In this document: piece after piece, positions 1 through 45,382 of the stretch | Position numbering within the stretch: position 1 is the stretch's first letter | Layout: every line of letters begins with the position of its first letter | Origin: Deltaproteobacteria bacterium | GTDB lineage: Bacteria > Desulfobacterota > Syntrophia > Syntrophales > UBA2210 | Length of the DNA: 45,382 nt | Assembly (NCBI GenBank): GCA_016933965.1 | Contig: JAFGTS010000018.1 | Location: 1-45,382, forward strand | Direction: 5' to 3' | Made by a program: the position numbers and the translations under genes | Notes under the pieces: model-generated | The model's input: only the letters and a program-made list of their open reading frames with translations | The model's database searches: none | Told to the model about the DNA's origin: nothing

Positions 1-809
1 ATACCGTTCAGGGAGGACGCGATGGCGTCGTTCCTGATCCGGAGCTCCTCCTCCATCCGCTTGCGCTCCGTAATGTCCACAAAGGAACACATCATGCAGA
101 CCGGCTCGCCCCTCTCGTTCCTCACCAGGCTCGCCGACAGATAGGCCACGAATGCTTCTCCCTGTTTTTTTATACCGGAAACCTCGCCTTCCCAGCCCCC
201 TTCATTAAGAACGGTTTGAATGATCTCAAGCGCTTCATCTTCCGACTGGGCGAATTTCACGGCGGACTGACCGATCAGCTCGGCCGGATCGTCGCCACCC
301 CACAATCTCACCGCCGCTTCATTAACGGAAGTGATCGTCCCGTCCAGGCCGCCGATGGCGATACCGTTGATCGAGGAAGCGATGGCGTTATCCTTGATGC
401 GAAGCTCTTCTTCCATCATTTTCCGCTCGGTTATATCAATGAAGGAGCACATCATGCACAGCGGCCGGCCCTCTTCATCGGTCACGAGGTTCGCCGAAAG
501 GTGAACATTGATGATCGACCCGTCTTTCCTTCTCCCGGCAATCTCCCCCATCCACTGCCCCTCGTTATGAAGCGTGTTGAAGGCACGGGCCGCTTCTTCC
601 TGTGATTCCGCGAAAATGAACGCCGACCGGCCGATTATCTCTTCTTCTTCATAACCAAACAGGCTGAGGGCCGCCTCGTTCACGTATGTAACGGTACCTT
701 CAAGCGTCCCGATCGCCAATCCGTTGATCGACGAGGCAAGGACGCTTTCCCTGATCCGGCCGTCCAATTCGTTCCCGCCTTTTCTGCCGTTCCGTACCGA
801 ACGTTTCAT
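1..809 (-). CDS. Tandem PAS-domain sensory protein (N-terminal part)
   Basis: Only the first 269 residues lie in the window and the frame is still open at base 1. The ATG at 809 follows a strong AAGGAGAG ribosome site. After about 20 leader residues come two complete PAS units and the start of a third, with an exact period of 360 bp (120 residues): the SSxNG motif recurs at residues 26, 146 and 266. Each complete unit ends in a conserved CMMCSF(I/V)DITERK segment (Cys pairs 118/121 and 238/241) followed by an MEEELRI linker helix, the usual PAS-PAC junction. PAS units sense redox, ligands or light in histidine kinases and diguanylate cyclases; the output domain is outside the window, so the class is unknown. 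No membrane segment or signal peptide is visible, which suggests a cytoplasmic protein. Transcribed in the same direction as the reductase operon but 243 bp away from it. Confidence 0.85.
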   Translation of the reverse strand, partial: MKRSVRNGRKGGNELDGRIRESVLASSINGLAIGTLEGTVTYVNEAALSLFGYEEEEIIGRSAFIFAESQEEAARAFNTLHNEGQWMGEIAGRRKDGSIINVHLSANLVTDEEGRPLCMMCSFIDITERKMMEEELRIKDNAIASSINGIAIGGLDGTITSVNEAAVRLWGGDDPAELIGQSAVKFAQSEDEALEIIQTVLNEGGWEGEVSGIKKQGEAFVAYLSASLVRNERGEPVCMMCSFVDITERKRMEEELRIRNDAIASSLNG

Positions 810-1052
810 CTCCGCTCTCCTTGTTCCTGAAGTTGCTAAATCACGTGTTCTTTCGACACGCGATGATCCTCCCGGTCCCTTGTTTATACCGGATGATGCC
901 GCTATTATGAATCATTATGTTTGATTTTTAGGCTTACCTCCGAAAAAGTTGCCGTGAACCCTTGACCCCTCGAACCCTTAACACCTTAACCACTTTTCTG
1001 CACCGAAATGGGAGAAGAACCACTTTTTTTATCAATGGCGGATGTGAACGTT
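810..1052. other. Intergenic region between reductase operon and PAS gene
   Basis: This 243-bp gap holds no convincing gene. It contains the PAS gene leader and short repeats: GAACCCTT occurs at 956-963 and 972-979 (16-bp period), and AAAAGTGGTT occurs twice on the minus strand. A small inverted repeat CGTGT/ACACG lies at 844-860, upstream of the PAS start. No clear terminator hairpin with a T-tract follows the CooC-like gene. Confidence 0.5.
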
Positions 1053-1823
1053 TCAGTAACCGATTGACAGTCTGTGCAGGATGTTCCTGACGACCGTCAT
1101 GGAGGGGGCCGTGCGGGGGATTTCTGTAAGGGGTGTTCCCGATATGTCCAGATTCCTGATATGCTCGTCCTCGGGAATCCATCCAAGCAACTCGACGGGG
1201 CTGTCGCGCAAGACTTCGGACACTTCCCTGTCGCTGCGTCCCCTGTTCAGAACCAGACCGACTCCCCGGGGACTCAGGGCACGGTTATCATGAATGAGGT
1301 GCCATATGGTCCTGGAAACGGCGATGCCCTTCGCCGAAAGGTCCGAAACGATCAGGAGATAGTCGACCCGTTCCATCACTCTCCTGTTTATCTGCTCCAC
1401 CCCTGCTTCTCCATCTATGACGACGATATCGAAGTTCTCCGCCAGGTCGGCGATGATATCCCTGAGCAACGCGTTCACTCTGCAGTAGCACCCGGCATCC
1501 TCCGGTCTCCCGATCGCGAGAAGCGCCGTATTGCTTCCTTCCGCCAATGCGTGAAATACCTCATAATCAAGTAATTCCGAGACGACCGACCTGTCGTCGC
1601 CGGCCCTTTCGCGGAGCCTGCCGACAATTTCCCGGCGTATATCATCAATGGTTTTCAGCACGGTCACCCCGAGAGACAGGGCCAGTCCCGATGCAGGGTC
1701 GGCGTCGATGGCAAGGATCCTTTTCCGCAATTCCCGCGACATTTCGGCCACCAGCAGCGCCGCCAGCGACGTCTTCCCGACACCGCCCTTGCCGCAAACC
1801 GCTATTGTCTTGATCTCGTTCAT
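1053..1823 (-). CDS. CooC-type metallocentre maturation ATPase
   Basis: A 256-residue MinD/NifH-superfamily ATPase. It has a deviant Walker A motif GKGGVGKTS (residues 11-19), the switch motif IDADP (39-43) and a VVIDGEAG Walker B-like segment near 134-141. It also has a GCYC motif giving Cys112 and Cys114, the CxC pair that in CooC of CO dehydrogenase maturation binds nickel at the dimer interface. The start was set at ATG 1823, preceded by GAGGAAAT; an upstream GTG at 1853 overlaps the stop of the preceding gene and lacks a ribosome site. It is the last gene of the operon. No CO dehydrogenase gene is nearby, so its client is probably one of the iron-sulfur enzymes encoded upstream (inference). 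It could also be a generic ParA-like ATPase, but the CxC makes the CooC subgroup the better call. Confidence 0.8.
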   Translation of the reverse strand: MNEIKTIAVCGKGGVGKTSLAALLVAEMSRELRKRILAIDADPASGLALSLGVTVLKTIDDIRREIVGRLRERAGDDRSVVSELLDYEVFHALAEGSNTALLAIGRPEDAGCYCRVNALLRDIIADLAENFDIVVIDGEAGVEQINRRVMERVDYLLIVSDLSAKGIAVSRTIWHLIHDNRALSPRGVGLVLNRGRSDREVSEVLRDSPVELLGWIPEDEHIRNLDISGTPLTEIPRTAPSMTVVRNILHRLSIGY

Positions 1824-1852
1824 GGCACATTTCCTCGCCCGGAGCGGTCGCA

Positions 1853-2626
1853 CTATCCGGTCCGGGCGGCCAGGACGGCCGCGCCCAGGGCCCCCACGAT
1901 CTGAGGATCGCAGGGCACCCGTTGCACCTGCAATCCGATCGCCTCCTGAAGGGCGGAGAACATACCCTCATTCTTCGCCACACCGCCGGTCATCGTGATG
2001 TCTTCCTCCGGATCGATCCCCCGTGCGAGGGATGCAATGCGATGCGCCATGGCACGGTGAAGACCGCTGACGATATCGGGGATGTCGCGCCCCGCGTTGA
2101 CCAGTGAGATGATCTCTGTCTCAGCGAATACGACGCATTGATTTGAGATACCAACGGGGTTCGACGATCGATACGCCGGTGTGCCCATCTCTTCAAAGTC
2201 GATGTCGAGTGCGTTCGCCATGATCTCAAGGAACCGTCCCGTTCCGGAGGCGCATTTATCGTTATAGACATAGCGCAGGATGTTCCCCTTGTCATCCATA
2301 CGCATGGCCTTGGCGTCCTGACCTCCCACGTCGATAACCATGCGCACCGAAGGAAGCAGCCATATGGCACCCGTCCCGTGGCAGAGGATTTCCGACTCCA
2401 CGTCATCGGCAAAGGGGATCCTGTTCCTGCCGTATCCCGTGCCGAAGCAGCGTTCCACCCGATGTCGCTCCAAACCCGCTTTTTCAAGGACCTTCCTCAT
2501 GACGTCGACGGCCGAATCCTCCGGTTGCGGTTTCGAGCGTATCACCGCTGACGCGGCGATGGTATCGGAGTCAAGTATGACGGCCTTGGCGGTGAGAGAA
2601 CCGATATCACATCCCGCGGTGATCAT
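1853..2626 (-). CDS. HgdC/BcrD-family ATPase activator, paralogue 2
   Basis: A 257-residue member of the ASKHA-fold activators of 2-hydroxyacyl-CoA dehydratases and class I benzoyl-CoA reductases. These couple ATP hydrolysis to injection of one low-potential electron into the partner enzyme. Visible motifs: phosphate-1 loop GCDIGSLTAKAV at the N-terminus, phosphate-2 VIDVGGQDAKAM, the first cluster cysteine in NDKCASGTGRFLE, the second in NQCVVFAETEI, and the adenosine-site TGGVAKN. Each subunit supplies two Cys to one [4Fe-4S] cluster bridging the dimer, and both are present. The ATG overlaps the stop of the upstream paralogue by four bases (ATGA), so translation is coupled. With paralogue 1 it may form a heterodimer as in BcrA/BcrD, rather than the homodimer of HgdC. 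Confidence 0.9.
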   Translation of the reverse strand: MITAGCDIGSLTAKAVILDSDTIAASAVIRSKPQPEDSAVDVMRKVLEKAGLERHRVERCFGTGYGRNRIPFADDVESEILCHGTGAIWLLPSVRMVIDVGGQDAKAMRMDDKGNILRYVYNDKCASGTGRFLEIMANALDIDFEEMGTPAYRSSNPVGISNQCVVFAETEIISLVNAGRDIPDIVSGLHRAMAHRIASLARGIDPEEDITMTGGVAKNEGMFSALQEAIGLQVQRVPCDPQIVGALGAAVLAARTG

Positions 2627-3408
2627 TGTGCACTCCTTGCGCTTTTCTGTGCCTCAACGGCGGCTCCCAGGGCACCGATGAGCTGGGGATCGATCCGGTG
2701 ACGCTTCATTCGTATTCCAAGCAGTCCCTCAAGGGCGGCCACAACAGCGGTATTTTTCGCCACGCCGCCCGACATGCATACCTCCCGCTCGACACCGACA
2801 CTATTGGCAAGTATGGCCACCCGGTTCGCCATTGCCTGGTTCACGGCGGCGGCGACATCCTCGATCGATGCCCCGGCATTCAGGTGATGAATGACCTCCG
2901 CCTGTGCCCACACCGTACAGGTTGATGCCAGCGACAGCGGCCGCCGTGACCGCGCCGACAGCGGTCCCAACTGATCGATCGGCAGTCCCAGGACATCGGC
3001 CATCACTTCCAGGAACCTTCCCGTTCCCGCGGCACACTTGTCGTTCGTGATGAACTTGACGATCCTGCCGTCACTGTCCATTTTCATTGCCTTGCAGTCC
3101 TGGCCGCCGATATCGATCACCGTTCTCACCGACGGGAGCACCCAGCGCGCCCCCGTTCCATGGCAGCTTATTTCCGAAACGGCCCTCTGTACGAAAGGTA
3201 TTCGGTCCCTTCCGTACCCCGTACCCACACAGTAACTGATGGAATCCTTCGACAGACCGGCAGTGCCGAGCGCCTCTTCCATGACGGCCAGTGCCGAGTC
3301 CTCAGGTCGCGCCCGTGATCTGATCATCGCCGCCCCGAGTATTTTTCGCTCATTCAGAATAACCGCCTTTGCCGTGAGTGACCCCACGTCACATCCCGCC
3401 ACGATCAT
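2623..3408 (-). CDS. HgdC/BcrD-family ATPase activator, paralogue 1
   Basis: A 261-residue activator with the same domain plan as its downstream neighbour. It has GCDVGSLTAKAV (phosphate-1), VIDIGGQDCKAM (phosphate-2), NDKCAAGTGRFLE and STCTVWAQAEV (the two [4Fe-4S] cysteines), and SGGVAKN. It differs at many surface positions and in the stretch after the first Cys (PLSARSRRPLSLAST against PAYRSSNPVGISN), so the pair is an old duplication, not a recent copy. The length matches HgdC (about 260) and not the longer BcrA (about 440). It overlaps the upstream BcrB-like gene by four bases. Two dissimilar activators plus three catalytic-type subunits resembles class I benzoyl-CoA reductase composition more than HgdABC; the substrate is not determined by sequence. 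Confidence 0.9.
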   Translation of the reverse strand: MIVAGCDVGSLTAKAVILNERKILGAAMIRSRARPEDSALAVMEEALGTAGLSKDSISYCVGTGYGRDRIPFVQRAVSEISCHGTGARWVLPSVRTVIDIGGQDCKAMKMDSDGRIVKFITNDKCAAGTGRFLEVMADVLGLPIDQLGPLSARSRRPLSLASTCTVWAQAEVIHHLNAGASIEDVAAAVNQAMANRVAILANSVGVEREVCMSGGVAKNTAVVAALEGLLGIRMKRHRIDPQLIGALGAAVEAQKSARSAQ

Positions 3409-4808
3409 ACGCCGATCCTCCGCAGGTGAATGAATTCTTCGATCCTGTCCGTTATGGCCTCCCAGGACTGTATCCGGTCGTCAAAGGCATCCGCGTACAG
3501 AACGAGCGCGGGAATACCCAGGCGCTCAAGATCGCGGGCCAGCAGCTTCACCATCCCCCAGGTGTTCCTGCACCCCATGGTACCGATATAGGCCACGAAG
3601 TCGGCTTTGAAAAGGCGCGCTGCACAAATGGTATCATCAAGCCACATGTGAGGGGCATCGTAGGGCCCCCTGATCTGTTTCACCATGGGCATCCGCGACA
3701 TCTGGCCGGCCAGGGAACCTATCATGTCATCAAGTGTCCCTGTTTCGATCCGGTATCCCTCTTCCTCGCGGCCGCGGGCGTAGCAGGCATCCTCCTGCCA
3801 AAAGGTAAAGAGCATGGACCCGAGATGGGTTATGTCGTGGTCATTCAGCCAGCTCCAGAAGCGCATGTCCGTCGTGTAATGATCGATATAACAGAAGAGC
3901 CCCCGTGCCCGTTCTCTTCCCGTGGTGGTGCCCGCGATCCCCCGTTTCGCGTTCTCACGTGCCCTTTTCACCATGGACCGCAGGAGTTCGGTGTACTCAG
4001 GGGTTCCTCCCATCATGAATTTTCCCCCGTAGAGCATCAGATCATAGATGCCGGGGGCGGGGGCGGGAACAAGTCTCTGGAGTTCCATGAGCTCGCAGGA
4101 GATCTCATCCTGTATACGGGTCTCCTGCAGGATATCGGACAGGACTGTTTCCTGAAGCGTCCGGCCCGTCTGTTCTTCGAGAAAGGATATGAGATGCCGG
4201 AAATCGCGGTGGTGATATGCGTTCGCCCGCTCATCAGCAAGTGTCGGCGGATAGTTCAACTGAAAGAACGGTACATCAAGGTACGCCCCGGCAAAGGCGA
4301 AGGAATTGGCATTGGTGTCACAGATACCCGGTGAATCGCAGACAATGAAATCGGGCCGCACGGCAAGGCCGGCAAGGACGGCCCCCAGGGCCCCCCTCTG
4401 AGCGGAACAGGATGTTTCCGTAAATCCGACCTCGCAGCAGTAATCAAGGTACTCGGCCGTTCCCCGCCTGAGGACGAACGTTCCCAGAACGGTGAGCGCT
4501 TCCAGGCACATCGGGACCACGTCAAAGGCATAGAGGATCGGTGTGGCGACGCAGAAAGATGTGAGGGCTATTCTTTTTCCCCGTTCTTTCGCTTCGATAC
4601 ACTGCCGCAGGTACCGGGCAAGAAGTTTCAGGAGAAGAACGCCCTCCCGCCCGCACCGCACCAGCGCATCGAGAACCTCTCTGAAATGGGGGACCAGGGA
4701 AATAAGAGCTCTGTATTCCTTTGCGGTTCCATCATCGCTTCCGGCAGCGTTCTCAAGGATGCTCCAGAGCATCCAGTCATAATTGTATTCCGTCGTTTCC
4801 TGTTTCAC
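3405..4808 (-). CDS. BcrB/HgdA-like catalytic subunit, copy 2
   Basis: A 467-residue protein of the benzoyl-CoA reductase / 2-hydroxyacyl-CoA dehydratase D-component family. Candidate iron-sulfur cysteines sit in conserved contexts: TETSCSAQRG, DFIVCDSPGICDTNAN and GTMGCRNTWG. It aligns over its whole length with the 476-residue copy upstream, about two-thirds identical by eye, beginning with (M/V)KQETxEYxYDW. That alignment and an AGGGAG site fix the start at GTG 4808; a longer frame to 4874 would run into the small upstream gene. Its own C-terminus overlaps the activator gene by four bases. Known relatives bind the acyl-CoA and a [4Fe-4S] or double-cubane cluster and receive electrons from the activator. 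Which of the two copies is catalytic, or whether they form a heteromer, cannot be told here. Confidence 0.85.
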   Translation of the reverse strand: MKQETTEYNYDWMLWSILENAAGSDDGTAKEYRALISLVPHFREVLDALVRCGREGVLLLKLLARYLRQCIEAKERGKRIALTSFCVATPILYAFDVVPMCLEALTVLGTFVLRRGTAEYLDYCCEVGFTETSCSAQRGALGAVLAGLAVRPDFIVCDSPGICDTNANSFAFAGAYLDVPFFQLNYPPTLADERANAYHHRDFRHLISFLEEQTGRTLQETVLSDILQETRIQDEISCELMELQRLVPAPAPGIYDLMLYGGKFMMGGTPEYTELLRSMVKRARENAKRGIAGTTTGRERARGLFCYIDHYTTDMRFWSWLNDHDITHLGSMLFTFWQEDACYARGREEEGYRIETGTLDDMIGSLAGQMSRMPMVKQIRGPYDAPHMWLDDTICAARLFKADFVAYIGTMGCRNTWGMVKLLARDLERLGIPALVLYADAFDDRIQSWEAITDRIEEFIHLRRIGV

Positions 4809-4816
4809 GCTTCTCC

Positions 4817-5047
4817 CTACAGGGTCATGCTGATCGCTGCGCCGTCCGTGATCCTCCGCACGTAGAGCCGGCATCGTTCCTTCAGAATCTGCAGGTCCGT
4901 TGTTCGTTCGATTTTTTTCAGGGAACCGAGGGCCTGTTCGTGGAACAGGGTCAACGCATCAATGGCCCGCTGCCGTTCCACGAGAACGCGGGAGGCGTCC
5001 AGTGCCATCCCCGTCAGGACTTCCAACGCTATAGTTTCCTTTTCCAT
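4817..5047 (-). CDS. Small helical protein between the two BcrB-like genes
   Basis: A 76-residue protein I do not recognise. It is charged and predicted almost all alpha-helical (for example SRVLVERQRAIDALTLFHEQ), with one Cys near the C-terminus, no signal peptide and no membrane helix. The start was placed at ATG 5047 after GAAGGGAAAGAA; an in-frame ATG at 5071 would add eight residues. Its stop lies only eight bases before the GTG of the next gene, whose ribosome site overlaps this stop, so it sits well inside the transcript and is probably translated. Its position between two homologous large subunits suggests an assembly or small accessory subunit; that is inference only. Confidence 0.6.
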   Translation of the reverse strand: MEKETIALEVLTGMALDASRVLVERQRAIDALTLFHEQALGSLKKIERTTDLQILKERCRLYVRRITDGAAISMTL

Positions 5048-5072
5048 ACCGTTCTTTCCCTTCAACCGCATG

Positions 5073-6503
5073 TTATCCGCTGCTTACCAGACCGGGTTCA
5101 CCGGACGTCAAGCCGCGGAGATGGAGAAACTCACCGATCCGATCCGTCACCGCTTCCCATGACTGGATCCGGTCGTCGAAGGCATCGGCATAGAGGATGA
5201 GGGTCGGTATTCCACGGCGCTCCAGATCACGGGCCAGGAGCTTCACCATCCCCCAGGTATTCCTGCATCCCATGGTCCCGATGTAGGCAACGAAATCGGC
5301 CTTCAGAAGGCGGGTGAACAGCATCGTGTCATCCAGCCACATGTGCGGCGCATCGTACGGTCCGCGTATGGATTTGACCATGGGCATCCGCGACATCTGG
5401 GCCGCCAGGGAATCGATCATGGCATCGACCGAATCGGTGCGGACGGCGTAGGCGGCCTCGGTCCGTCCAGCGGCATAGATGGCATCCTCCTGCCAGAAGG
5501 AACTGAGAATACATCCCAGGTGGGCTATTTCACGCGATTCCAGCCAGCGCCAGAAGCGCAGGTCCGTCGTGTAGTGGTCTATGTATGAGAAAAATCCCCG
5601 TACCCGCTCCCCGCCGGACCGTGAACCCGCAACGCCACGGGCAGCGTTCTCCCGCACCCGTTCGAGCATCAGTTCCAGAAGCTCGGTGAAATCACTGGTG
5701 CCGCTCATCAGAAAGGTCCCCGAATACAGAAAGAGATTAAATATGTTGGGAACGGGGCTCGGCGTGAGCCGCTGAAATTCCGTCAGTTCACAGATGAGCT
5801 CGTCCTGTTTCCGAACTTCCTCAAGAACCTCACGAAGCCGGTCGATATCGAGCGTCTTTTTCGTCTGTTCCTCGAGGAACGAGACAAGGCACCTGAAATC
5901 GGCCTGATGGTAGCGTCGCGCACGCTCATCGGCCAATGTCGGCGGGTGATTCAACTGGAAGAAAGGGATGTCGAGATAGGCCGACGCGAAGGCATAGGAA
6001 TTCGCATTGGTATCGCAAATGCCGGGAGAATCGCAGACGATGAAATCAGGCCGGACCCCCAGTCCCGCCAGATACGCACCCAGCGCCCCGCGCTGGGAGG
6101 AGCACGATGTCTCCGTAAAACCCACCTCGGAGCAATAATCGAGGAATTCACCGGTTCCCCGCTTGAAGATGAACGTCCCCAGGACGGTCATCGCCTCCAC
6201 GACGATGGGAACCACGTCAAAGGCATACAGAACCGGGGTGGAGAAACAGAAGGTGGTGAAGGCGACCTTTCTGCCTTCATCATGAGCCGTCAGGCACCGC
6301 TTCAGGTAACGGGCCATCAGTTTCATCAGACAGATACCCGCCTCACCCTGGCGTATTATCTCATCGAGGGCCTCCCTGAAGTGGGGGATCAGGGTGAGCA
6401 GCGATTCATATTCCTTCACGCTGCCGTCGTGGGTCACCGACGCATTCTCGATGATAGTCCATAATATCCAGTCGTACTGATATTCCTTTGTTTCCTGTTT
6501 CAT
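5073..6503 (-). CDS. BcrB/HgdA-like catalytic subunit, copy 1
   Basis: A 476-residue member of the same family as the 467-residue copy downstream. Cysteines in family-typical contexts are Cys124 and Cys134 (LDYCSEVGFTETSCSSQRG), Cys157 and Cys163 (VCDSPGICDTNAN) and Cys413 (GTMGCRNTWG), enough for cluster ligation. The ATG at 6503 follows GGGAAGGA. The protein is soluble and has no signal peptide. The two copies share even the unusual PHMWLDDT and YADAFDDRIQSWE segments, so they are paralogues by tandem duplication around the small gene at 4817. Expected role: acyl-CoA binding and cluster-bearing partner of the BcrC/HgdB-like subunit encoded just upstream. Alternative reading: one copy serves as a scaffold or as a second isoenzyme with different acyl specificity. 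Confidence 0.87.
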   Translation of the reverse strand: MKQETKEYQYDWILWTIIENASVTHDGSVKEYESLLTLIPHFREALDEIIRQGEAGICLMKLMARYLKRCLTAHDEGRKVAFTTFCFSTPVLYAFDVVPIVVEAMTVLGTFIFKRGTGEFLDYCSEVGFTETSCSSQRGALGAYLAGLGVRPDFIVCDSPGICDTNANSYAFASAYLDIPFFQLNHPPTLADERARRYHQADFRCLVSFLEEQTKKTLDIDRLREVLEEVRKQDELICELTEFQRLTPSPVPNIFNLFLYSGTFLMSGTSDFTELLELMLERVRENAARGVAGSRSGGERVRGFFSYIDHYTTDLRFWRWLESREIAHLGCILSSFWQEDAIYAAGRTEAAYAVRTDSVDAMIDSLAAQMSRMPMVKSIRGPYDAPHMWLDDTMLFTRLLKADFVAYIGTMGCRNTWGMVKLLARDLERRGIPTLILYADAFDDRIQSWEAVTDRIGEFLHLRGLTSGEPGLVSSG

Positions 6504-6580
6504 CGATCCTTCCCGGTGTCAGTACATCCCGTCGAGATCCACGACTGCTGTACGACACCCGTTTTCTACAATGACGGACG

Positions 6581-7717
6581 CTAACCCAGCCGCTCCATGA
6601 AAGCATCGATCCGCATCTTGAGCCGGCCCGTTTCGACAAGAGGGCCGTACTCACGTTCTATCCTCATGCAGGGAACCCCCTCCGCCTCGAGGTCACGCTC
6701 GAATATCCCGTTCTCAGAACCGTGAAGGTCGCAGAACCGGATATTCTGAAGGATGACCCCGTCGACCCGGGCCTCGCGAATCCGCCTTCGCAAAACCTGC
6801 AATCTGTCCTTATAATAGCCGAACATGCGGGGGCAATAGGAATGCTGCAGGTAGCGACGGGTCAGCGCTTTCAGCGGTTCATCACTCTCATCCACCAGGT
6901 CGGCGTAGGACCGGAAACCGAAACAGAGCGTATCCGCAACGATGAGACCTCCCGAATCTTCGATGACATCCATGAAACCGACATCATCGTTGACACTCCC
7001 AACCAGCATGAGCCGCTTCCTCCCCTCCGAAATATCCCGAGCTTCTCTTTCCAGGGAGTCCAGAGTTCCTTCAAGCAGCTCGCGGTATGAACCCCGGGGC
7101 ATGGCGGAACCCGCCACCAGCACAGCCAGTGCATCGCTTCCCGAGAGAAGGACTGTATCGCCCGTTCTCAGCCGGTCCATCCTGCAGAGCAGACGGCGAA
7201 TTCCGTTATAAAGCCCTATCGCTTCGGCAACGGCGTCATCGGTGATCGTCAGATCAAAATATTGTTCGAGGCTCTCCTTGAAGATCACCGTTTCCTCTTC
7301 AAACCAGGAGATGCTGTAATCGGTCACCTTGTGCGGCACGCCGAAGTAATGAAAATAGCCCGGCAGACTTCCCTGATAATCTTCACCCGCCTTTCTCCAG
7401 CATTCATCAAGCCTCCTCATCGAATCACATCCCGGGACAATAACGGCGCCGTCCAGGAATTCATACCGCCCCTCTCCCGCCAGTTGCAGTATACATTTCG
7501 GAAAACTGCATATCACGGGACCGAAGTACGTGTCGCCCACGGAAAGGGACGTTGTGCCGACACCACGGAACCGGAAGGGCAGCATGCCCGCCGCGTGAAT
7601 GATCTCTTCCGGAAGGTAGGTACAGGGAAAGCCGATCACCTTTCCACCCGATCCCTTCCATTTCTCGACAAAGGGATTGTTGAGGGTCCGGGCCATGGTC
7701 CTGAAAGTATCAATCAT
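6581..7717 (-). CDS. BcrC/HgdB-like subunit of the reductase/dehydratase
   Basis: A 378-residue protein of the 2-hydroxyglutaryl-CoA dehydratase D-component family. It begins with the family hallmark GFPCTYLPEEIIHAAG (residues about 29-44). Further cysteines lie in PVICSFPKC, VPGCDSMRRLDEC, YCPRMF and NIRFCDLHGSE; in HgdB and BcrC the equivalents of the first, the GCDS-type and the FCD-type cysteines hold the [4Fe-4S] or double-cubane cluster. The length fits BcrC (about 385). Its ATG overlaps the end of the preceding unknown gene by eight bases, so the helical proteins and the reductase are translationally coupled. With one BcrC-like and two BcrB-like subunits plus two activators, the operon encodes more components than any standard dehydratase set that I know. 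Confidence 0.88.
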   Translation of the reverse strand: MIDTFRTMARTLNNPFVEKWKGSGGKVIGFPCTYLPEEIIHAAGMLPFRFRGVGTTSLSVGDTYFGPVICSFPKCILQLAGEGRYEFLDGAVIVPGCDSMRRLDECWRKAGEDYQGSLPGYFHYFGVPHKVTDYSISWFEEETVIFKESLEQYFDLTITDDAVAEAIGLYNGIRRLLCRMDRLRTGDTVLLSGSDALAVLVAGSAMPRGSYRELLEGTLDSLEREARDISEGRKRLMLVGSVNDDVGFMDVIEDSGGLIVADTLCFGFRSYADLVDESDEPLKALTRRYLQHSYCPRMFGYYKDRLQVLRRRIREARVDGVILQNIRFCDLHGSENGIFERDLEAEGVPCMRIEREYGPLVETGRLKMRIDAFMERLG

Positions 7718-8999
7718 GAGGCATTCCCCTTTCCGCCATCAGCCGCGCCAGCCGGTCAAAAGCCTCATGATACTCTCGGTTTTCGTGTCCGCCGGCCTTT
7801 TCCAGTATGTCACAGAGCAGGTGGAGCAGTGGGGGGGCCAGCGGTGCCGCCAGGGGCTCCAGCAGTTCACGAAAGATCCACCCCAATGCCTTTCCCGCAT
7901 CCTCGTGGTCGAGGGAAGCGACAAGTCCGTCGGCGAATGACCGCGGAAGGTCGGGACAGACATCATGAACCCGGTTGATAAGCCGGATCCAGGTGTTCAG
8001 GTATTCGGCGATCTCGCCCGTGTCAATATCCGAAACGACCCGAGTCAGTGCTTCCGCCAGTTCTTCATCCTCGAACTCTTCGAGCATGCCGACCCGTTGT
8101 GTCATGCCCTGTAAGGCCGGATTGACCTCCGACGGCAGGTTCGCGATGAGAGCGGTTACCAGTTCAGGCTTTGACAGCAAGGCCTCACAACGGGCCCTGA
8201 TGAGGGAAGCCCTTTCCTGAGCGATGGCCGCCCGCGCCTTGCAGTATAATTCCGTATCGATATCTTCCACGGCATCTTTCAGGATATCCGTGCAGTATAA
8301 TTCAAGGAGCGGTCTTCCCCCCTTTCCCAGAAGGAGGCTTCCCGTGTGAAAGCGCCTGATGAGCTCACACACGGCGTTCAGGCATTCAGCCGCCTGCCGC
8401 CCGTCAACTTTCCTGAGCAGGGAAAGACCCAGATCGGCCAGAAGGTCCGGACCCACCTTGTTCTCAACGGGCCTGAGCAGTTCGCGACCTGCCTGCATGG
8501 AAATGTTCGCCGTTTCGGGAAAAAGGGAAAGAATGCTTGCCACCTTTGCCGGATACTTCCAGAGGACGTCGTTGAGGGCGGCGACGGTCTCGGTCGCCTC
8601 ACTGCGGGACCGTTCCACGGCCTCGCGGATCTCACCGAAGTCGGCATGTTCTATGAGCTCTCGTATGCATTCCCGCCGTACCCTCACCCGTTCCGTTCGT
8701 TCTTCATCCGTTTCAGTGTTGTAGCGGCCGGCGCAGGTGGAAAGGAACGCACCTACTTCGGCAGGAAGGGTTTCCCCTCCTGTCGGTGATGAACGTTTTT
8801 TCCGCTGATACCGTTCCAGGCGGCGGTCGACAAAAGAAGCGAGGGCGCGTCCCGACCGGCCGCCCTTCCTCGACCACTGTCCGATGAAACCCCTGACGAC
8901 GGACACAACCGTCATCCTGAACCCCGATGTGTTCAGAACACCCAGGATGACCCGGGCCGCCTCGTCGTGCAGATCTTCGTGCTTCTCTTCCCTTTCCAT
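7710..8999 (-). CDS. Unknown helical-repeat protein, large member of a three-gene family
   Basis: A 429-residue protein of unknown function. The start was taken at ATG 8999 because AGGAGAGG precedes it; an in-frame ATG at 9020 would add seven residues. It is predicted all-helical, with no membrane span, signal peptide or known catalytic motif. A segment at residues about 140-209, with the pattern LWxxxxxVxxxLxLxPxxxN then GPDLLxxLxxSLLxxxD, matches the core of the two smaller proteins encoded just upstream. A C-terminal part with PDLPRSFADGLVASLDHED resembles the C-terminal half of the 235-residue member (PGLVGKCVAGVFESIDQEE). The N-terminal 130 residues are rich in Arg and Glu and unmatched. 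It overlaps the BcrC-like gene. Possible role: scaffold or assembly factor for the neighbouring multisubunit enzyme (inference). Confidence 0.7.
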   Translation of the reverse strand: MEREEKHEDLHDEAARVILGVLNTSGFRMTVVSVVRGFIGQWSRKGGRSGRALASFVDRRLERYQRKKRSSPTGGETLPAEVGAFLSTCAGRYNTETDEERTERVRVRRECIRELIEHADFGEIREAVERSRSEATETVAALNDVLWKYPAKVASILSLFPETANISMQAGRELLRPVENKVGPDLLADLGLSLLRKVDGRQAAECLNAVCELIRRFHTGSLLLGKGGRPLLELYCTDILKDAVEDIDTELYCKARAAIAQERASLIRARCEALLSKPELVTALIANLPSEVNPALQGMTQRVGMLEEFEDEELAEALTRVVSDIDTGEIAEYLNTWIRLINRVHDVCPDLPRSFADGLVASLDHEDAGKALGWIFRELLEPLAAPLAPPLLHLLCDILEKAGGHENREYHEAFDRLARLMAERGMPHD

Positions 9000-9055
9000 G
9001 CACCTCTCCTGCTTCGCCATGTGCGGGAATTCCGGATGCCACGGTGGAACCGCGA

Positions 9056-9763
9056 CTATGAACGCCTTCGGAAACGGGTCATGATCCGTCCCCGGATGAT
9101 ACCAAAGACCATGGACAGAACGGCCGGCTTTTGATCAAGAAAGGCATTCACCAGTACCTGCAGGGCCGAACGCATTTCCTCTTGATCGATACTTTCGAAT
9201 ACGCCTGCGACACATTTTCCAACCAGCCCGGGGTCCCTCTCGTGCAGGGCATTAATGTAGCGTGCCGCGACGGTGATGCCCCCGCCGATCAGCCGGGGTC
9301 CCATATCCACGGCAACGTCACCCCCTATTTTTTTCAGTTCCGGCAGGGCCTTCAGAAATACAGCATAATGCTCTGCCAGGGCCCCGCGTATCTCCGGTGA
9401 AGCCTCCCAGAGGTCCCGCAGTATCGCCCCGTAGGTGGAGACGCATTCCCGAAGCACATCAGTATCGATCTCCTCACCGATGCTCCGGAGAAACTCTTTC
9501 AACAGCGCGGGAGGAAATTTCTCGTGTATCTGTTTTCCCAGTTCCGCCGCCGCGCCGGCGCCGCAATTGACGAGTTTCGGCAGCGCCGCGAGCACGTTGA
9601 GCATCACTTCGGTGTCCTGCCACAGAAAGGTTCGTACTATCTCCCGTCCCCCCTCGGAGTTCATGGTGTTCAGTTGATTCCTGACGATATCCTTCAGGAA
9701 GGGAGTGTCGATCAGTTCCTGCAGGACGCCGCCGCTTTTCCTCTCCTCCACGGTGGTGTTCAT
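9056..9763 (-). CDS. Unknown helical protein, middle member of the three-gene family
   Basis: A 235-residue protein I do not recognise. Residues 40-104 carry the shared core: REIVRTFLWQDTEV, then LAALPKLVN, then HEKFPPALLKEFLRSIGEEID. The 145-residue neighbour has almost the same pattern (RGLVRTMLWRDAEV, LGALPSILN, REKFPPELLRSFMRSLAEDID). A second helical region (about 117-235) resembles the C-terminal part of the 429-residue member. It ends in a strongly basic tail (GRIMTRFRRRS), possibly for contact with nucleic acid, membrane or an acidic partner. ATG 9763 overlaps the previous stop (ATGA) and is preceded by GGAGGAAC. It has no membrane segment. Function unknown; co-expression with the reductase is the only clue. 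Confidence 0.7.
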   Translation of the reverse strand: MNTTVEERKSGGVLQELIDTPFLKDIVRNQLNTMNSEGGREIVRTFLWQDTEVMLNVLAALPKLVNCGAGAAAELGKQIHEKFPPALLKEFLRSIGEEIDTDVLRECVSTYGAILRDLWEASPEIRGALAEHYAVFLKALPELKKIGGDVAVDMGPRLIGGGITVAARYINALHERDPGLVGKCVAGVFESIDQEEMRSALQVLVNAFLDQKPAVLSMVFGIIRGRIMTRFRRRS

Positions 9764-10197
9764 GACTGTCGTTCCTCCTCTCCCGATGCGCTGCCGGAAC
9801 CCTGTTCCCGGAGCACTTCCATGACGACGGGCAGCAACTCTTCGATGAGGACCCGCGTGTTGCCCTCGGCCCGCGACAGTGATTCCCGGTCGATGTCCTC
9901 CGCCAGTGATCTCATGAAACTCCGCAGCAGTTCCGGCGGAAACTTTTCCCGAACCTGTATGAGCATCTCATCATATCCCTTGATAAAAGCGTTCAGGATG
10001 GACGGCAACGCTCCGAGCACCCCGAGAAACACCTCGGCGTCCCGCCAGAGCATTGTCCGCACCAGGCCGCGTGCCGATTCCGGATCGATGTTTGCGAGCA
10101 GTATCCTGAGGTTCTCCTTGACGTTCGGTTTTTCGAGCAACCGGCCGATAACCCGGTCCATGGCATCTATAACCCCTCTGTTCCCGCTTTCCGTCAT
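9760..10197 (-). CDS. Unknown helical protein, small member of the three-gene family
   Basis: A 145-residue protein of unknown function, made essentially of the family core (residues 43-107) with a short helical N-terminus and a low-complexity, Ser/Glu-rich C-terminal tail (SGSASGEEERQS). Core signature: RGLVRTMLWRDAEV, GALPSILN, EKFPPELLRSFMRSLAEDID. The similarity to the 235-residue neighbour is high enough to see without computation, so the genes arose by duplication. ATG 10197 has AAGGAG seven bases upstream, and only 11 bases separate it from the stop of the acyl-CoA dehydrogenase gene. No cysteine or other metal ligand is conserved with its paralogues, which argues against a catalytic redox role. 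Confidence 0.7.
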   Translation of the reverse strand: MTESGNRGVIDAMDRVIGRLLEKPNVKENLRILLANIDPESARGLVRTMLWRDAEVFLGVLGALPSILNAFIKGYDEMLIQVREKFPPELLRSFMRSLAEDIDRESLSRAEGNTRVLIEELLPVVMEVLREQGSGSASGEEERQS

Positions 10198-10208
10198 GAC
10201 AATTCTCC

Positions 10209-11483
10209 TTACAGGGTGGCACAGTTGAAGAAGTACCGCGCCGCTTCCATCTGGCAGAGCTGTTTCCCGCCCATCCAGAGTTGTATGATCTTGATGTCCC
10301 GCCAGTGCTTTTCTATGTCCCAGTCCCTGTCGGGACCGTACGCACCGAGGACGTCCATGGCAATACCGAAATTCTCGACCGCCCTGTCGGAAACGAAATC
10401 CTTGATGTTCCTGATCCGACCGACGGTCCGCTCCGATATGATGGGATCACCGTACGGCTTGTTCCGCCTGTCTCCCATCATGGCTGCCTCATATCCCAGG
10501 ATCCGGCAGATATCGATATCGCCGGCAATGCGACCGATGACGGCGGCCACGGCTTCATGCTCCTTCAGGGGTTGATTGTTATAGGTACGCTCCGAAACGA
10601 ACCCGGAGAGACGTTCATAGAGGTTCATCATGGCACCCGTCAGAAAGGCGACACTCGCGACCTGTCCCAGGGAGATAAGCTGATAAAACGCCTCGGCGTC
10701 CGTTCCCGGCCCGTGCGCCCGGTACCAGGCAGGGACCCTCACATCTTCAAACCAGATATCGCCGTTCTTGTCCGCCGCCATGCCCGCCTTTTCATAAGGC
10801 CCCCCCTGGGTGACCCCCGGGGTGTCGGCGGGAACGAAAATGAAGGCAAAATCCCGTGGATCATCGGAACCGGGCCGGGTGGTACAGGGAACGCCGAAAA
10901 GAATCGAGACACCTCCCGTATTGGTAGGCCACAGCTTATGGCCGTTGATGACCCATTCATCTCCGTCACGTCGTGCCGTTGTCCTGATGGTTTTTCCCCG
11001 TATCAGCCCCAGGTTCTCTATGTCAGCCCCACCCTGGGGTTCGGTCATCGCATTGGCCGCGAAAACGGCCTTATCCGTATTGCAGAACAGTGGAGCGAAC
11101 TCTGCGGCAAGACGGCTGTTCTCATAAGGATCAATCAGGATCGTAAAGAAAGGCCAGAAGGTGACGCCGAAGGCCACAGCTATTCCCGTGTCGGCACGTC
11201 CGATCTCCTCACTGATGGCGTAGGCGGCCCTGAAGAGATAATCCGACCTTCCCAGTCCCCAGCCGCCGAATTCCGGAGGAAACATGGCCTTTTGAAAGCC
11301 AAGCCTTCCCATGAGCGAATCAAAGACCGGCTCGATCAGCGCATGCTCTTTCCAGTCTTCATCATACTCGCGCCGGTGGGGCATTACCTCCTTTTCAACC
11401 CAGTTCCTCAGCACCCGTCTGAGGTGCCGGTCCATGGGCGATATGTACTCTTCCGGTTTTGAAAACTCTTCGAAGTGCTTCAT
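10209..11483 (-). CDS. Acyl-CoA dehydrogenase-family flavoprotein with atypical active site
   Basis: A 424-residue protein with the whole acyl-CoA dehydrogenase fold. The flavin/acyl-CoA loop MTEPQGGAD is at 146-154 (family TEPxxGSD), NGHKLWPTN at 180-188, and the C-terminal signature EKHWRDIKIIQLWMGG at 391-406. In medium-chain enzymes the C-terminal motif reads YEGT, with Glu as catalytic base; here the aligned residues are WMGG, so the base is absent at this site. Some ring-acyl-CoA dehydrogenases are reported to use another acidic residue; Asp98 in GRADTG is one candidate position, unproven. The start was set at ATG 11483 after GGGGGG; a longer open frame to 11738 lies inside the neighbouring gene. 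Likely substrate: a branched or cyclic acyl-CoA tied to the downstream reductase (inference). Confidence 0.87.
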   Translation of the reverse strand: MKHFEEFSKPEEYISPMDRHLRRVLRNWVEKEVMPHRREYDEDWKEHALIEPVFDSLMGRLGFQKAMFPPEFGGWGLGRSDYLFRAAYAISEEIGRADTGIAVAFGVTFWPFFTILIDPYENSRLAAEFAPLFCNTDKAVFAANAMTEPQGGADIENLGLIRGKTIRTTARRDGDEWVINGHKLWPTNTGGVSILFGVPCTTRPGSDDPRDFAFIFVPADTPGVTQGGPYEKAGMAADKNGDIWFEDVRVPAWYRAHGPGTDAEAFYQLISLGQVASVAFLTGAMMNLYERLSGFVSERTYNNQPLKEHEAVAAVIGRIAGDIDICRILGYEAAMMGDRRNKPYGDPIISERTVGRIRNIKDFVSDRAVENFGIAMDVLGAYGPDRDWDIEKHWRDIKIIQLWMGGKQLCQMEAARYFFNCATL

Positions 11484-11485
11484 GG

Positions 11486-12721
11486 TCACACCCCCCGGCT
11501 TCCGTAAAAGAACCTGGCCGCCTGCATCTTTACGGGAACGTCTGCGCCGACGCCGGCAACGATCGACTGTATGGTCTTGATATCGCGCCAGTGTTTTTCC
11601 GCGTGCCATTCCCTCGCGTACCCCGCCGACCCCATGAGTTCCATGCCGCGGTTCATCGCCCTCAGGGCGGCTGACTGTACCCGGGATCCGATTATCTGAC
11701 CATAGGTGAACAATTTTTCGAGACGGTCCCCCTCCCACTGCTCCGGCGCAGCCATGATGCCCGTCAGCTCCGAGAGGAGTATCCGGCCAAGGAGTATCTC
11801 CATCGCCACATCGGCAAGAACAGAGGCGCAGAGCTGATCATTCTTCATGGGGGTCCCCCCTTTGATGACCCTGTTTTCTGACCAGTCGTTCAGGATCTCA
11901 AAAAAATCCATGGCAGCGCCCAGGCTGACCGCTCCAAGGTACGCATTCAGAAACGTGTACGTTTCCTCAAGTATTCCTTCCCGATCCAGGATGAATCCCT
12001 CAGGTACCGATATTCGTTCCAGAGTTATCTCGGCGTTCCGGCAGGCGCTCAGGCCGGTAGTCCTCACCTCCGGTCCCCGTTGGACCCCCTCACCATCGAT
12101 GATGACCGCCCAGACCGCCCGTCCCTCTTTATCGGCGGCCGCGATACCGAAGGAATCCGCTATCGCACCGCAGGCACAGGGTCTCAGGTTCCGCCCGGTA
12201 AGAGAGGTCGCATTCCCGGCAGTTTCAAGAACTGCGGTCATGGCCCGGCCGCCGAACAGCGGCGTTTCCACGTCGGAGAAGCCGGCTGCCGGAAGCACCA
12301 GGGCCGTGGTTTGAAGGCCCTCCCCACCGTAACGGGGGGCAAAAGAGGAGAGCGCCCTCTCGCTCTGAGCAGGCACACGGGTCAGAAGTGCAAGGAACAC
12401 ATAGGTCACGGCCAGCATGAATCCCTCTGCAGCATCGGCCTTCCCCGTCTCGAGCAGGACCGATGTCACTCGGGGACAGTCCGTGGTACCGTCCCAGCCG
12501 AACCCACCACGGTTCTCGGGAAGCGTCAGCCGCTGGAGGCCGATGTCAAGCTCGAGATTCTTTCGTTTCTCCCGGAACAGTGTTTCGTAATGCTCCCGGT
12601 ATTCCTGCCGGCGGGATATGACCTCCCTCTCGGCCCACTGCCGCACCACGTTCAGGACGCCTTTCGCGGCATCATCGGCGGCATCCTCTCGAAAAAAAAG
12701 CCTGTCAAGGTCCGTCCCCAT
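11486..12721 (-). CDS. Divergent acyl-CoA dehydrogenase-family paralogue
   Basis: A 411-residue protein related to the downstream flavoprotein, most clearly at the C-terminus: YAREWHAEKHWRDIKTIQ here against DRDWDIEKHWRDIKIIQ there. The FAD/substrate loop is degenerate, with LVLPAAGFSD (141-150) in place of TEPxxGSD. The catalytic YEGT site reads VAGV (388-391), again without the Glu base. The SD-like AGGGAGGGAG before ATG 12721 is strong. Paired acyl-CoA dehydrogenase subunits forming alpha2beta2 heteromers, with only one complete FAD site per pair, are known from steroid side-chain degradation; adjacent genes with one intact and one decayed loop fit that model (inference). It could instead be an acyl-CoA-binding non-enzyme. 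First gene after tetR, at an 80-bp distance. Confidence 0.8.
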   Translation of the reverse strand: MGTDLDRLFFREDAADDAAKGVLNVVRQWAEREVISRRQEYREHYETLFREKRKNLELDIGLQRLTLPENRGGFGWDGTTDCPRVTSVLLETGKADAAEGFMLAVTYVFLALLTRVPAQSERALSSFAPRYGGEGLQTTALVLPAAGFSDVETPLFGGRAMTAVLETAGNATSLTGRNLRPCACGAIADSFGIAAADKEGRAVWAVIIDGEGVQRGPEVRTTGLSACRNAEITLERISVPEGFILDREGILEETYTFLNAYLGAVSLGAAMDFFEILNDWSENRVIKGGTPMKNDQLCASVLADVAMEILLGRILLSELTGIMAAPEQWEGDRLEKLFTYGQIIGSRVQSAALRAMNRGMELMGSAGYAREWHAEKHWRDIKTIQSIVAGVGADVPVKMQAARFFYGSRGV

Positions 12722-12801
12722 GCTCCCTCCCTGTTTTCCGCTGAACTCCCCCTTCCGGCATCGGTTGTTTCGCCGCGAAGCCCATCTTCACCGTTTCCGG
12801 C

Positions 12802-13440
12802 TTATTCCGTAAACGCCCGTCCCTTTTCCGTGAGGTAGGTCTCGAACATGGCGAGGATCAGCCGTATCAGGTTTTCGATGATCTCATCCCGCTCCATGCG
12901 GTTTTCCACCAGGTAGCCGTGAATGAGTTGGAGGCACATCCCGAGAGCGGCATGACCGAACAGGATCGGGCTGATGCCCTCAATGACCCCCTCATTGATC
13001 CAGTCCTGAATATCTTCGGCCACATCCTCCGCAAACCCGGAAAAGTAATTCCATACATTGATGTTCAATTCCTTGTCGACACCGAAGCTTCCCCGGAGAA
13101 GCATCAGGAGCTGCTGGGGGTTGGCGTCCACGTAATCGAAGATCGCCGTCAGCGTTTCCCTGATGATGGTGATCCGCTCCTCCCTGTCCCATATATCAAC
13201 GGGTTTTCTCAGCATCTTGATGTGGATCCTGAGGTTCTTCAATCCTTCGATGGTTATCTGCTCAAAGAGGTCTCGCTTGTCCACGAAGTAGTTATAGAAC
13301 GTCCCCGCCGACATGCCGACGGCCCTCACAATGTCCATGACCTGGGTGTCGTGATATCCGTGCTGGCTGAACAGCTCGCAGGCCGCACCGACGATCTTTT
13401 CTCTTGTCTCCTGTCTTTTTTCCTCAGCGCTCTTTGTCAT
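12802..13440 (-). CDS. TetR-family transcriptional repressor
   Basis: A 212-residue regulator. The N-terminal TetR domain (about residues 12-60) reads EKIVGAACELFSQHGYHDT, then VMDIVRAVGMSAGTFYNYFVDKRDLF, the typical helix-turn-helix with the FYNYF recognition helix. The C-terminal two-thirds is a helical ligand and dimer domain without a recognisable ligand signature. It is the first gene of the operon, read in the same direction as all downstream genes, and its start is preceded by GGGGGAGATGGG. A consensus promoter and a perfect inverted repeat lie just upstream, so it most likely represses itself and the whole operon until an inducer binds, probably an acyl-CoA as in FadR/PaaR-type TetR proteins (inference). 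Confidence 0.93.
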   Translation of the reverse strand: MTKSAEEKRQETREKIVGAACELFSQHGYHDTQVMDIVRAVGMSAGTFYNYFVDKRDLFEQITIEGLKNLRIHIKMLRKPVDIWDREERITIIRETLTAIFDYVDANPQQLLMLLRGSFGVDKELNINVWNYFSGFAEDVAEDIQDWINEGVIEGISPILFGHAALGMCLQLIHGYLVENRMERDEIIENLIRLILAMFETYLTEKGRAFTE

Positions 13441-13466
13441 GACCCATCTCCCCCGCGCAATCCAGA

Positions 13467-13484
13467 GTAATGAGATTTCATTAC
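13467..13484. promoter_or_regulatory. Predicted TetR operator, perfect inverted repeat
   Basis: GTAATGA, four spacer bases, then TCATTAC: a perfect 7-bp inverted repeat (18 bp in all). It lies 26 bp upstream of the tetR start and begins 7-8 bp after the predicted -10 box, so it overlaps the expected transcription start. This is a classic position for a repressor that blocks its own promoter. Confidence 0.72.
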
Positions 13485-13491
13485 ATTGTGG

Positions 13492-13520
13492 AATCTAACG
13501 TAGAATGCTTTCTCTGTCAA
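13492..13520 (-). promoter_or_regulatory. Sigma70-type promoter of the tetR-reductase operon
   Basis: On the minus strand, TTGACA (13520-13515), a 17-bp spacer, then TAGATT (13497-13492). The -35 box is a perfect consensus, the -10 matches 4 of 6, and the spacing is optimal. The predicted start falls at about 13485, at the edge of the operator, leaving a leader of about 45 bases. Confidence 0.75.
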
Positions 13521-13741
13521 CTGCTGATGATGCGATGACCGATATATAGCAGGATATTATAAGGGCTGTTATTGTGAACGTCACGGTAAAACGGGCACCG
13601 CCGCCGGGTCATAGGGCCATAGACGGCGTCGGTTCCATAGGTATCACGGCTTCATCTTCTCTGCAGGGCAGACCGGGGAGGGAGGGTCATCGTTTCGGGC
13701 GGATGACGGCACGCTGCTGTTCCACCCGGATGCCTGCAGGT

Positions 13742-14902
13742 TCAGTCGGCCTGTTTTCTCAGAAAGGCCGGTGTTTCATAATCCGACATTTCGTCATCGT
13801 TGATCATTCCCATTTTCACGACGACCTGCTTATCGCTGCCCCGGTCCTTCCTGTTCCGGATGAAGGTGGGTGTCGACAGGTCTTCCCTCCTCGTCATACC
13901 GGCGGGTGACGCGATGGGGATATCTTCCTTCCGCTTCTGTTCGTGCATGCCGAAACCGGTTGCGATCACGGTGATGCGCAGTGAATCCCCCATCGATTCA
14001 TCGATAACGGTCCCGAAAATGATGTTGGCGTCCTCATGCGCTTCCGACTGGACCAGCGATGATGCTTCGTTCACCTCGTAAAGGGTCATGCCGGGACCTC
14101 CGGTCACGCTGAGAAGAACGCCCCGCGCGCCCTGAATGGAATTATCCTCGAGCAGCGGAGATGATATGGCCATCTGGGCCGCTTCCACCGCCCGGTTTTC
14201 GCCGCTGGCGATACCCGTTCCCATGAGGGCGAGCCCCATACCGGACATGATGTTCTTCACGTCGGCGAAATCGAGATTTATGAGCCCCGGGACCATAATG
14301 AGATCGGAGATCCCCTGTACTCCGTGATAGAGGATGTCGTCAGCCTTTTTGAAGGCATCGAGAAGTGACATCTCTCGTCCGCTGACGCTGAGAAGGCGCT
14401 GATTGGGAATGACGATGAGCGTATCGACCACCTGTTTCAGGACAAGAAGTCCTTCTTCCGCCTGCTGTTCCCTGCGCTTTCCCTCAAATTGAAAAGGTTT
14501 TGTCACCACGGCGACGGTGAGCGCACCCAGTTCCCGCGCTATCTCCGCGACAACCGGCGCGCCGCCCGTTCCCGTTCCTCCTCCAAGGCCGGCGGTGATA
14601 AAGACCATGTCGGCCCCGTTGAGGACCCTTCTGATCTCTTCCGTCGATTCCACCGCCGCTTCCCGTCCAATGACGGGATCCGACCCGGCCCCCAGTCCCT
14701 TGGTGACCTCAGCGCCGAGCTGGACCTTGATCGGCGCCTTGGACACCTGCAGTGACTGTGCGTCTGTATTGGCAGCAATGAAATCGACACCGGCAAGGCT
14801 ATAGGAGATCATCATGTTGACGGCATTGCCGCCGCCTCCCCCGATACCGAGAACCTTGATCTTGGCGTTGTTCTCCCTGCCGCCTTCCACTAATTCAAAC
14901 AT
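13742..14902 (-). CDS. ftsZ: Cell division GTPase FtsZ
   Basis: A 386-residue tubulin homologue that polymerises into the Z-ring. Visible motifs: nucleotide-binding [13 protein letters not shown] near the N-terminus, the tubulin signature [13 protein letters not shown], the synergy region with [11 protein letters not shown], and a C-terminal peptide [12 protein letters not shown] that binds FtsA. The start was placed at ATG 14902, preceded by GAGGGAGGG; a TTG two codons upstream is possible but less likely. A variable acidic/basic linker separates the GTPase core from the tail. It is the last gene of the dcw cluster, 14 bp after ftsA. Confidence 0.98.
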
Positions 14903-14916
14903 GAGCAACCCTCCCT

Positions 14917-16146
14917 CTAAAAAAAGTCGTCAAACCACCTTTTTGCCCTTTGCATGACATTGTTGAACACCTTTTTCCTGCCGCTGGTGATGACCGCCGC
15001 CCCGTGCCGGCTTTCAGTACCGTGGATGACCAGGCCGACAGCCGTCGCATAGAGCGGATTTTCGACAATATCTGTTATTCCTCCCACACCGGTGGGACAC
15101 CCCTTGCGGACCGGGGTGTTGAATATCTGTTCCGCCAGTTCGGTGGCTCCCTGCAGGTTTGCTGTTCCTCCGGTCATTACCACACCGGCACCGAGAAGAT
15201 CGTCATATCCCGATTTGACGATCTCCCGCTGCGCCAGTCCAAGGATTTCTTCCAGGCGCGGCTCTATGATCTCGCCGAGCACCTGTCGCGATACTCTTCG
15301 CGGTCCCCTGCCCCCGACACTGGGCACTTCGATCATCTCTTCCTGTGGAATCATCGGTATGAAGGCACATCCGTACTGTATCTTTATCTTTTCCGCTTCG
15401 ACGGCGGGTGTCCTGAGTCCCACGGCAATGTCGTTCGTGATATAGTTTCCGCCCAGGGAAAGAACCGCCGTGTGCTGGATGCTTCCTTCGGCGTAGACGG
15501 CGATATCCGTCGTTCCGCCGCCGATATCGATCAACGCCACCCCCAGCTCCATCTCGTCCTGGCTCAAAACCGCCCTGGCCGAGGCGATGGGTTCCAGAAT
15601 GATGTCATTCACATCAATGCCGACGCGGTTGACTGACTTGATGATGTTCTGGAGAGAGGTAATAGAGGCGATCACCACATGAACCTTCGCCTCCAGGCGC
15701 ACTCCCGACATGCCGATCGGTTCCCTGATCCCGTCCTGATCATCGACAATGTAGTACTGCGGAAGGACGTGAATGATCTGTTTATCCTGGGGTATCGCGA
15801 TCGCCGTCGCCGCGTCGGTGGCCCTCCTCACGTCGGCCGGCTCCACCTCTCCTCCCTTGACCGCAACGATACCGAGGCTGTTCAGCCCGCGAATATGGCC
15901 GCCGGCTATACCGGTATAGACCGATTTTATTTCATAGCCCGACATGAGTTCTGCTTCTTCCACGGCACGCTTGATCGAATCCACGGTACTGTCGATATTG
16001 ACCACGACCCCCTTGCGCAAACCCTTGGAAGGATGGGTCCCGATTCCCACGATATCGATACCCGAATCGGTGATCTCTCCCACGATCGCACAGGTCTTCG
16101 TCGTTCCCATGTCCAGGCCGACGACTATGTTTTCCCTTCGTGCCAT
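14917..16146 (-). CDS. ftsA: Cell division protein FtsA
   Basis: A 409-residue actin-like ATPase that tethers FtsZ to the membrane and recruits late divisome proteins. It has the phosphate-1 loop [15 protein letters not shown] at the N-terminus, [13 protein letters not shown] (phosphate 2), [12 protein letters not shown] (adenosine site), and a C-terminal amphipathic helix ([15 protein letters not shown]) for membrane attachment. Length is typical. It lies between ftsQ and ftsZ with very short gaps, so all three should share one mRNA. Confidence 0.98.
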
Positions 16147-16163
16147 TCCCGGTGAAACCTTCC

Positions 16164-17015
16164 CTAAATATCCCTCTCCCGTACCCCCTTGGGATCCGGA
16201 TGAACCCGTGCGTGCCCCTGAGCAACGGTAACCCGTGCAGGATTCGTCAGGTCGATCCGTGCGTATGATGACCCCGAGTCACCCCGGACGGCAAGATCGG
16301 CAAGCACTTTCCTGAGCCGGAAGAACGTATCTTCATATCCATCAAATCCGAGCTGGAGGACCAACCCGTTGTCTGTGTACAGGGTAAAACCGAACCGCTC
16401 ATCCACCTGAATTTCAGATACATGCTCGATCTGTGGAAACGACTCGCGGGCGCTGAGACACCGCATCAGGCTGTAACATTTCCGAACCAGGGCCTTGTCG
16501 GCCACTCCCCTTTCAAGAATACCGGTAAGCACCGGCAGATTAACAGAGTCATCGCTTTTCAGTCCCTTGAACACTTCGCCCTCCCGGTCCAGGATAAAGA
16601 GGCTCCCTTCTTTGCGGATCAGAGCCGCCGGTTCCCGCTCGACGATCTCAATGATCAGCCTGTCGGGAAATTCTCTCCCCACCGACACGTCCTTCACCCA
16701 GGGGTTCGCCTTTACCTGCCGCTCCATCTTTGAAGGATTGATCCGCAGTATATTCATGGAAGGAACGATGCCTGCCCGTTCGATAACTTCCTGCTCACTG
16801 ACGTGACGGCAGCCCCTTACTTCGGCGTCATGCAGACGGAACAGCGTGGCGCACATGGCGAAATTATAGAAATATACCAGGAGGAGCGCGATGACGGCGG
16901 AAATGCCGATGAGGGTCACCGTCTTCATCACTTCCCCGGTGATCTTCTCCTTCTGCCGTTGCACCCGGTATTTTTTCGTCTTCACCGATGCTCTCAGCGA
17001 CCGCTCAACCTTCAT
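16164..17015 (-). CDS. ftsQ: Cell division protein FtsQ
   Basis: A 283-residue bitopic membrane protein of the FtsQ-FtsB-FtsL complex. A basic cytoplasmic N-terminus is followed by one membrane helix (about residues 31-50, VTLIGISAVIALLLVYFYNFA). Next comes a POTRA domain (HDAEVRGCRHVSEQEVIERAGI) and then the FtsQ beta domain with PWVKDVSVGREFPDRLIIEIVEREP. The start was set at ATG 17015, inside the end of murB (11-bp overlap); a longer frame to 17075 lies within murB. A ddl gene, often found between murB and ftsQ, is absent here. Confidence 0.95.
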   Translation of the reverse strand: MKVERSLRASVKTKKYRVQRQKEKITGEVMKTVTLIGISAVIALLLVYFYNFAMCATLFRLHDAEVRGCRHVSEQEVIERAGIVPSMNILRINPSKMERQVKANPWVKDVSVGREFPDRLIIEIVEREPAALIRKEGSLFILDREGEVFKGLKSDDSVNLPVLTGILERGVADKALVRKCYSLMRCLSARESFPQIEHVSEIQVDERFGFTLYTDNGLVLQLGFDGYEDTFFRLRKVLADLAVRGDSGSSYARIDLTNPARVTVAQGHARVHPDPKGVRERDI

Positions 17016-17928
17016 CACCCACCACCCTGACTTCCGGTTCAAGCAACACCTGTGTTTTCCGAAAGACCTCGTCACGCACCAGTTCGATGAGGGATGTTAC
17101 ATCCTTTGCTCTCGCCCCACCGATGTTCACGATGAAGTTCGCGTGCTTTTCCGATACCATGGCGTTTCCCACACGCCGTCCTTTCAATCCCGCTTCCTCA
17201 ATCAGTTTGCCGGCGGGCCTTCCCGCCTGATTCTTGAATATCGATCCCGCGCTTTCATACTGGACCGGGTGTTTCGATTTTCGCTGCATGAGGATTTCCG
17301 AGATCCTGGAGGCGATCTCGTCTCTCCGTCCCCGCCGCAGAATAAATACCGCTGCCGTCACGATCATACCGTCCGGGATATCGAGGTTCCGGTACTGAAA
17401 GTCCAGGTCCCGGCGGGCCACTTCGTGTTCCGTACCGTCACCGTCAAGAAGGAACACGGAATGAACGACGTCTTTCATTTCCGTTCCCCAGGCCCCGGCG
17501 TTCATTCTGACGGCCCCTCCCGCGCTGCCCGGTATGCCGGCGCAGAACTCCATTCCCTCAAGGGAATGATCCAGGCAGAACGAAACAAGCCGCAAAAGGG
17601 GAACTCCCGACTCTGCATGGAGGTACTGGTGGTCGTTTCCGGCACCCTGCAGGCGAAGACCGTCGAATTTCCGCAGCGATATCAGGACACCCTGGTACCC
17701 CCCCTCGCGGACGATGAGATTCGTGCAATTGCCCACGGGCAGAAAAGAAACCCCCCGCGATCCAAGGAACCGGAGCATTTTTCCCAACTCCTCCCTGTCA
17801 GCGGGAAAGGCGAGGGCATCGGTTTTTCCCCCCACCCCCATGGACGTGTGACGCTCCATGGGCTCATTGAACAGCACCCGGCCGGGAAGGATCTCTTCGA
17901 TCGTCTGTTTTACCGAAGCTTCGATCAC
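17005..17928 (-). CDS. murB: UDP-N-acetylenolpyruvoylglucosamine reductase MurB
   Basis: A 307-residue FAD enzyme that reduces UDP-GlcNAc-enolpyruvate to UDP-MurNAc with NADPH. Motifs: TSMGVGGKTDALAFP and PVGNCTNLIVREGG (FAD domain), GIPGSAGGAVRMNAGAWG (FAD pyrophosphate loop), and YESAGSIFKNQAG containing the catalytic Ser of type I/II enzymes. The C-terminus has AGLKGRRVGNAMVSEKHANFIVN. The start is GTG 17928, overlapping the murC stop as GTGA and preceded by AGGAGAAA. Confidence 0.97.
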   Translation of the reverse strand: MIEASVKQTIEEILPGRVLFNEPMERHTSMGVGGKTDALAFPADREELGKMLRFLGSRGVSFLPVGNCTNLIVREGGYQGVLISLRKFDGLRLQGAGNDHQYLHAESGVPLLRLVSFCLDHSLEGMEFCAGIPGSAGGAVRMNAGAWGTEMKDVVHSVFLLDGDGTEHEVARRDLDFQYRNLDIPDGMIVTAAVFILRRGRRDEIASRISEILMQRKSKHPVQYESAGSIFKNQAGRPAGKLIEEAGLKGRRVGNAMVSEKHANFIVNIGGARAKDVTSLIELVRDEVFRKTQVLLEPEVRVVGDEG

Positions 17929-19328
17929 GACATTTCTCCTGGCTCAAGAAACTTCTTGCCCACGGCCCAGATATTTCCCGCACCGAGGGTCATGATGACG
18001 TCACCGCTTTGTGCCACGGTCCGCAGATAGGCAACGATGTCATCAAAGTCGGAAATATATCTTACGTCGGTCATCCCGGCCTCCCTCATCCGGTCACTGA
18101 GGTTCCGGGAATTGACCCCCTCGATCGCTTTCTCACTGGCAGCGTAGATGTCCGTCAGGACCACCATATCGGCATCTGAAAAAGCACCGGCGAAGTCATC
18201 GAACAGGGCCTGGGTCCTTGTATAGCGGTGCGGCTGAAAAACGACGATAATACGGCTTCGCCATGCTTCGCGGGCCGCGGCGAGGGTCGCCCTGATCTCC
18301 GTGGGGTGATGCCCGTAATCGTCGACCACCATGACGCCCTCTTTTTTCCCCCGCACTTCGAGGCGACGTTGAACACCGCTGAACGCCGCCAGGCCTTTCT
18401 CGATGGCACGATAATCCATATCGAGTTCCCGTGCCACGGCGATCGCAGCCAGTGAATTGTAAACATTGAACATTCCAGGAACCCGCAACGCCATGTCGCC
18501 AGCCCGTTCCCCCCTGCAATACAGGGTATAGGAAGAGGCAAACCCGTCGAAGCTGATGTCGGTCGCCTGAAAATCGCATGCATCGGAACAGCCGTATGAA
18601 ATGATTCTTCGTTTGATCTGGTGAAGGATATCCGTGACATTGGGATCATCGGCGCAGAGGATCGTTGAACCGTAAAAAGGAACAGTATTGGCAAAGGCGG
18701 CGAAAGCCGTCTTGATGTCGCCCATCGTTGGATAGTGATCGACGTGTTCCCTGTCGATATTGGTGATGACCGCCACGGAGGGGGATAATTTCAGAAAGGA
18801 ACCGTCGCTTTCATCGGCTTCCGCGACAATGATGTCACCGTCACCGAGCCGGGCGTTTCCGCCGATACTTGCCAGTTTACCTCCGATGACCATCGTCGGG
18901 TCCAGCCCCCCTGATGCGAGTATGGTGGCGATCATCGATGTGGTGGTGGTTTTCCCGTGGCATCCTGAAACGGCGATTGAAAATTTCATCTTCAGAAGCT
19001 CCGAGAGCATTTCGGCCCGGGGAATAACGGGAATGCTCCTTTTCCCGGCTTCGACCACTTCCGGGTTTCCGCCGTCTATGGCGGAGGACACGACCACCAC
19101 ATCGGCCGCTTCCAGGTTTTCCGCGCTGTGCCCGTAGAACACACGAACACCAAGTGCTTCCAGCCGCTCGGTCGTATCCGACCGGGCGATGTCGGAACCG
19201 CTGATGTGATAGCCGAGATTCAAAAGGACCTCCGCGATACCGCTCATGCCGATCCCGCCGACGCCGACGAAAAAGATGTTTCGGACCTTCCTCCTCATAA
19301 AATCACGTTCGTTACTGGTCGTGTTCAT
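17925..19328 (-). CDS. murC: UDP-N-acetylmuramate--L-alanine ligase MurC
   Basis: A 467-residue ATP-dependent ligase that adds the first residue of the stem peptide. It has an N-terminal UDP-binding Rossmann segment FVGVGGIGMSGIAEVL, the central P-loop SGCHGKTTTTSMIATIL, EADESDGSFLKL (metal and ATP site), NIDREHVDHY, and a C-terminal domain with DDYGHHPTEIRATL and QPHRYTRTQAL. The ATG overlaps the murG stop as ATGA with GGGAAGGG in front. Alternative start MRRKVRN, ten codons in, lacks a good ribosome site. Confidence 0.98.
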   Translation of the reverse strand: MNTTSNERDFMRRKVRNIFFVGVGGIGMSGIAEVLLNLGYHISGSDIARSDTTERLEALGVRVFYGHSAENLEAADVVVVSSAIDGGNPEVVEAGKRSIPVIPRAEMLSELLKMKFSIAVSGCHGKTTTTSMIATILASGGLDPTMVIGGKLASIGGNARLGDGDIIVAEADESDGSFLKLSPSVAVITNIDREHVDHYPTMGDIKTAFAAFANTVPFYGSTILCADDPNVTDILHQIKRRIISYGCSDACDFQATDISFDGFASSYTLYCRGERAGDMALRVPGMFNVYNSLAAIAVARELDMDYRAIEKGLAAFSGVQRRLEVRGKKEGVMVVDDYGHHPTEIRATLAAAREAWRSRIIVVFQPHRYTRTQALFDDFAGAFSDADMVVLTDIYAASEKAIEGVNSRNLSDRMREAGMTDVRYISDFDDIVAYLRTVAQSGDVIMTLGAGNIWAVGKKFLEPGEMS

Positions 19329-20434
19329 ACCCTTCCCTGACCCATCAGCGTCATCGACGCATCGACGATATCGACGGCGGCATTGCGGTTTCCCAGCGAT
19401 GCCGCTTGTTCTTCCATCGTTTCAAGTTCTTTGCTGTTGCGCATAAGCGTTTCCACTTCTCTCATGAGCCGACTGCCGCTCAATTCTCTTTCCGTGACCA
19501 TGCGGGCGGCCCCCGCCGCCGCGAGTATCTCGGCGTTCCGGGTCTGGTGGTCCCCCGCCGCGAAGGGATAAGGGACGAGGATCGCCGCCTTTCCGCTCGC
19601 CGTTATTTCCGCCAGAGAGGTCGCGCCCGCGCGGCAGATGAGGAGGTCCGCCCGTTGATAGGCACCGGCCATATCGGTGATAAAGGGCAGCACTTCGGCA
19701 TTGATTGAGCGTTCGCGATAGACCTCCTGAAGTCCTTCGAAATCCGCTTTCCCCGTTTGATGAACGATATGCAGTTCATCAAGCAGCGGGCCTGCCTGCT
19801 CAAGAAACTCCGTGACCGCGCGGTTTATGCTCGACGCACCCTGACTGCCGCCGAAAATGAGAAGATTGAAGGGGCGCCGCTCCCCGCGTTTTCCGCCTGT
19901 CAAAGAGAGAAATCCCGACCGGACGGGGTTTCCCGTAACAAGCGATTCTTTCCCGGGAAAGAATCGCTTCGTTTCTGAAAACGAGAGGAACCGCAGATCG
20001 GTCATCTTTCCCAGTATTTTGTTGGTGAGCCCCGGCTGAGCGTTCTGTTCGGCTATTGCCGTCCTCATACCCATGAGAAGGGCCGTCAGTACCGCCGGCC
20101 CGGACGCGTAACCGCCGACACCAATGACCATATCAGGCCGGAACGAGCCGAGGATCGCCCGTGACTGCACCATGCTTCTTGGAATCTTTGCTGCACTGCT
20201 GAGGGCCCGCATGATCCCTTTCCCCTTTATCGCCTCTACGTCGATATATGCGATGCCGAACCCCGCATCGGGGACGGCCGTTCTTTCAAATCCCCTGCGT
20301 GTTCCCACAAAGAGTATCCGGTTGTTCTCGTTCCTTCTCCTGAATTCCTCGGCGATCGCCAGCCCCGGGAACACGTGCCCGCCGGTCCCTCCACCGGCGA
20401 TCACGACGCCCACGACACGGGCATTCCCCTTCAT
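19325..20434 (-). CDS. murG: Lipid II-forming GlcNAc transferase MurG
   Basis: A 369-residue GT-B glycosyltransferase that converts lipid I to lipid II on the inner face of the membrane. The start ATG 20434 overlaps the ftsW stop as ATGA; the longer open frame to 20671 is inside ftsW. Motifs: VVIAGGGTGGHVFPGLAIAEEF (first G-loop), GVGGYASGPAVLTALLMG, AEQNAQPGLTNKIL, VTGNPVRSGF, FGGSQGASSINRAV (third G-loop) and the UDP-GlcNAc pocket CRAGATSLAEITASGKAAILVPYP. A 30-bp perfect palindrome at 19940-19969 lies in the stretch coding KRFFPGKESL, just before VTGNPVR. Confidence 0.98.
   Translation of the reverse strand: MKGNARVVGVVIAGGGTGGHVFPGLAIAEEFRRRNENNRILFVGTRRGFERTAVPDAGFGIAYIDVEAIKGKGIMRALSSAAKIPRSMVQSRAILGSFRPDMVIGVGGYASGPAVLTALLMGMRTAIAEQNAQPGLTNKILGKMTDLRFLSFSETKRFFPGKESLVTGNPVRSGFLSLTGGKRGERRPFNLLIFGGSQGASSINRAVTEFLEQAGPLLDELHIVHQTGKADFEGLQEVYRERSINAEVLPFITDMAGAYQRADLLICRAGATSLAEITASGKAAILVPYPFAAGDHQTRNAEILAAAGAARMVTERELSGSRLMREVETLMRNSKELETMEEQAASLGNRNAAVDIVDASMTLMGQGRV
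19940..19969. repeat. 30-bp perfect palindrome inside murG
   Basis: The 15 bases AAGCGATTCTTTCCC are followed at once by their exact reverse complement, centred on CCCGGG, with no loop and no mismatch. The flanking base pair (19939/19970) breaks the symmetry. It lies wholly within coding sequence for a non-catalytic segment of MurG. It could extrude as a cruciform in DNA or form a hairpin in mRNA, or be a protein-binding site; no known function is assigned. Confidence 0.9.
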
Positions 20435-21585
20435 GTCAGCACCTGTACCGTTACCTTCGGTTTTTCTTCTCCTCCCTGTGAAGAAATATTCAGCAGTATC
20501 CCGACGAGGGCCATTGAAATGATGAGAGAGGTCCCGCCGTAGCTCAAAAAGGGGAGTACCAGCCCCTTCGTCGGTATCAACCCCATGACACCGGCCATAT
20601 TGATGAACGCCTCCAGGGCGACGATGGTGGTAAGACCCGCCGCCAGGAGACTCCCGAAAAGGTCCCGGCAATGAAAGGAGATCATGAATCCCCGTATGAT
20701 AAAAACGGTAAAGAGCAGAACCACGGCGAAGACTCCGAGGAAGCCCGCCTCCTCGCCGATGACCGAGAGGATGAAGTCCGTATGCGGCTCGGGAAGATAA
20801 AAAAGTTTCTGCATACTGTTCCCCAGCCCGACACCGAAGATACCGCCGGATCCAAAGGATATGAAGGACTGAATGATGTGAAACCCGGCCCCCTGGGGAT
20901 CGTCCCAGGGATTGAGGAAGGTCATTACCCGCTTGAGCCGGTAGCTTTCATGGAGCACCAGGATCACACCGATGGGGATCAGCGCCGCGAAGAATCCGGC
21001 GAGATATATGATCCTGCTTCCCGCCAGGTAGAACATGGTGACCACGGCGGCCGCCATGATGACGGCGGTTCCGAAATCGGGCTGCCGCAGCACGAGTATG
21101 AGGATGATGCCCGTCACGATGAGGGGCACGGGAAAGAAACGGGTGAATTCCTTCCGGTGTTCCCTTTTTTTATCGAGGTAATGGGCCATGAAAATGACAA
21201 GAGTGATCTTTACCACCTCGGAGACCTGGAAGGAAAATCCACAGACCCGCAGCCACCTCGTCGCCCCCTTCACGGTGATGCCGAGTCCGGGAACCATGAG
21301 CAACACAAGCAGAACGACGGAAAGAATTATGCCGCCGTACGCCACATATCTCAGGTAGCGGTACGACATCTTCGACAGGAAGATCATCACGACAAACCCG
21401 AAGAGGAGAAAGCTCAGCTGTTTCTTCAGAAAATAATAGCCATCGCCGAATTTCTCCTGGGCGACTATGGAACTGGAGCTGAAGATCATGACCGTACCGA
21501 CGATGAGCAGCAACAGCACTGCCATGAGCAGGATGGGATCGCTCCCGTTCTGATCATTATTTTTGATATCAGCGACGGGATTCAT
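20431..21585 (-). CDS. ftsW: Septal peptidoglycan glycosyltransferase FtsW
   Basis: A 384-residue SEDS-family integral membrane protein with about ten helices. It polymerises lipid II together with the FtsI transpeptidase. Signature segments include IFSSSSIVAQEKFGDGYYFLKKQL, KGATRWL, EVVKITLVIFMAHYL, LRQPDFGTAVIM, NPWDDPQGAGFHIIQS (catalytic Asp loop region) and the terminal GLVLPFLSYGGTSLI. The start was set at ATG 21585; it overlaps the end of murD by 17 bp. A longer frame to 21669 is within murD. Confidence 0.97.
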   Translation of the reverse strand: MNPVADIKNNDQNGSDPILLMAVLLLLIVGTVMIFSSSSIVAQEKFGDGYYFLKKQLSFLLFGFVVMIFLSKMSYRYLRYVAYGGIILSVVLLVLLMVPGLGITVKGATRWLRVCGFSFQVSEVVKITLVIFMAHYLDKKREHRKEFTRFFPVPLIVTGIILILVLRQPDFGTAVIMAAAVVTMFYLAGSRIIYLAGFFAALIPIGVILVLHESYRLKRVMTFLNPWDDPQGAGFHIIQSFISFGSGGIFGVGLGNSMQKLFYLPEPHTDFILSVIGEEAGFLGVFAVVLLFTVFIIRGFMISFHCRDLFGSLLAAGLTTIVALEAFINMAGVMGLIPTKGLVLPFLSYGGTSLIISMALVGILLNISSQGGEEKPKVTVQVLT

Positions 21586-22957
21586 CTCGGCACCTGCTTT
21601 CCTGTTCCAACAACCGTGCGAGAAGCACCTTGAAACGGTCTCCCCGCTCCTCGTAATTTCTGAACTCATCGAAACTCGAGCATCCCGGGGAGAGCAGCAC
21701 CACTTCTCCCGGAGCGGCAGCGTTGAAGGCGGCCTTCACGGCATCATCGAACCGCTCGCACATGTGCGCGGCCGTATCATCCCCGAAAAGCCCCTGAAGC
21801 GCATGCCGTGCTTCACCAAAAAGAACGAGTTTCTTCACTTTTTCACTGATCAGGCGGCCCAGGACCGTCCCGTCACCCCCCTTGAACCGCCCCCCCATGA
21901 GCAGGACGACCGGCCCGGAGAAGCTTTCCAGGGCCCGCACCACGGCATCGATGTTCGTCCCCTTCGAATCATTGTAATATCGAACGCCGTCGACCGCCCC
22001 GGCGAATTCCAGCCGGTGGGGCAGACCTCTGAATTTTCCCATCCCCGCGAAAACCGCCTGAGGCGGGCAACCGCACCAGCGCACCGCCGCGAGGGCGGCC
22101 ATGACATTTTCCAGATTGTGCCGTCCCGGAAGGATAAACTCGTTTAGAGGGTATTTTTCCTCCGCTCCATCGGGCCCGGTATAAAGGATGGTTCCTTCCG
22201 CGAGAGAGGCTCCCCTGTTCAATCGTGCCGACGAGCTGAAGAAGACGACCGTGGACCGCAGCCGTTTGGAAAGGGCCTCCGAAAGGGCTTCATCGGCGTT
22301 CAGGACCGCCGCATCGGATGCATCCTGGTTCTGAAAGATACGCTCTTTTATCGAGCGATACTCGTTCAATGATTCATGGTAGTCCATATGGTCGGGTGTC
22401 ACGTTGAGCAGGACCGCAACGTGGGGGTGAAAGGAGCGGGCCCATTGAAGCTGAAAACTGCTGATCTCCGCCACCAGGAAGTCATAGTCATCCTGGTTCT
22501 CGACACACTCGATCAAGGGGTTCCCGATATTGCCGCCCACGAACACCCGTTTCCCCCACTCGCCGAGCATGGCGCCGGCCAGCCGTGTCGTGGTCGTTTT
22601 TCCGTTCGTCCCGGTAATGGCAATGATCGGCCTTCGTATGAACCTGCCCGAAAGTTCGATCTCACTTATGACGGGGATCTCTCTTTTCAGGGATTCCACA
22701 AGCAATGCGTTTGCAGGAAGAATACCGGGCGATGGAACCACGCAATCGATCCCGGAAAGGCAGCGGGTATCATCATAGTAGGCCGTTTCGACGGTTATCC
22801 CATACTCACCTATCCGGGCGAAGGCTTCCTGCAGTTCCACGGCCGGTTTCTGATCGGTGACGACGACACGGGCACCCCGACCCGCGAGGAACCGTGTCAC
22901 CGCGACACCCGTTTTCCCGAGTCCTATCACCAGTACTCTTCGGCCGTTCAGTTCCAT
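21569..22957 (-). CDS. murD: UDP-N-acetylmuramoylalanine--D-glutamate ligase MurD
   Basis: A 462-residue ligase adding D-Glu to UDP-MurNAc-L-Ala. It has an N-terminal VLVIGLGKTGVAVTRFLAGRG segment, P-loop ITGTNGKTTTTRLAGAML, FQLQWARSFHPHVAVLLNVTPDHMDYH, RHNLENVMAALAA, and C-terminal YYNDSKGTNIDAVVRALESF and LLSPGCSSFDEFRNYEERG. The ATG 22957 follows AAGGGGCGGG and lies 10 bp after the mraY stop. Length and motif order are normal. Confidence 0.98.
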   Translation of the reverse strand: MELNGRRVLVIGLGKTGVAVTRFLAGRGARVVVTDQKPAVELQEAFARIGEYGITVETAYYDDTRCLSGIDCVVPSPGILPANALLVESLKREIPVISEIELSGRFIRRPIIAITGTNGKTTTTRLAGAMLGEWGKRVFVGGNIGNPLIECVENQDDYDFLVAEISSFQLQWARSFHPHVAVLLNVTPDHMDYHESLNEYRSIKERIFQNQDASDAAVLNADEALSEALSKRLRSTVVFFSSSARLNRGASLAEGTILYTGPDGAEEKYPLNEFILPGRHNLENVMAALAAVRWCGCPPQAVFAGMGKFRGLPHRLEFAGAVDGVRYYNDSKGTNIDAVVRALESFSGPVVLLMGGRFKGGDGTVLGRLISEKVKKLVLFGEARHALQGLFGDDTAAHMCERFDDAVKAAFNAAAPGEVVLLSPGCSSFDEFRNYEERGDRFKVLLARLLEQESRCRDESRR

Positions 22958-22967
22958 AGCCCGCCCC

Positions 22968-24047
22968 TTATCTGAGTTTCAGCGTGCTGATGGCAACGAG
23001 GGCAAGGATAATGGAAATAATCCAGAACCTGACGATAACTTTCGGTTCCGGCCACCCCTTAAGTTCAAAATGATGGTGGATCGGGGCCATCCTGAAAACC
23101 CGTCTTCCGTTCGACACCTTGAACCAGCCGACCTGGAAGATGACGGAGACCGTCTCTATGACGAATATACCTCCCACAATGGCAAGCAGTATCTCCTGTT
23201 TCGTCAGGATCGCCATGGTACCCAGGGTCCCGCCAAGGGACAGCGACCCCACATCACCCATGAATATCTGTGCCGGATAGGCGTTGTACCAGAGAAACCC
23301 GAACCCTGCCCCCACCATGGCACCGCAGAAAACGGCAAGCTCCCCCGTCCCCACGATGTACGGTATCTGCAGATAGGAGGCCGTTTTTATATTTCCCACG
23401 AGATAGGCGAAAAGAAGATAGGTGGCGAAACAGATGGTGGCGGGCCCGATGGCAAGTCCGTCAAGCCCGTCGGTGAGGTTCACCGCGTTCGCGGCGCCGA
23501 CGATGACAAAGGTCGAGAAGATGATATACCCCCAGCCCAGATCGGGCAGGATCATCTTGAAGAAGGGGATCGTCAGGTTGGAACTGAACCCCGGTTTCAG
23601 GTAGAGCACGACGCTTACCGTCAGGGCTATGACCGTTTCCGCCAGCAGCTTCAGAATTCCCGGAACCCCTCTGCTGCTGTGGTTCTGCAGTTTTCTGATA
23701 TCATCGACGAAGCCGATGAGCCCGAACCCGATGCAGACGGCGAGGATGATCCACACATACTCCACGTCAAGCCGCGCCCACAGCAGTGTCGAGACGGAAA
23801 CGGCGAAAATGATCAGGATTCCCCCCATGGTCGGGGTCCCCTTTTTTTCGTAGTGGGAGTTCGGACCATCCTCGCGGATCGGCTGACCAACGCGGAGTGA
23901 ACGGAGCCATTCTATCATGAATGGTCCGAGGATGAAACTGAGCACCAGCGCCGTTATGACGGCGTAGATGGTCCTGAACGTAATATAGCGAAATACATTG
24001 AAGTATGAGATCGTATCGCTGAACGGATACAGGAGGTGGTAGATCAC
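22968..24047 (-). CDS. mraY: Phospho-MurNAc-pentapeptide transferase MraY
   Basis: A 359-residue polytopic membrane enzyme (about ten helices) that forms lipid I from UDP-MurNAc-pentapeptide and undecaprenyl phosphate. Diagnostic motifs: [22 protein letters not shown] (metal-binding Asp pair), [34 protein letters not shown], and the [14 protein letters not shown] loop near the C-terminus. The start is GTG 24047, preceded by GGGGAAGGAA. Unlike most genes of the cluster it is not coupled to the gene upstream: a 165-bp gap with an AT-rich inverted repeat and a candidate promoter separates it from murF. Confidence 0.98.
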
Positions 24048-24083
24048 CGCTCGTTCCTTCCCCTTTTTCCATGCATGGACATG

Positions 24084-24149
24084 ACACTATAAATTTTTGA
24101 ATTGATAGCACATTATATAGTGTATTGCAATAGGTTAATACACTATATA
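24084..24149. repeat. AT-rich inverted repeat and ACACTATA copies in murF-mraY gap
   Basis: A perfect 13-bp inverted repeat, TATATAGTGTATT (24114-24126) and AATACACTATATA (24137-24149), is separated by 10 bp. The octamer ACACTATA occurs in both arms (24140-24147, and inverted at 24116-24123) and once more at 24084-24091. There is no T-tract, so a terminator is unlikely; the symmetry and repetition suggest a protein-binding region. The island is far more AT-rich than its surroundings. Confidence 0.75.
24112..24140 (-). promoter_or_regulatory. Possible internal promoter for mraY and downstream dcw genes
   Basis: On the minus strand a perfect -10 box TATAAT (24117-24112) is preceded, with 17-bp spacing, by a weak -35 TATTAA (24140-24135). 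Transcription would start near 24105, giving a leader of about 58 bases before the mraY GTG. The inverted repeat at 24114-24149 covers both boxes. Confidence 0.4.
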
Positions 24150-24212
24150 TGGTGTTTTTCAGGGAATTTATCCCCTTTTTGTTCCTTCTCCCACCTGCCC
24201 GGACGATTTGTT

Positions 24213-25640
24213 TCATCGGTTGAGCTCGGCAGGTCCGATCGTTTTCAGCAGGGCATCGACGAATTCTTCCATTCTCAGCATCCGCGAGCCCTTTATGAGG
24301 ATCCAGTCCCCTGCCGTTACATACCGGGCGAGATCACGTGCAACAACTGCCGGGTCCCCGGCCGGTGATATCCCTTCCTGCTTCATACCGCCGCGAAGGG
24401 CTCCGGCCGTAACGGAACCGGTGAAATCACCACGCAGATACACCCGGTCAACGCCGGTCGATGCCAGATATCTGCCGATCTCTTCATGCATCTCGGGCGC
24501 TCTGTCACCGAGTTCGAGCATATCACCCAGGATGACGACCAGCCTTCCGGCCCCTTTTCTTTCCCTGAGCGCGCGAAGCGCTTCCCGCACCGACGCGGGA
24601 TTGGCGTTATATGAGTCATCTATCAGAAAAGCGCCGTTTTTCAGGCTTCGGACCGTCATGCGGCCCTGAACCGGGCGGTACCGGGCAAGTCCCTCACAGA
24701 TATCGTCGAGGGGTAGTCCGGCGCACCATGCCGCCGCTGCGGCGGCGAGCGCGTTGGAGACCTGATGGACCCCGAGGGCGTTCATGGTGACGTTACGTTC
24801 AGCCTTTCCCATACGAATCGTGAACCGCATCGAATCGACCGCAACCGCTTTAATGTCGACTGCCCGCAGGAATGCCTCGTGTCCGACTCCGAACGTTACC
24901 TGAGGGATGTCAAGTATCTCTGCGATAAGCGGCGTCGCGGGATCATCGGCGTTGAGAACCGCCCGTCCCCGTCCACGCATGTGGAGAAAGAGGTCCGCCT
25001 TTTCATCCCTGACGACGTCGATGGTTCCCAGGCCCTCAAGATGCGCGGGACCGATATTGGTAATGACGCCGATATCGGGCTCGGCGATGTCCGTCAGCCG
25101 GGCGATCTCCCCCCTTCTGTTGGTCCCCATTTCCAGAATGACCAGTTCCTGTTGTTCATTCATCTGGAGAAGGGTAAGGGGTACACCGATAAGATTATTA
25201 TAGTTTCCGGGCGTTTTATGGACATGAAATGCCGAAGATGCGACGGCGGCCGCCATTTCCTTCGTCGATGTCTTTCCAGAGCTGCCCGTTATGGCTATGA
25301 CGGGAACGGTGAACCGCTTCCTCCAGAAATGTGCGATGTCACCCAGGGCGTTCAAGGTATCGGGGACCGATATCATGACGGCATCCGCGTCTCCATCGTC
25401 AGGTGGTCTCCGGCCCGTTCCGATAAGAGATCCCGCCGCACCCTTTCGGAGCGCCTCATCGACAAAATCATGGCCGTCATACCGGTCCCCGGAAAGCGGA
25501 ATGAACAGGCACCCGGGCAGGATGTTCCGGGAATCGGTGCAAACCCCCGTAAACTCGTCTCCCGAACGCCCGCGCAGAAGGGAGCCGCCGGTGATCTCCA
25601 CAATTTCCGCCGTTGTAAGGAATCCGCGCCTTCCGGCCAT
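24213..25640 (-). CDS. murF: UDP-MurNAc-tripeptide--D-Ala-D-Ala ligase MurF
   Basis: A 475-residue ligase that adds D-Ala-D-Ala to complete the pentapeptide precursor. The N-terminal uridine domain has TDSRNILPGCLFIPLSGDRYDGHDFV. The central P-loop is AITGSSGKTSTKEMAAAV, followed by PGNYNNLIGVPLTLL, EMGTNRRGEIARL and NIGPAHLEGLGT. The C-terminus contains LIDDSYNANPASVREALRAL and VILGDMLELGDRA. ATG 25640 is two bases after the murE stop. An alanine-rich run (ALAAAAAAW) is coded by GC-rich triplets forming a small inverted repeat. Confidence 0.97.
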   Translation of the reverse strand: MAGRRGFLTTAEIVEITGGSLLRGRSGDEFTGVCTDSRNILPGCLFIPLSGDRYDGHDFVDEALRKGAAGSLIGTGRRPPDDGDADAVMISVPDTLNALGDIAHFWRKRFTVPVIAITGSSGKTSTKEMAAAVASSAFHVHKTPGNYNNLIGVPLTLLQMNEQQELVILEMGTNRRGEIARLTDIAEPDIGVITNIGPAHLEGLGTIDVVRDEKADLFLHMRGRGRAVLNADDPATPLIAEILDIPQVTFGVGHEAFLRAVDIKAVAVDSMRFTIRMGKAERNVTMNALGVHQVSNALAAAAAAWCAGLPLDDICEGLARYRPVQGRMTVRSLKNGAFLIDDSYNANPASVREALRALRERKGAGRLVVILGDMLELGDRAPEMHEEIGRYLASTGVDRVYLRGDFTGSVTAGALRGGMKQEGISPAGDPAVVARDLARYVTAGDWILIKGSRMLRMEEFVDALLKTIGPAELNR

Positions 25641-25642
25641 CG

Positions 25643-27166
25643 TCAGCCCCCTTTCCGGGGGCGTTCAGCGAGATACTCCCGGGCGATGATCCGGTCATCG
25701 AAGAAGGTTTTCCGTTCCCCTATTATCTGATAATCCTCATGACCCTTGCCGGCGATGAGCACGATGTCTTCGGGACCGGCAAGCATGACGGCCGTTGCGA
25801 TGGCGGTCTTCCGGTCAGGGATGACCGTGTATGCCCGTCCCCCGGAAACGTCGCCGAGCATGCCCGGATCGCAGCGGCGCACCTGCCGATCCTCCATGAT
25901 CCCCCGCTCGATATCTTCAATGATGACCAGCGGGTCCTCCCGGCGCGGATTATCGGAGGTAACAATGGAAATATCGCTCAGCTCCACAGCCGCCCTTCCC
26001 ATGAGGGGCCGTTTCGATCTGTCGCGGTCCCCCCCACAGCCGAAGACGGTGATGATCCGGCGGAGCCTGAATTCCCGAAGAGTTTCAAGCACCTTGCGCA
26101 GCGCATCCTCAGTGTGGGCATAATCAACGAGAACGACGGGGTCGTCCGGGCCGCTGACCCGTTCGATGCGTCCGGGTATGGTCCGCACCGCCTCGATGCC
26201 CCGTCGGATGGACTCCCCCGGGATATCGAGAACCGCGGCCGCGGCCGCGGAAGCTATCATATTGTAAAGATTGAACGCTCCGATTAACGGCGAGCGGACC
26301 CGCCATAGCTCTTTTCCGGCACTCATGTCCGCTTCGGTCCCGTCGATGGAAAGACGAAACCGCAGAACGGCGGCATCGGCGTCACCCGCAAAGCCGTAAG
26401 TAAAGACCTTTTTCCCCGTATCGGCGATAAGCCGTTTTCCCCAGGGGTCGTCCGCGTTGACGATCATCTTTCCCGCACCGAGGATCTCGGTGAAAAACCG
26501 TTTTTTCGCCTCGTAATAGGATTCCATATCATGATGGTAGTCGAGATGATCCTGGGAGAGGTTCGTGAACAACCCCGCGTCAAACACGCAATCGTCGATC
26601 CTCCCGAGGTCGATGGCATGTGAAGAAACTTCCATGACCACATGGGTAACGCCCGCGTCGGCCATTTCACGCAGTATCTTCTGAAGGTCTATCGATTGGG
26701 GCGTCGTGTACGGTGCCGGCAAAAGGGTCGTTCCATACCGATAATTGACGGTCCCGATAACCCCCACGGAATGACCGGCTTCCCGCAGAATAGACTCAAG
26801 CAGATAGGTAACGGTGGTTTTCCCGTTCGTACCGGTGATCCCGATCAGTGTCAGCGCTGAAGTTGGATCCCCGTAAAAAACCTTTCCGAGTATTCCAGGG
26901 ACATGCCGGACGTCTTCGACCAGGATGGTCGTCACACCCGGCGGAACCGCCGGCTTCTTCTCGCAGACGATGTAGCGCGCACCCCGTGCCACCGCGTCCG
27001 GTATGAAATCATGGCCGTCCTGACGGAATCCCGGCAGGGCAATGAACAGGAAATTTTCACGGCATTCCCTGGAATCATAGGCCAATCCGGACACCCCGCC
27101 GTCGGCGGGACCGGTCAAGCGAATAACGTCGATGTTCTCCAGCAATCGACTCAATTTCACTGTCAT
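25643..27166 (-). CDS. murE: UDP-MurNAc-Ala-Glu--meso-diaminopimelate ligase MurE
   Basis: A 507-residue ligase adding the third residue of the stem peptide. P-loop GITGTNGKTTVTYLLESIL, then EVSSHAIDLGRIDDCVFDAGLFTNLSQDHLDYH, NLYNMIASAAAAAVL and VDYAHTEDALRKVLETL. The C-terminal specificity motif reads DNPRREDP; DNPR is the signature of meso-DAP enzymes, so this organism has DAP-type peptidoglycan. The start was set at ATG 27166 with GAGG in front; a TTG three codons upstream sits in the ftsI stop. A GC palindrome of CCGCGG units codes the alanine run. Confidence 0.98.
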   Translation of the reverse strand: MTVKLSRLLENIDVIRLTGPADGGVSGLAYDSRECRENFLFIALPGFRQDGHDFIPDAVARGARYIVCEKKPAVPPGVTTILVEDVRHVPGILGKVFYGDPTSALTLIGITGTNGKTTVTYLLESILREAGHSVGVIGTVNYRYGTTLLPAPYTTPQSIDLQKILREMADAGVTHVVMEVSSHAIDLGRIDDCVFDAGLFTNLSQDHLDYHHDMESYYEAKKRFFTEILGAGKMIVNADDPWGKRLIADTGKKVFTYGFAGDADAAVLRFRLSIDGTEADMSAGKELWRVRSPLIGAFNLYNMIASAAAAAVLDIPGESIRRGIEAVRTIPGRIERVSGPDDPVVLVDYAHTEDALRKVLETLREFRLRRIITVFGCGGDRDRSKRPLMGRAAVELSDISIVTSDNPRREDPLVIIEDIERGIMEDRQVRRCDPGMLGDVSGGRAYTVIPDRKTAIATAVMLAGPEDIVLIAGKGHEDYQIIGERKTFFDDRIIAREYLAERPRKGG

Positions 27167-27171
27167 GATCC

Positions 27172-29157
27172 TCAAAAACCATCATCAAACGCCACCAGGC
27201 AGGAGGTTGCCGGTTCAATTGCCGTTCCCGGCTCCGGTTTCTGCGCAACGGCCCATCCACTCCCGGAAATTTTCAATTCGATTCCCAAACGGCGGGTCAA
27301 TCTCACCACTTCCCGCATCGACATGCCCCTGAAGTCGGGTATTACCGACCCGTTCACCTCTACGAGGGTGGAGACGGCGGGAACGGCAGGAACGGCGGCG
27401 GCGTTGAGGATATTGAATTCTTCGTTCTCCGCAGCCGCTTCAACTTTTCGTATTTCAATATCACGGTCGATGCAGCGCAGTATCTGTTCCGATATGTTCC
27501 TGAACACCGGGGCCGCCGCTACCCCGCCCCAGCGATTATGCCGTGGTTCGTCGAGAACGACGCATATCACCATGCGCGGGGCCTCGGCGGGGAAAAATCC
27601 CATGAAGGATGTCATCACCTTGCGTCGCGAATACTGCCCCGTCTCCCGGTCGAATTTCTGCGACGTTCCGGTCTTTCCGGCAACGGACACACCCGAAACA
27701 CGGGCCCGTGCTCCCGTACCGTCTTCTTCTTCAACGACATTTGTCAGGAGTGTCGTGACCCGCTCGGCCGTTACCGGTGAGATGACGCGCCTGACCATTT
27801 CGGGCGCATATTCCTCTATCACGCGGCCCTGCGAATCGACAATGCCCCGTACAACGTGCGGTTTCATAAGAACGCCATGATTGGCGATCGCTGCGTATGC
27901 CGTCACCAGCTGGATGGCCGTCACGGATATTCCCTGTCCGAAGGACATGGTCGCAAAATCGATGTCACGCCATCGTTCGGGCCTGCGAAGGATACCGGAC
28001 ACCTCTCCGGGTACGTCTATGCCGGTCCGGGAGCCGAAGCCGAAACGGGTGATGTATTCGTAGAACTTTTCCTTTCCCAGCCGTTCCGACACTTTCGCTA
28101 TGCCGATGTTGCTCGAGTATTTGAGCACTTCACCAAGGGTCAATTTATCGTGCTTTTTCATCTGAGCTTCGTGAATGGTTCTTCCACCCACATAGTAGGC
28201 ACCGTTCTCGCAGTCAAACACATCCGTTTCCCCGGCAACCCCTTCTTCGATCGCGGCGGCCACCACGAAAGGCTTGAAAACAGACCCCGGGTCGAAACAA
28301 TCCGTCACGGCGCGGTTTCTGCGGGCATCGGGGCCGCATCGCGACACCGCGTTCGGATTGAAATGGGGATAGTTGGCCATGGCCAGGATCTCTCCGGTCC
28401 GGGGATCCATCACAATGGCACAGCCGGCGCGCGCTTCGTTCTTCTCGACGGCCTGTTGCAGTTGAAGCTCGGCTATGTACTGGATCTGCCCGTCTATGGT
28501 AAGGATCAGGTTACAGTTCCCGTTTTCCGTATCGGCAACGGATTCTTCATTCAGGTACATCCGTGCGCCCCGGGCATCCCGCAGCCATGACGCCTTCCTG
28601 GGTGTTCCGAGCAGTTTGTCGTTGTACTTCAGTTCAATGCCTTCCCGTCCCTCCGAATCGATATCGACAAAGCCGATGAGATGACAGGCAAGGTCCTTCT
28701 GCGGGTAGTACCGGTCGGGTTCCTGAAGAAGGTGCACACCTTCGAGCTTCAGGGAGCGTATTCCCTCGGCCTCGGCGGGCGTCACTTTTCTTTTTATCCA
28801 GCAGAACCTCCCTGAACCGGAAAGTTTCGCCGCGATTTCTTCTTTCTCCAGGTTGAGGAACGATGACAGCGATTCGGCCGTTCTCGAGGCATCGGCAACG
28901 TGCAGGGGATCGGCATACACGGAGTCGGCGAGGACCGTCGCGGCCAGCTTTTCACCATTCTGATCCAGGATCAGCCCCCGCTCCGGCGGCAGGGTGATGG
29001 ACATGCTCTGCTGCCGGTCTGCCCGCGTCTTGAGAAAATCCCCCTGGAGCACCTGGAGCTGGAAGGCACGGGAAACAAGGGCAACACAGAGCACGACAAA
29101 GAAGACCAGCACGGTGGCTATCCTGAAGCGAAACCATTTTCTGTCCTTGCCGGTCAT
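27172..29157 (-). CDS. ftsI: Septal transpeptidase FtsI (PBP3) with PASTA domain
   Basis: A 661-residue class B penicillin-binding protein. One N-terminal membrane helix (about residues 11-30) precedes a dimerisation domain and the transpeptidase domain. The latter has SVFK (catalytic Ser, in FDPGSVFKPF), SSN (in LKYSSNIGIAK) and KTG (in VAGKTGTSQK). A linker with the repeat AVPAVPAV is followed by one C-terminal PASTA domain, VIPDFRGMSMREVVRLTRRLG onward. Such PASTA-bearing FtsI proteins occur in delta-type proteobacteria and Gram-positives, not in enterobacteria. The ATG overlaps the ftsL stop (ATGA). Longer frames reaching 29352 are antisense-free but lie inside ftsL. Confidence 0.96.
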   Translation of the reverse strand: MTGKDRKWFRFRIATVLVFFVVLCVALVSRAFQLQVLQGDFLKTRADRQQSMSITLPPERGLILDQNGEKLAATVLADSVYADPLHVADASRTAESLSSFLNLEKEEIAAKLSGSGRFCWIKRKVTPAEAEGIRSLKLEGVHLLQEPDRYYPQKDLACHLIGFVDIDSEGREGIELKYNDKLLGTPRKASWLRDARGARMYLNEESVADTENGNCNLILTIDGQIQYIAELQLQQAVEKNEARAGCAIVMDPRTGEILAMANYPHFNPNAVSRCGPDARRNRAVTDCFDPGSVFKPFVVAAAIEEGVAGETDVFDCENGAYYVGGRTIHEAQMKKHDKLTLGEVLKYSSNIGIAKVSERLGKEKFYEYITRFGFGSRTGIDVPGEVSGILRRPERWRDIDFATMSFGQGISVTAIQLVTAYAAIANHGVLMKPHVVRGIVDSQGRVIEEYAPEMVRRVISPVTAERVTTLLTNVVEEEDGTGARARVSGVSVAGKTGTSQKFDRETGQYSRRKVMTSFMGFFPAEAPRMVICVVLDEPRHNRWGGVAAAPVFRNISEQILRCIDRDIEIRKVEAAAENEEFNILNAAAVPAVPAVSTLVEVNGSVIPDFRGMSMREVVRLTRRLGIELKISGSGWAVAQKPEPGTAIEPATSCLVAFDDGF

Positions 29158-29444
29158 TTGATGAAACGTACCTGCTCTTTCCCGGGATATTCCATTCCCA
29201 GTTTTTCCCGCGCCGTCGCTTCTATGCGATGCGGTGACTTCAGCGTCGCTATCTCGATCTTCAGGCGGCGCGTTTCTTCGAGAAGCCTGTTCTGCCGGTC
29301 CATCTCCCCGGCGATCCGGTAATTGAGCCTGGTGATATCGAGATGGAACCACACGTAAACGAGCACGGTCAGCATGGATATCATCGCGAAAACGATGAGG
29401 TGCGACGATTGGAGACCGATAAATGTCTTGTCCTGTTTCGCCAT
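29154..29444 (-). CDS. ftsL: Cell division protein FtsL
   Basis: A 96-residue bitopic protein. A short cytoplasmic N-terminus is followed by one membrane helix (about residues 14-33, LIVFAMISMLTVLVYVWFHL). A periplasmic coiled coil comes next (IAGEMDRQNRLLEETRRLKIEIATL), and the end has TAREKLGMEYPGKEQVRFI, typical of FtsL/FtsB-type proteins. FtsL is poorly conserved in sequence, so position between rsmH and ftsI is part of the evidence. It forms the FtsQLB complex that activates FtsWI. Confidence 0.9.
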   Translation of the reverse strand: MAKQDKTFIGLQSSHLIVFAMISMLTVLVYVWFHLDITRLNYRIAGEMDRQNRLLEETRRLKIEIATLKSPHRIEATAREKLGMEYPGKEQVRFIK

Positions 29445-29447
29445 GCT

Positions 29448-30386
29448 TCAGATCCGTTCTGCCGCTCTCAGCCGCGCGCTGCGGGCCCGGGGGTTCAACC
29501 GCAGTTCCATTTCCCCCGGTTCGACCGGCTTCCGCGTCACGATCTTCAGGCTTTTTTCCCGCCCGCAGGTACAGACGGGAAGCCCCGGTGGGCAGATACA
29601 GCCTTTTTCCCCTGTCCTGAAGATATTCTTCACGATCCGGTCCTCCAGGGAATGGAAGGATATCACGACCACCCGGCCGCCCTTCGCCAGCATCTCGATC
29701 CCGTCCGAGAGTCCCCGGTGAAGGCTTGTAAGCTCTGCATTCACGGCGATCCTGAGGGCCTGAAAGGTCCTCGTCGCCGGATGGATCTTCGCCGGTCTAC
29801 CCGTTCTTGAGAGAACACCCGCTACCAGCGCGGCCAGTTCCGTGGTCGTCCTTATCTGCTCCCGGCCGCGGCGGCGAAGGATCGCCCTGGCTATCTTCGC
29901 CGCCTGGTGTTCTTCCCCATATTCCCGGAGCATTTTTTCGAGTTCTCCCTGTGACGCCCCGTTCACGATATCGGCTGCCGTAAGCCTGCTGTCCTCATCC
30001 ATCCTCATATCGAGCGGGGCCTCGCGGGAAAAACTGAATCCCCGTTCCGGCCGGTCGAGCTGATGGGACGACACCCCCAGATCAAGTAATAACCCATTAA
30101 TGCGGGCGATCTTCAGGCCGGCCAGGATCCCGCCGATATCGGAAAAATTCCCCCTGACCAGCACCACACGATCTCCGAAGGGCCTCAGGCGCTCCCGCGA
30201 CTCCCTCAGGGCCGCCTCGTCACGATCAATGCCCACCAGCAGACCGCCGGGGCCGGTCCGTTCCAGTATATCGGCCGCATGCCCGCCGCCACCCACCGTT
30301 CCATCCACATAGACACCGTTGCTCCTGCAGTCGAGACACTCCATTACTTCCTGAACCATAACGGGTATGTGAAATGGAAGGTCCAT
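29448..30386 (-). CDS. rsmH: 16S rRNA m4C1402 methyltransferase RsmH (MraW)
   Basis: A 312-residue S-adenosylmethionine-dependent enzyme that methylates N4 of C1402 in 16S rRNA. SAM motif YVDGTVGGGGHAADILERTG lies near the N-terminus, with LLDLGVSSHQLDRPERGFSF and PLDMRMD in the middle. An inserted helical domain precedes RTFQALRIAVNAEL and the C-terminal VVISFHSLEDRIVKN. Two CxC-like pairs (CICPPG, CTCG) precede the terminal KPVEPGEMELRLNPRARSARLRAAERI. It starts directly after the mraZ stop. Confidence 0.98.
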   Translation of the reverse strand: MDLPFHIPVMVQEVMECLDCRSNGVYVDGTVGGGGHAADILERTGPGGLLVGIDRDEAALRESRERLRPFGDRVVLVRGNFSDIGGILAGLKIARINGLLLDLGVSSHQLDRPERGFSFSREAPLDMRMDEDSRLTAADIVNGASQGELEKMLREYGEEHQAAKIARAILRRRGREQIRTTTELAALVAGVLSRTGRPAKIHPATRTFQALRIAVNAELTSLHRGLSDGIEMLAKGGRVVVISFHSLEDRIVKNIFRTGEKGCICPPGLPVCTCGREKSLKIVTRKPVEPGEMELRLNPRARSARLRAAERI

Positions 30387-30839
30387 TCATATACCAAGAT
30401 CGGCCACGTAATCGCTGAAGGCCTCGGGATTTTCGTCTATGCGGCTGATTTCCGTCTCAAAGAGCTCCCTGTTCCATATCTCTATGGTCCTCACCATTCC
30501 GGCGATGACGATATCCTTTTCAAGCTTCGCGTATTCTCTCAGTGAAGGAGGGATCAGGATCCGCCGCTGGGCGTTCAGCGTACAGTCAACGGCACCAGAC
30601 ATGAAGAGTCGCTGAAAGGCCCGCACTTCCTTTCGGATGATCGACTGGCGGGAAACCTTCTCCTCCAGGAGTATCCACTCCTGGTAGGGAAAGACCAGGA
30701 GGTGCCCACCCCATCCGGTGATGACCATGCGGTTGTCATACTTCTCCGCGAAAATCTGACAGAACCGGGGAGGAACGATAATCCTCCCCTTCTCGTCGAT
30801 CGTATGGTTAAATCTCCCTCTGAAGACAGTAGGCGTCAC
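30387..30839 (-). CDS. mraZ: Transcriptional regulator MraZ
   Basis: A 150-residue protein with two AbrB-like beta domains, seen as FNHTIDEKGRIIVPPRF and CTLNAQRRILIPPSLREYA. MraZ forms ring-shaped oligomers that bind direct repeats upstream of its own gene and regulate the dcw operon. The start was chosen at GTG 30839 (VTPTVFRG), because the family begins just before FRG and GTGGGGGAT precedes it. The open frame continues upstream to 30935, but that part covers the promoter and boxes. Confidence 0.95.
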   Translation of the reverse strand: MTPTVFRGRFNHTIDEKGRIIVPPRFCQIFAEKYDNRMVITGWGGHLLVFPYQEWILLEEKVSRQSIIRKEVRAFQRLFMSGAVDCTLNAQRRILIPPSLREYAKLEKDIVIAGMVRTIEIWNRELFETEISRIDENPEAFSDYVADLGI

Positions 30840-30844
30840 GATCC

Positions 30845-30870
30845 CCCACAATATTCCACTATTTACCACT
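30845..30870 (-). promoter_or_regulatory. mraZ: Three MraZ-type direct-repeat boxes
   Basis: GTGGT, GTGGA and GTGGG start at 30869, 30859 and 30849 (minus strand), exactly 10 bp apart, each separated by a 5-bp AT-rich spacer. This matches the known architecture of MraZ sites (GTGG/TGGG-type pentamers on one helix face). They lie just after the predicted start of transcription, and the last box overlaps the ribosome site. Confidence 0.8.
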
Positions 30871-30879
30871 TTTTTTCGA

Positions 30880-30908
30880 AATATAAAGAGATGAAAAGGG
30901 TTTGTCAA
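30880..30908 (-). promoter_or_regulatory. Main dcw promoter upstream of mraZ
   Basis: Minus-strand TTGACA (30908-30903), 17-bp spacer, TATATT (30885-30880). Perfect -35, 5 of 6 at -10, optimal spacing. The predicted start near 30873 is followed directly by the MraZ boxes and a leader of about 35 bases. Confidence 0.82.
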
Positions 30909-30941
30909 GGAAAATTTGCCCTTTTCCTGGGCCACAACCTT

Positions 30942-31955
30942 TTATTTTTTCTTCCTTAACTGGTACTGCTGGACCGCTTTGCTGTGTTCCGTGAGGCTCG
31001 ACGAGAAATGGTGGGTCCCATCGCCCTTTGAGACAAAATAGAGATATGGTTCCGTCGATGGATTGAGCGCCGCCTGAATCGAATCAAGACCGGGACTGCA
31101 GATGGGTCCCGGAGGCAAACCGCTGATGAGGTATGTGTTATAGGGTGACTCCATTTTCAGATGCCGGCGCTGCAGATTTCCGTCAAAATCCTCAATTCCG
31201 TAAATGACGGTGGGATCGCTCTGCAGCTTCATGCCCTTCTTCAGCCGATTGTGAAAGACCGCCGATATGAGCGGTTTTTCCTCCTTTACCCCGCCTTCCT
31301 TTTCGATGATCGAGGCCAGGGTCACGATCTCCTTCAGGGTCAATCCTCTGTCGCTGGCCGCTGCACGCATGTCCGGCGTAATTCTCCTCAAAAGCTCACC
31401 GGCCATGTGCCGGATGATATCCTCTTCGTTCATGGACTTCGTAAACGTATAGGTGGTGGGAAACAGAAAGCCCTCCGCCGTATCATTGTCAATATCCAGT
31501 GACGAGAGGAGATCCTTGTCCGCGGCAAGGGCACGGAAACGCCTCTCGTCGACCACCCCCGCGGCGGCCAGTCGCCCGGCAATACCGCGAAGCGTGAACC
31601 CCTCCGGAACGGTTACGTGATATTTCCTGACCCGTCCCTCGACAAGGCTTTCCAGAATATCCCGAGGAGATTGGGTCCCGTACAGTTCATATTCTCCCGC
31701 CTTGACCCGCTTCTGCACATCTTCAATAAGGGCCAGCACATAAAATGCCCTTCTGTCCTTCACCAGACCCGCGTCCTCGAGAATGGACGTGATCCTTTCA
31801 AAGGACGCCCCCTGAGGGACCTCGACGACCTGCCGGCCCACGGCGGGGTCAACGGGGGACTCCGCATAGCGAAGGAAGGCCGTAGCGGCCATGAAGGCAA
31901 GAACGGCCGTGAGGAATATCAGAAAAACGACGCCGAGCCAGGCACGCACCCTCAT
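30942..31955 (-). CDS. mltG: Endolytic murein transglycosylase MltG
   Basis: A 337-residue YceG-family enzyme that cleaves nascent glycan strands in the membrane. An N-terminal membrane helix (about residues 7-27) precedes a LysM-like domain and the catalytic domain. The motif LASIIEKEGGVKEEKPLISAVFHNRL holds the catalytic Glu, followed by MKLQSDPTVIYG and YNTYLISGLPPGPICSPGLDSIQAALNP. ATG 31955 overlaps the ruvX stop as ATGA. It precedes the dcw promoter, so read-through may also feed mraZ. Confidence 0.96.
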   Translation of the reverse strand: MRVRAWLGVVFLIFLTAVLAFMAATAFLRYAESPVDPAVGRQVVEVPQGASFERITSILEDAGLVKDRRAFYVLALIEDVQKRVKAGEYELYGTQSPRDILESLVEGRVRKYHVTVPEGFTLRGIAGRLAAAGVVDERRFRALAADKDLLSSLDIDNDTAEGFLFPTTYTFTKSMNEEDIIRHMAGELLRRITPDMRAAASDRGLTLKEIVTLASIIEKEGGVKEEKPLISAVFHNRLKKGMKLQSDPTVIYGIEDFDGNLQRRHLKMESPYNTYLISGLPPGPICSPGLDSIQAALNPSTEPYLYFVSKGDGTHHFSSSLTEHSKAVQQYQLRKKK

Positions 31956-32377
31956 GATGACGCCCCGTTTGCAACATGGTCAAGGTACCCCTGAAGAATG
32001 ATCGCCGCCGCCAGGCTGTCGATGACCTTTTTCCGTTTTTTCCATTTCACCGCAGATTCTCTCAGGATCGATTCGGCCTCCACCGTCGACAGCGTTTCAT
32101 CCCAGAGGATGACGGGAATGTCTAGCTTCGACTCCAGGACCCCGGCGAATTTTCTGACACGCTCACAGGCGACCCCCTCTTCGCCGGAAAGTGTGATGGG
32201 GTATCCCAGGATAATTTTCCCGGCACCCAGTTCCCTCACCAGATTGACGATCACGAGGATGTCCCCTTCGAGCCCCTTGCGCTCGATGGTGCTCAACCCT
32301 CGTGCCGTGATGCCGAGATCGTCGCTGACGGCGACACCGATCCTCTTCGTTCCATAGTCAAGGCCAAGTATCTTCAT
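31952..32377 (-). CDS. ruvX: Holliday-junction resolvase-like RuvX (YqgF)
   Basis: A 141-residue RNase H-fold protein implicated in pre-16S rRNA 5' processing. Motifs: ILGLDYGTKRIGVAVSD (first catalytic Asp), GYPITLSGEEG, LWDETLSTVEAES and DSLAAAIILQGYLD (second acidic site). Start ATG 32377 matches the family N-terminus; an in-frame ATG at 32386 would add three residues and neither has a strong ribosome site. It is divergent from selB across about 150 bp. Confidence 0.93.
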   Translation of the reverse strand: MKILGLDYGTKRIGVAVSDDLGITARGLSTIERKGLEGDILVIVNLVRELGAGKIILGYPITLSGEEGVACERVRKFAGVLESKLDIPVILWDETLSTVEAESILRESAVKWKKRKKVIDSLAAAIILQGYLDHVANGASS

Positions 32378-32525
32378 GGCCTTCATGACCTATCACAAGG
32401 GGAACGGTGCGGGCAAACAAATTATGAACAGGGCGCACGCGGTCGCCGCCCGGGGTTTTTCAGGTTGTGTGAAGCCGGCAATTCTGGTAGCTTCACCGAA
32501 CAGGAACACCCTCAGGGACAGGGGC

Positions 32526-34454
32526 ATGAAGGACTCGACACATCTCATTCTGGGAACGGCCGGCCATGTTGATCATGGAAAAACAGCGCTCATCAAGGCC
32601 CTGACCCAGGTCGACACGGACCGGTTGAAAGAGGAGAAGGAACGGGGCATCACCATAGAGCTCGGATTCGCTCCCCTGATCCTTGACAGCGGCCGAAGAA
32701 TGGGCGTCGTCGACGTGCCGGGACACGAGCGGTTCGTAAAAAACATGGTGGCCGGCGCGGGCGGTATCGACCTGGTGGTCATGGTCATCGCCGCCGACGA
32801 AGGGATCATGCCCCAGACCCGCGAGCACCTTGACATCTGCACATTGCTCGGCATTCGTCACGGCCTTGTGGCCCTCACGAAGATCGATCTAGTCGACGGT
32901 GAATGGCTTGACCTGGTTACCGACGAGATCCACTCATTCCTCGCGGGATCATTTCTCGAACATTCACCGATCATCCCCGTTTCCTCCGTCACCGGCGAGG
33001 GTATGGAGGACCTGCGCACCGCGCTGGACGCCGTTGCCGGCAGCGTTGAAGGCCGGACCGGTCTCGGCTTCTTCAGGATCCCCGTCGATCGTGTCTTCAC
33101 CATGAAGGGCTTTGGAACGGTTATCACGGGGTCACTTCAATCGGGAAACGTAAAGAGCGGCGATACGGTGCAGATCATGCCCGGCGGGGCAACGGCGAAG
33201 ATCAGGGGGATCCAGGTCCACAACGAACCGGTGCGTGAAGCGTCGGCGGGCACCCGAACCGCCATCAATCTTCAGGGAGTGAGCAGATCGGCCGTGAAGC
33301 GGGGAGATGTCCTGACCCACGCGGGAATCTTCGAACCCACACGGCGGATCGACATTTCCCTGAGTCATCTTCCTCACTGCCGGAAGAACCTCAAGAACCG
33401 GGCGATCGTCAGATTTCACCTGGGAACGGCGGAAGTATTGTCCCGTATCATCCTGCTCGGCAGGGACGAGATGGAACCGGGAACGCGGGGGGTCGCGCAG
33501 CTCGTTCTCGAATCCCCGGTCATTGCGGCTGCGGGCGATCGATTCGTCCTGAGAAGCTACTCTCCGATCACCACCATCGGAGGGGGGGGCATACTGGACC
33601 CCTTGCCGCGGAAGCACCGCCGGCAGGCGCAGAACATCCTCGAAGAGATGAACATCCTAGACGGCGGAGAGGGAGCGGAACGGGCGCGTATCATTCTCAG
33701 GCGTGCGGATACGACCGGAATATCACCGACAACCCTTTCAATACGGACGGGCATACCGGAACGGGAACTGGACACGCTGCTTGACCGCATGCTCTCGAAT
33801 CGCGAAGCACTGATCATCGACCGGGAGGAACGGACAATGCTTTCCTACCCGCTCTACGAACAGATCCAGGGGGGGATCCTGGAGGAAACCAAAGCGTTCC
33901 ACAAGAAATTTCCGCTCAGGGAATGGATCCACCGGGATGAACTGCGGATCTCCCTGGGAACGTTCGTATCACCGAAACTGTTCATCATGGCGCTCAAGGA
34001 CCTGGAAAGGGCGGGCGCCCTCGCGACGGAAAAGGAAAATCTCCGCTCCGCCGGGCATCGGGTCAACCTGCAGGGGGAACTGGAAGAACTGAAGGAACGG
34101 ATATCGGCCGTATACCGGGATGCCGGGTGTACCCCTCCCCTGACAAAGGATGTGTTCGAGCTGTTTCCCGACAAGCGCGGTGACGTAAAAAAGGTTCTGA
34201 CGCTGCTCATCACCGAAGGCTCGCTGATAACCGTTACGGAAGACCTGTACTTTGACCGGGGTGAACTGGAAACCCTGAGGGAACGGTATCGCCGGTATCT
34301 TCTCGAGGCAGGGCAGGCCTCACCGGCGGCATTTCGCGAGTTGACGGGTCTTTCCCGCAAATTCACCATTCCGCTGATGGAATACTTCGATAAAATAAAA
34401 CTTACCATCCGTGTGGGCGACCACCGGGTGCTCCGGGAGGATCGAAGACAGTGA
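32526..34454 (+). CDS. selB: Selenocysteine-specific elongation factor SelB
   Basis: A 642-residue GTPase that brings Sec-tRNA(Sec) to UGA codons next to a SECIS hairpin. G1 [13 protein letters not shown] is at residues about 10-22, followed by [19 protein letters not shown] (switch I), [12 protein letters not shown] (G3) and ALTKIDLVD (G4). EF-Tu-like domains II and III come next, and then a C-terminal set of winged helices binding the SECIS RNA (seen as [21 protein letters not shown] and related segments). The start ATG 32526 follows AGGGACAGGGG; a longer frame to 32376 overlaps the divergent ruvX start and is unlikely. selA, selD and selC are not in the window. Confidence 0.97.
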
Positions 34455-35227
34455 TCTCCGCCGTCAAAGAGTTCCCCGTCACGATCTATGACGGGCACCG
34501 GCCTCTCAGAGTAACAGATGCCGTCATAGAGGAGGTACCCCTCGCGGTGTATCTCGACGGACGGCACGTGGTCACCATCGCCTGCGCAGGCATATACCTG
34601 GAGGATCTTGCCCTGGGATATCTCAAATCCGAGGGGATGATCGGATCGCTCAAGGACGTGCGGGATATCACCGTTTCCGAAGAAGGCCCTTCGGTGCATG
34701 TGGACACCGGGAAAGCAACCGGAGAAAGGATCGGGACGGGACCGCAGGTTGAAACGATCCTGTCGAGCGGTGCACGGAAAAGAAAAGCGGACCTGATCGG
34801 AAAGCCGCTTGAATCTTCCCTGACCCTGCCGGCGGAACAGGTATTCCTGATCATGGAGCAGTTGCTCGGTGCTTCCGAACTTCATGCACGAACCCATGGT
34901 GCCCATTGCTCTGCCATTGCCGACATGAACGGCATCATCCTGTACCGGGACGATATCGGAAGGCACAACACCTATGATATGCTGAACGGGTATCTTCTCA
35001 GGACGGGCGGGGACCGCAGCGGCATGCTCATTGCCACCACGGGACGGGTTTCCACGGAAATCCTGTTTAAGGTCTACGGGATGGGCATACCGGTCATCGT
35101 GTCCCACGCCGTCCCTACCTCACGGGCGATCAAACTGGCGATGAGGGCGGGCATTACGCTCATCGGATACGTCAGGAAGGGAACGATGAAAATTTACACC
35201 CACGAAGAAAGGCTTACATGGAACTAG
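34451..35227 (+). CDS. fdhD: FdhD-family protein lacking the CxxC motif
   Basis: A 258-residue FdhD/NarQ-family protein. FdhD passes sulfur from IscS to the molybdenum cofactor of formate dehydrogenase. Family segments present: EVPLAVYLDG, GYLKSEGMI, HARTHGAHCSA, YRDDIGRHNTYDMLNGYLL and TGRVSTEILFKV. The loop that normally reads SSCGxCG, with the two sulfur-carrying Cys (121 and 124 in E. coli), reads SSGARKRKADLIG (105-117) here. A single Cys remains at 153 after the conserved His. Start GTG 34451 overlaps the selB stop as GTGA; co-expression with selB points to a selenocysteine formate dehydrogenase elsewhere. It may be a functionally altered FdhD. Confidence 0.88.
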   Translation: MISAVKEFPVTIYDGHRPLRVTDAVIEEVPLAVYLDGRHVVTIACAGIYLEDLALGYLKSEGMIGSLKDVRDITVSEEGPSVHVDTGKATGERIGTGPQVETILSSGARKRKADLIGKPLESSLTLPAEQVFLIMEQLLGASELHARTHGAHCSAIADMNGIILYRDDIGRHNTYDMLNGYLLRTGGDRSGMLIATTGRVSTEILFKVYGMGIPVIVSHAVPTSRAIKLAMRAGITLIGYVRKGTMKIYTHEERLTWN

Positions 35228-36174
35228 AGAAAAGAATATTCGTGAAAGATATTCGTCCGGGACAGGCCGTGAACGACCTTTTTCTGGTCATGGAAAAGAA
35301 CATGGCCGTCTCTCAGAAAGGCAATCCGTACCTGAGCCTGCGGCTCAGAGATTCATCGGGCGAGATGGAAGGCCGGGTATGGGAGAATGCCGAGGCATTG
35401 AGCAAAACATTCGACAGGGGTGATATCATTCTCATCAGGTCACGGGCCGTCAGCTACAAGAACATGACCCAGCTTTCCATAACGGACCTTTCCGTCCCCG
35501 AGAGCACGGCGATCGAACCCGCCGACTACTTTCCCACCACCAGGTCAGACCGCCGGGAAATGTTTGAAATGCTCTTGACCTATATCGATCGGATGTCGAA
35601 TCCCCACCTGAAGGCCCTTCTCGAGCGTATCTTCAAAGATCCGGAAACGGTCCGGGCCTTCATGAACGTTCCGGCTGCAAAAGGTTTTCACCACTCATAC
35701 ATCGGCGGTCTGCTGGAACACACCCTCTCCGTGACACAACTCCTCGAAACCTTCGCCGATCACTACCCGGGAACGGACCGGGACCTGATCCTCGCCGGGG
35801 GCATGCTGCACGACATTGGAAAGATCAAGGAAATTTCCTATGCCAGGGTGATCGATTACACCGACGAAGGACGCCTTATCGGCCACATAATCCTCGGATT
35901 TGAACTGGTAAACGAAAAAATGGCGGGGCTGCCGGATTTTCCTGAAGAGCTGGCCCTGCAACTGCGGCACATCATGCTCAGCCACCACGGTGATCTCGCC
36001 TACGGTTCTCCAAAACGACCGAAGACCGTCGAAGCGCTCATCGTCAATCACATCGACGACCTCGATGCCAAGGTCAACGCCTTCCGTGAGTCGATCGACG
36101 ACGCGAACGAGGAATCGAACTGGACGCGGTATCACCGACTGCTTGAACGGTTCATCTATAAAGGAAGGCCGTGA
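35218..36174 (+). CDS. YhaM-type 3'-5' exoribonuclease (OB fold + HD domain)
   Basis: A 318-residue protein. The N-terminal OB-fold (about residues 8-90, KGNPYLSLRLRDSSGEMEGRVW) is a nucleic-acid binding domain. The C-terminal HD domain carries FHHSYIGGLLEHTLSV, the HD pair in GGMLHDIGKIKEISYA, GHIILG, and LRHIMLSHHGD, the metal ligands of the HD superfamily. This order is that of B. subtilis YhaM, a Mn-dependent 3'-5' exonuclease. The ATG lies 10 bp inside the fdhD end, so it is the third gene of the selB operon. Confidence 0.88.
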   Translation: MELEKRIFVKDIRPGQAVNDLFLVMEKNMAVSQKGNPYLSLRLRDSSGEMEGRVWENAEALSKTFDRGDIILIRSRAVSYKNMTQLSITDLSVPESTAIEPADYFPTTRSDRREMFEMLLTYIDRMSNPHLKALLERIFKDPETVRAFMNVPAAKGFHHSYIGGLLEHTLSVTQLLETFADHYPGTDRDLILAGGMLHDIGKIKEISYARVIDYTDEGRLIGHIILGFELVNEKMAGLPDFPEELALQLRHIMLSHHGDLAYGSPKRPKTVEALIVNHIDDLDAKVNAFRESIDDANEESNWTRYHRLLERFIYKGRP

Positions 36175-36196
36175 ACATTACTTCACGGCCCCCTTT
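36167..36196 (+). terminator. Hairpin closing the selB-fdhD-YhaM operon
   Basis: GGCCGTGAA (36167-36175), a six-base loop, and TTCACGGCC (36182-36190), then CCCTTT. A perfect 9-bp stem that includes the YhaM stop codon (TGA 36172-36174). The T-tract is short, so termination may be partial. Confidence 0.6.
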
Positions 36197-36258
36197 GTTC
36201 GTGCGTTGTGGTCGCGTTATGTCATCCTTCGTAACCGGACATTCCCGTCCAATCGGGG

Positions 36259-36564
36259 TCAGTCGGAGCAAACTATTCCGATCAGCAGGCAGATACAACC
36301 GAGAGCAAAGATGAGAACATAAAGAGGTGCCTGGACGACATACTCCACGGCTTTTTCAACATAAGTCCATGAGATATCGTTCACCCAGCCGAAATGCTCC
36401 GCCCCGAAAATAGTTTCAAGGTTCAGTTTACCTTCTACAACGTCCGGTCCGGGGCGATACCCGGTATATCTGCTCCGTGCAATAAGGGACGTTATGGATT
36501 GATACCCGTAAAAAGCAAAGCTCCCGACCCACAGGATCAGGCCCGCAAGCGTAAACCGGGACAT
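36259..36564 (-). CDS. Small membrane protein of unknown function
   Basis: A 101-residue protein I do not recognise. It has two hydrophobic spans, about residues 4-22 (TLAGLILWVGSFAFYGYQS) and 77-98 (LYVLIFALGCICLLIGIV). The loop between them is polar and probably faces the outside (GYRPGPDVVEGKLN, ETIFGAEHFGWVND). The start was put at ATG 36564 after AGGGGAAG; an upstream ATG at 36597 would add 11 charged residues. It is downstream of the acyl-CoA synthetase gene on the same strand, but 148 bp away. Confidence 0.6.
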   Translation of the reverse strand: MSRFTLAGLILWVGSFAFYGYQSITSLIARSRYTGYRPGPDVVEGKLNLETIFGAEHFGWVNDISWTYVEKAVEYVVQAPLYVLIFALGCICLLIGIVCSD

Positions 36565-36667
36565 TTTACTTCCCCTTTGATATTCTTCACGTTTCATTCC
36601 GCCACGGCGGTACGAGCGACACGATTATACCAGAGTGACCGGTAAAACGCACCCCCTTTTGCATCAG

Positions 36668-36684
36668 GACCGGGAATGCCGGTC
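36668..36684 (-). terminator. Weak hairpin after the acyl-CoA synthetase gene
   Basis: GACCGG and CCGGTC form a 6-bp stem with a 5-base loop, 29 bp after the synthetase stop. No T-tract follows, so this is at best a weak or rho-assisted terminator. Confidence 0.3.
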
Positions 36685-36712
36685 GCGCTCACTTTCTTCG
36701 TGGGCGAACCCC

Positions 36713-38614
36713 CTATTTCTTTCCGTATCCGATTCCCCGGGCGGCATCTTCGATGACGTCAAGGACCGAAACATCTTCAATGGTCGAAGGCACGGGATAC
36801 TCTTCGCCGTTCGCGATCTTTCTCATGGTCGACCGGAGTATCTTGCCCGACCGTGTCTTCGGCAACGCCCTGACCACGGCACACTCCTTGAAGCAGGCAA
36901 CGGCACCGATCTCCGAGCGCACCATCTGGACCAACTCCTTGGTAATATCTTCGTGATCCCGTTCAACACCGGCCTTGAGAACGACGAACCCGATCGGCAC
37001 CTCGCCTTTGAGCTGGTCCTGGGCGCCGAGAACGGCGCATTCCGCCACGTCCTTGTGTTTTGACACGATCTCTTCCATTGCCCCTGTCGACAGGCGGTGA
37101 CCGGCGACATTGATCACGTCATCGACACGCCCCATGATGAAGAGATATCCGTCCTCGTCAACGTATCCGCCGTCACCCGTGACATAACAATCTTCGATCT
37201 CCGTCACGTACTCAAGGTACCGCTTATCATCGTTCCAGAGCGTCGGGAGGCACCCGGGCGGCAGGGGAAGTTTCACCACCACGTATCCGTCGGCACCCTG
37301 GGGCATTTCATTTCCTTCATGATCGACGATCCTGACGTCATACCCTGGAACGGCTTTTGTGGGAGACCCGGCCTTTATGGGAAAAGGCTCTATGCCCATG
37401 CAGTTGGCCGCGATCGGCCATCCTGTTTCGGTCTGCCACCAGTGATCGATGACGGGAATTTTCAGCATATCCGACGCCCAGTGGTAGGTATCGGGGTCCA
37501 GCCGCTCGCCTGCGAGAAAGAGATACCTGAAAGCGCTGAGGTCGTATTTTTTCAAATATTCGCCGCGGGGGTCTTCCTTCTTGATGGCCCGGAATGCCGT
37601 CGGAGCCGTAAAGAGCACCGATACGCCGTGCTGGGAGATGACCCGCCAGAAGGCACCTGGATCGGGCGTGCCGACCGGTTTCCCCTCATAGACGATGGTG
37701 GTGCACCCCATCAGGAGGGGAGCATAGACAATGTATGAATGACCGACGACCCAGCCGACGTCCGATGCCGCCCAGTATACCTCGCCGGGTTTGACCCCAT
37801 AGAGATATTTCATCGACCACTTCAGGGCGACCGCATGACCGCCATTGTCCCGCATGACGCCCTTCGGCTTTCCCGTTGTTCCCGACGTATACAGAATGTA
37901 GAGAGGGTCGGTGGCTTTAACGGTCACACAGCCTGTCGGCTGCGCCTTTTCCATGACCTCCGCCCAGTTGAAATCCCTTCCGGGCTTTAACGATGCTTCC
38001 ACCTGGGGTCGCTGGAAGATAATGCATTTCTCCGGTTTGTGCTGCGCTATTTCTATGGCATTATCGAGCAGCGGTTTATAGGGAATTACCTTTTTCGCCT
38101 CTATCCCGCAGGACGCCGATACGATGAGCTTCGGTTTCGCGTCGTCGATGCGGATCGCCAGCTCGTTCGGGGCAAATCCCCCGAAAACCACTGAATGAAC
38201 GGCACCGATCCGGGCACAGGCGAGCATGGCGACAAGCGATTCCGGTATCATGGGCATGTAAATAATGACCGTATCGCCCTTCTCCACACCGAAACTTTTC
38301 AGGACACCGGCAAAATTTGATACCTGTTCAAGAAATTCGCGATACGTGATCTTTCGAATCGTGTTTGTTACGGGACTGTCATAAATGATGGCTGTCTGGT
38401 CTCCCCTTCCCTGCTCCACCTGCATATCCACCGCATTGTAGCAGGTGTTCAGCTCACCACCCTGAAACCAGCGGTAAAAAGGCTTTTTGCTGTCGTCGAG
38501 AACTTTGTCCCATTTCCTGACCCACCTGATGTCCCCGGCCGCTTCAGCCCAGAATGTATCCGGTTCATTGATCGATTGTGTAAAAAATTCAGCGTAGGAT
38601 AACTTTTCAGACAT
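36713..38614 (-). CDS. prpE: PrpE-type propionyl/acetyl-CoA synthetase
   Basis: A 633-residue AMP-forming acyl-CoA synthetase. The P-loop is YILYTSGTTGKPKGVMRDNGGHAVAL; the GV(x)RD(x)GG continuation is typical of propionate-CoA ligases (PrpE/ACSS3), whereas acetyl-CoA synthetases read GVLHTTGG. Others: VVFGGFAPNELAIRIDDAKPK, WAASDVGWVVGHSYIVYAPLL, WWQTETGWPI, and YVTGDGGYVDEDGYLFIMGRVDDVINVAGHRLSTGAMEE. The C-terminal LPKTRSGKILRSTMRKIA holds the catalytic Lys that is acetylated in related enzymes. ATG 38614 follows AGGGGG. It probably activates propionate or acetate; chain specificity is inferred from one motif. Confidence 0.88.
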   Translation of the reverse strand: MSEKLSYAEFFTQSINEPDTFWAEAAGDIRWVRKWDKVLDDSKKPFYRWFQGGELNTCYNAVDMQVEQGRGDQTAIIYDSPVTNTIRKITYREFLEQVSNFAGVLKSFGVEKGDTVIIYMPMIPESLVAMLACARIGAVHSVVFGGFAPNELAIRIDDAKPKLIVSASCGIEAKKVIPYKPLLDNAIEIAQHKPEKCIIFQRPQVEASLKPGRDFNWAEVMEKAQPTGCVTVKATDPLYILYTSGTTGKPKGVMRDNGGHAVALKWSMKYLYGVKPGEVYWAASDVGWVVGHSYIVYAPLLMGCTTIVYEGKPVGTPDPGAFWRVISQHGVSVLFTAPTAFRAIKKEDPRGEYLKKYDLSAFRYLFLAGERLDPDTYHWASDMLKIPVIDHWWQTETGWPIAANCMGIEPFPIKAGSPTKAVPGYDVRIVDHEGNEMPQGADGYVVVKLPLPPGCLPTLWNDDKRYLEYVTEIEDCYVTGDGGYVDEDGYLFIMGRVDDVINVAGHRLSTGAMEEIVSKHKDVAECAVLGAQDQLKGEVPIGFVVLKAGVERDHEDITKELVQMVRSEIGAVACFKECAVVRALPKTRSGKILRSTMRKIANGEEYPVPSTIEDVSVLDVIEDAARGIGYGKK

Positions 38615-38643
38615 TGATTCCCCCTTCTTTTTTATTTCTTTAT

Positions 38644-39333
38644 TTACGTCCGCTCGCCGAAAATAGCCCGGCCTATCCGAACGATGGTCGCCCCTTCTTC
38701 GACCGCGACAGGAAAGTCATCGGTCATTCCCATGGAGAGTTCATCCATTCTCACGTTGGGCATGTCACATTCCGCGATCCGGTCCCTCAATTCCCGCAGG
38801 ACGATGAATGAAGGCCTCGCTTTCTCAGGGTCATCGTACCAGGCGGGCATGGTCATGAGGCCCCGGATGGAGAGGTGCTCCATGGTTGAGATCTCCCCGA
38901 TCAGGGGAATAACCCCTGCCGGGACCGCCCCGCTTTTCGTTTCCTCGCCGCTGGTATTCACTTCAATGAGGATCCTGGTCACGACCCCCGCCGCACCGGA
39001 ACGCCTGTCCAGTTCACGGGCCAGGCTGAGCCGGTCGACGGAATGTATCATGTCAAAAAGCTTGACGGCATATTTGGCCTTGTTCGACTGCAGGTGACCG
39101 ATCATATGCCATTCAACGGAATGCCCCGTTTTTTCTATCTTCCGGCGTGCCTCCTGGACATAGTTCTCACCTATGATGTCTATACCGCAGGTGATCGCCT
39201 TCTGTATCCGCTCGTCGTCGACGGTCTTCGTGACTGCCATAAGCCGCACCTCCGAGGGGTCGCGGCCCGACCTGAGCGCGGCTTCGGTTATTTTCTCCCG
39301 TACCAGTTGTATGTTCTCTTCTACGAATTTCAC
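38644..39333 (-). CDS. yggS: PLP homeostasis protein YggS
   Basis: A 229-residue alanine-racemase-N-fold protein. The PLP lysine is Lys36 in RLMAVTKTVDD. Others: GENYVQEARRK, EWHMIGHLQSNKAKYAVKLFDMIHSVDRLSLA, RILIEVNTSGEETKSG, RGLMTMPAWYDDPEKARPSF, and ELSMGMTDDFPVAVEEGATIVRIGRAIFGER at the C-terminus. It binds PLP and keeps B6 and amino-acid pools in balance, with no known enzymatic turnover. Start GTG 39333 overlaps the maf stop as GTGA. Confidence 0.96.
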   Translation of the reverse strand: MKFVEENIQLVREKITEAALRSGRDPSEVRLMAVTKTVDDERIQKAITCGIDIIGENYVQEARRKIEKTGHSVEWHMIGHLQSNKAKYAVKLFDMIHSVDRLSLARELDRRSGAAGVVTRILIEVNTSGEETKSGAVPAGVIPLIGEISTMEHLSIRGLMTMPAWYDDPEKARPSFIVLRELRDRIAECDMPNVRMDELSMGMTDDFPVAVEEGATIVRIGRAIFGERT

Positions 39334-39923
39334 TGATCGCGTTTATGAAAATTGACGGCTCCCACCCGTTTGAGCGACTCCACCACTTCCGAGAGGGGGA
39401 GGCCGACGACGTTGGTATAGGACCCGTGTATCTCCCGAATAAAAAACGCCGCCATCCCCTGAACGGCGTATCCTCCTGCCTTGTCATAGGGTTCGGAGGT
39501 CTGTATATACCATTCAATCTCGTCGTCGGGTATCGTTTTAAACAAAACCCGTGACTCTACGGCCTCACTCATTACTACATTTATGCACTCTTTGACAAGG
39601 GTAAAGCCGGTCAACACCCGGTGCTCCCTGCCGCTCAATTTCCACAGCATGTCCCGTGCATCCTGGGGGGATTTCGGCTTTCCCAGCACCTCTCCATCTA
39701 TCATGACGATAGTGTCGGCGCCCAGCACCCAGTTGTCGGGATATGAAACCGCGACCGCCCGGGCTTTTTCCCTTGAGAGGCGCAGAACATGGTCCCGGGG
39801 AATTTCGCCGGGACGGAATGATTCGTCGATACTCGGCGGCACGACTGAAAAATTGAACCCCGCCTCCGTCAGAAGGACGCGGCGGCGGGGTGATTTCGAG
39901 GCAAGCACGAAGGACAGTTCCAT
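39330..39923 (-). CDS. maf: Maf-family nucleoside triphosphate pyrophosphatase
   Basis: A 197-residue house-cleaning enzyme that hydrolyses non-canonical or excess dTTP/UTP-type nucleotides. Motifs: LASKSPRRRVLLTEAG at the N-terminus, NWVLGADTIVMIDGEVLGKPKSPQDAR in the middle, and EPYDKAGGYAVQGMAAFF near the C-terminus, the set typical of the YhdE-type (dTTP/UTP) group. It is likely co-transcribed with yggS. The ribosome site before ATG 39923 is weak (AAGAAGAA). Confidence 0.95.
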   Translation of the reverse strand: MELSFVLASKSPRRRVLLTEAGFNFSVVPPSIDESFRPGEIPRDHVLRLSREKARAVAVSYPDNWVLGADTIVMIDGEVLGKPKSPQDARDMLWKLSGREHRVLTGFTLVKECINVVMSEAVESRVLFKTIPDDEIEWYIQTSEPYDKAGGYAVQGMAAFFIREIHGSYTNVVGLPLSEVVESLKRVGAVNFHKRDQ

Positions 39924-39986
39924 AATATGGTTCTTCTTTTTCCCCGGTCACCGAGGATATACGGCACCCTTATCACTCGTCGGTTC

Positions 39987-40805
39987 TCAACTCAGCCCCA
40001 GCAGGCGTTTCGGGTTCTCCGACACCAGCAACTGTTTGATCCCGTCTTTCAGGGGAAGCTGATCCAACTCTTTCATGATCCGCACCCGTGTAATGAGCGG
40101 ATAGTCACTTCCAAAAAGCGCCTTGCCGGCAAGGGGTCCGTTGATCTGGCGGATCACCTCTTCAGGTATGCGCCGGGGCGCCCATCCCGCAATGTTGAAA
40201 TAGACATTCGGATTCCGCAGGACGACCGACATGCCCTCGTAGAACCAAGGATACCCGAAATGGGCCATGATTATTTTCATGCGTGGAAAATCAACGGCAA
40301 CATCGTCAAGGTAGACAGGCATGCAGTACGATATTTTCGTACCGGCGTGGAATTGCGTACCAGTGTGGAAGAGGACGGGAATTTGCAGGTCCTGGGCGAC
40401 TTCATAGACGGGATACATGATCGGGTCGTTCGGCGCGCATTTCAACAGATGGGGGAGAAGTTTCAATCCCTTCAATCCGAGTTCTTTCACGGCGCGCTCA
40501 AGCTCGTCCAGGGCCGGCAGGCCCTTATGGGGATCAACGCTGGCGAACCCGATGAACCGGTCCGGATATTTCTCGACCGTCCGGGCCACAAGGTCGTTCG
40601 GTACCCGGTATCTGAAGGTGGTTTCAGCGTCAATGGCAACGATGACCGCCAGGTCGACACCGGCTTCATCCATATCCTTCAGGGTGTCTTCGATTTCAGG
40701 GAACTTGAGGTCCTTGAACATGAGCTGATAGCTTCGCGCCATTTCCTCGGGAAGGCTTTCGATCGCCTCTTTGGTGAACAACTGAGAATGGGTGTCGATA
40801 ATCAT
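39987..40805 (-). CDS. Amidohydrolase-2 family protein with altered HxH motif
   Basis: A 272-residue TIM-barrel protein of the ACMSD-like amidohydrolases, which include decarboxylases and ring-cleavage hydrolases. Family sites: IIDTHSQL at the N-terminus, GFASVDPHKGL, KGLKLLPHL, VLFHTGTQFHAGTK (metal His), IIMAHFGYPWF (second His), and LFGSDYP (catalytic Asp). The N-terminal HxH metal pair reads His-Ser-Gln, so one ligand is replaced. ATG 40805 follows AAAGGAG. Substrate unknown; the distance to the next gene (maf) is 63 bp on the same strand. Confidence 0.85.
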   Translation of the reverse strand: MIIDTHSQLFTKEAIESLPEEMARSYQLMFKDLKFPEIEDTLKDMDEAGVDLAVIVAIDAETTFRYRVPNDLVARTVEKYPDRFIGFASVDPHKGLPALDELERAVKELGLKGLKLLPHLLKCAPNDPIMYPVYEVAQDLQIPVLFHTGTQFHAGTKISYCMPVYLDDVAVDFPRMKIIMAHFGYPWFYEGMSVVLRNPNVYFNIAGWAPRRIPEEVIRQINGPLAGKALFGSDYPLITRVRIMKELDQLPLKDGIKQLLVSENPKRLLGLS

Positions 40806-40913
40806 GGGGAATACTCCTTTCCTTTTTGATCTGTTCTTTCCACGCCTTTCATTTCACGGGAATATGCATTCATTCCGCTGGATCGGAGAAAGGATCGTTC
40901 CTGTCACCATCAG

Positions 40914-41315
40914 TTACGGGTTCCCGGAAATAAGTTTGACCAGCACGCGCCGTGTTCTCGGCCCGTCGAACTCGCAGAAAAAGAGCGACTGCCAGGTGCC
41001 GAGGACCAGTTCGCCCCTTTCCACTATCACCGTTTCAGATGAACCGATGAGGGAAGCCTTGATGTGAGCCGCCGAGTTACCCTCACCGTGGCGGTAATGG
41101 TCATCAAAGGGAATGACCTTGTTGAGTTCCATGAGTATGTCACGGGGGACATCAGGATCGGCATTCTCATTGATCGTCACCGCTGCTGTCGTATGAGGAA
41201 CAAAAACACAGCACAGACCGTTCACCATTCCCGCCTCGCGGACCACGGCCCGCACCTGTCCCGTAATATCGATCATCTCCGTTTGAGAACGGGTTGCGAC
41301 GGTGAAGGGGTACAT
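40914..41315 (-). CDS. YjbQ/UPF0047 family protein
   Basis: A 133-residue protein. Family hallmarks: EMIDITGQVRAVVREAG, GLCCVFVPHTTAAVTINENADPDVPRDI, HGEGNSAAHIKASLIGSSETVIVERGELVLGTWQSLFFCEFDGPR. Members have been linked to secondary thiamine-phosphate synthase activity, but the in vivo role is unsettled. The start was placed at ATG 41315 (MYPFTVATRS), because the family begins there; the longer frame to 41516 reads through the intergenic region of a divergent gene. ATG upstream sequence AAGGCGGGAT is a moderate ribosome site. Confidence 0.9.
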   Translation of the reverse strand: MYPFTVATRSQTEMIDITGQVRAVVREAGMVNGLCCVFVPHTTAAVTINENADPDVPRDILMELNKVIPFDDHYRHGEGNSAAHIKASLIGSSETVIVERGELVLGTWQSLFFCEFDGPRTRRVLVKLISGNP

Positions 41316-41377
41316 ATCGGATATCCCGCCTTTTTTTTTATCTTCTCTTGTATCTCCGACTATGATATTTTCCGCAC

Positions 41378-41383
41378 TATAAT
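41378..41383 (+). promoter_or_regulatory. Possible -10 box for the CRP-type gene
   Basis: A perfect TATAAT lies about 125 bp before the start of the regulator gene, in the gap shared with the divergent YjbQ-family gene. The -35 region at 17-bp spacing (TCCGAC) is poor, so activation by a regulator would be needed. Confidence 0.3.
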
Positions 41384-41508
41384 GCATTGACCGGTAATTT
41401 TCAATGCCGGACATCATAATGCGAAGAATGACGGTAAAGAACGGTCTTAAAAGCGCGGAGGTGATTGCCGTCGCAACATGGGGTACGGGAAATGTGGTAC
41501 GGGAAAAG

Positions 41509-42204
41509 ATGAACACAAAACCTCAGGAATTCCTGCGGAAGGTCCTTTTGTTTCAGTCCCTGGACCCGGAGGATTGTACCCGGCTCGCCGCCTCGTTCAG
41601 GCGGCGCTCCCTCAAGAAGGGAGAGGTCCTCTTTCGGAAGGGTGATGAAGGAAGCACGCTCTACATCATTCAGGAAGGACTCGTCAAGATCGTCCTTACC
41701 TCTGAAACAGGAGACGAAATAGCGCCGGCCATCCTGACTGAAGGGGACGTTTTCGGTGAAATGGCCCTTCTTGATGGACTGCCGCGTTCCGCTGACGCGG
41801 TTGCGCTGGAACAGACGGAACTTATGGCGCTGAGCAGAAGCGACTTCCTTGATTTTCTGAAAAACAACGAACAGGCCATTCAGGCGGTATTTTCATCGAT
41901 ATCCATGCGGCTGCGCAGAACCGACGACCTTCTCGAAGATGCCAGTTTTCTGACGATCTCCACCCGCCTGGCCCGGCGCCTTCTGGAACTCGCCGAAAAT
42001 CACGGCCGCACCGACGAGACAGGCAATGCTGTCATTATCGACCTGCGTCTCACCCAGAGAGACCTGGCAAGCATGGTGGGTGCCACACGGGAGAGCGTTA
42101 ACAAGGAACTGCGGATCCTCCGGGAACGAGGGGCCGTTGAAATGGAAGAAAATCTCATAAAAATAGTCGATATGGAAAGGCTGAGACGCCGCGCCCGCCT
42201 GTGA
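41509..42204 (+). CDS. CRP/FNR-superfamily regulator, CRP-like subgroup
   Basis: A 231-residue regulator. The cyclic-nucleotide-binding domain (about residues 10-120) has FRKGDEGSTLYIIQEGLVKIV and the phosphate cassette GDVFGEMALLDGLPRSADAVA, with the Glu and Arg-Ser that contact cAMP in CRP. No N-terminal cysteine cluster is present, so it is not an FNR-type oxygen sensor. The helix-turn-helix reads LTQRDLASMVGATRESVNKELRIL; the recognition helix has RExxxK where CRP has RExxxR, which fits recognition of TGTGA half-sites. The start was set at ATG 41509; upstream codons in frame lack a ribosome site at the right spacing. A matching palindrome follows four bases after its stop. Confidence 0.88.
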   Translation: MNTKPQEFLRKVLLFQSLDPEDCTRLAASFRRRSLKKGEVLFRKGDEGSTLYIIQEGLVKIVLTSETGDEIAPAILTEGDVFGEMALLDGLPRSADAVALEQTELMALSRSDFLDFLKNNEQAIQAVFSSISMRLRRTDDLLEDASFLTISTRLARRLLELAENHGRTDETGNAVIIDLRLTQRDLASMVGATRESVNKELRILRERGAVEMEENLIKIVDMERLRRRARL

Positions 42205-42207
42205 ACA

Positions 42208-42227
42208 CCTGTGAAATATTTCACAGG
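42208..42227. promoter_or_regulatory. CRP-type operator upstream of the pilus genes
   Basis: CCTGTGAAATATTTCACAGG, a perfect 20-bp palindrome containing TGTGA-N6-TCACA, the consensus CRP site. Its centre lies about 64 bp before the predicted pilD transcription start, close to the class I activation position (-61.5). The regulator encoded just upstream has a matching recognition helix. Confidence 0.72.
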
Positions 42228-42246
42228 AAAGCTATGAAACAACCCA

Positions 42247-42275
42247 TTGCCGTCATTAACGTATTTTAGTATAAA
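42247..42275 (+). promoter_or_regulatory. Predicted promoter of the pilus operon
   Basis: TTGCCG (42247-42252), 17-bp spacer, TATAAA (42270-42275). Both boxes are imperfect, as expected of an activator-dependent promoter. Transcription would start near 42282, about 62 bases before pilD. Confidence 0.55.
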
Positions 42276-42343
42276 GTATACACGTAAATTCCGCCCGGTA
42301 CGGCAAGAATAGCATCCGGCGGGTATGTTGGGGGGAAAATGTT

Positions 42344-43120
42344 GTGCCGTTCATGTTGACGCATATGCTTGAAATTCTTTTTCTGGTGTTCGGAGCTGTT
42401 GTGGGAAGTTTCCTGAATGTCTGCATATACCGGATACCATCGGAGCGTTCTATTGTTCTGCCCGCCTCTCACTGTCCGCATTGCTCTCATCCGATAGCCT
42501 TTTACGACAACATTCCGATATTCAGCTACCTCGTCCTGCGAGGGCGGTGCCGGCACTGTAAGACACTGATATCGCTCGTATATCCCCTCGTTGAACTGCT
42601 TACAGCCCTTTTGTCGCTTTTCCTTTTTCTCCGGTTCGGCCTTTCATTTAAATATCTCTTCGCCTTTGTCTTTACCTGTTCATTGATTGTCATCACCTTT
42701 ATCGACCTGGAACACCAGATCATACCCGATATCATATCGTTACCGGGCATCCCCCTTTTCTCGCTTACCGCCATTCTCTTCATGGACGTCTCGCTGAGGG
42801 ACTCACTGATCGGTATCGTTGTCGGCGGTGGTATTCTTTACCTGATCGCTGCGGGATACCAGATACTGAAGAAAACAGAGGGAATGGGAGGTGGAGACAT
42901 AAAGCTCCTGGCAATGATGGGAGGATTTCTGGGCTGGCAGTCCCTGCTCTTTGTGATTCTTGTCAGTTCCCTTCTCGGAGCTGTGGTGGGAATTGGTGTC
43001 ATTATCGCCCAGAAGGGAGACATGAAATACGCTATTCCTTTTGGTCCATTTCTGTCGATCGGAGCTGTTTCCTATCTGTTCTGGGGAAACCGTTTTTTAC
43101 AGTATTTACTGTATCAATAG
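42344..43120 (+). CDS. pilD: Prepilin peptidase / N-methyltransferase PilD
   Basis: A 258-residue polytopic membrane aspartyl protease that cleaves prepilins after Gly and methylates the new N-terminus. N-terminal GAVVGSFLNVCIYRIPSERSIVLPASHCPHC and CRHC give the four zinc cysteines (CPHC, CRHC) of the methyltransferase domain. The catalytic Asp residues are in FIDLEHQIIPD and GGGDIKLLAMMGGFLGW. About eight membrane helices. Start GTG 42344 is preceded by GGGGGGAAAA; ATG 42353 is a possible alternative. Its substrates are encoded directly downstream. Confidence 0.95.
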   Translation: MPFMLTHMLEILFLVFGAVVGSFLNVCIYRIPSERSIVLPASHCPHCSHPIAFYDNIPIFSYLVLRGRCRHCKTLISLVYPLVELLTALLSLFLFLRFGLSFKYLFAFVFTCSLIVITFIDLEHQIIPDIISLPGIPLFSLTAILFMDVSLRDSLIGIVVGGGILYLIAAGYQILKKTEGMGGGDIKLLAMMGGFLGWQSLLFVILVSSLLGAVVGIGVIIAQKGDMKYAIPFGPFLSIGAVSYLFWGNRFLQYLLYQ

Positions 43121-43132
43121 GATGAGAGAACA

Positions 43133-43594
43133 ATGAAAAAAACACAGTGGAAAAAAACCGGGTTCACCCTGATTGAGCTCCTGATGGTAGTTGTTCTGAT
43201 GGCTATTATCTCTGCGATCGCCATGCCTGGGTTCCTTGAGTGGATGGCACAGAACAGGCTCAACGGTGCGACACGACAGGTCATGACGGATCTCATGGAA
43301 GCCCGGTCCAGTGCGGTGAACCAGAATAACCGTTTCAGGGTACTTTTTGTTGATTCTCATCGCTACCAGATCCATGACGACAGAAACAACAACAGTGCGA
43401 TCGATGCCGGTGAACCTGTCGTCACCAAAGACATTCACAACGATTATCAGGATGTAACCTTTTCCGCGACGGCAACTCCGATATTTTATTCACGCGGAAC
43501 GGCATTTGGTACCACCGTAACACTCTACCTGGCAAATCACGGACAAACAAAAACCGTGACGGTCTCCGCGGCGGGAAGGGTTAAGTGCAATTAG
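43133..43594 (+). CDS. GspH/FimT-like minor prepilin
   Basis: A 153-residue prepilin with a short basic leader (MKKTQWKKTG), cleavage site G^FTLIELLMVVVLMAI with the essential Glu+5, and a hydrophobic helix. The globular part includes ARSSAVNQNNRFRVLF, FRV-type strands, and the GspH-family tail SAAGRVKCN ending in one Cys. It probably helps initiate pilus assembly. It starts 12 bp after pilD with AGGATGAGAG as ribosome site. Confidence 0.88.
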   Translation: MKKTQWKKTGFTLIELLMVVVLMAIISAIAMPGFLEWMAQNRLNGATRQVMTDLMEARSSAVNQNNRFRVLFVDSHRYQIHDDRNNNSAIDAGEPVVTKDIHNDYQDVTFSATATPIFYSRGTAFGTTVTLYLANHGQTKTVTVSAAGRVKCN

Positions 43595-43605
43595 GGGGTA
43601 GGGTC

Positions 43606-43974
43606 ATGCAGAAATCAACTGTAGTAAACAACAATCAGGGATTTACGATGATTGAGGTTATCATCACCGTATTCATCGTTATGATCGCGTTTATGGGAAT
43701 CATCGCCGTTTCATCAAGCGTCATCAACGGAAACGCCTTCAGCAAGGACGTCACATTCGCTACCAGTCTTGCTCAGCAGCAGATGGAACAGCTCCGGATT
43801 GAGGATTATGGTAATCTCTCAAATGAAACATCGATCAATTCCATTTACACCACCGTGACTACAATTACGGACAATGCTCCCGAGAACAATATGAAAACCA
43901 TAACGGTGACAACCCAGTGGTCCCGCGGAGGGACATCGCGAAGCGTAACCCTGCGCACCATAAGAGGGGAGTAA
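43606..43974 (+). CDS. pilV: PilV-like minor prepilin
   Basis: A 122-residue prepilin: MQKSTVVNNNQG^FTMIEVIITVFIV, with Glu+5 in the cleavage consensus. The rest has SLAQQQMEQLRIEDYG and a C-terminal beta region typical of type IV pilus modification protein PilV. The start was set at ATG 43606 with AGGGGGTAGGG in front; a frame beginning at 43585 overlaps the previous stop. Assignment as PilV rests on position and weak similarity. Confidence 0.8.
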   Translation: MQKSTVVNNNQGFTMIEVIITVFIVMIAFMGIIAVSSSVINGNAFSKDVTFATSLAQQQMEQLRIEDYGNLSNETSINSIYTTVTTITDNAPENNMKTITVTTQWSRGGTSRSVTLRTIRGE

Positions 43975-43978
43975 AAAA

Positions 43979-44644
43979 ATGAGCTGTCATACCATCAGAA
44001 ACATGAGAGGATTCACCCTCCTTGAGGTTGTTGTCGCTCTTGCCATAGGGCTTATGCTCCTTGGAACGCTTTATACCTTCTTCCTCACACAGAAAAAAGC
44101 TTACAACGTGCAGGAGCAGGTCGCTGAAATGCAGCAGAACGCCCGGGCGGCAATGGACATGATGGTGAACGAACTGCGAATGGCCGGGTTTGATCCTTTC
44201 AACACGCCGAGCCTCGGTCGGATCGTAACGGCCGCAAGCGGCCAGATCCGTTTCACTCAGAATATCACAAGAACAAACCCGCCGTATGATCCTGATGAAG
44301 ACGTTGATGATCCTGATGAGGATGTCACGTATTTCCTGCGGACAGCCGCGGACGGAACGAGTGAACTGGTAAGAACGGCACGTTCACGGACCTCTGTATC
44401 GTCAGCATCGGGATTTCAAACAGTCGCCGTCGCAGAGAACATTGAATCCCTCACCTTCACCTATCTGACGGAAGACGGAACACCGGCGGCAGCACTTGAC
44501 GAGATCAGCCAGATCGTTATCAGCCTGACGGCCCGGACGGATGAACCGGATCCCGATTACATCAACCCTCAGCAGGGGGATCATTATCGTCGATTCACTT
44601 TGTCGGCGACGGTCATTCCCAGGAATCTCGCCATGGGGGATTAA
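43979..44644 (+). CDS. pilW: PilW-like minor prepilin
   Basis: A 221-residue prepilin: MSCHTIRNMRG^FTLLEVVVALAIGLMLLGTLYTFFL, followed by AEMQQNARAAMDMMVNELRMAGFDP, the typical PilW segment. An acidic tandem repeat DPDEDVDDPDEDV (about residues 103-115) interrupts the beta domain and could bind calcium (inference). Tail: RFTLSATVIPRNLAMGD. ATG follows GGGGAG. Assignment is by motif and gene order. Confidence 0.82.
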   Translation: MSCHTIRNMRGFTLLEVVVALAIGLMLLGTLYTFFLTQKKAYNVQEQVAEMQQNARAAMDMMVNELRMAGFDPFNTPSLGRIVTAASGQIRFTQNITRTNPPYDPDEDVDDPDEDVTYFLRTAADGTSELVRTARSRTSVSSASGFQTVAVAENIESLTFTYLTEDGTPAAALDEISQIVISLTARTDEPDPDYINPQQGDHYRRFTLSATVIPRNLAMGD

Positions 44645-44648
44645 ACCA

Positions 44649-45382
44649 ATGAAGACAAAATCTTTTTTCAAAAAATTGTCAAACGAGAAGGGTGCTGTCC
44701 TGGTCGTTGCACTCCTTATACTTGCCGCACTGGTCATTATAGGAACGACAGCCTACATCCATGCATCGACGGAAGTAAAGATCAGCCGGAATTACAAAGC
44801 GGAGAAACAGGCCTTTTACGATGCAGAGGCCGGTGTCGAGTATATCGGGAAAAAACTGGAGCAGGACCTCAACGCAGGGAATATAGACCTGACCGCTGAT
44901 CAGATCGCTTTATCCTACACGACACCGGGCCACTTTTTCTTTGACCCGCCGGCAGTGCTAACTTCATTGGGAAGTAATCGCTTCCGCTTTCGCGTCGTGG
45001 GCCATGCTGATCCTGATGCATCGAGAACAATCGATGTGGATATTGCAACCCGGCGCAAGAGCGTCTTCGAGTTCGGTTTCTTCGCCGACGGAACCGTTGA
45101 TCTCAAGGCATCGAGCGGTATGTACAGCTATGACTCCCGGATCACGCCGAATCCCACTCCCGCCGATTCCACAAATATGTGCGATGTGGGTTCCAACACG
45201 GAAATCATCGTGCGCATGGACACACTGGTGGACGGTGATACGGCGCTCGGAGAGGATGTCCTCGGGGTTGACGGCATCTGGACGGAAGTAGGTGTTCCCA
45301 TCATAAACGGTGATAAGGGTACTCCTGTCGACCGGGTCGATCCTGATCCGCTGGGGGCCCGGGGCGGTGACCTGGCGAACAA
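44649..45382 (+). CDS. pilX: PilX-like pilus assembly protein (N-terminal part)
   Basis: The frame is open at the window end, with 244 residues visible. The N-terminus has a basic stretch and one hydrophobic helix, KGAVLVVALLILAALVIIG, without the G^FTLIE consensus but with the EKGAVLV pattern of PilX-like proteins. Then come STEVKISRNYKAEKQAFYDAEAGVEYI and a large exported domain with FEFGFFADGTVDLKASSGMYSYDS. The extra length, with DxDxDG-like loops (TLVDGDTALGEDV), suggests a big adhesin-type or PilX-fused protein. ATG 44649 has no obvious strong ribosome site and lies 4 bp after the PilW stop. A pilY1 gene would be expected next. Confidence 0.75.
   Translation, partial: MKTKSFFKKLSNEKGAVLVVALLILAALVIIGTTAYIHASTEVKISRNYKAEKQAFYDAEAGVEYIGKKLEQDLNAGNIDLTADQIALSYTTPGHFFFDPPAVLTSLGSNRFRFRVVGHADPDASRTIDVDIATRRKSVFEFGFFADGTVDLKASSGMYSYDSRITPNPTPADSTNMCDVGSNTEIIVRMDTLVDGDTALGEDVLGVDGIWTEVGVPIINGDKGTPVDRVDPDPLGARGGDLAN

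Follow-up and report, generated by a model that had tools for sequence, protein, structure and literature searches.

A conserved thirteen-gene operon predicted to encode a separate subfamily of ATP-driven, double-cubane reductase

What reaction is served by an operon that combines subunits related to benzoyl-CoA reductase and 2-hydroxyacyl-CoA dehydratase with acyl-CoA-dehydrogenase-fold proteins, helical proteins and a CooC-type ATPase? We addressed this for a locus from a Deltaproteobacteria bacterium (contig JAFGTS010000018.1); the window, that is, the whole stretch of DNA analysed, is 45,382 nucleotides long. The operon consists of 13 minus-strand genes running from TetR to CooC (1053-13440), all of which lie where the first-pass annotation had placed them:

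12802..13440, minus strand: TetR-family regulator, operon gene 1 (PF00440, E 2e-16)
11486..12721, minus strand: ACAD1, degenerate acyl-CoA-dehydrogenase-fold subunit; middle domain unrecognised, hydrophobic residue in place of the canonical catalytic Glu
10209..11483, minus strand: ACAD2, acyl-CoA-dehydrogenase-fold subunit; ATG at 11483, FAD-domain motifs
9760..10197, minus strand: hel145, small all-helical protein without Pfam or NCBIfam match, paralogous to hel235
9056..9763, minus strand: hel235, all-helical protein (AlphaFold2 model, pLDDT 67)
7710..9020, minus strand: hel436, helical protein conserved as part of the core and distantly paralogous to hel145 and hel235
6581..7717, minus strand: D1, BzdN-like subunit; six predicted double-cubane [8Fe-9S] ligands, C32, C70, C97, C265, C295 and C329
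5073..6503, minus strand: D2, BzdO/HadB-like active-site subunit (C134, C163, C413)
4817..5071, minus strand: small protein between D2 and D3, adjoining the D genes in many relatives
3405..4808, minus strand: D3, second D2-type active-site subunit; GTG start at 4808
2623..3408, minus strand: act1, ATPase activator of the BcrA/D-HgdC type (PF01869, E 1e-55); both cluster cysteines present
1853..2626, minus strand: act2, second ATPase activator (PF01869, E 8e-57); both cluster cysteines present
1053..1853, minus strand: CooC-type P-loop ATPase with Cys-X-Cys; best solved match CooC1 (E 2e-18)

From TetR to CooC, the gaps at successive junctions are 80, 2, 11, -4, 35, -8, 77, 1, 8, -4, -4 and -1 bp. 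Overlaps of 4-8 bp thus exist, as annotated earlier, but at just 4 of the 12 junctions, so that calling them ‘many’ was slightly strong. The family assignments made at that stage held up: D1, D2 and D3 match PF06050 (E 5e-79, 2e-46 and 5e-44, respectively), the activators PF01869 and the regulator PF00440, and the ACAD and CooC assignments stand as well. The true start of CooC may be an internal ATG at about 1823. What we could not confirm was that the operon is TetR-controlled from one promoter/operator. Promoter-like sites are found at 13584-13492, but across the region such sites number 6 versus 6.4 in shuffled sequence, i.e. there is no excess, and a search for a TetR operator near the operon start returned a single weak, imperfect palindrome of 12 nt. 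TetR genes occupy the same region in many relatives.

The core of the operon is found again in about 45 public loci, from Smithella, Syntrophaceae, other ‘Deltaproteobacteria’ and Spirochaetota, with its gene order kept across Deltaproteobacteria-type and Spirochaetota contigs. Because this order is repeated in dozens of contigs, the arrangement is not due to chance; relatives keep the core genes together, and scattering of the genes was not seen. hel436 is present in 44/49 loci and, among 60 genomes searched, is confined to the five that carry the core D2. In relatives, a second reductase module, missed in the first-pass annotation, often follows the operon. Flanking genes give inconsistent hints about the substrate: acyl-CoA ligases, carotenoid-synthesis-like membrane proteins and a thiolase each occur in single loci, and a small protein flanking one locus (L072) resembles sterol-carrier protein by eye, a likeness that no Pfam or NCBIfam model supports. 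Smithella M82 carries the operon (locus L032), and the main text of its genome paper makes no mention of benzoyl-CoA or 2-hydroxyglutaryl genes. We found no description of the operon in the open-licence PMC literature on CooC, acetyl-CoA synthase, benzoyl-CoA reductase, Smithella or double-cubane proteins, although it may have been described elsewhere.

The most informative subunit is D1, whose best solved match is BzdN (E 6e-51). The [8Fe-9S] cluster of BzdN is held by C36, C73, C100, C263, C293 and C327 (PMC11971306). In our alignment, all six of these positions are Cys (CCCCCC) in the D1 of the window and in 42/42 core relatives, while they read P-C-C-A-C-C in the dehydratase subunit HadC, which lacks two of the cysteines, and Q-C-C-F-S-C in MbdN of 3-methylbenzoyl-CoA reductase. 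D1 thus does not show the reduced cysteine set that goes with the [4Fe-5S] cluster of HadC-type subunits. D1 therefore probably holds an [8Fe-9S] double cubane, a prediction based on these ligand positions, and the six-cysteine signature favours a reductase over a dehydratase. The core D1 sequences form one group of their own in the tree (support 100/99), outside the characterised clades. Their distance from named enzymes is also seen in the NCBIfam scores of D1, which reach 132 bits against a cut-off of 454 for bzdN, 119 against 421 for bcrC and 136 against 700 for HadC; the best named model is DCCP, at 165 of 350 bits. DCCP/YjiM shares with D1 the six-cysteine double-cubane subunit, but DCCP forms a homodimer that carries two double cubanes, whereas the second subunit of the operon (D2 or D3) has just three ligands.

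D2 and D3 are 68% identical to each other, and the best solved match of both is HadB (E 3e-14). The cysteines that would ligate a [4Fe-4S] cluster are conserved: C134 and C163 in 62/62 sequences and C413 in 60/60 with sequence at that position. C134 and C163 align to C95 and C128 of BzdO; C413 was placed through DCCP rather than directly on BzdO. The surroundings of the cluster differ, however. The position of BzdO Tyr97, a thioester contact, is Ser, Ala or Gly in D2, and that of His131 is an invariant Asn; with both residues replaced, CoA-thioester chemistry is not assured. The cluster cysteines of the two activators are present in 39/39 (act1) and 41/41 (act2) sequences, and the best solved relatives of act2 are HadI (E 6e-61) and MbdQ. 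Scores for bzdQ were 175-214 bits against a cut-off of 380, and none of the operon's reductase genes reaches the curated cut-off of a named enzyme. The small protein at 4817-5071 had no informative family match.

The remaining components are less familiar. CooC carries a P-loop and a Cys-X-Cys motif, aligned to the CYC of CooC1, in 37/37 sequences. In 35/49 loci, usually between act2 and CooC, lies a gene for an acetyl-CoA-synthase-domain protein (CdhC domain, PF03598) with an invariant C-X2-C-X5-C tail. This protein belongs to the normal core set and was missed in the first-pass annotation; in this genome its gene is on another contig. The three helical proteins, annotated earlier as unknown paralogues, do match one another, and none of them has a Pfam or NCBIfam match. 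A structure model of hel436 (pLDDT 82) contains about 20 helices; it had no clear match in the PDB (best VIA-align Z 6.0 over 101 residues, rmsd 10.5) and no Foldseek hit below E 0.001. The hel235 model is all-helical, at low confidence.

The first-pass annotation had also proposed coupling to flavin acyl-CoA chemistry. Genes of the acyl-CoA dehydrogenase fold are indeed present: every acyl-CoA dehydrogenase domain is recognised in ACAD2, and ACAD1 is related but degenerate. Canonical enzymes of this fold have a catalytic Glu at the position of MCAD Glu376, but this residue is Met in ACAD2 (LWMGGKQ; 21/21 operon-type members) and hydrophobic in ACAD1, and the position of the isovaleryl-CoA dehydrogenase Glu, placed by hand, is Gly. 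Furthermore, the ACAD pair is found in 21 loci and a GMC oxidoreductase in 16, with both together in 0. The coupling is therefore doubtful, since both ACADs lack the canonical Glu and other loci have the GMC oxidoreductase instead.

Our preferred reading is a two-electron reductase that is driven by ATP, contains a double cubane and forms its own subfamily, with a substrate that is probably an acyl-CoA; we put the probability of this reading at roughly 0.55, judged from sequence comparison. This agrees with the earlier view of an ATP-driven member of the benzoyl-CoA reductase/dehydratase family with extra components, and the six cysteines of D1 sharpen it to a reductase. The nearest known system is the Bzd-type class I benzoyl-CoA reductase (BzdNOPQ; BzdNO structure, PMC11971306), which by sequence is alike in its catalytic pair, double-cubane plus [4Fe-4S], and in its two activases. 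The operon departs from it in having two copies of the active-site subunit, a D2 that lacks Tyr97 and His131 and a D1 that groups apart; the flavoprotein module, the acetyl-CoA-synthase-domain protein, CooC and the helical proteins are additions. If the locus were simply a class I reductase operon for benzoyl-CoA or tetrahydronaphthoyl-CoA, this would account for the BzdN match of D1 and the shared six-cysteine signature. That reading is nonetheless the least probable of those we considered, given the D1 scores far under the bzdN and bcrC cut-offs, the replaced active-site residues, the lack of any bzdO match over the cut-off in 60 genomes and the absence of ring-cleavage genes. On these grounds we rejected a simple benzoate operon, in line with the first-pass annotation, and a simple naphthoate operon as well. 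A radical 2-hydroxyacyl-CoA dehydratase of the HadBC/HgdAB kind (2-hydroxyisocaproyl-CoA and 2-hydroxyglutaryl-CoA dehydratases), primed by its activases with one electron and using ATP catalytically, is also unlikely. Such enzymes share PF06050 subunits and a PF01869 activase with the operon, and HadB and HadI are the best solved matches of D2/D3 and act2. But they have one activase rather than two and none of the accessory proteins, and the tandem, unlike activases here are closer to BcrA/D or BzdP/Q than to the single HadI/HgdC. The NCBIfam HadB scores of D2 and D3 (48 and 35 bits, cut-off 750) fall far short, as does that of D1 for HadC, and the six-cysteine D1 set this reading aside.

There are two further readings. 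In one, CooC and the acetyl-CoA-synthase-domain protein give nickel or another heterometal to the reductase or a partner, and the chemistry is unlike that of benzoyl-CoA reductase. The invariant Cys-X-Cys of nickel-binding CooC, the frequency of the acetyl-CoA-synthase-domain protein and its retention elsewhere in this genome, and the changed active-site surround of D2 speak for such a branch, which, if true, would join ATP-driven iron-sulfur chemistry with nickel chemistry in one system, the two proteins supplying a metal centre to the double-cubane reductase or working alongside it. The likeness to CODH/acetyl-CoA synthase lies in a CooC with CXC and a partner with a CdhC domain. However, the partner here aligns just to the middle domain, most of the A-cluster domain is missing from it, and in these loci it accompanies HGD-D reductase genes rather than CODH/ACS. 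ATPases of the CooC type can also act at other metal sites; we consider the nickel-linked reading improbable. In the other, the operon reduces ester bonds in membrane lipids, like the plasmalogen synthase PlsA and related ester reductases. PlsA, a single large fused protein with DUF2229, is a member of the wider family of ATPase plus HGD-D proteins to which the operon's enzyme also belongs. Helical accessory proteins could bind lipids, and a Desulfatibacillum contig (L046) bears the core, a Desulfatibacillum species being reported as an ether-lipid maker. Here, though, the D and activase genes are separate, as in benzoyl-CoA reductase, and DUF2229 has no match in the genome of the window while it was found in four control genomes. 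A plasmalogen-type ester reductase was rejected on the absence of DUF2229, and ester reduction is very unlikely.

Under the preferred reading of a double-cubane reductase, family precedent suggests that ATP hydrolysis by the activase dimer would drive electrons, with ferredoxin as their probable source, into the D1 double cubane. D1 would store the electrons and hand them on to the [4Fe-4S] cluster in D2 or D3, where an activated substrate would be reduced; this is most likely to be a hydrophobic acyl-CoA beyond the reach of ordinary flavoproteins. More tentatively, the flavoprotein module (ACAD1/ACAD2, or the GMC oxidoreductase in relatives) might contribute an adjacent reaction of this substrate or an electron transfer to or from it, the helical proteins might be scaffolds or substrate carriers, and CooC with the acetyl-CoA-synthase-domain protein might load or service a metal centre. 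Besides the replaced residues of D2, it counts against this reading that CoA ligase, hydratase and thiolase are all absent from the operon, and that the carriers seem to be strict anaerobes, which pay dearly for stoichiometric use of ATP. Class I benzoyl-CoA reductases have been described from facultative anaerobes, although an ATP-dependent class I-type reductase has been reported from naphthalene degraders.

Altogether, the sequence comparisons identify the operon as a predicted separate reductase subfamily, related to known anaerobic aromatic-ring-opening enzymes and accompanied by partner proteins that form an undescribed set. Testable predictions follow from the association with CooC and an acetyl-CoA-synthase domain, from the Glu-less ACAD pair and from the interchange of that pair with a GMC oxidoreductase. 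The reductions catalysed by enzymes of this family are among the lowest-potential ones in biology, and few reactions have been assigned to them so far. The deep conservation of a separate subfamily in uncultured, syntroph-like bacteria and in spirochaetes, for which spending ATP stoichiometrically is hardly affordable, implies a valuable, unrecognised reaction in anaerobic carbon turnover.

The operon comprises thirteen consecutive genes on the minus strand, with intergenic distances of +80 to -8 bp, in the order TetR, ACAD1, ACAD2, hel145, hel235, hel436, D1, D2, small protein, D3, act1, act2, CooC. The 80-bp gap follows TetR, the putative regulator of the operon. Family searches bore out the assignments of the first-pass annotation. 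The products are a BzdN-like subunit (D1), two BzdO/HadB-like active-site subunits (D2, D3), two ATPase activators (act1, act2), an acyl-CoA-dehydrogenase-fold pair (ACAD1, ACAD2) and a P-loop ATPase (CooC). The helical proteins hel145, hel235 and hel436 matched no family in these searches. The predicted structure of hel436 has about 20 helices (pLDDT 82), and structure comparison found no clear relative, its weak matches being no proof of a new fold. The window, contig C18, is one of 55 contigs of a 2.85-Mb genome, and its relevant features are as follows.

1-1050, minus strand: open reading frame of repeated PAS-type sensor domains (by eye), broken by the left contig end
1053-13440, minus strand: the thirteen-gene operon
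13742-14908, minus strand: ftsZ, upstream of the operon, identified by reading the sequence
13742-32386, minus strand: cell-wall/division cluster (ftsZ, ftsA, mur genes, mraZ-like; named by eye), directly upstream of the operon
32376-35227: by eye, a gene for a SelB-like selenocysteine elongation factor and, after it, one resembling fdhD
42344-45382: by eye, several pilin-like genes together with a prepilin-peptidase-like gene, broken by the contig end

The SelB-like and FdhD-like pair suggests a selenoprotein formate dehydrogenase in this genome. The genomic place of the operon is not fixed, since the copy in a relative (G001) adjoins histidine-biosynthesis genes (by eye) rather than ftsZ.

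Clear D2 orthologues (52-72% identity, >560 bits) were present in 5 of 60 genomes (the window genome, G001, G004, G031 and G059, with two loci in G004), while all remaining proteins of the PF06050-type reductase/dehydratase family (HGD-D) in this set scored <113 bits against D2. hel436 occurred in exactly these five genomes. Scanning named genomes with a D2/D3 alignment yielded 48 loci, several broken by contig ends and a few from duplicates of genomes already in the set. Their hosts are Smithella, Syntrophaceae, other Deltaproteobacteria, Desulfatibacillum and many Spirochaetota, with one labelled Desulfohalobiaceae and one Bacillota. Family counts were made over 49 stretches, the 48 loci plus L015, which is the same contig as L036: D2/D3 48/49, D1 and activases 46/49 each, hel436 44/49, CooC 36/49, an acetyl-CoA-synthase-domain (ACS-domain) protein 35/49, ACADs 23/49 and hel145/hel235 18/49. 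The genes that the first-pass annotation had grouped are thus not scattered in close relatives, and a core order recurs across loci: hel436, D1, D2 (often with the small protein and D3), act1, act2, ACS-domain protein, CooC. The operon is also modular, because G001 additionally keeps ACADs and hel145/hel235 at a separate locus, L072, beside a different reductase. There (L072:537-9416, G001:C90) the reductase set is followed by a small sterol-carrier-like protein (no HMM support) and then ACAD2, hel145, hel235, ACAD1 and ACAD2, both ACAD2 copies retaining the catalytic Glu.

A tree of D1-type proteins placed D1 outside the characterised clades, and not within one of known substrate, which would have refuted the first-pass annotation: core D1 proteins formed a single branch (support 100/99) apart from BzdN, HadC, MbdN, DCCP and YjiM, whose own branches are long and whose mutual order is unsure. 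NCBIfam scores of the reductase proteins fell far under each named-enzyme cut-off, and the activases exceeded only that of the general activase model.

In the benzoyl-CoA reductase BzdNO, BzdN binds an [8Fe-9S] double cubane through Cys36, 73, 100, 263, 293 and 327, and BzdO an active-site [4Fe-4S] cluster through Cys95, 128 and 380 (PMC11971306). Alignment to BzdN located all six cluster cysteines in the window D1 and in 42/42 core relatives, whereas these positions read P-C-C-A-C-C in HadC and Q-C-C-F-S-C in MbdN. Arg53, Arg267 and His330 of BzdN are kept in the window D1, but Arg290 is replaced by His. In D2/D3, C134 and C163 are conserved in 62/62 sequences and C413 in the 60/60 having sequence there; unlike in BzdO, the Tyr97 position holds Ser, Ala or Gly and the His131 position an invariant Asn. 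E103 of D2 is conserved in every sequence with a residue there and coincides with the family glutamate in the HadB alignment. We infer that it is the counterpart of catalytic Glu65 of BzdO, an indirect match since the BzdO alignment begins downstream of E103. These ligand sets argue for the cofactor layout of a double-cubane reductase, not a dehydratase, with an altered active-site surround. Of the earlier proposal of a reductase or dehydratase, the first half is favoured, and the six D1 cysteines, set against the incomplete HadC set, speak against the second.

Many loci carry a second HGD-D module after CooC (D1', D2', a ~436-aa Fe-S protein and one activase; L018:15130-19901, also L044, L047, L060, L062 and others), with the six-cysteine set in 18/19 D1' sequences compared. 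The window genome has three further HGD-D sets (G000:C24:26000-38000, G000:C55:22000-36000; L070, L071), whose D1-type subunits also have six cysteines; one adjoins two genes named by eye, for an oxidoreductase resembling phytoene desaturase and for a protein resembling nitronate monooxygenase.

Aligned with solved acyl-CoA dehydrogenases, ACAD2 has Met at the catalytic Glu position in 21/21 operon-type sequences including that of the window, and Glu in 4/4 more distant homologues compared. ACAD1 is more degenerate, with a hydrophobic residue at that position, and Gly stands where isovaleryl-CoA dehydrogenase has its alternative glutamate, a position assigned by hand. Neither chain thus has a canonical base, and the pair may be a modified heteromer, rely on a different base or serve in electron transfer. 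Of the 48 loci, the ACAD pair is encoded in 21 and a GMC oxidoreductase in 16, with no locus encoding both and 11 encoding neither (most of these incomplete; Fisher p about 6e-6, ignoring relatedness of loci). Towards their C termini the GMC proteins share a conserved His-Pro motif. Never found in one locus, the ACAD pair and the GMC oxidoreductase look like alternative flavoprotein modules around a shared core.

The ACS-domain protein is encoded in relatives by a ~240-codon gene between act2 and CooC that is absent from the window; the window genome has one copy apart from the operon (C37:47864-48577). It matches PF03598, the acetyl-CoA synthase CdhC domain (E 2e-13), aligns to solved acetyl-CoA synthases over their middle domain and has an invariant C-X2-C-X5-C in its C-terminal tail. 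In CooC, the P-loop and a Cys-X-Cys motif are kept in 37/37 sequences compared; this motif binds nickel in the CooC family. The ACS-domain protein and CooC also occur as a pair beside a second reductase module (L082, L083) and beside a more distant module (L019), and thus apparently serve more reductases of this kind than the core one. On one Syntrophaceae contig (L055:11407-21401), three successive reductase modules surround a single pair.

What the sequences show is gene content, conservation and ligand sets. By analogy with the family, ATP hydrolysis by act1/act2 would push electrons into D1, from which they would pass to D2 or D3 and thence to the substrate. That the substrate would be an acyl-CoA is a guess, as are the roles proposed for the flavoproteins, helical proteins, CooC and ACS-domain protein.

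Judged by its sequence, the operon is real and conserved, for a predicted new variant of ATP-driven double-cubane reductase, and is apparently undescribed among the open-licence PMC papers searched. Class I benzoyl-CoA reductases have been described from facultative anaerobes, owing to their ATP cost, and an ATP-dependent class I-type reductase has been reported in naphthalene-degrading sulfate reducers. Given that cost and those facultative hosts, such a reductase family in syntroph-like bacteria and spirochaetes is unexpected.

Follow-up and report, generated by a model that had tools for sequence, protein, structure and literature searches.

Three adjacent genes in the stretch of DNA analysed here (45,382 nucleotides; the window) encode, as judged from sequence profiles, a single homologous family of all-helical proteins, P1, P2 and P3, whose members are divided between two enzyme modules. 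P1 and P2 belong to a pair of acyl-CoA dehydrogenase homologues (ACAD and ACAD2), and P3 alone to an enzyme resembling benzoyl-CoA reductase (BCR). The features discussed are collected in Table 1.

Table 1. Genes, helical repeat units and other features of the P1-P3 operon (E, profile-profile comparison of units)
Feature	Position	Strand	Remarks
NifH/MinD-like ATPase	1053-1853	-	invariant CxC
CoA-enzyme activase B	1853-2626	-	
CoA-enzyme activase A	2623-3408	-	BadF/BadG/BcrA/BcrD family
HgdB/BzdO-like catalytic subunit, copy 2	3405-4874	-	
HgdB/BzdO-like catalytic subunit, copy 1	5073-6503	-	476 aa
HgdC/BzdN-like subunit	6581-7717	-	378 aa
P3	7710-9020	-	436 aa from first ATG; four or five repeat units
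P3 unit 5	7878-7958	-	vs P2 unit 3, E 1.7e-12
P3 unit 4	7995-8075	-	vs P3 unit 2, E 1.3e-7
P3 unit 3, weak	8226-8318	-	vs P2 unit 2, E 2.6e-4; vs P3 unit 2, not above shuffles
P3 unit 2	8373-8453	-	core common to P1/P2
P2	9056-9763	-	235 aa; helical repeats, three units; C-terminal tail basic, amphipathic and conserved
P2 C-terminal tail	9059-9124	-	basic, tryptophan-bearing in most members
P2 unit 3	9155-9235	-	vs P2 unit 2, E 7.6e-7; vs P3 unit 5, E 1.7e-12
P2 unit 2	9437-9517	-	profile comparison of units
P2 unit 1	9626-9706	-	vs P2 unit 2, E 0.0043; 0/60 shuffles
P1	9760-10197	-	145 aa; helical repeats, two units; cysteine-free
P1 unit 2	9862-9942	-	FPPELLRSFMRSLAEDIDRESLSRAEG
P1 unit 1	10054-10131	-	KPNVKENLRILLANIDPESARGLVRT; vs P1 unit 2, E 1.2e-4; 0/60 shuffles reach score
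ACAD	10209-11483	-	acyl-CoA dehydrogenase homologue; ~424 aa from internal ATG; ORF open to 11738
ACAD2	11486-12721	-	second, divergent acyl-CoA dehydrogenase homologue
TetR-family regulator of operon	12802-13440	-	

The P1 and P2 genes overlap by 4 bp, and the P3 gene overlaps that of the HgdC-like subunit. P3 probably starts at the ATG at 8999, just downstream of AGGAGAGG, which gives a product of 429 aa. The core motifs on which a paralogous family had originally been proposed are indeed found in P1 and P2 (LWRDAEV and LWQDTEV, LGALPSILN and LAALPKLVN, EKFPPELLRSFMRSLAEDID and EKFPPALLKEFLRSIGEEID, respectively) and recur in weaker form in P3 (LWKYPAKV, LSLFPETAN and GPDLLADLGLSLLRKVD). The second region described as common to P2 and P3 (RYINALHERDPGLV and RLINRVHDVCPDLP) is confirmed by the comparison of P2 unit 3 with P3 unit 5.

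In pairwise alignment only P1 and P2 are clearly related (38% identity over 106 aa, E 1e-23), the values for P1-P3 (E 0.001) and P2-P3 (E 0.011) being marginal. Comparison of family profiles makes all three pairs clear, with E values of 6e-37, 1.4e-12 and 1.3e-17, well above the helical controls, and 40 column-shuffled P3 profiles score at most 25, against observed scores of 87 and 127. The possibility that the three proteins come from unrelated families was thereby rejected. The helices of TetR, ACAD and HgdB are ruled out as homologues, their profiles matching P1-P3 with E 0.06 or worse, and a candidate ORF for a second paralogue on contig C36 was not family-like on inspection.

The regions noted earlier as shared are, from the comparison of their profiles, copies of one helical unit, some 50 residues long and repeated in tandem, and differing copy number of this unit accounts for the differing sizes of P1, P2 and P3; the long form of P3 in other families has more copies. 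A scan with a single-unit HMM had too little power, yielding 5 domains with scores above 5 bits from 77 real sequences and 2 from 1540 shuffled ones; the units were therefore compared profile against profile, which places those of the three proteins in register. The family probably grew by repeat duplication and gene duplication. No conserved cysteine occurs in P1, none is kept in more than half of the members in the family alignments of P2 or P3, and hydropathy reveals no segment of transmembrane level in any of the three; these features speak against the binding of a cofactor and against a place within the membrane. The C-terminal tail of P2, which carries a net charge of +3 to +9 in its relatives, has no counterpart in P1 or P3.

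The statement that the family is not a recognised one also holds. Searches of Pfam and NCBIfam gave no score above curated cut-offs, either for P1-P3 or for 10-member alignments of P2 and P3; PDB sequences contain no relative, Foldseek returned no usable match to the P2 model, and a plasmid search with P3 found no match. Nor is the family described in the part of the literature on Smithella, BCR and SCP2 that was covered. A well-characterised family was thus sought and none was found. Tandem helical units in variable copy number recall the HEAT/ARM alpha-solenoid scaffolds, and the HEAT-repeat protein PDS5 gives a weak, non-significant match (Pfam E 0.011, PDB-sequence E 0.18); however, P1-P3 have no significant match to a repeat profile. 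The AlphaFold2 model of P2 is all helical (pLDDT 75, pTM 0.42), whereas that of P3 (pLDDT 45) is too poor for a fold search. Because the P3 model is poor and the moderate P2 model has no structural match, an alpha-solenoid shape is not established. DUF1641 (PF07849) offers a parallel as a family of small helical partners of redox enzymes, whose genes neighbour those of oxidoreductases. Membership was rejected, since neither P1-P3 nor 60 genomes of the order gave a PF07849 match.

The reactions of BCR/HAD enzymes are among those with the lowest potentials in biology. Like the class I benzoyl-CoA reductases of this family (BzdNOPQ/BcrABCD), the module beside P3 combines a BzdN-like subunit, an HgdB/BzdO-like subunit and two activases. 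The BzdN-type double-cubane [8Fe-9S] cluster is held by six cysteine thiolates (PMC11971306). In the HgdC-like protein six cysteines (C32, C70, C97, C265, C295 and C329) are invariant in 32 sequences and align with those of BzdN, the comparison being one of aligned positions and not of individual ligands taken from a structure; because they are kept, the enzyme looks reductase-like. The match of this subunit to BzdN in the PDB is strong (E 1.7e-39). The HgdB-like subunit, in contrast, has diverged strongly, its best match among solved structures reaching E 3e-11; its four cysteines C124, C134, C163 and C413 are invariant in 41 sequences, without singling out which three would correspond to those of the active-site [4Fe-4S] cluster in class I BCR. 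Scores against curated equivalogs fall far below the cut-offs, both for bzdN (132 bits vs 453.8) and for the (R)-2-hydroxyisocaproyl-CoA dehydratase beta subunit (136 bits vs 700). By these comparisons the P3-linked enzyme is related to benzoyl-CoA reductase without being assigned to it, and a P3-like subunit is not described for class I enzymes in PMC11971306. As to the other module, ACAD has Met (LWMGG) at the position of the usual catalytic Glu in its YEGT-like motif and ACAD2 likewise a residue other than Glu, the usual position being the one checked; the Glu is present in some relatives (L041, L118).

The proposed tie to an oxygen-sensitive enzyme of the BCR/HAD type is supported by the neighbourhood, for P3. 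Among 395 Desulfobacterota genomes P3 is present in exactly 21, which are those with an HgdC-like protein of at least 400 bits, and in none of the 54 with weaker HgdC homologues. In every intact locus it stands directly before the HgdC-like gene, at -20 to +42 bp (subject to the ORF start). P1/P2 lie directly downstream of ACAD in 22/22 loci, with ORF starts as called, and occur only with ACAD genes, except for one orphan relative of P2 in a genome (G229) where it adjoins a TetR gene and a FixC/FixX/ETF operon. Loci L120-L127 have P3 without P1/P2, and L041 the reverse. Distance-matrix correlations amount to 0.81-0.96 within the set P1, P2, ACAD and ACAD2 and to 0.79-0.92 within P3, HgdC, HgdB and the two activases, vs 0.20-0.66 across the two; on this measure the two modules have separate histories.

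A single scaffold, chaperone or regulatory complex of all three proteins around the BcrB/BcrC-like enzyme, as originally implied, does not agree with this division: the distance-matrix histories are separate and the modules stand apart in some genomes. What survives of the scaffold or chaperone idea is an accessory role, which is the likeliest. Since P1/P2 accompany the ACAD pair and P3 the BCR-like enzyme, the proteins are probably dedicated helper subunits, and we see an even chance that they act as non-catalytic, module-specific docking or substrate-presenting subunits. Each would bind to its own module and provide a surface for docking or scaffolding, P1 and P2 for the heteromeric ACAD pair and P3 for the ATP-driven assembly of BzdN/HgdC-like, BzdO/HgdB-like and two activase subunits, and this surface might hold or present the CoA-thioester substrate. 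Alternatively, the P proteins may bring the two modules together for hand-over. Through its basic amphipathic tail, P2 might be anchored at the membrane or attached to an acidic partner. Neighbourhood and co-divergence would be expected of a maturation chaperone as well, which counts against the docking reading.

A possible though clearly less probable role is the soluble transport of a lipid or a bulky hydrophobic acyl-CoA: P1-P3 would stand in functionally for the non-homologous sterol-carrier proteins of the SCP2 type (PF02036) and move substrate between ligase, dehydrogenase and reductase. P1-P3 have no sequence match to SCP2 and are predicted to be all-helical. What the two have in common is their position in the operon, as some P-less sister clusters show: in L177 and L179 the ACADs nearest to this one outside the P-clusters (406-412 bits) have a tandem pair of SCP2 proteins after them, in the place of P1/P2, and in L178 a single SCP2 protein directly before HgdC occupies that of P3, while in none of the P-bearing loci examined was SCP2 detected. 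However, SCP2-bearing clusters are few, most P-less HgdC clusters having neither SCP2 nor P, some SCP2 assignments (L183, L193) lack Pfam confirmation, and no lipid pocket is visible in the models.

We consider it unlikely that the proteins are assembly chaperones, P3 inserting the double-cubane and [4Fe-4S] clusters into the BCR-like enzyme and P1/P2 folding or pairing the ACAD heteromer. The overlap of P3 with the HgdC-like gene, mostly 4 bp across loci, suggests translational coupling, the operon's CxC-bearing ATPase, comparable with CooC, is of a maturation type, and divergence is faster in the P proteins (mean distance 1.0-1.4) than in the enzymes (0.26-0.62). Yet P1-P3 have no conserved cysteine ligands, other BCR/HAD enzymes of the P3-bearing genomes do without P3, acyl-CoA dehydrogenases normally need no dedicated chaperone, and an assembly role leaves unexplained why one family serves both a flavoprotein and an FeS enzyme. 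Least probable are regulators, such as substrate sensors acting with TetR proteins, or mere membrane tethers. In many loci P2/P3 have TetR genes as neighbours, and so has the orphan P2 relative beside the FixC/FixX/ETF operon, but no DNA-binding or signalling domain was found in P1-P3, and the position of TetR varies while the adjacency of P1/P2 to ACAD and of P3 to HgdC is constant; a tether is suggested by the conserved tail of P2 and disfavoured by its absence from P1 and P3.

Returning to docking or substrate presentation, an obligate extra subunit for a BCR/HAD subfamily, related to the partners of ACADs, would, if real, show how anaerobes organise such reactions and would lead to an unassigned pathway widespread in Syntrophales, including Smithella, and in other Desulfobacterota. 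It is rather doubtful that P1-P3 go further and represent a novel type of substrate-channelling protein built from helical repeats. Such proteins would link an ATP-driven Birch-type CoA-ester reductase physically to an ACAD pair lacking the usual catalytic base and replace SCP2 carriers in an anaerobic pathway for a bulky substrate. The search for the family in other phyla consisted of one pattern scan of genome contigs, which yielded ten loci of the Syntrophales type.

Three ORFs on the minus strand (Table) encode the helical-repeat proteins P1 (145 residues), P2 (235 residues) and P3 and lie where the original prediction had placed them. The 429-residue P3 of that prediction starts at the ATG at 8999, closely preceded by AGGAGAGG, while the first ATG of the ORF gives 436 residues. 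Homology is plain between P1 and P2 (38 % identity, E 1e-23), and P3, which gives them only a marginal match by pairwise BLASTP, clearly joins them with profiles. When family alignments of 22 (P1), 22 (P2) and 33 (P3) members were compared by hhalign, the E-values were 6e-37 for P1–P2, 1.4e-12 for P1–P3 and 1.3e-17 for P2–P3, versus at least 0.06 for the controls TetR, ACAD and HgdB; the highest of 40 column-shuffled scores was 25, against 87 and 127 observed. The proposed paralogy of the three proteins is thus confirmed.

The regions they have in common all repeat a single unit, about 50 residues long, whose core resembles P-x-L-L-x-x-F-x-x-S-I-x-x-x-I-D-x-x-x-L. Whether drawn from P1, from P2 or from two different proteins, nearly all tested unit pairs beat all 60 column shuffles (e.g., P2u2–P2u3, E 7.6e-7; P3u2–P3u4, 1.3e-7; P2u3–P3u5, 1.7e-12); P3u1, and P3u3 compared with P3u2 or P3u4, were not clearly above theirs. 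These unit-profile comparisons, with repeat boundaries and windows fixed after the data were seen, suggest that P1 has two units, P2 three and P3 four or perhaps five. In other families, a long form of P3 (495–518 residues) is extended N-terminally by a block with homology to P2 (E 2.9e-11). The structural models are all-helical, of moderate confidence for P2 (pLDDT 75) and poor for P3 (pLDDT 45). Cysteine is absent from P1, and in the P2 and P3 alignments no column carries it in more than half of the sequences; hydropathy gives no sign of membrane spans. The C-terminus of P2 is a basic, amphipathic tail whose last 20 residues carry a net charge of +3 to +9.

That no family had been recognised for these proteins still holds: Pfam and NCBIfam searches with single members, Pfam searches with the aligned P2 and P3 sequences, and PDB sequence searches gave no significant match, nor did Foldseek with the P2 model, which is weak evidence at this model quality.

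The nearest solved structure to the HgdC-like subunit of the accompanying ATP-driven BCR-like enzyme is BzdN (E 1.7e-39). The [8Fe-9S] cluster of BzdN is ligated by six cysteine thiolates, whereas 2-hydroxyacyl-CoA dehydratases have lost one sub-cluster (PMC11971306). Since the HgdC-like protein keeps six cysteines aligning with those of BzdN, we infer that the enzyme is probably a reductase and not a dehydratase; it scores below the curated threshold for benzoyl-CoA reductase. Both acyl-CoA dehydrogenase homologues (ACAD, ACAD2) have Met or other residues in place of the usual catalytic Glu, which some relatives retain.

In Smithella and relatives, the gene order is TetR, ACAD2, ACAD, P1, P2, (TetR), P3, HgdC-like, one or two HgdB-like, activase A, activase B, (CdhC-like), CxC ATPase. 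P1 is immediately 3′ of ACAD in 22/22 loci, with exact gaps uncertain because several ORF starts are mechanically over-extended. P3 lies −20 to +42 bp from the HgdC-like gene in all intact loci, mostly with a 4-bp overlap, the exception being L112, where P3 is split in two. Most P-bearing operons have, after activase B and before the CxC ATPase, a gene for a protein of about 245 residues that contains a CdhC domain (acetyl-CoA synthase beta) and an invariant CxxC(x5)C; in the genome studied here, this gene stands alone on a separate contig. Directly upstream of long P3 genes is a flavoprotein gene.

The relatives all come from Desulfobacterota, the phylum to which the searches were confined save for one pattern scan of genome contigs. 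P3 (E ≤ 1e-40) occurs in 21 of 395 Desulfobacterota genomes, a 22nd match (E 9e-4, within a 1056-codon frame) being left out, and HgdC-like proteins of at least 400 bits occur in exactly these 21. The next HgdC matches reach at most 365 bits, and none of the 54 genomes carrying only those has P3; the 400-bit cut was set after the data were seen, but the gap from 407 to 365 bits makes the choice uncritical in this sample. The partnership is clade-specific and apparently obligate. A linked pair inherited from a common ancestor would show the same pattern, so that co-occurrence shows linkage, not binding.

The operon falls into two modules. P1/P2 stand beside ACAD without P3 in locus L041, and in loci L120–L127 P3 is present but P1, P2 and both ACADs are absent. 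Among 14 loci with all parts, distance-matrix correlations, descriptive because the loci are phylogenetically related, were 0.81–0.96 within {P1, P2, ACAD, ACAD2}, 0.79–0.92 within {P3, HgdC, HgdB, activases} and 0.20–0.66 across. With activases and HgdB controlled for, P1/P2 still correlate with the ACADs at 0.82–0.90, while P3 retains only 0.34 with HgdC and therefore tracks its whole module, not HgdC in particular. An orphan P2 relative of 255 residues (genome G229), away from any BCR-like cluster, adjoins a TetR gene and an operon of FixC-like flavoprotein, ferredoxin and ETF; it was not found in two other genomes of the same family.

What we say of P1–P3 past homology, repeats, adjacency and co-divergence, we infer. 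The two ACADs closest to this one outside P-bearing clusters, in L177 and L179, are each followed by two sterol-carrier (SCP2) proteins, and in a third P-less cluster (L178) one SCP2 protein precedes HgdC. These three clusters suggest a comparable job for P1–P3; most P-less HgdC clusters have neither SCP2 nor P proteins. We give about an even chance to P1–P3 being non-catalytic, module-specific docking or substrate-presenting subunits.

The operon adjoins a putative division/cell-wall cluster (FtsZ, FtsA, FtsQ, MurB, MurC, MurG). Many relatives have, downstream of the CxC ATPase gene, a second, distinct BCR/HAD-type enzyme set whose HgdC-like protein scores about 170–212 bits.

Coordinates of the features discussed (window, unless a locus or contig is named)
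Feature	Position	Strand	Remark
P1	9760-10197	-	4-bp overlap with P2
P2	9056-9763	-	
P3	7710-9020	-	8-bp overlap with next gene
ACAD and ACAD2	10209-12721	-	
Presumed division/cell-wall cluster	13742-20671		
CdhC-domain protein	L034:5923-6657 and equivalents	-	
CdhC-domain protein, own genome	G000:C37:47864-48586		
Flavoprotein	L121:6739-8073		GMC oxidoreductase by Pfam
Flavoprotein	L123:11153-12532		resembles those of L121 and L124
Flavoprotein	L124:2235-3593		GMC oxidoreductase by Pfam
Orphan P2 relative	L169:8692-9459	-	
Second BCR/HAD-type set	L036:18130-20000		example, among others
Second BCR/HAD-type set	L110:9802-13816		example, among others
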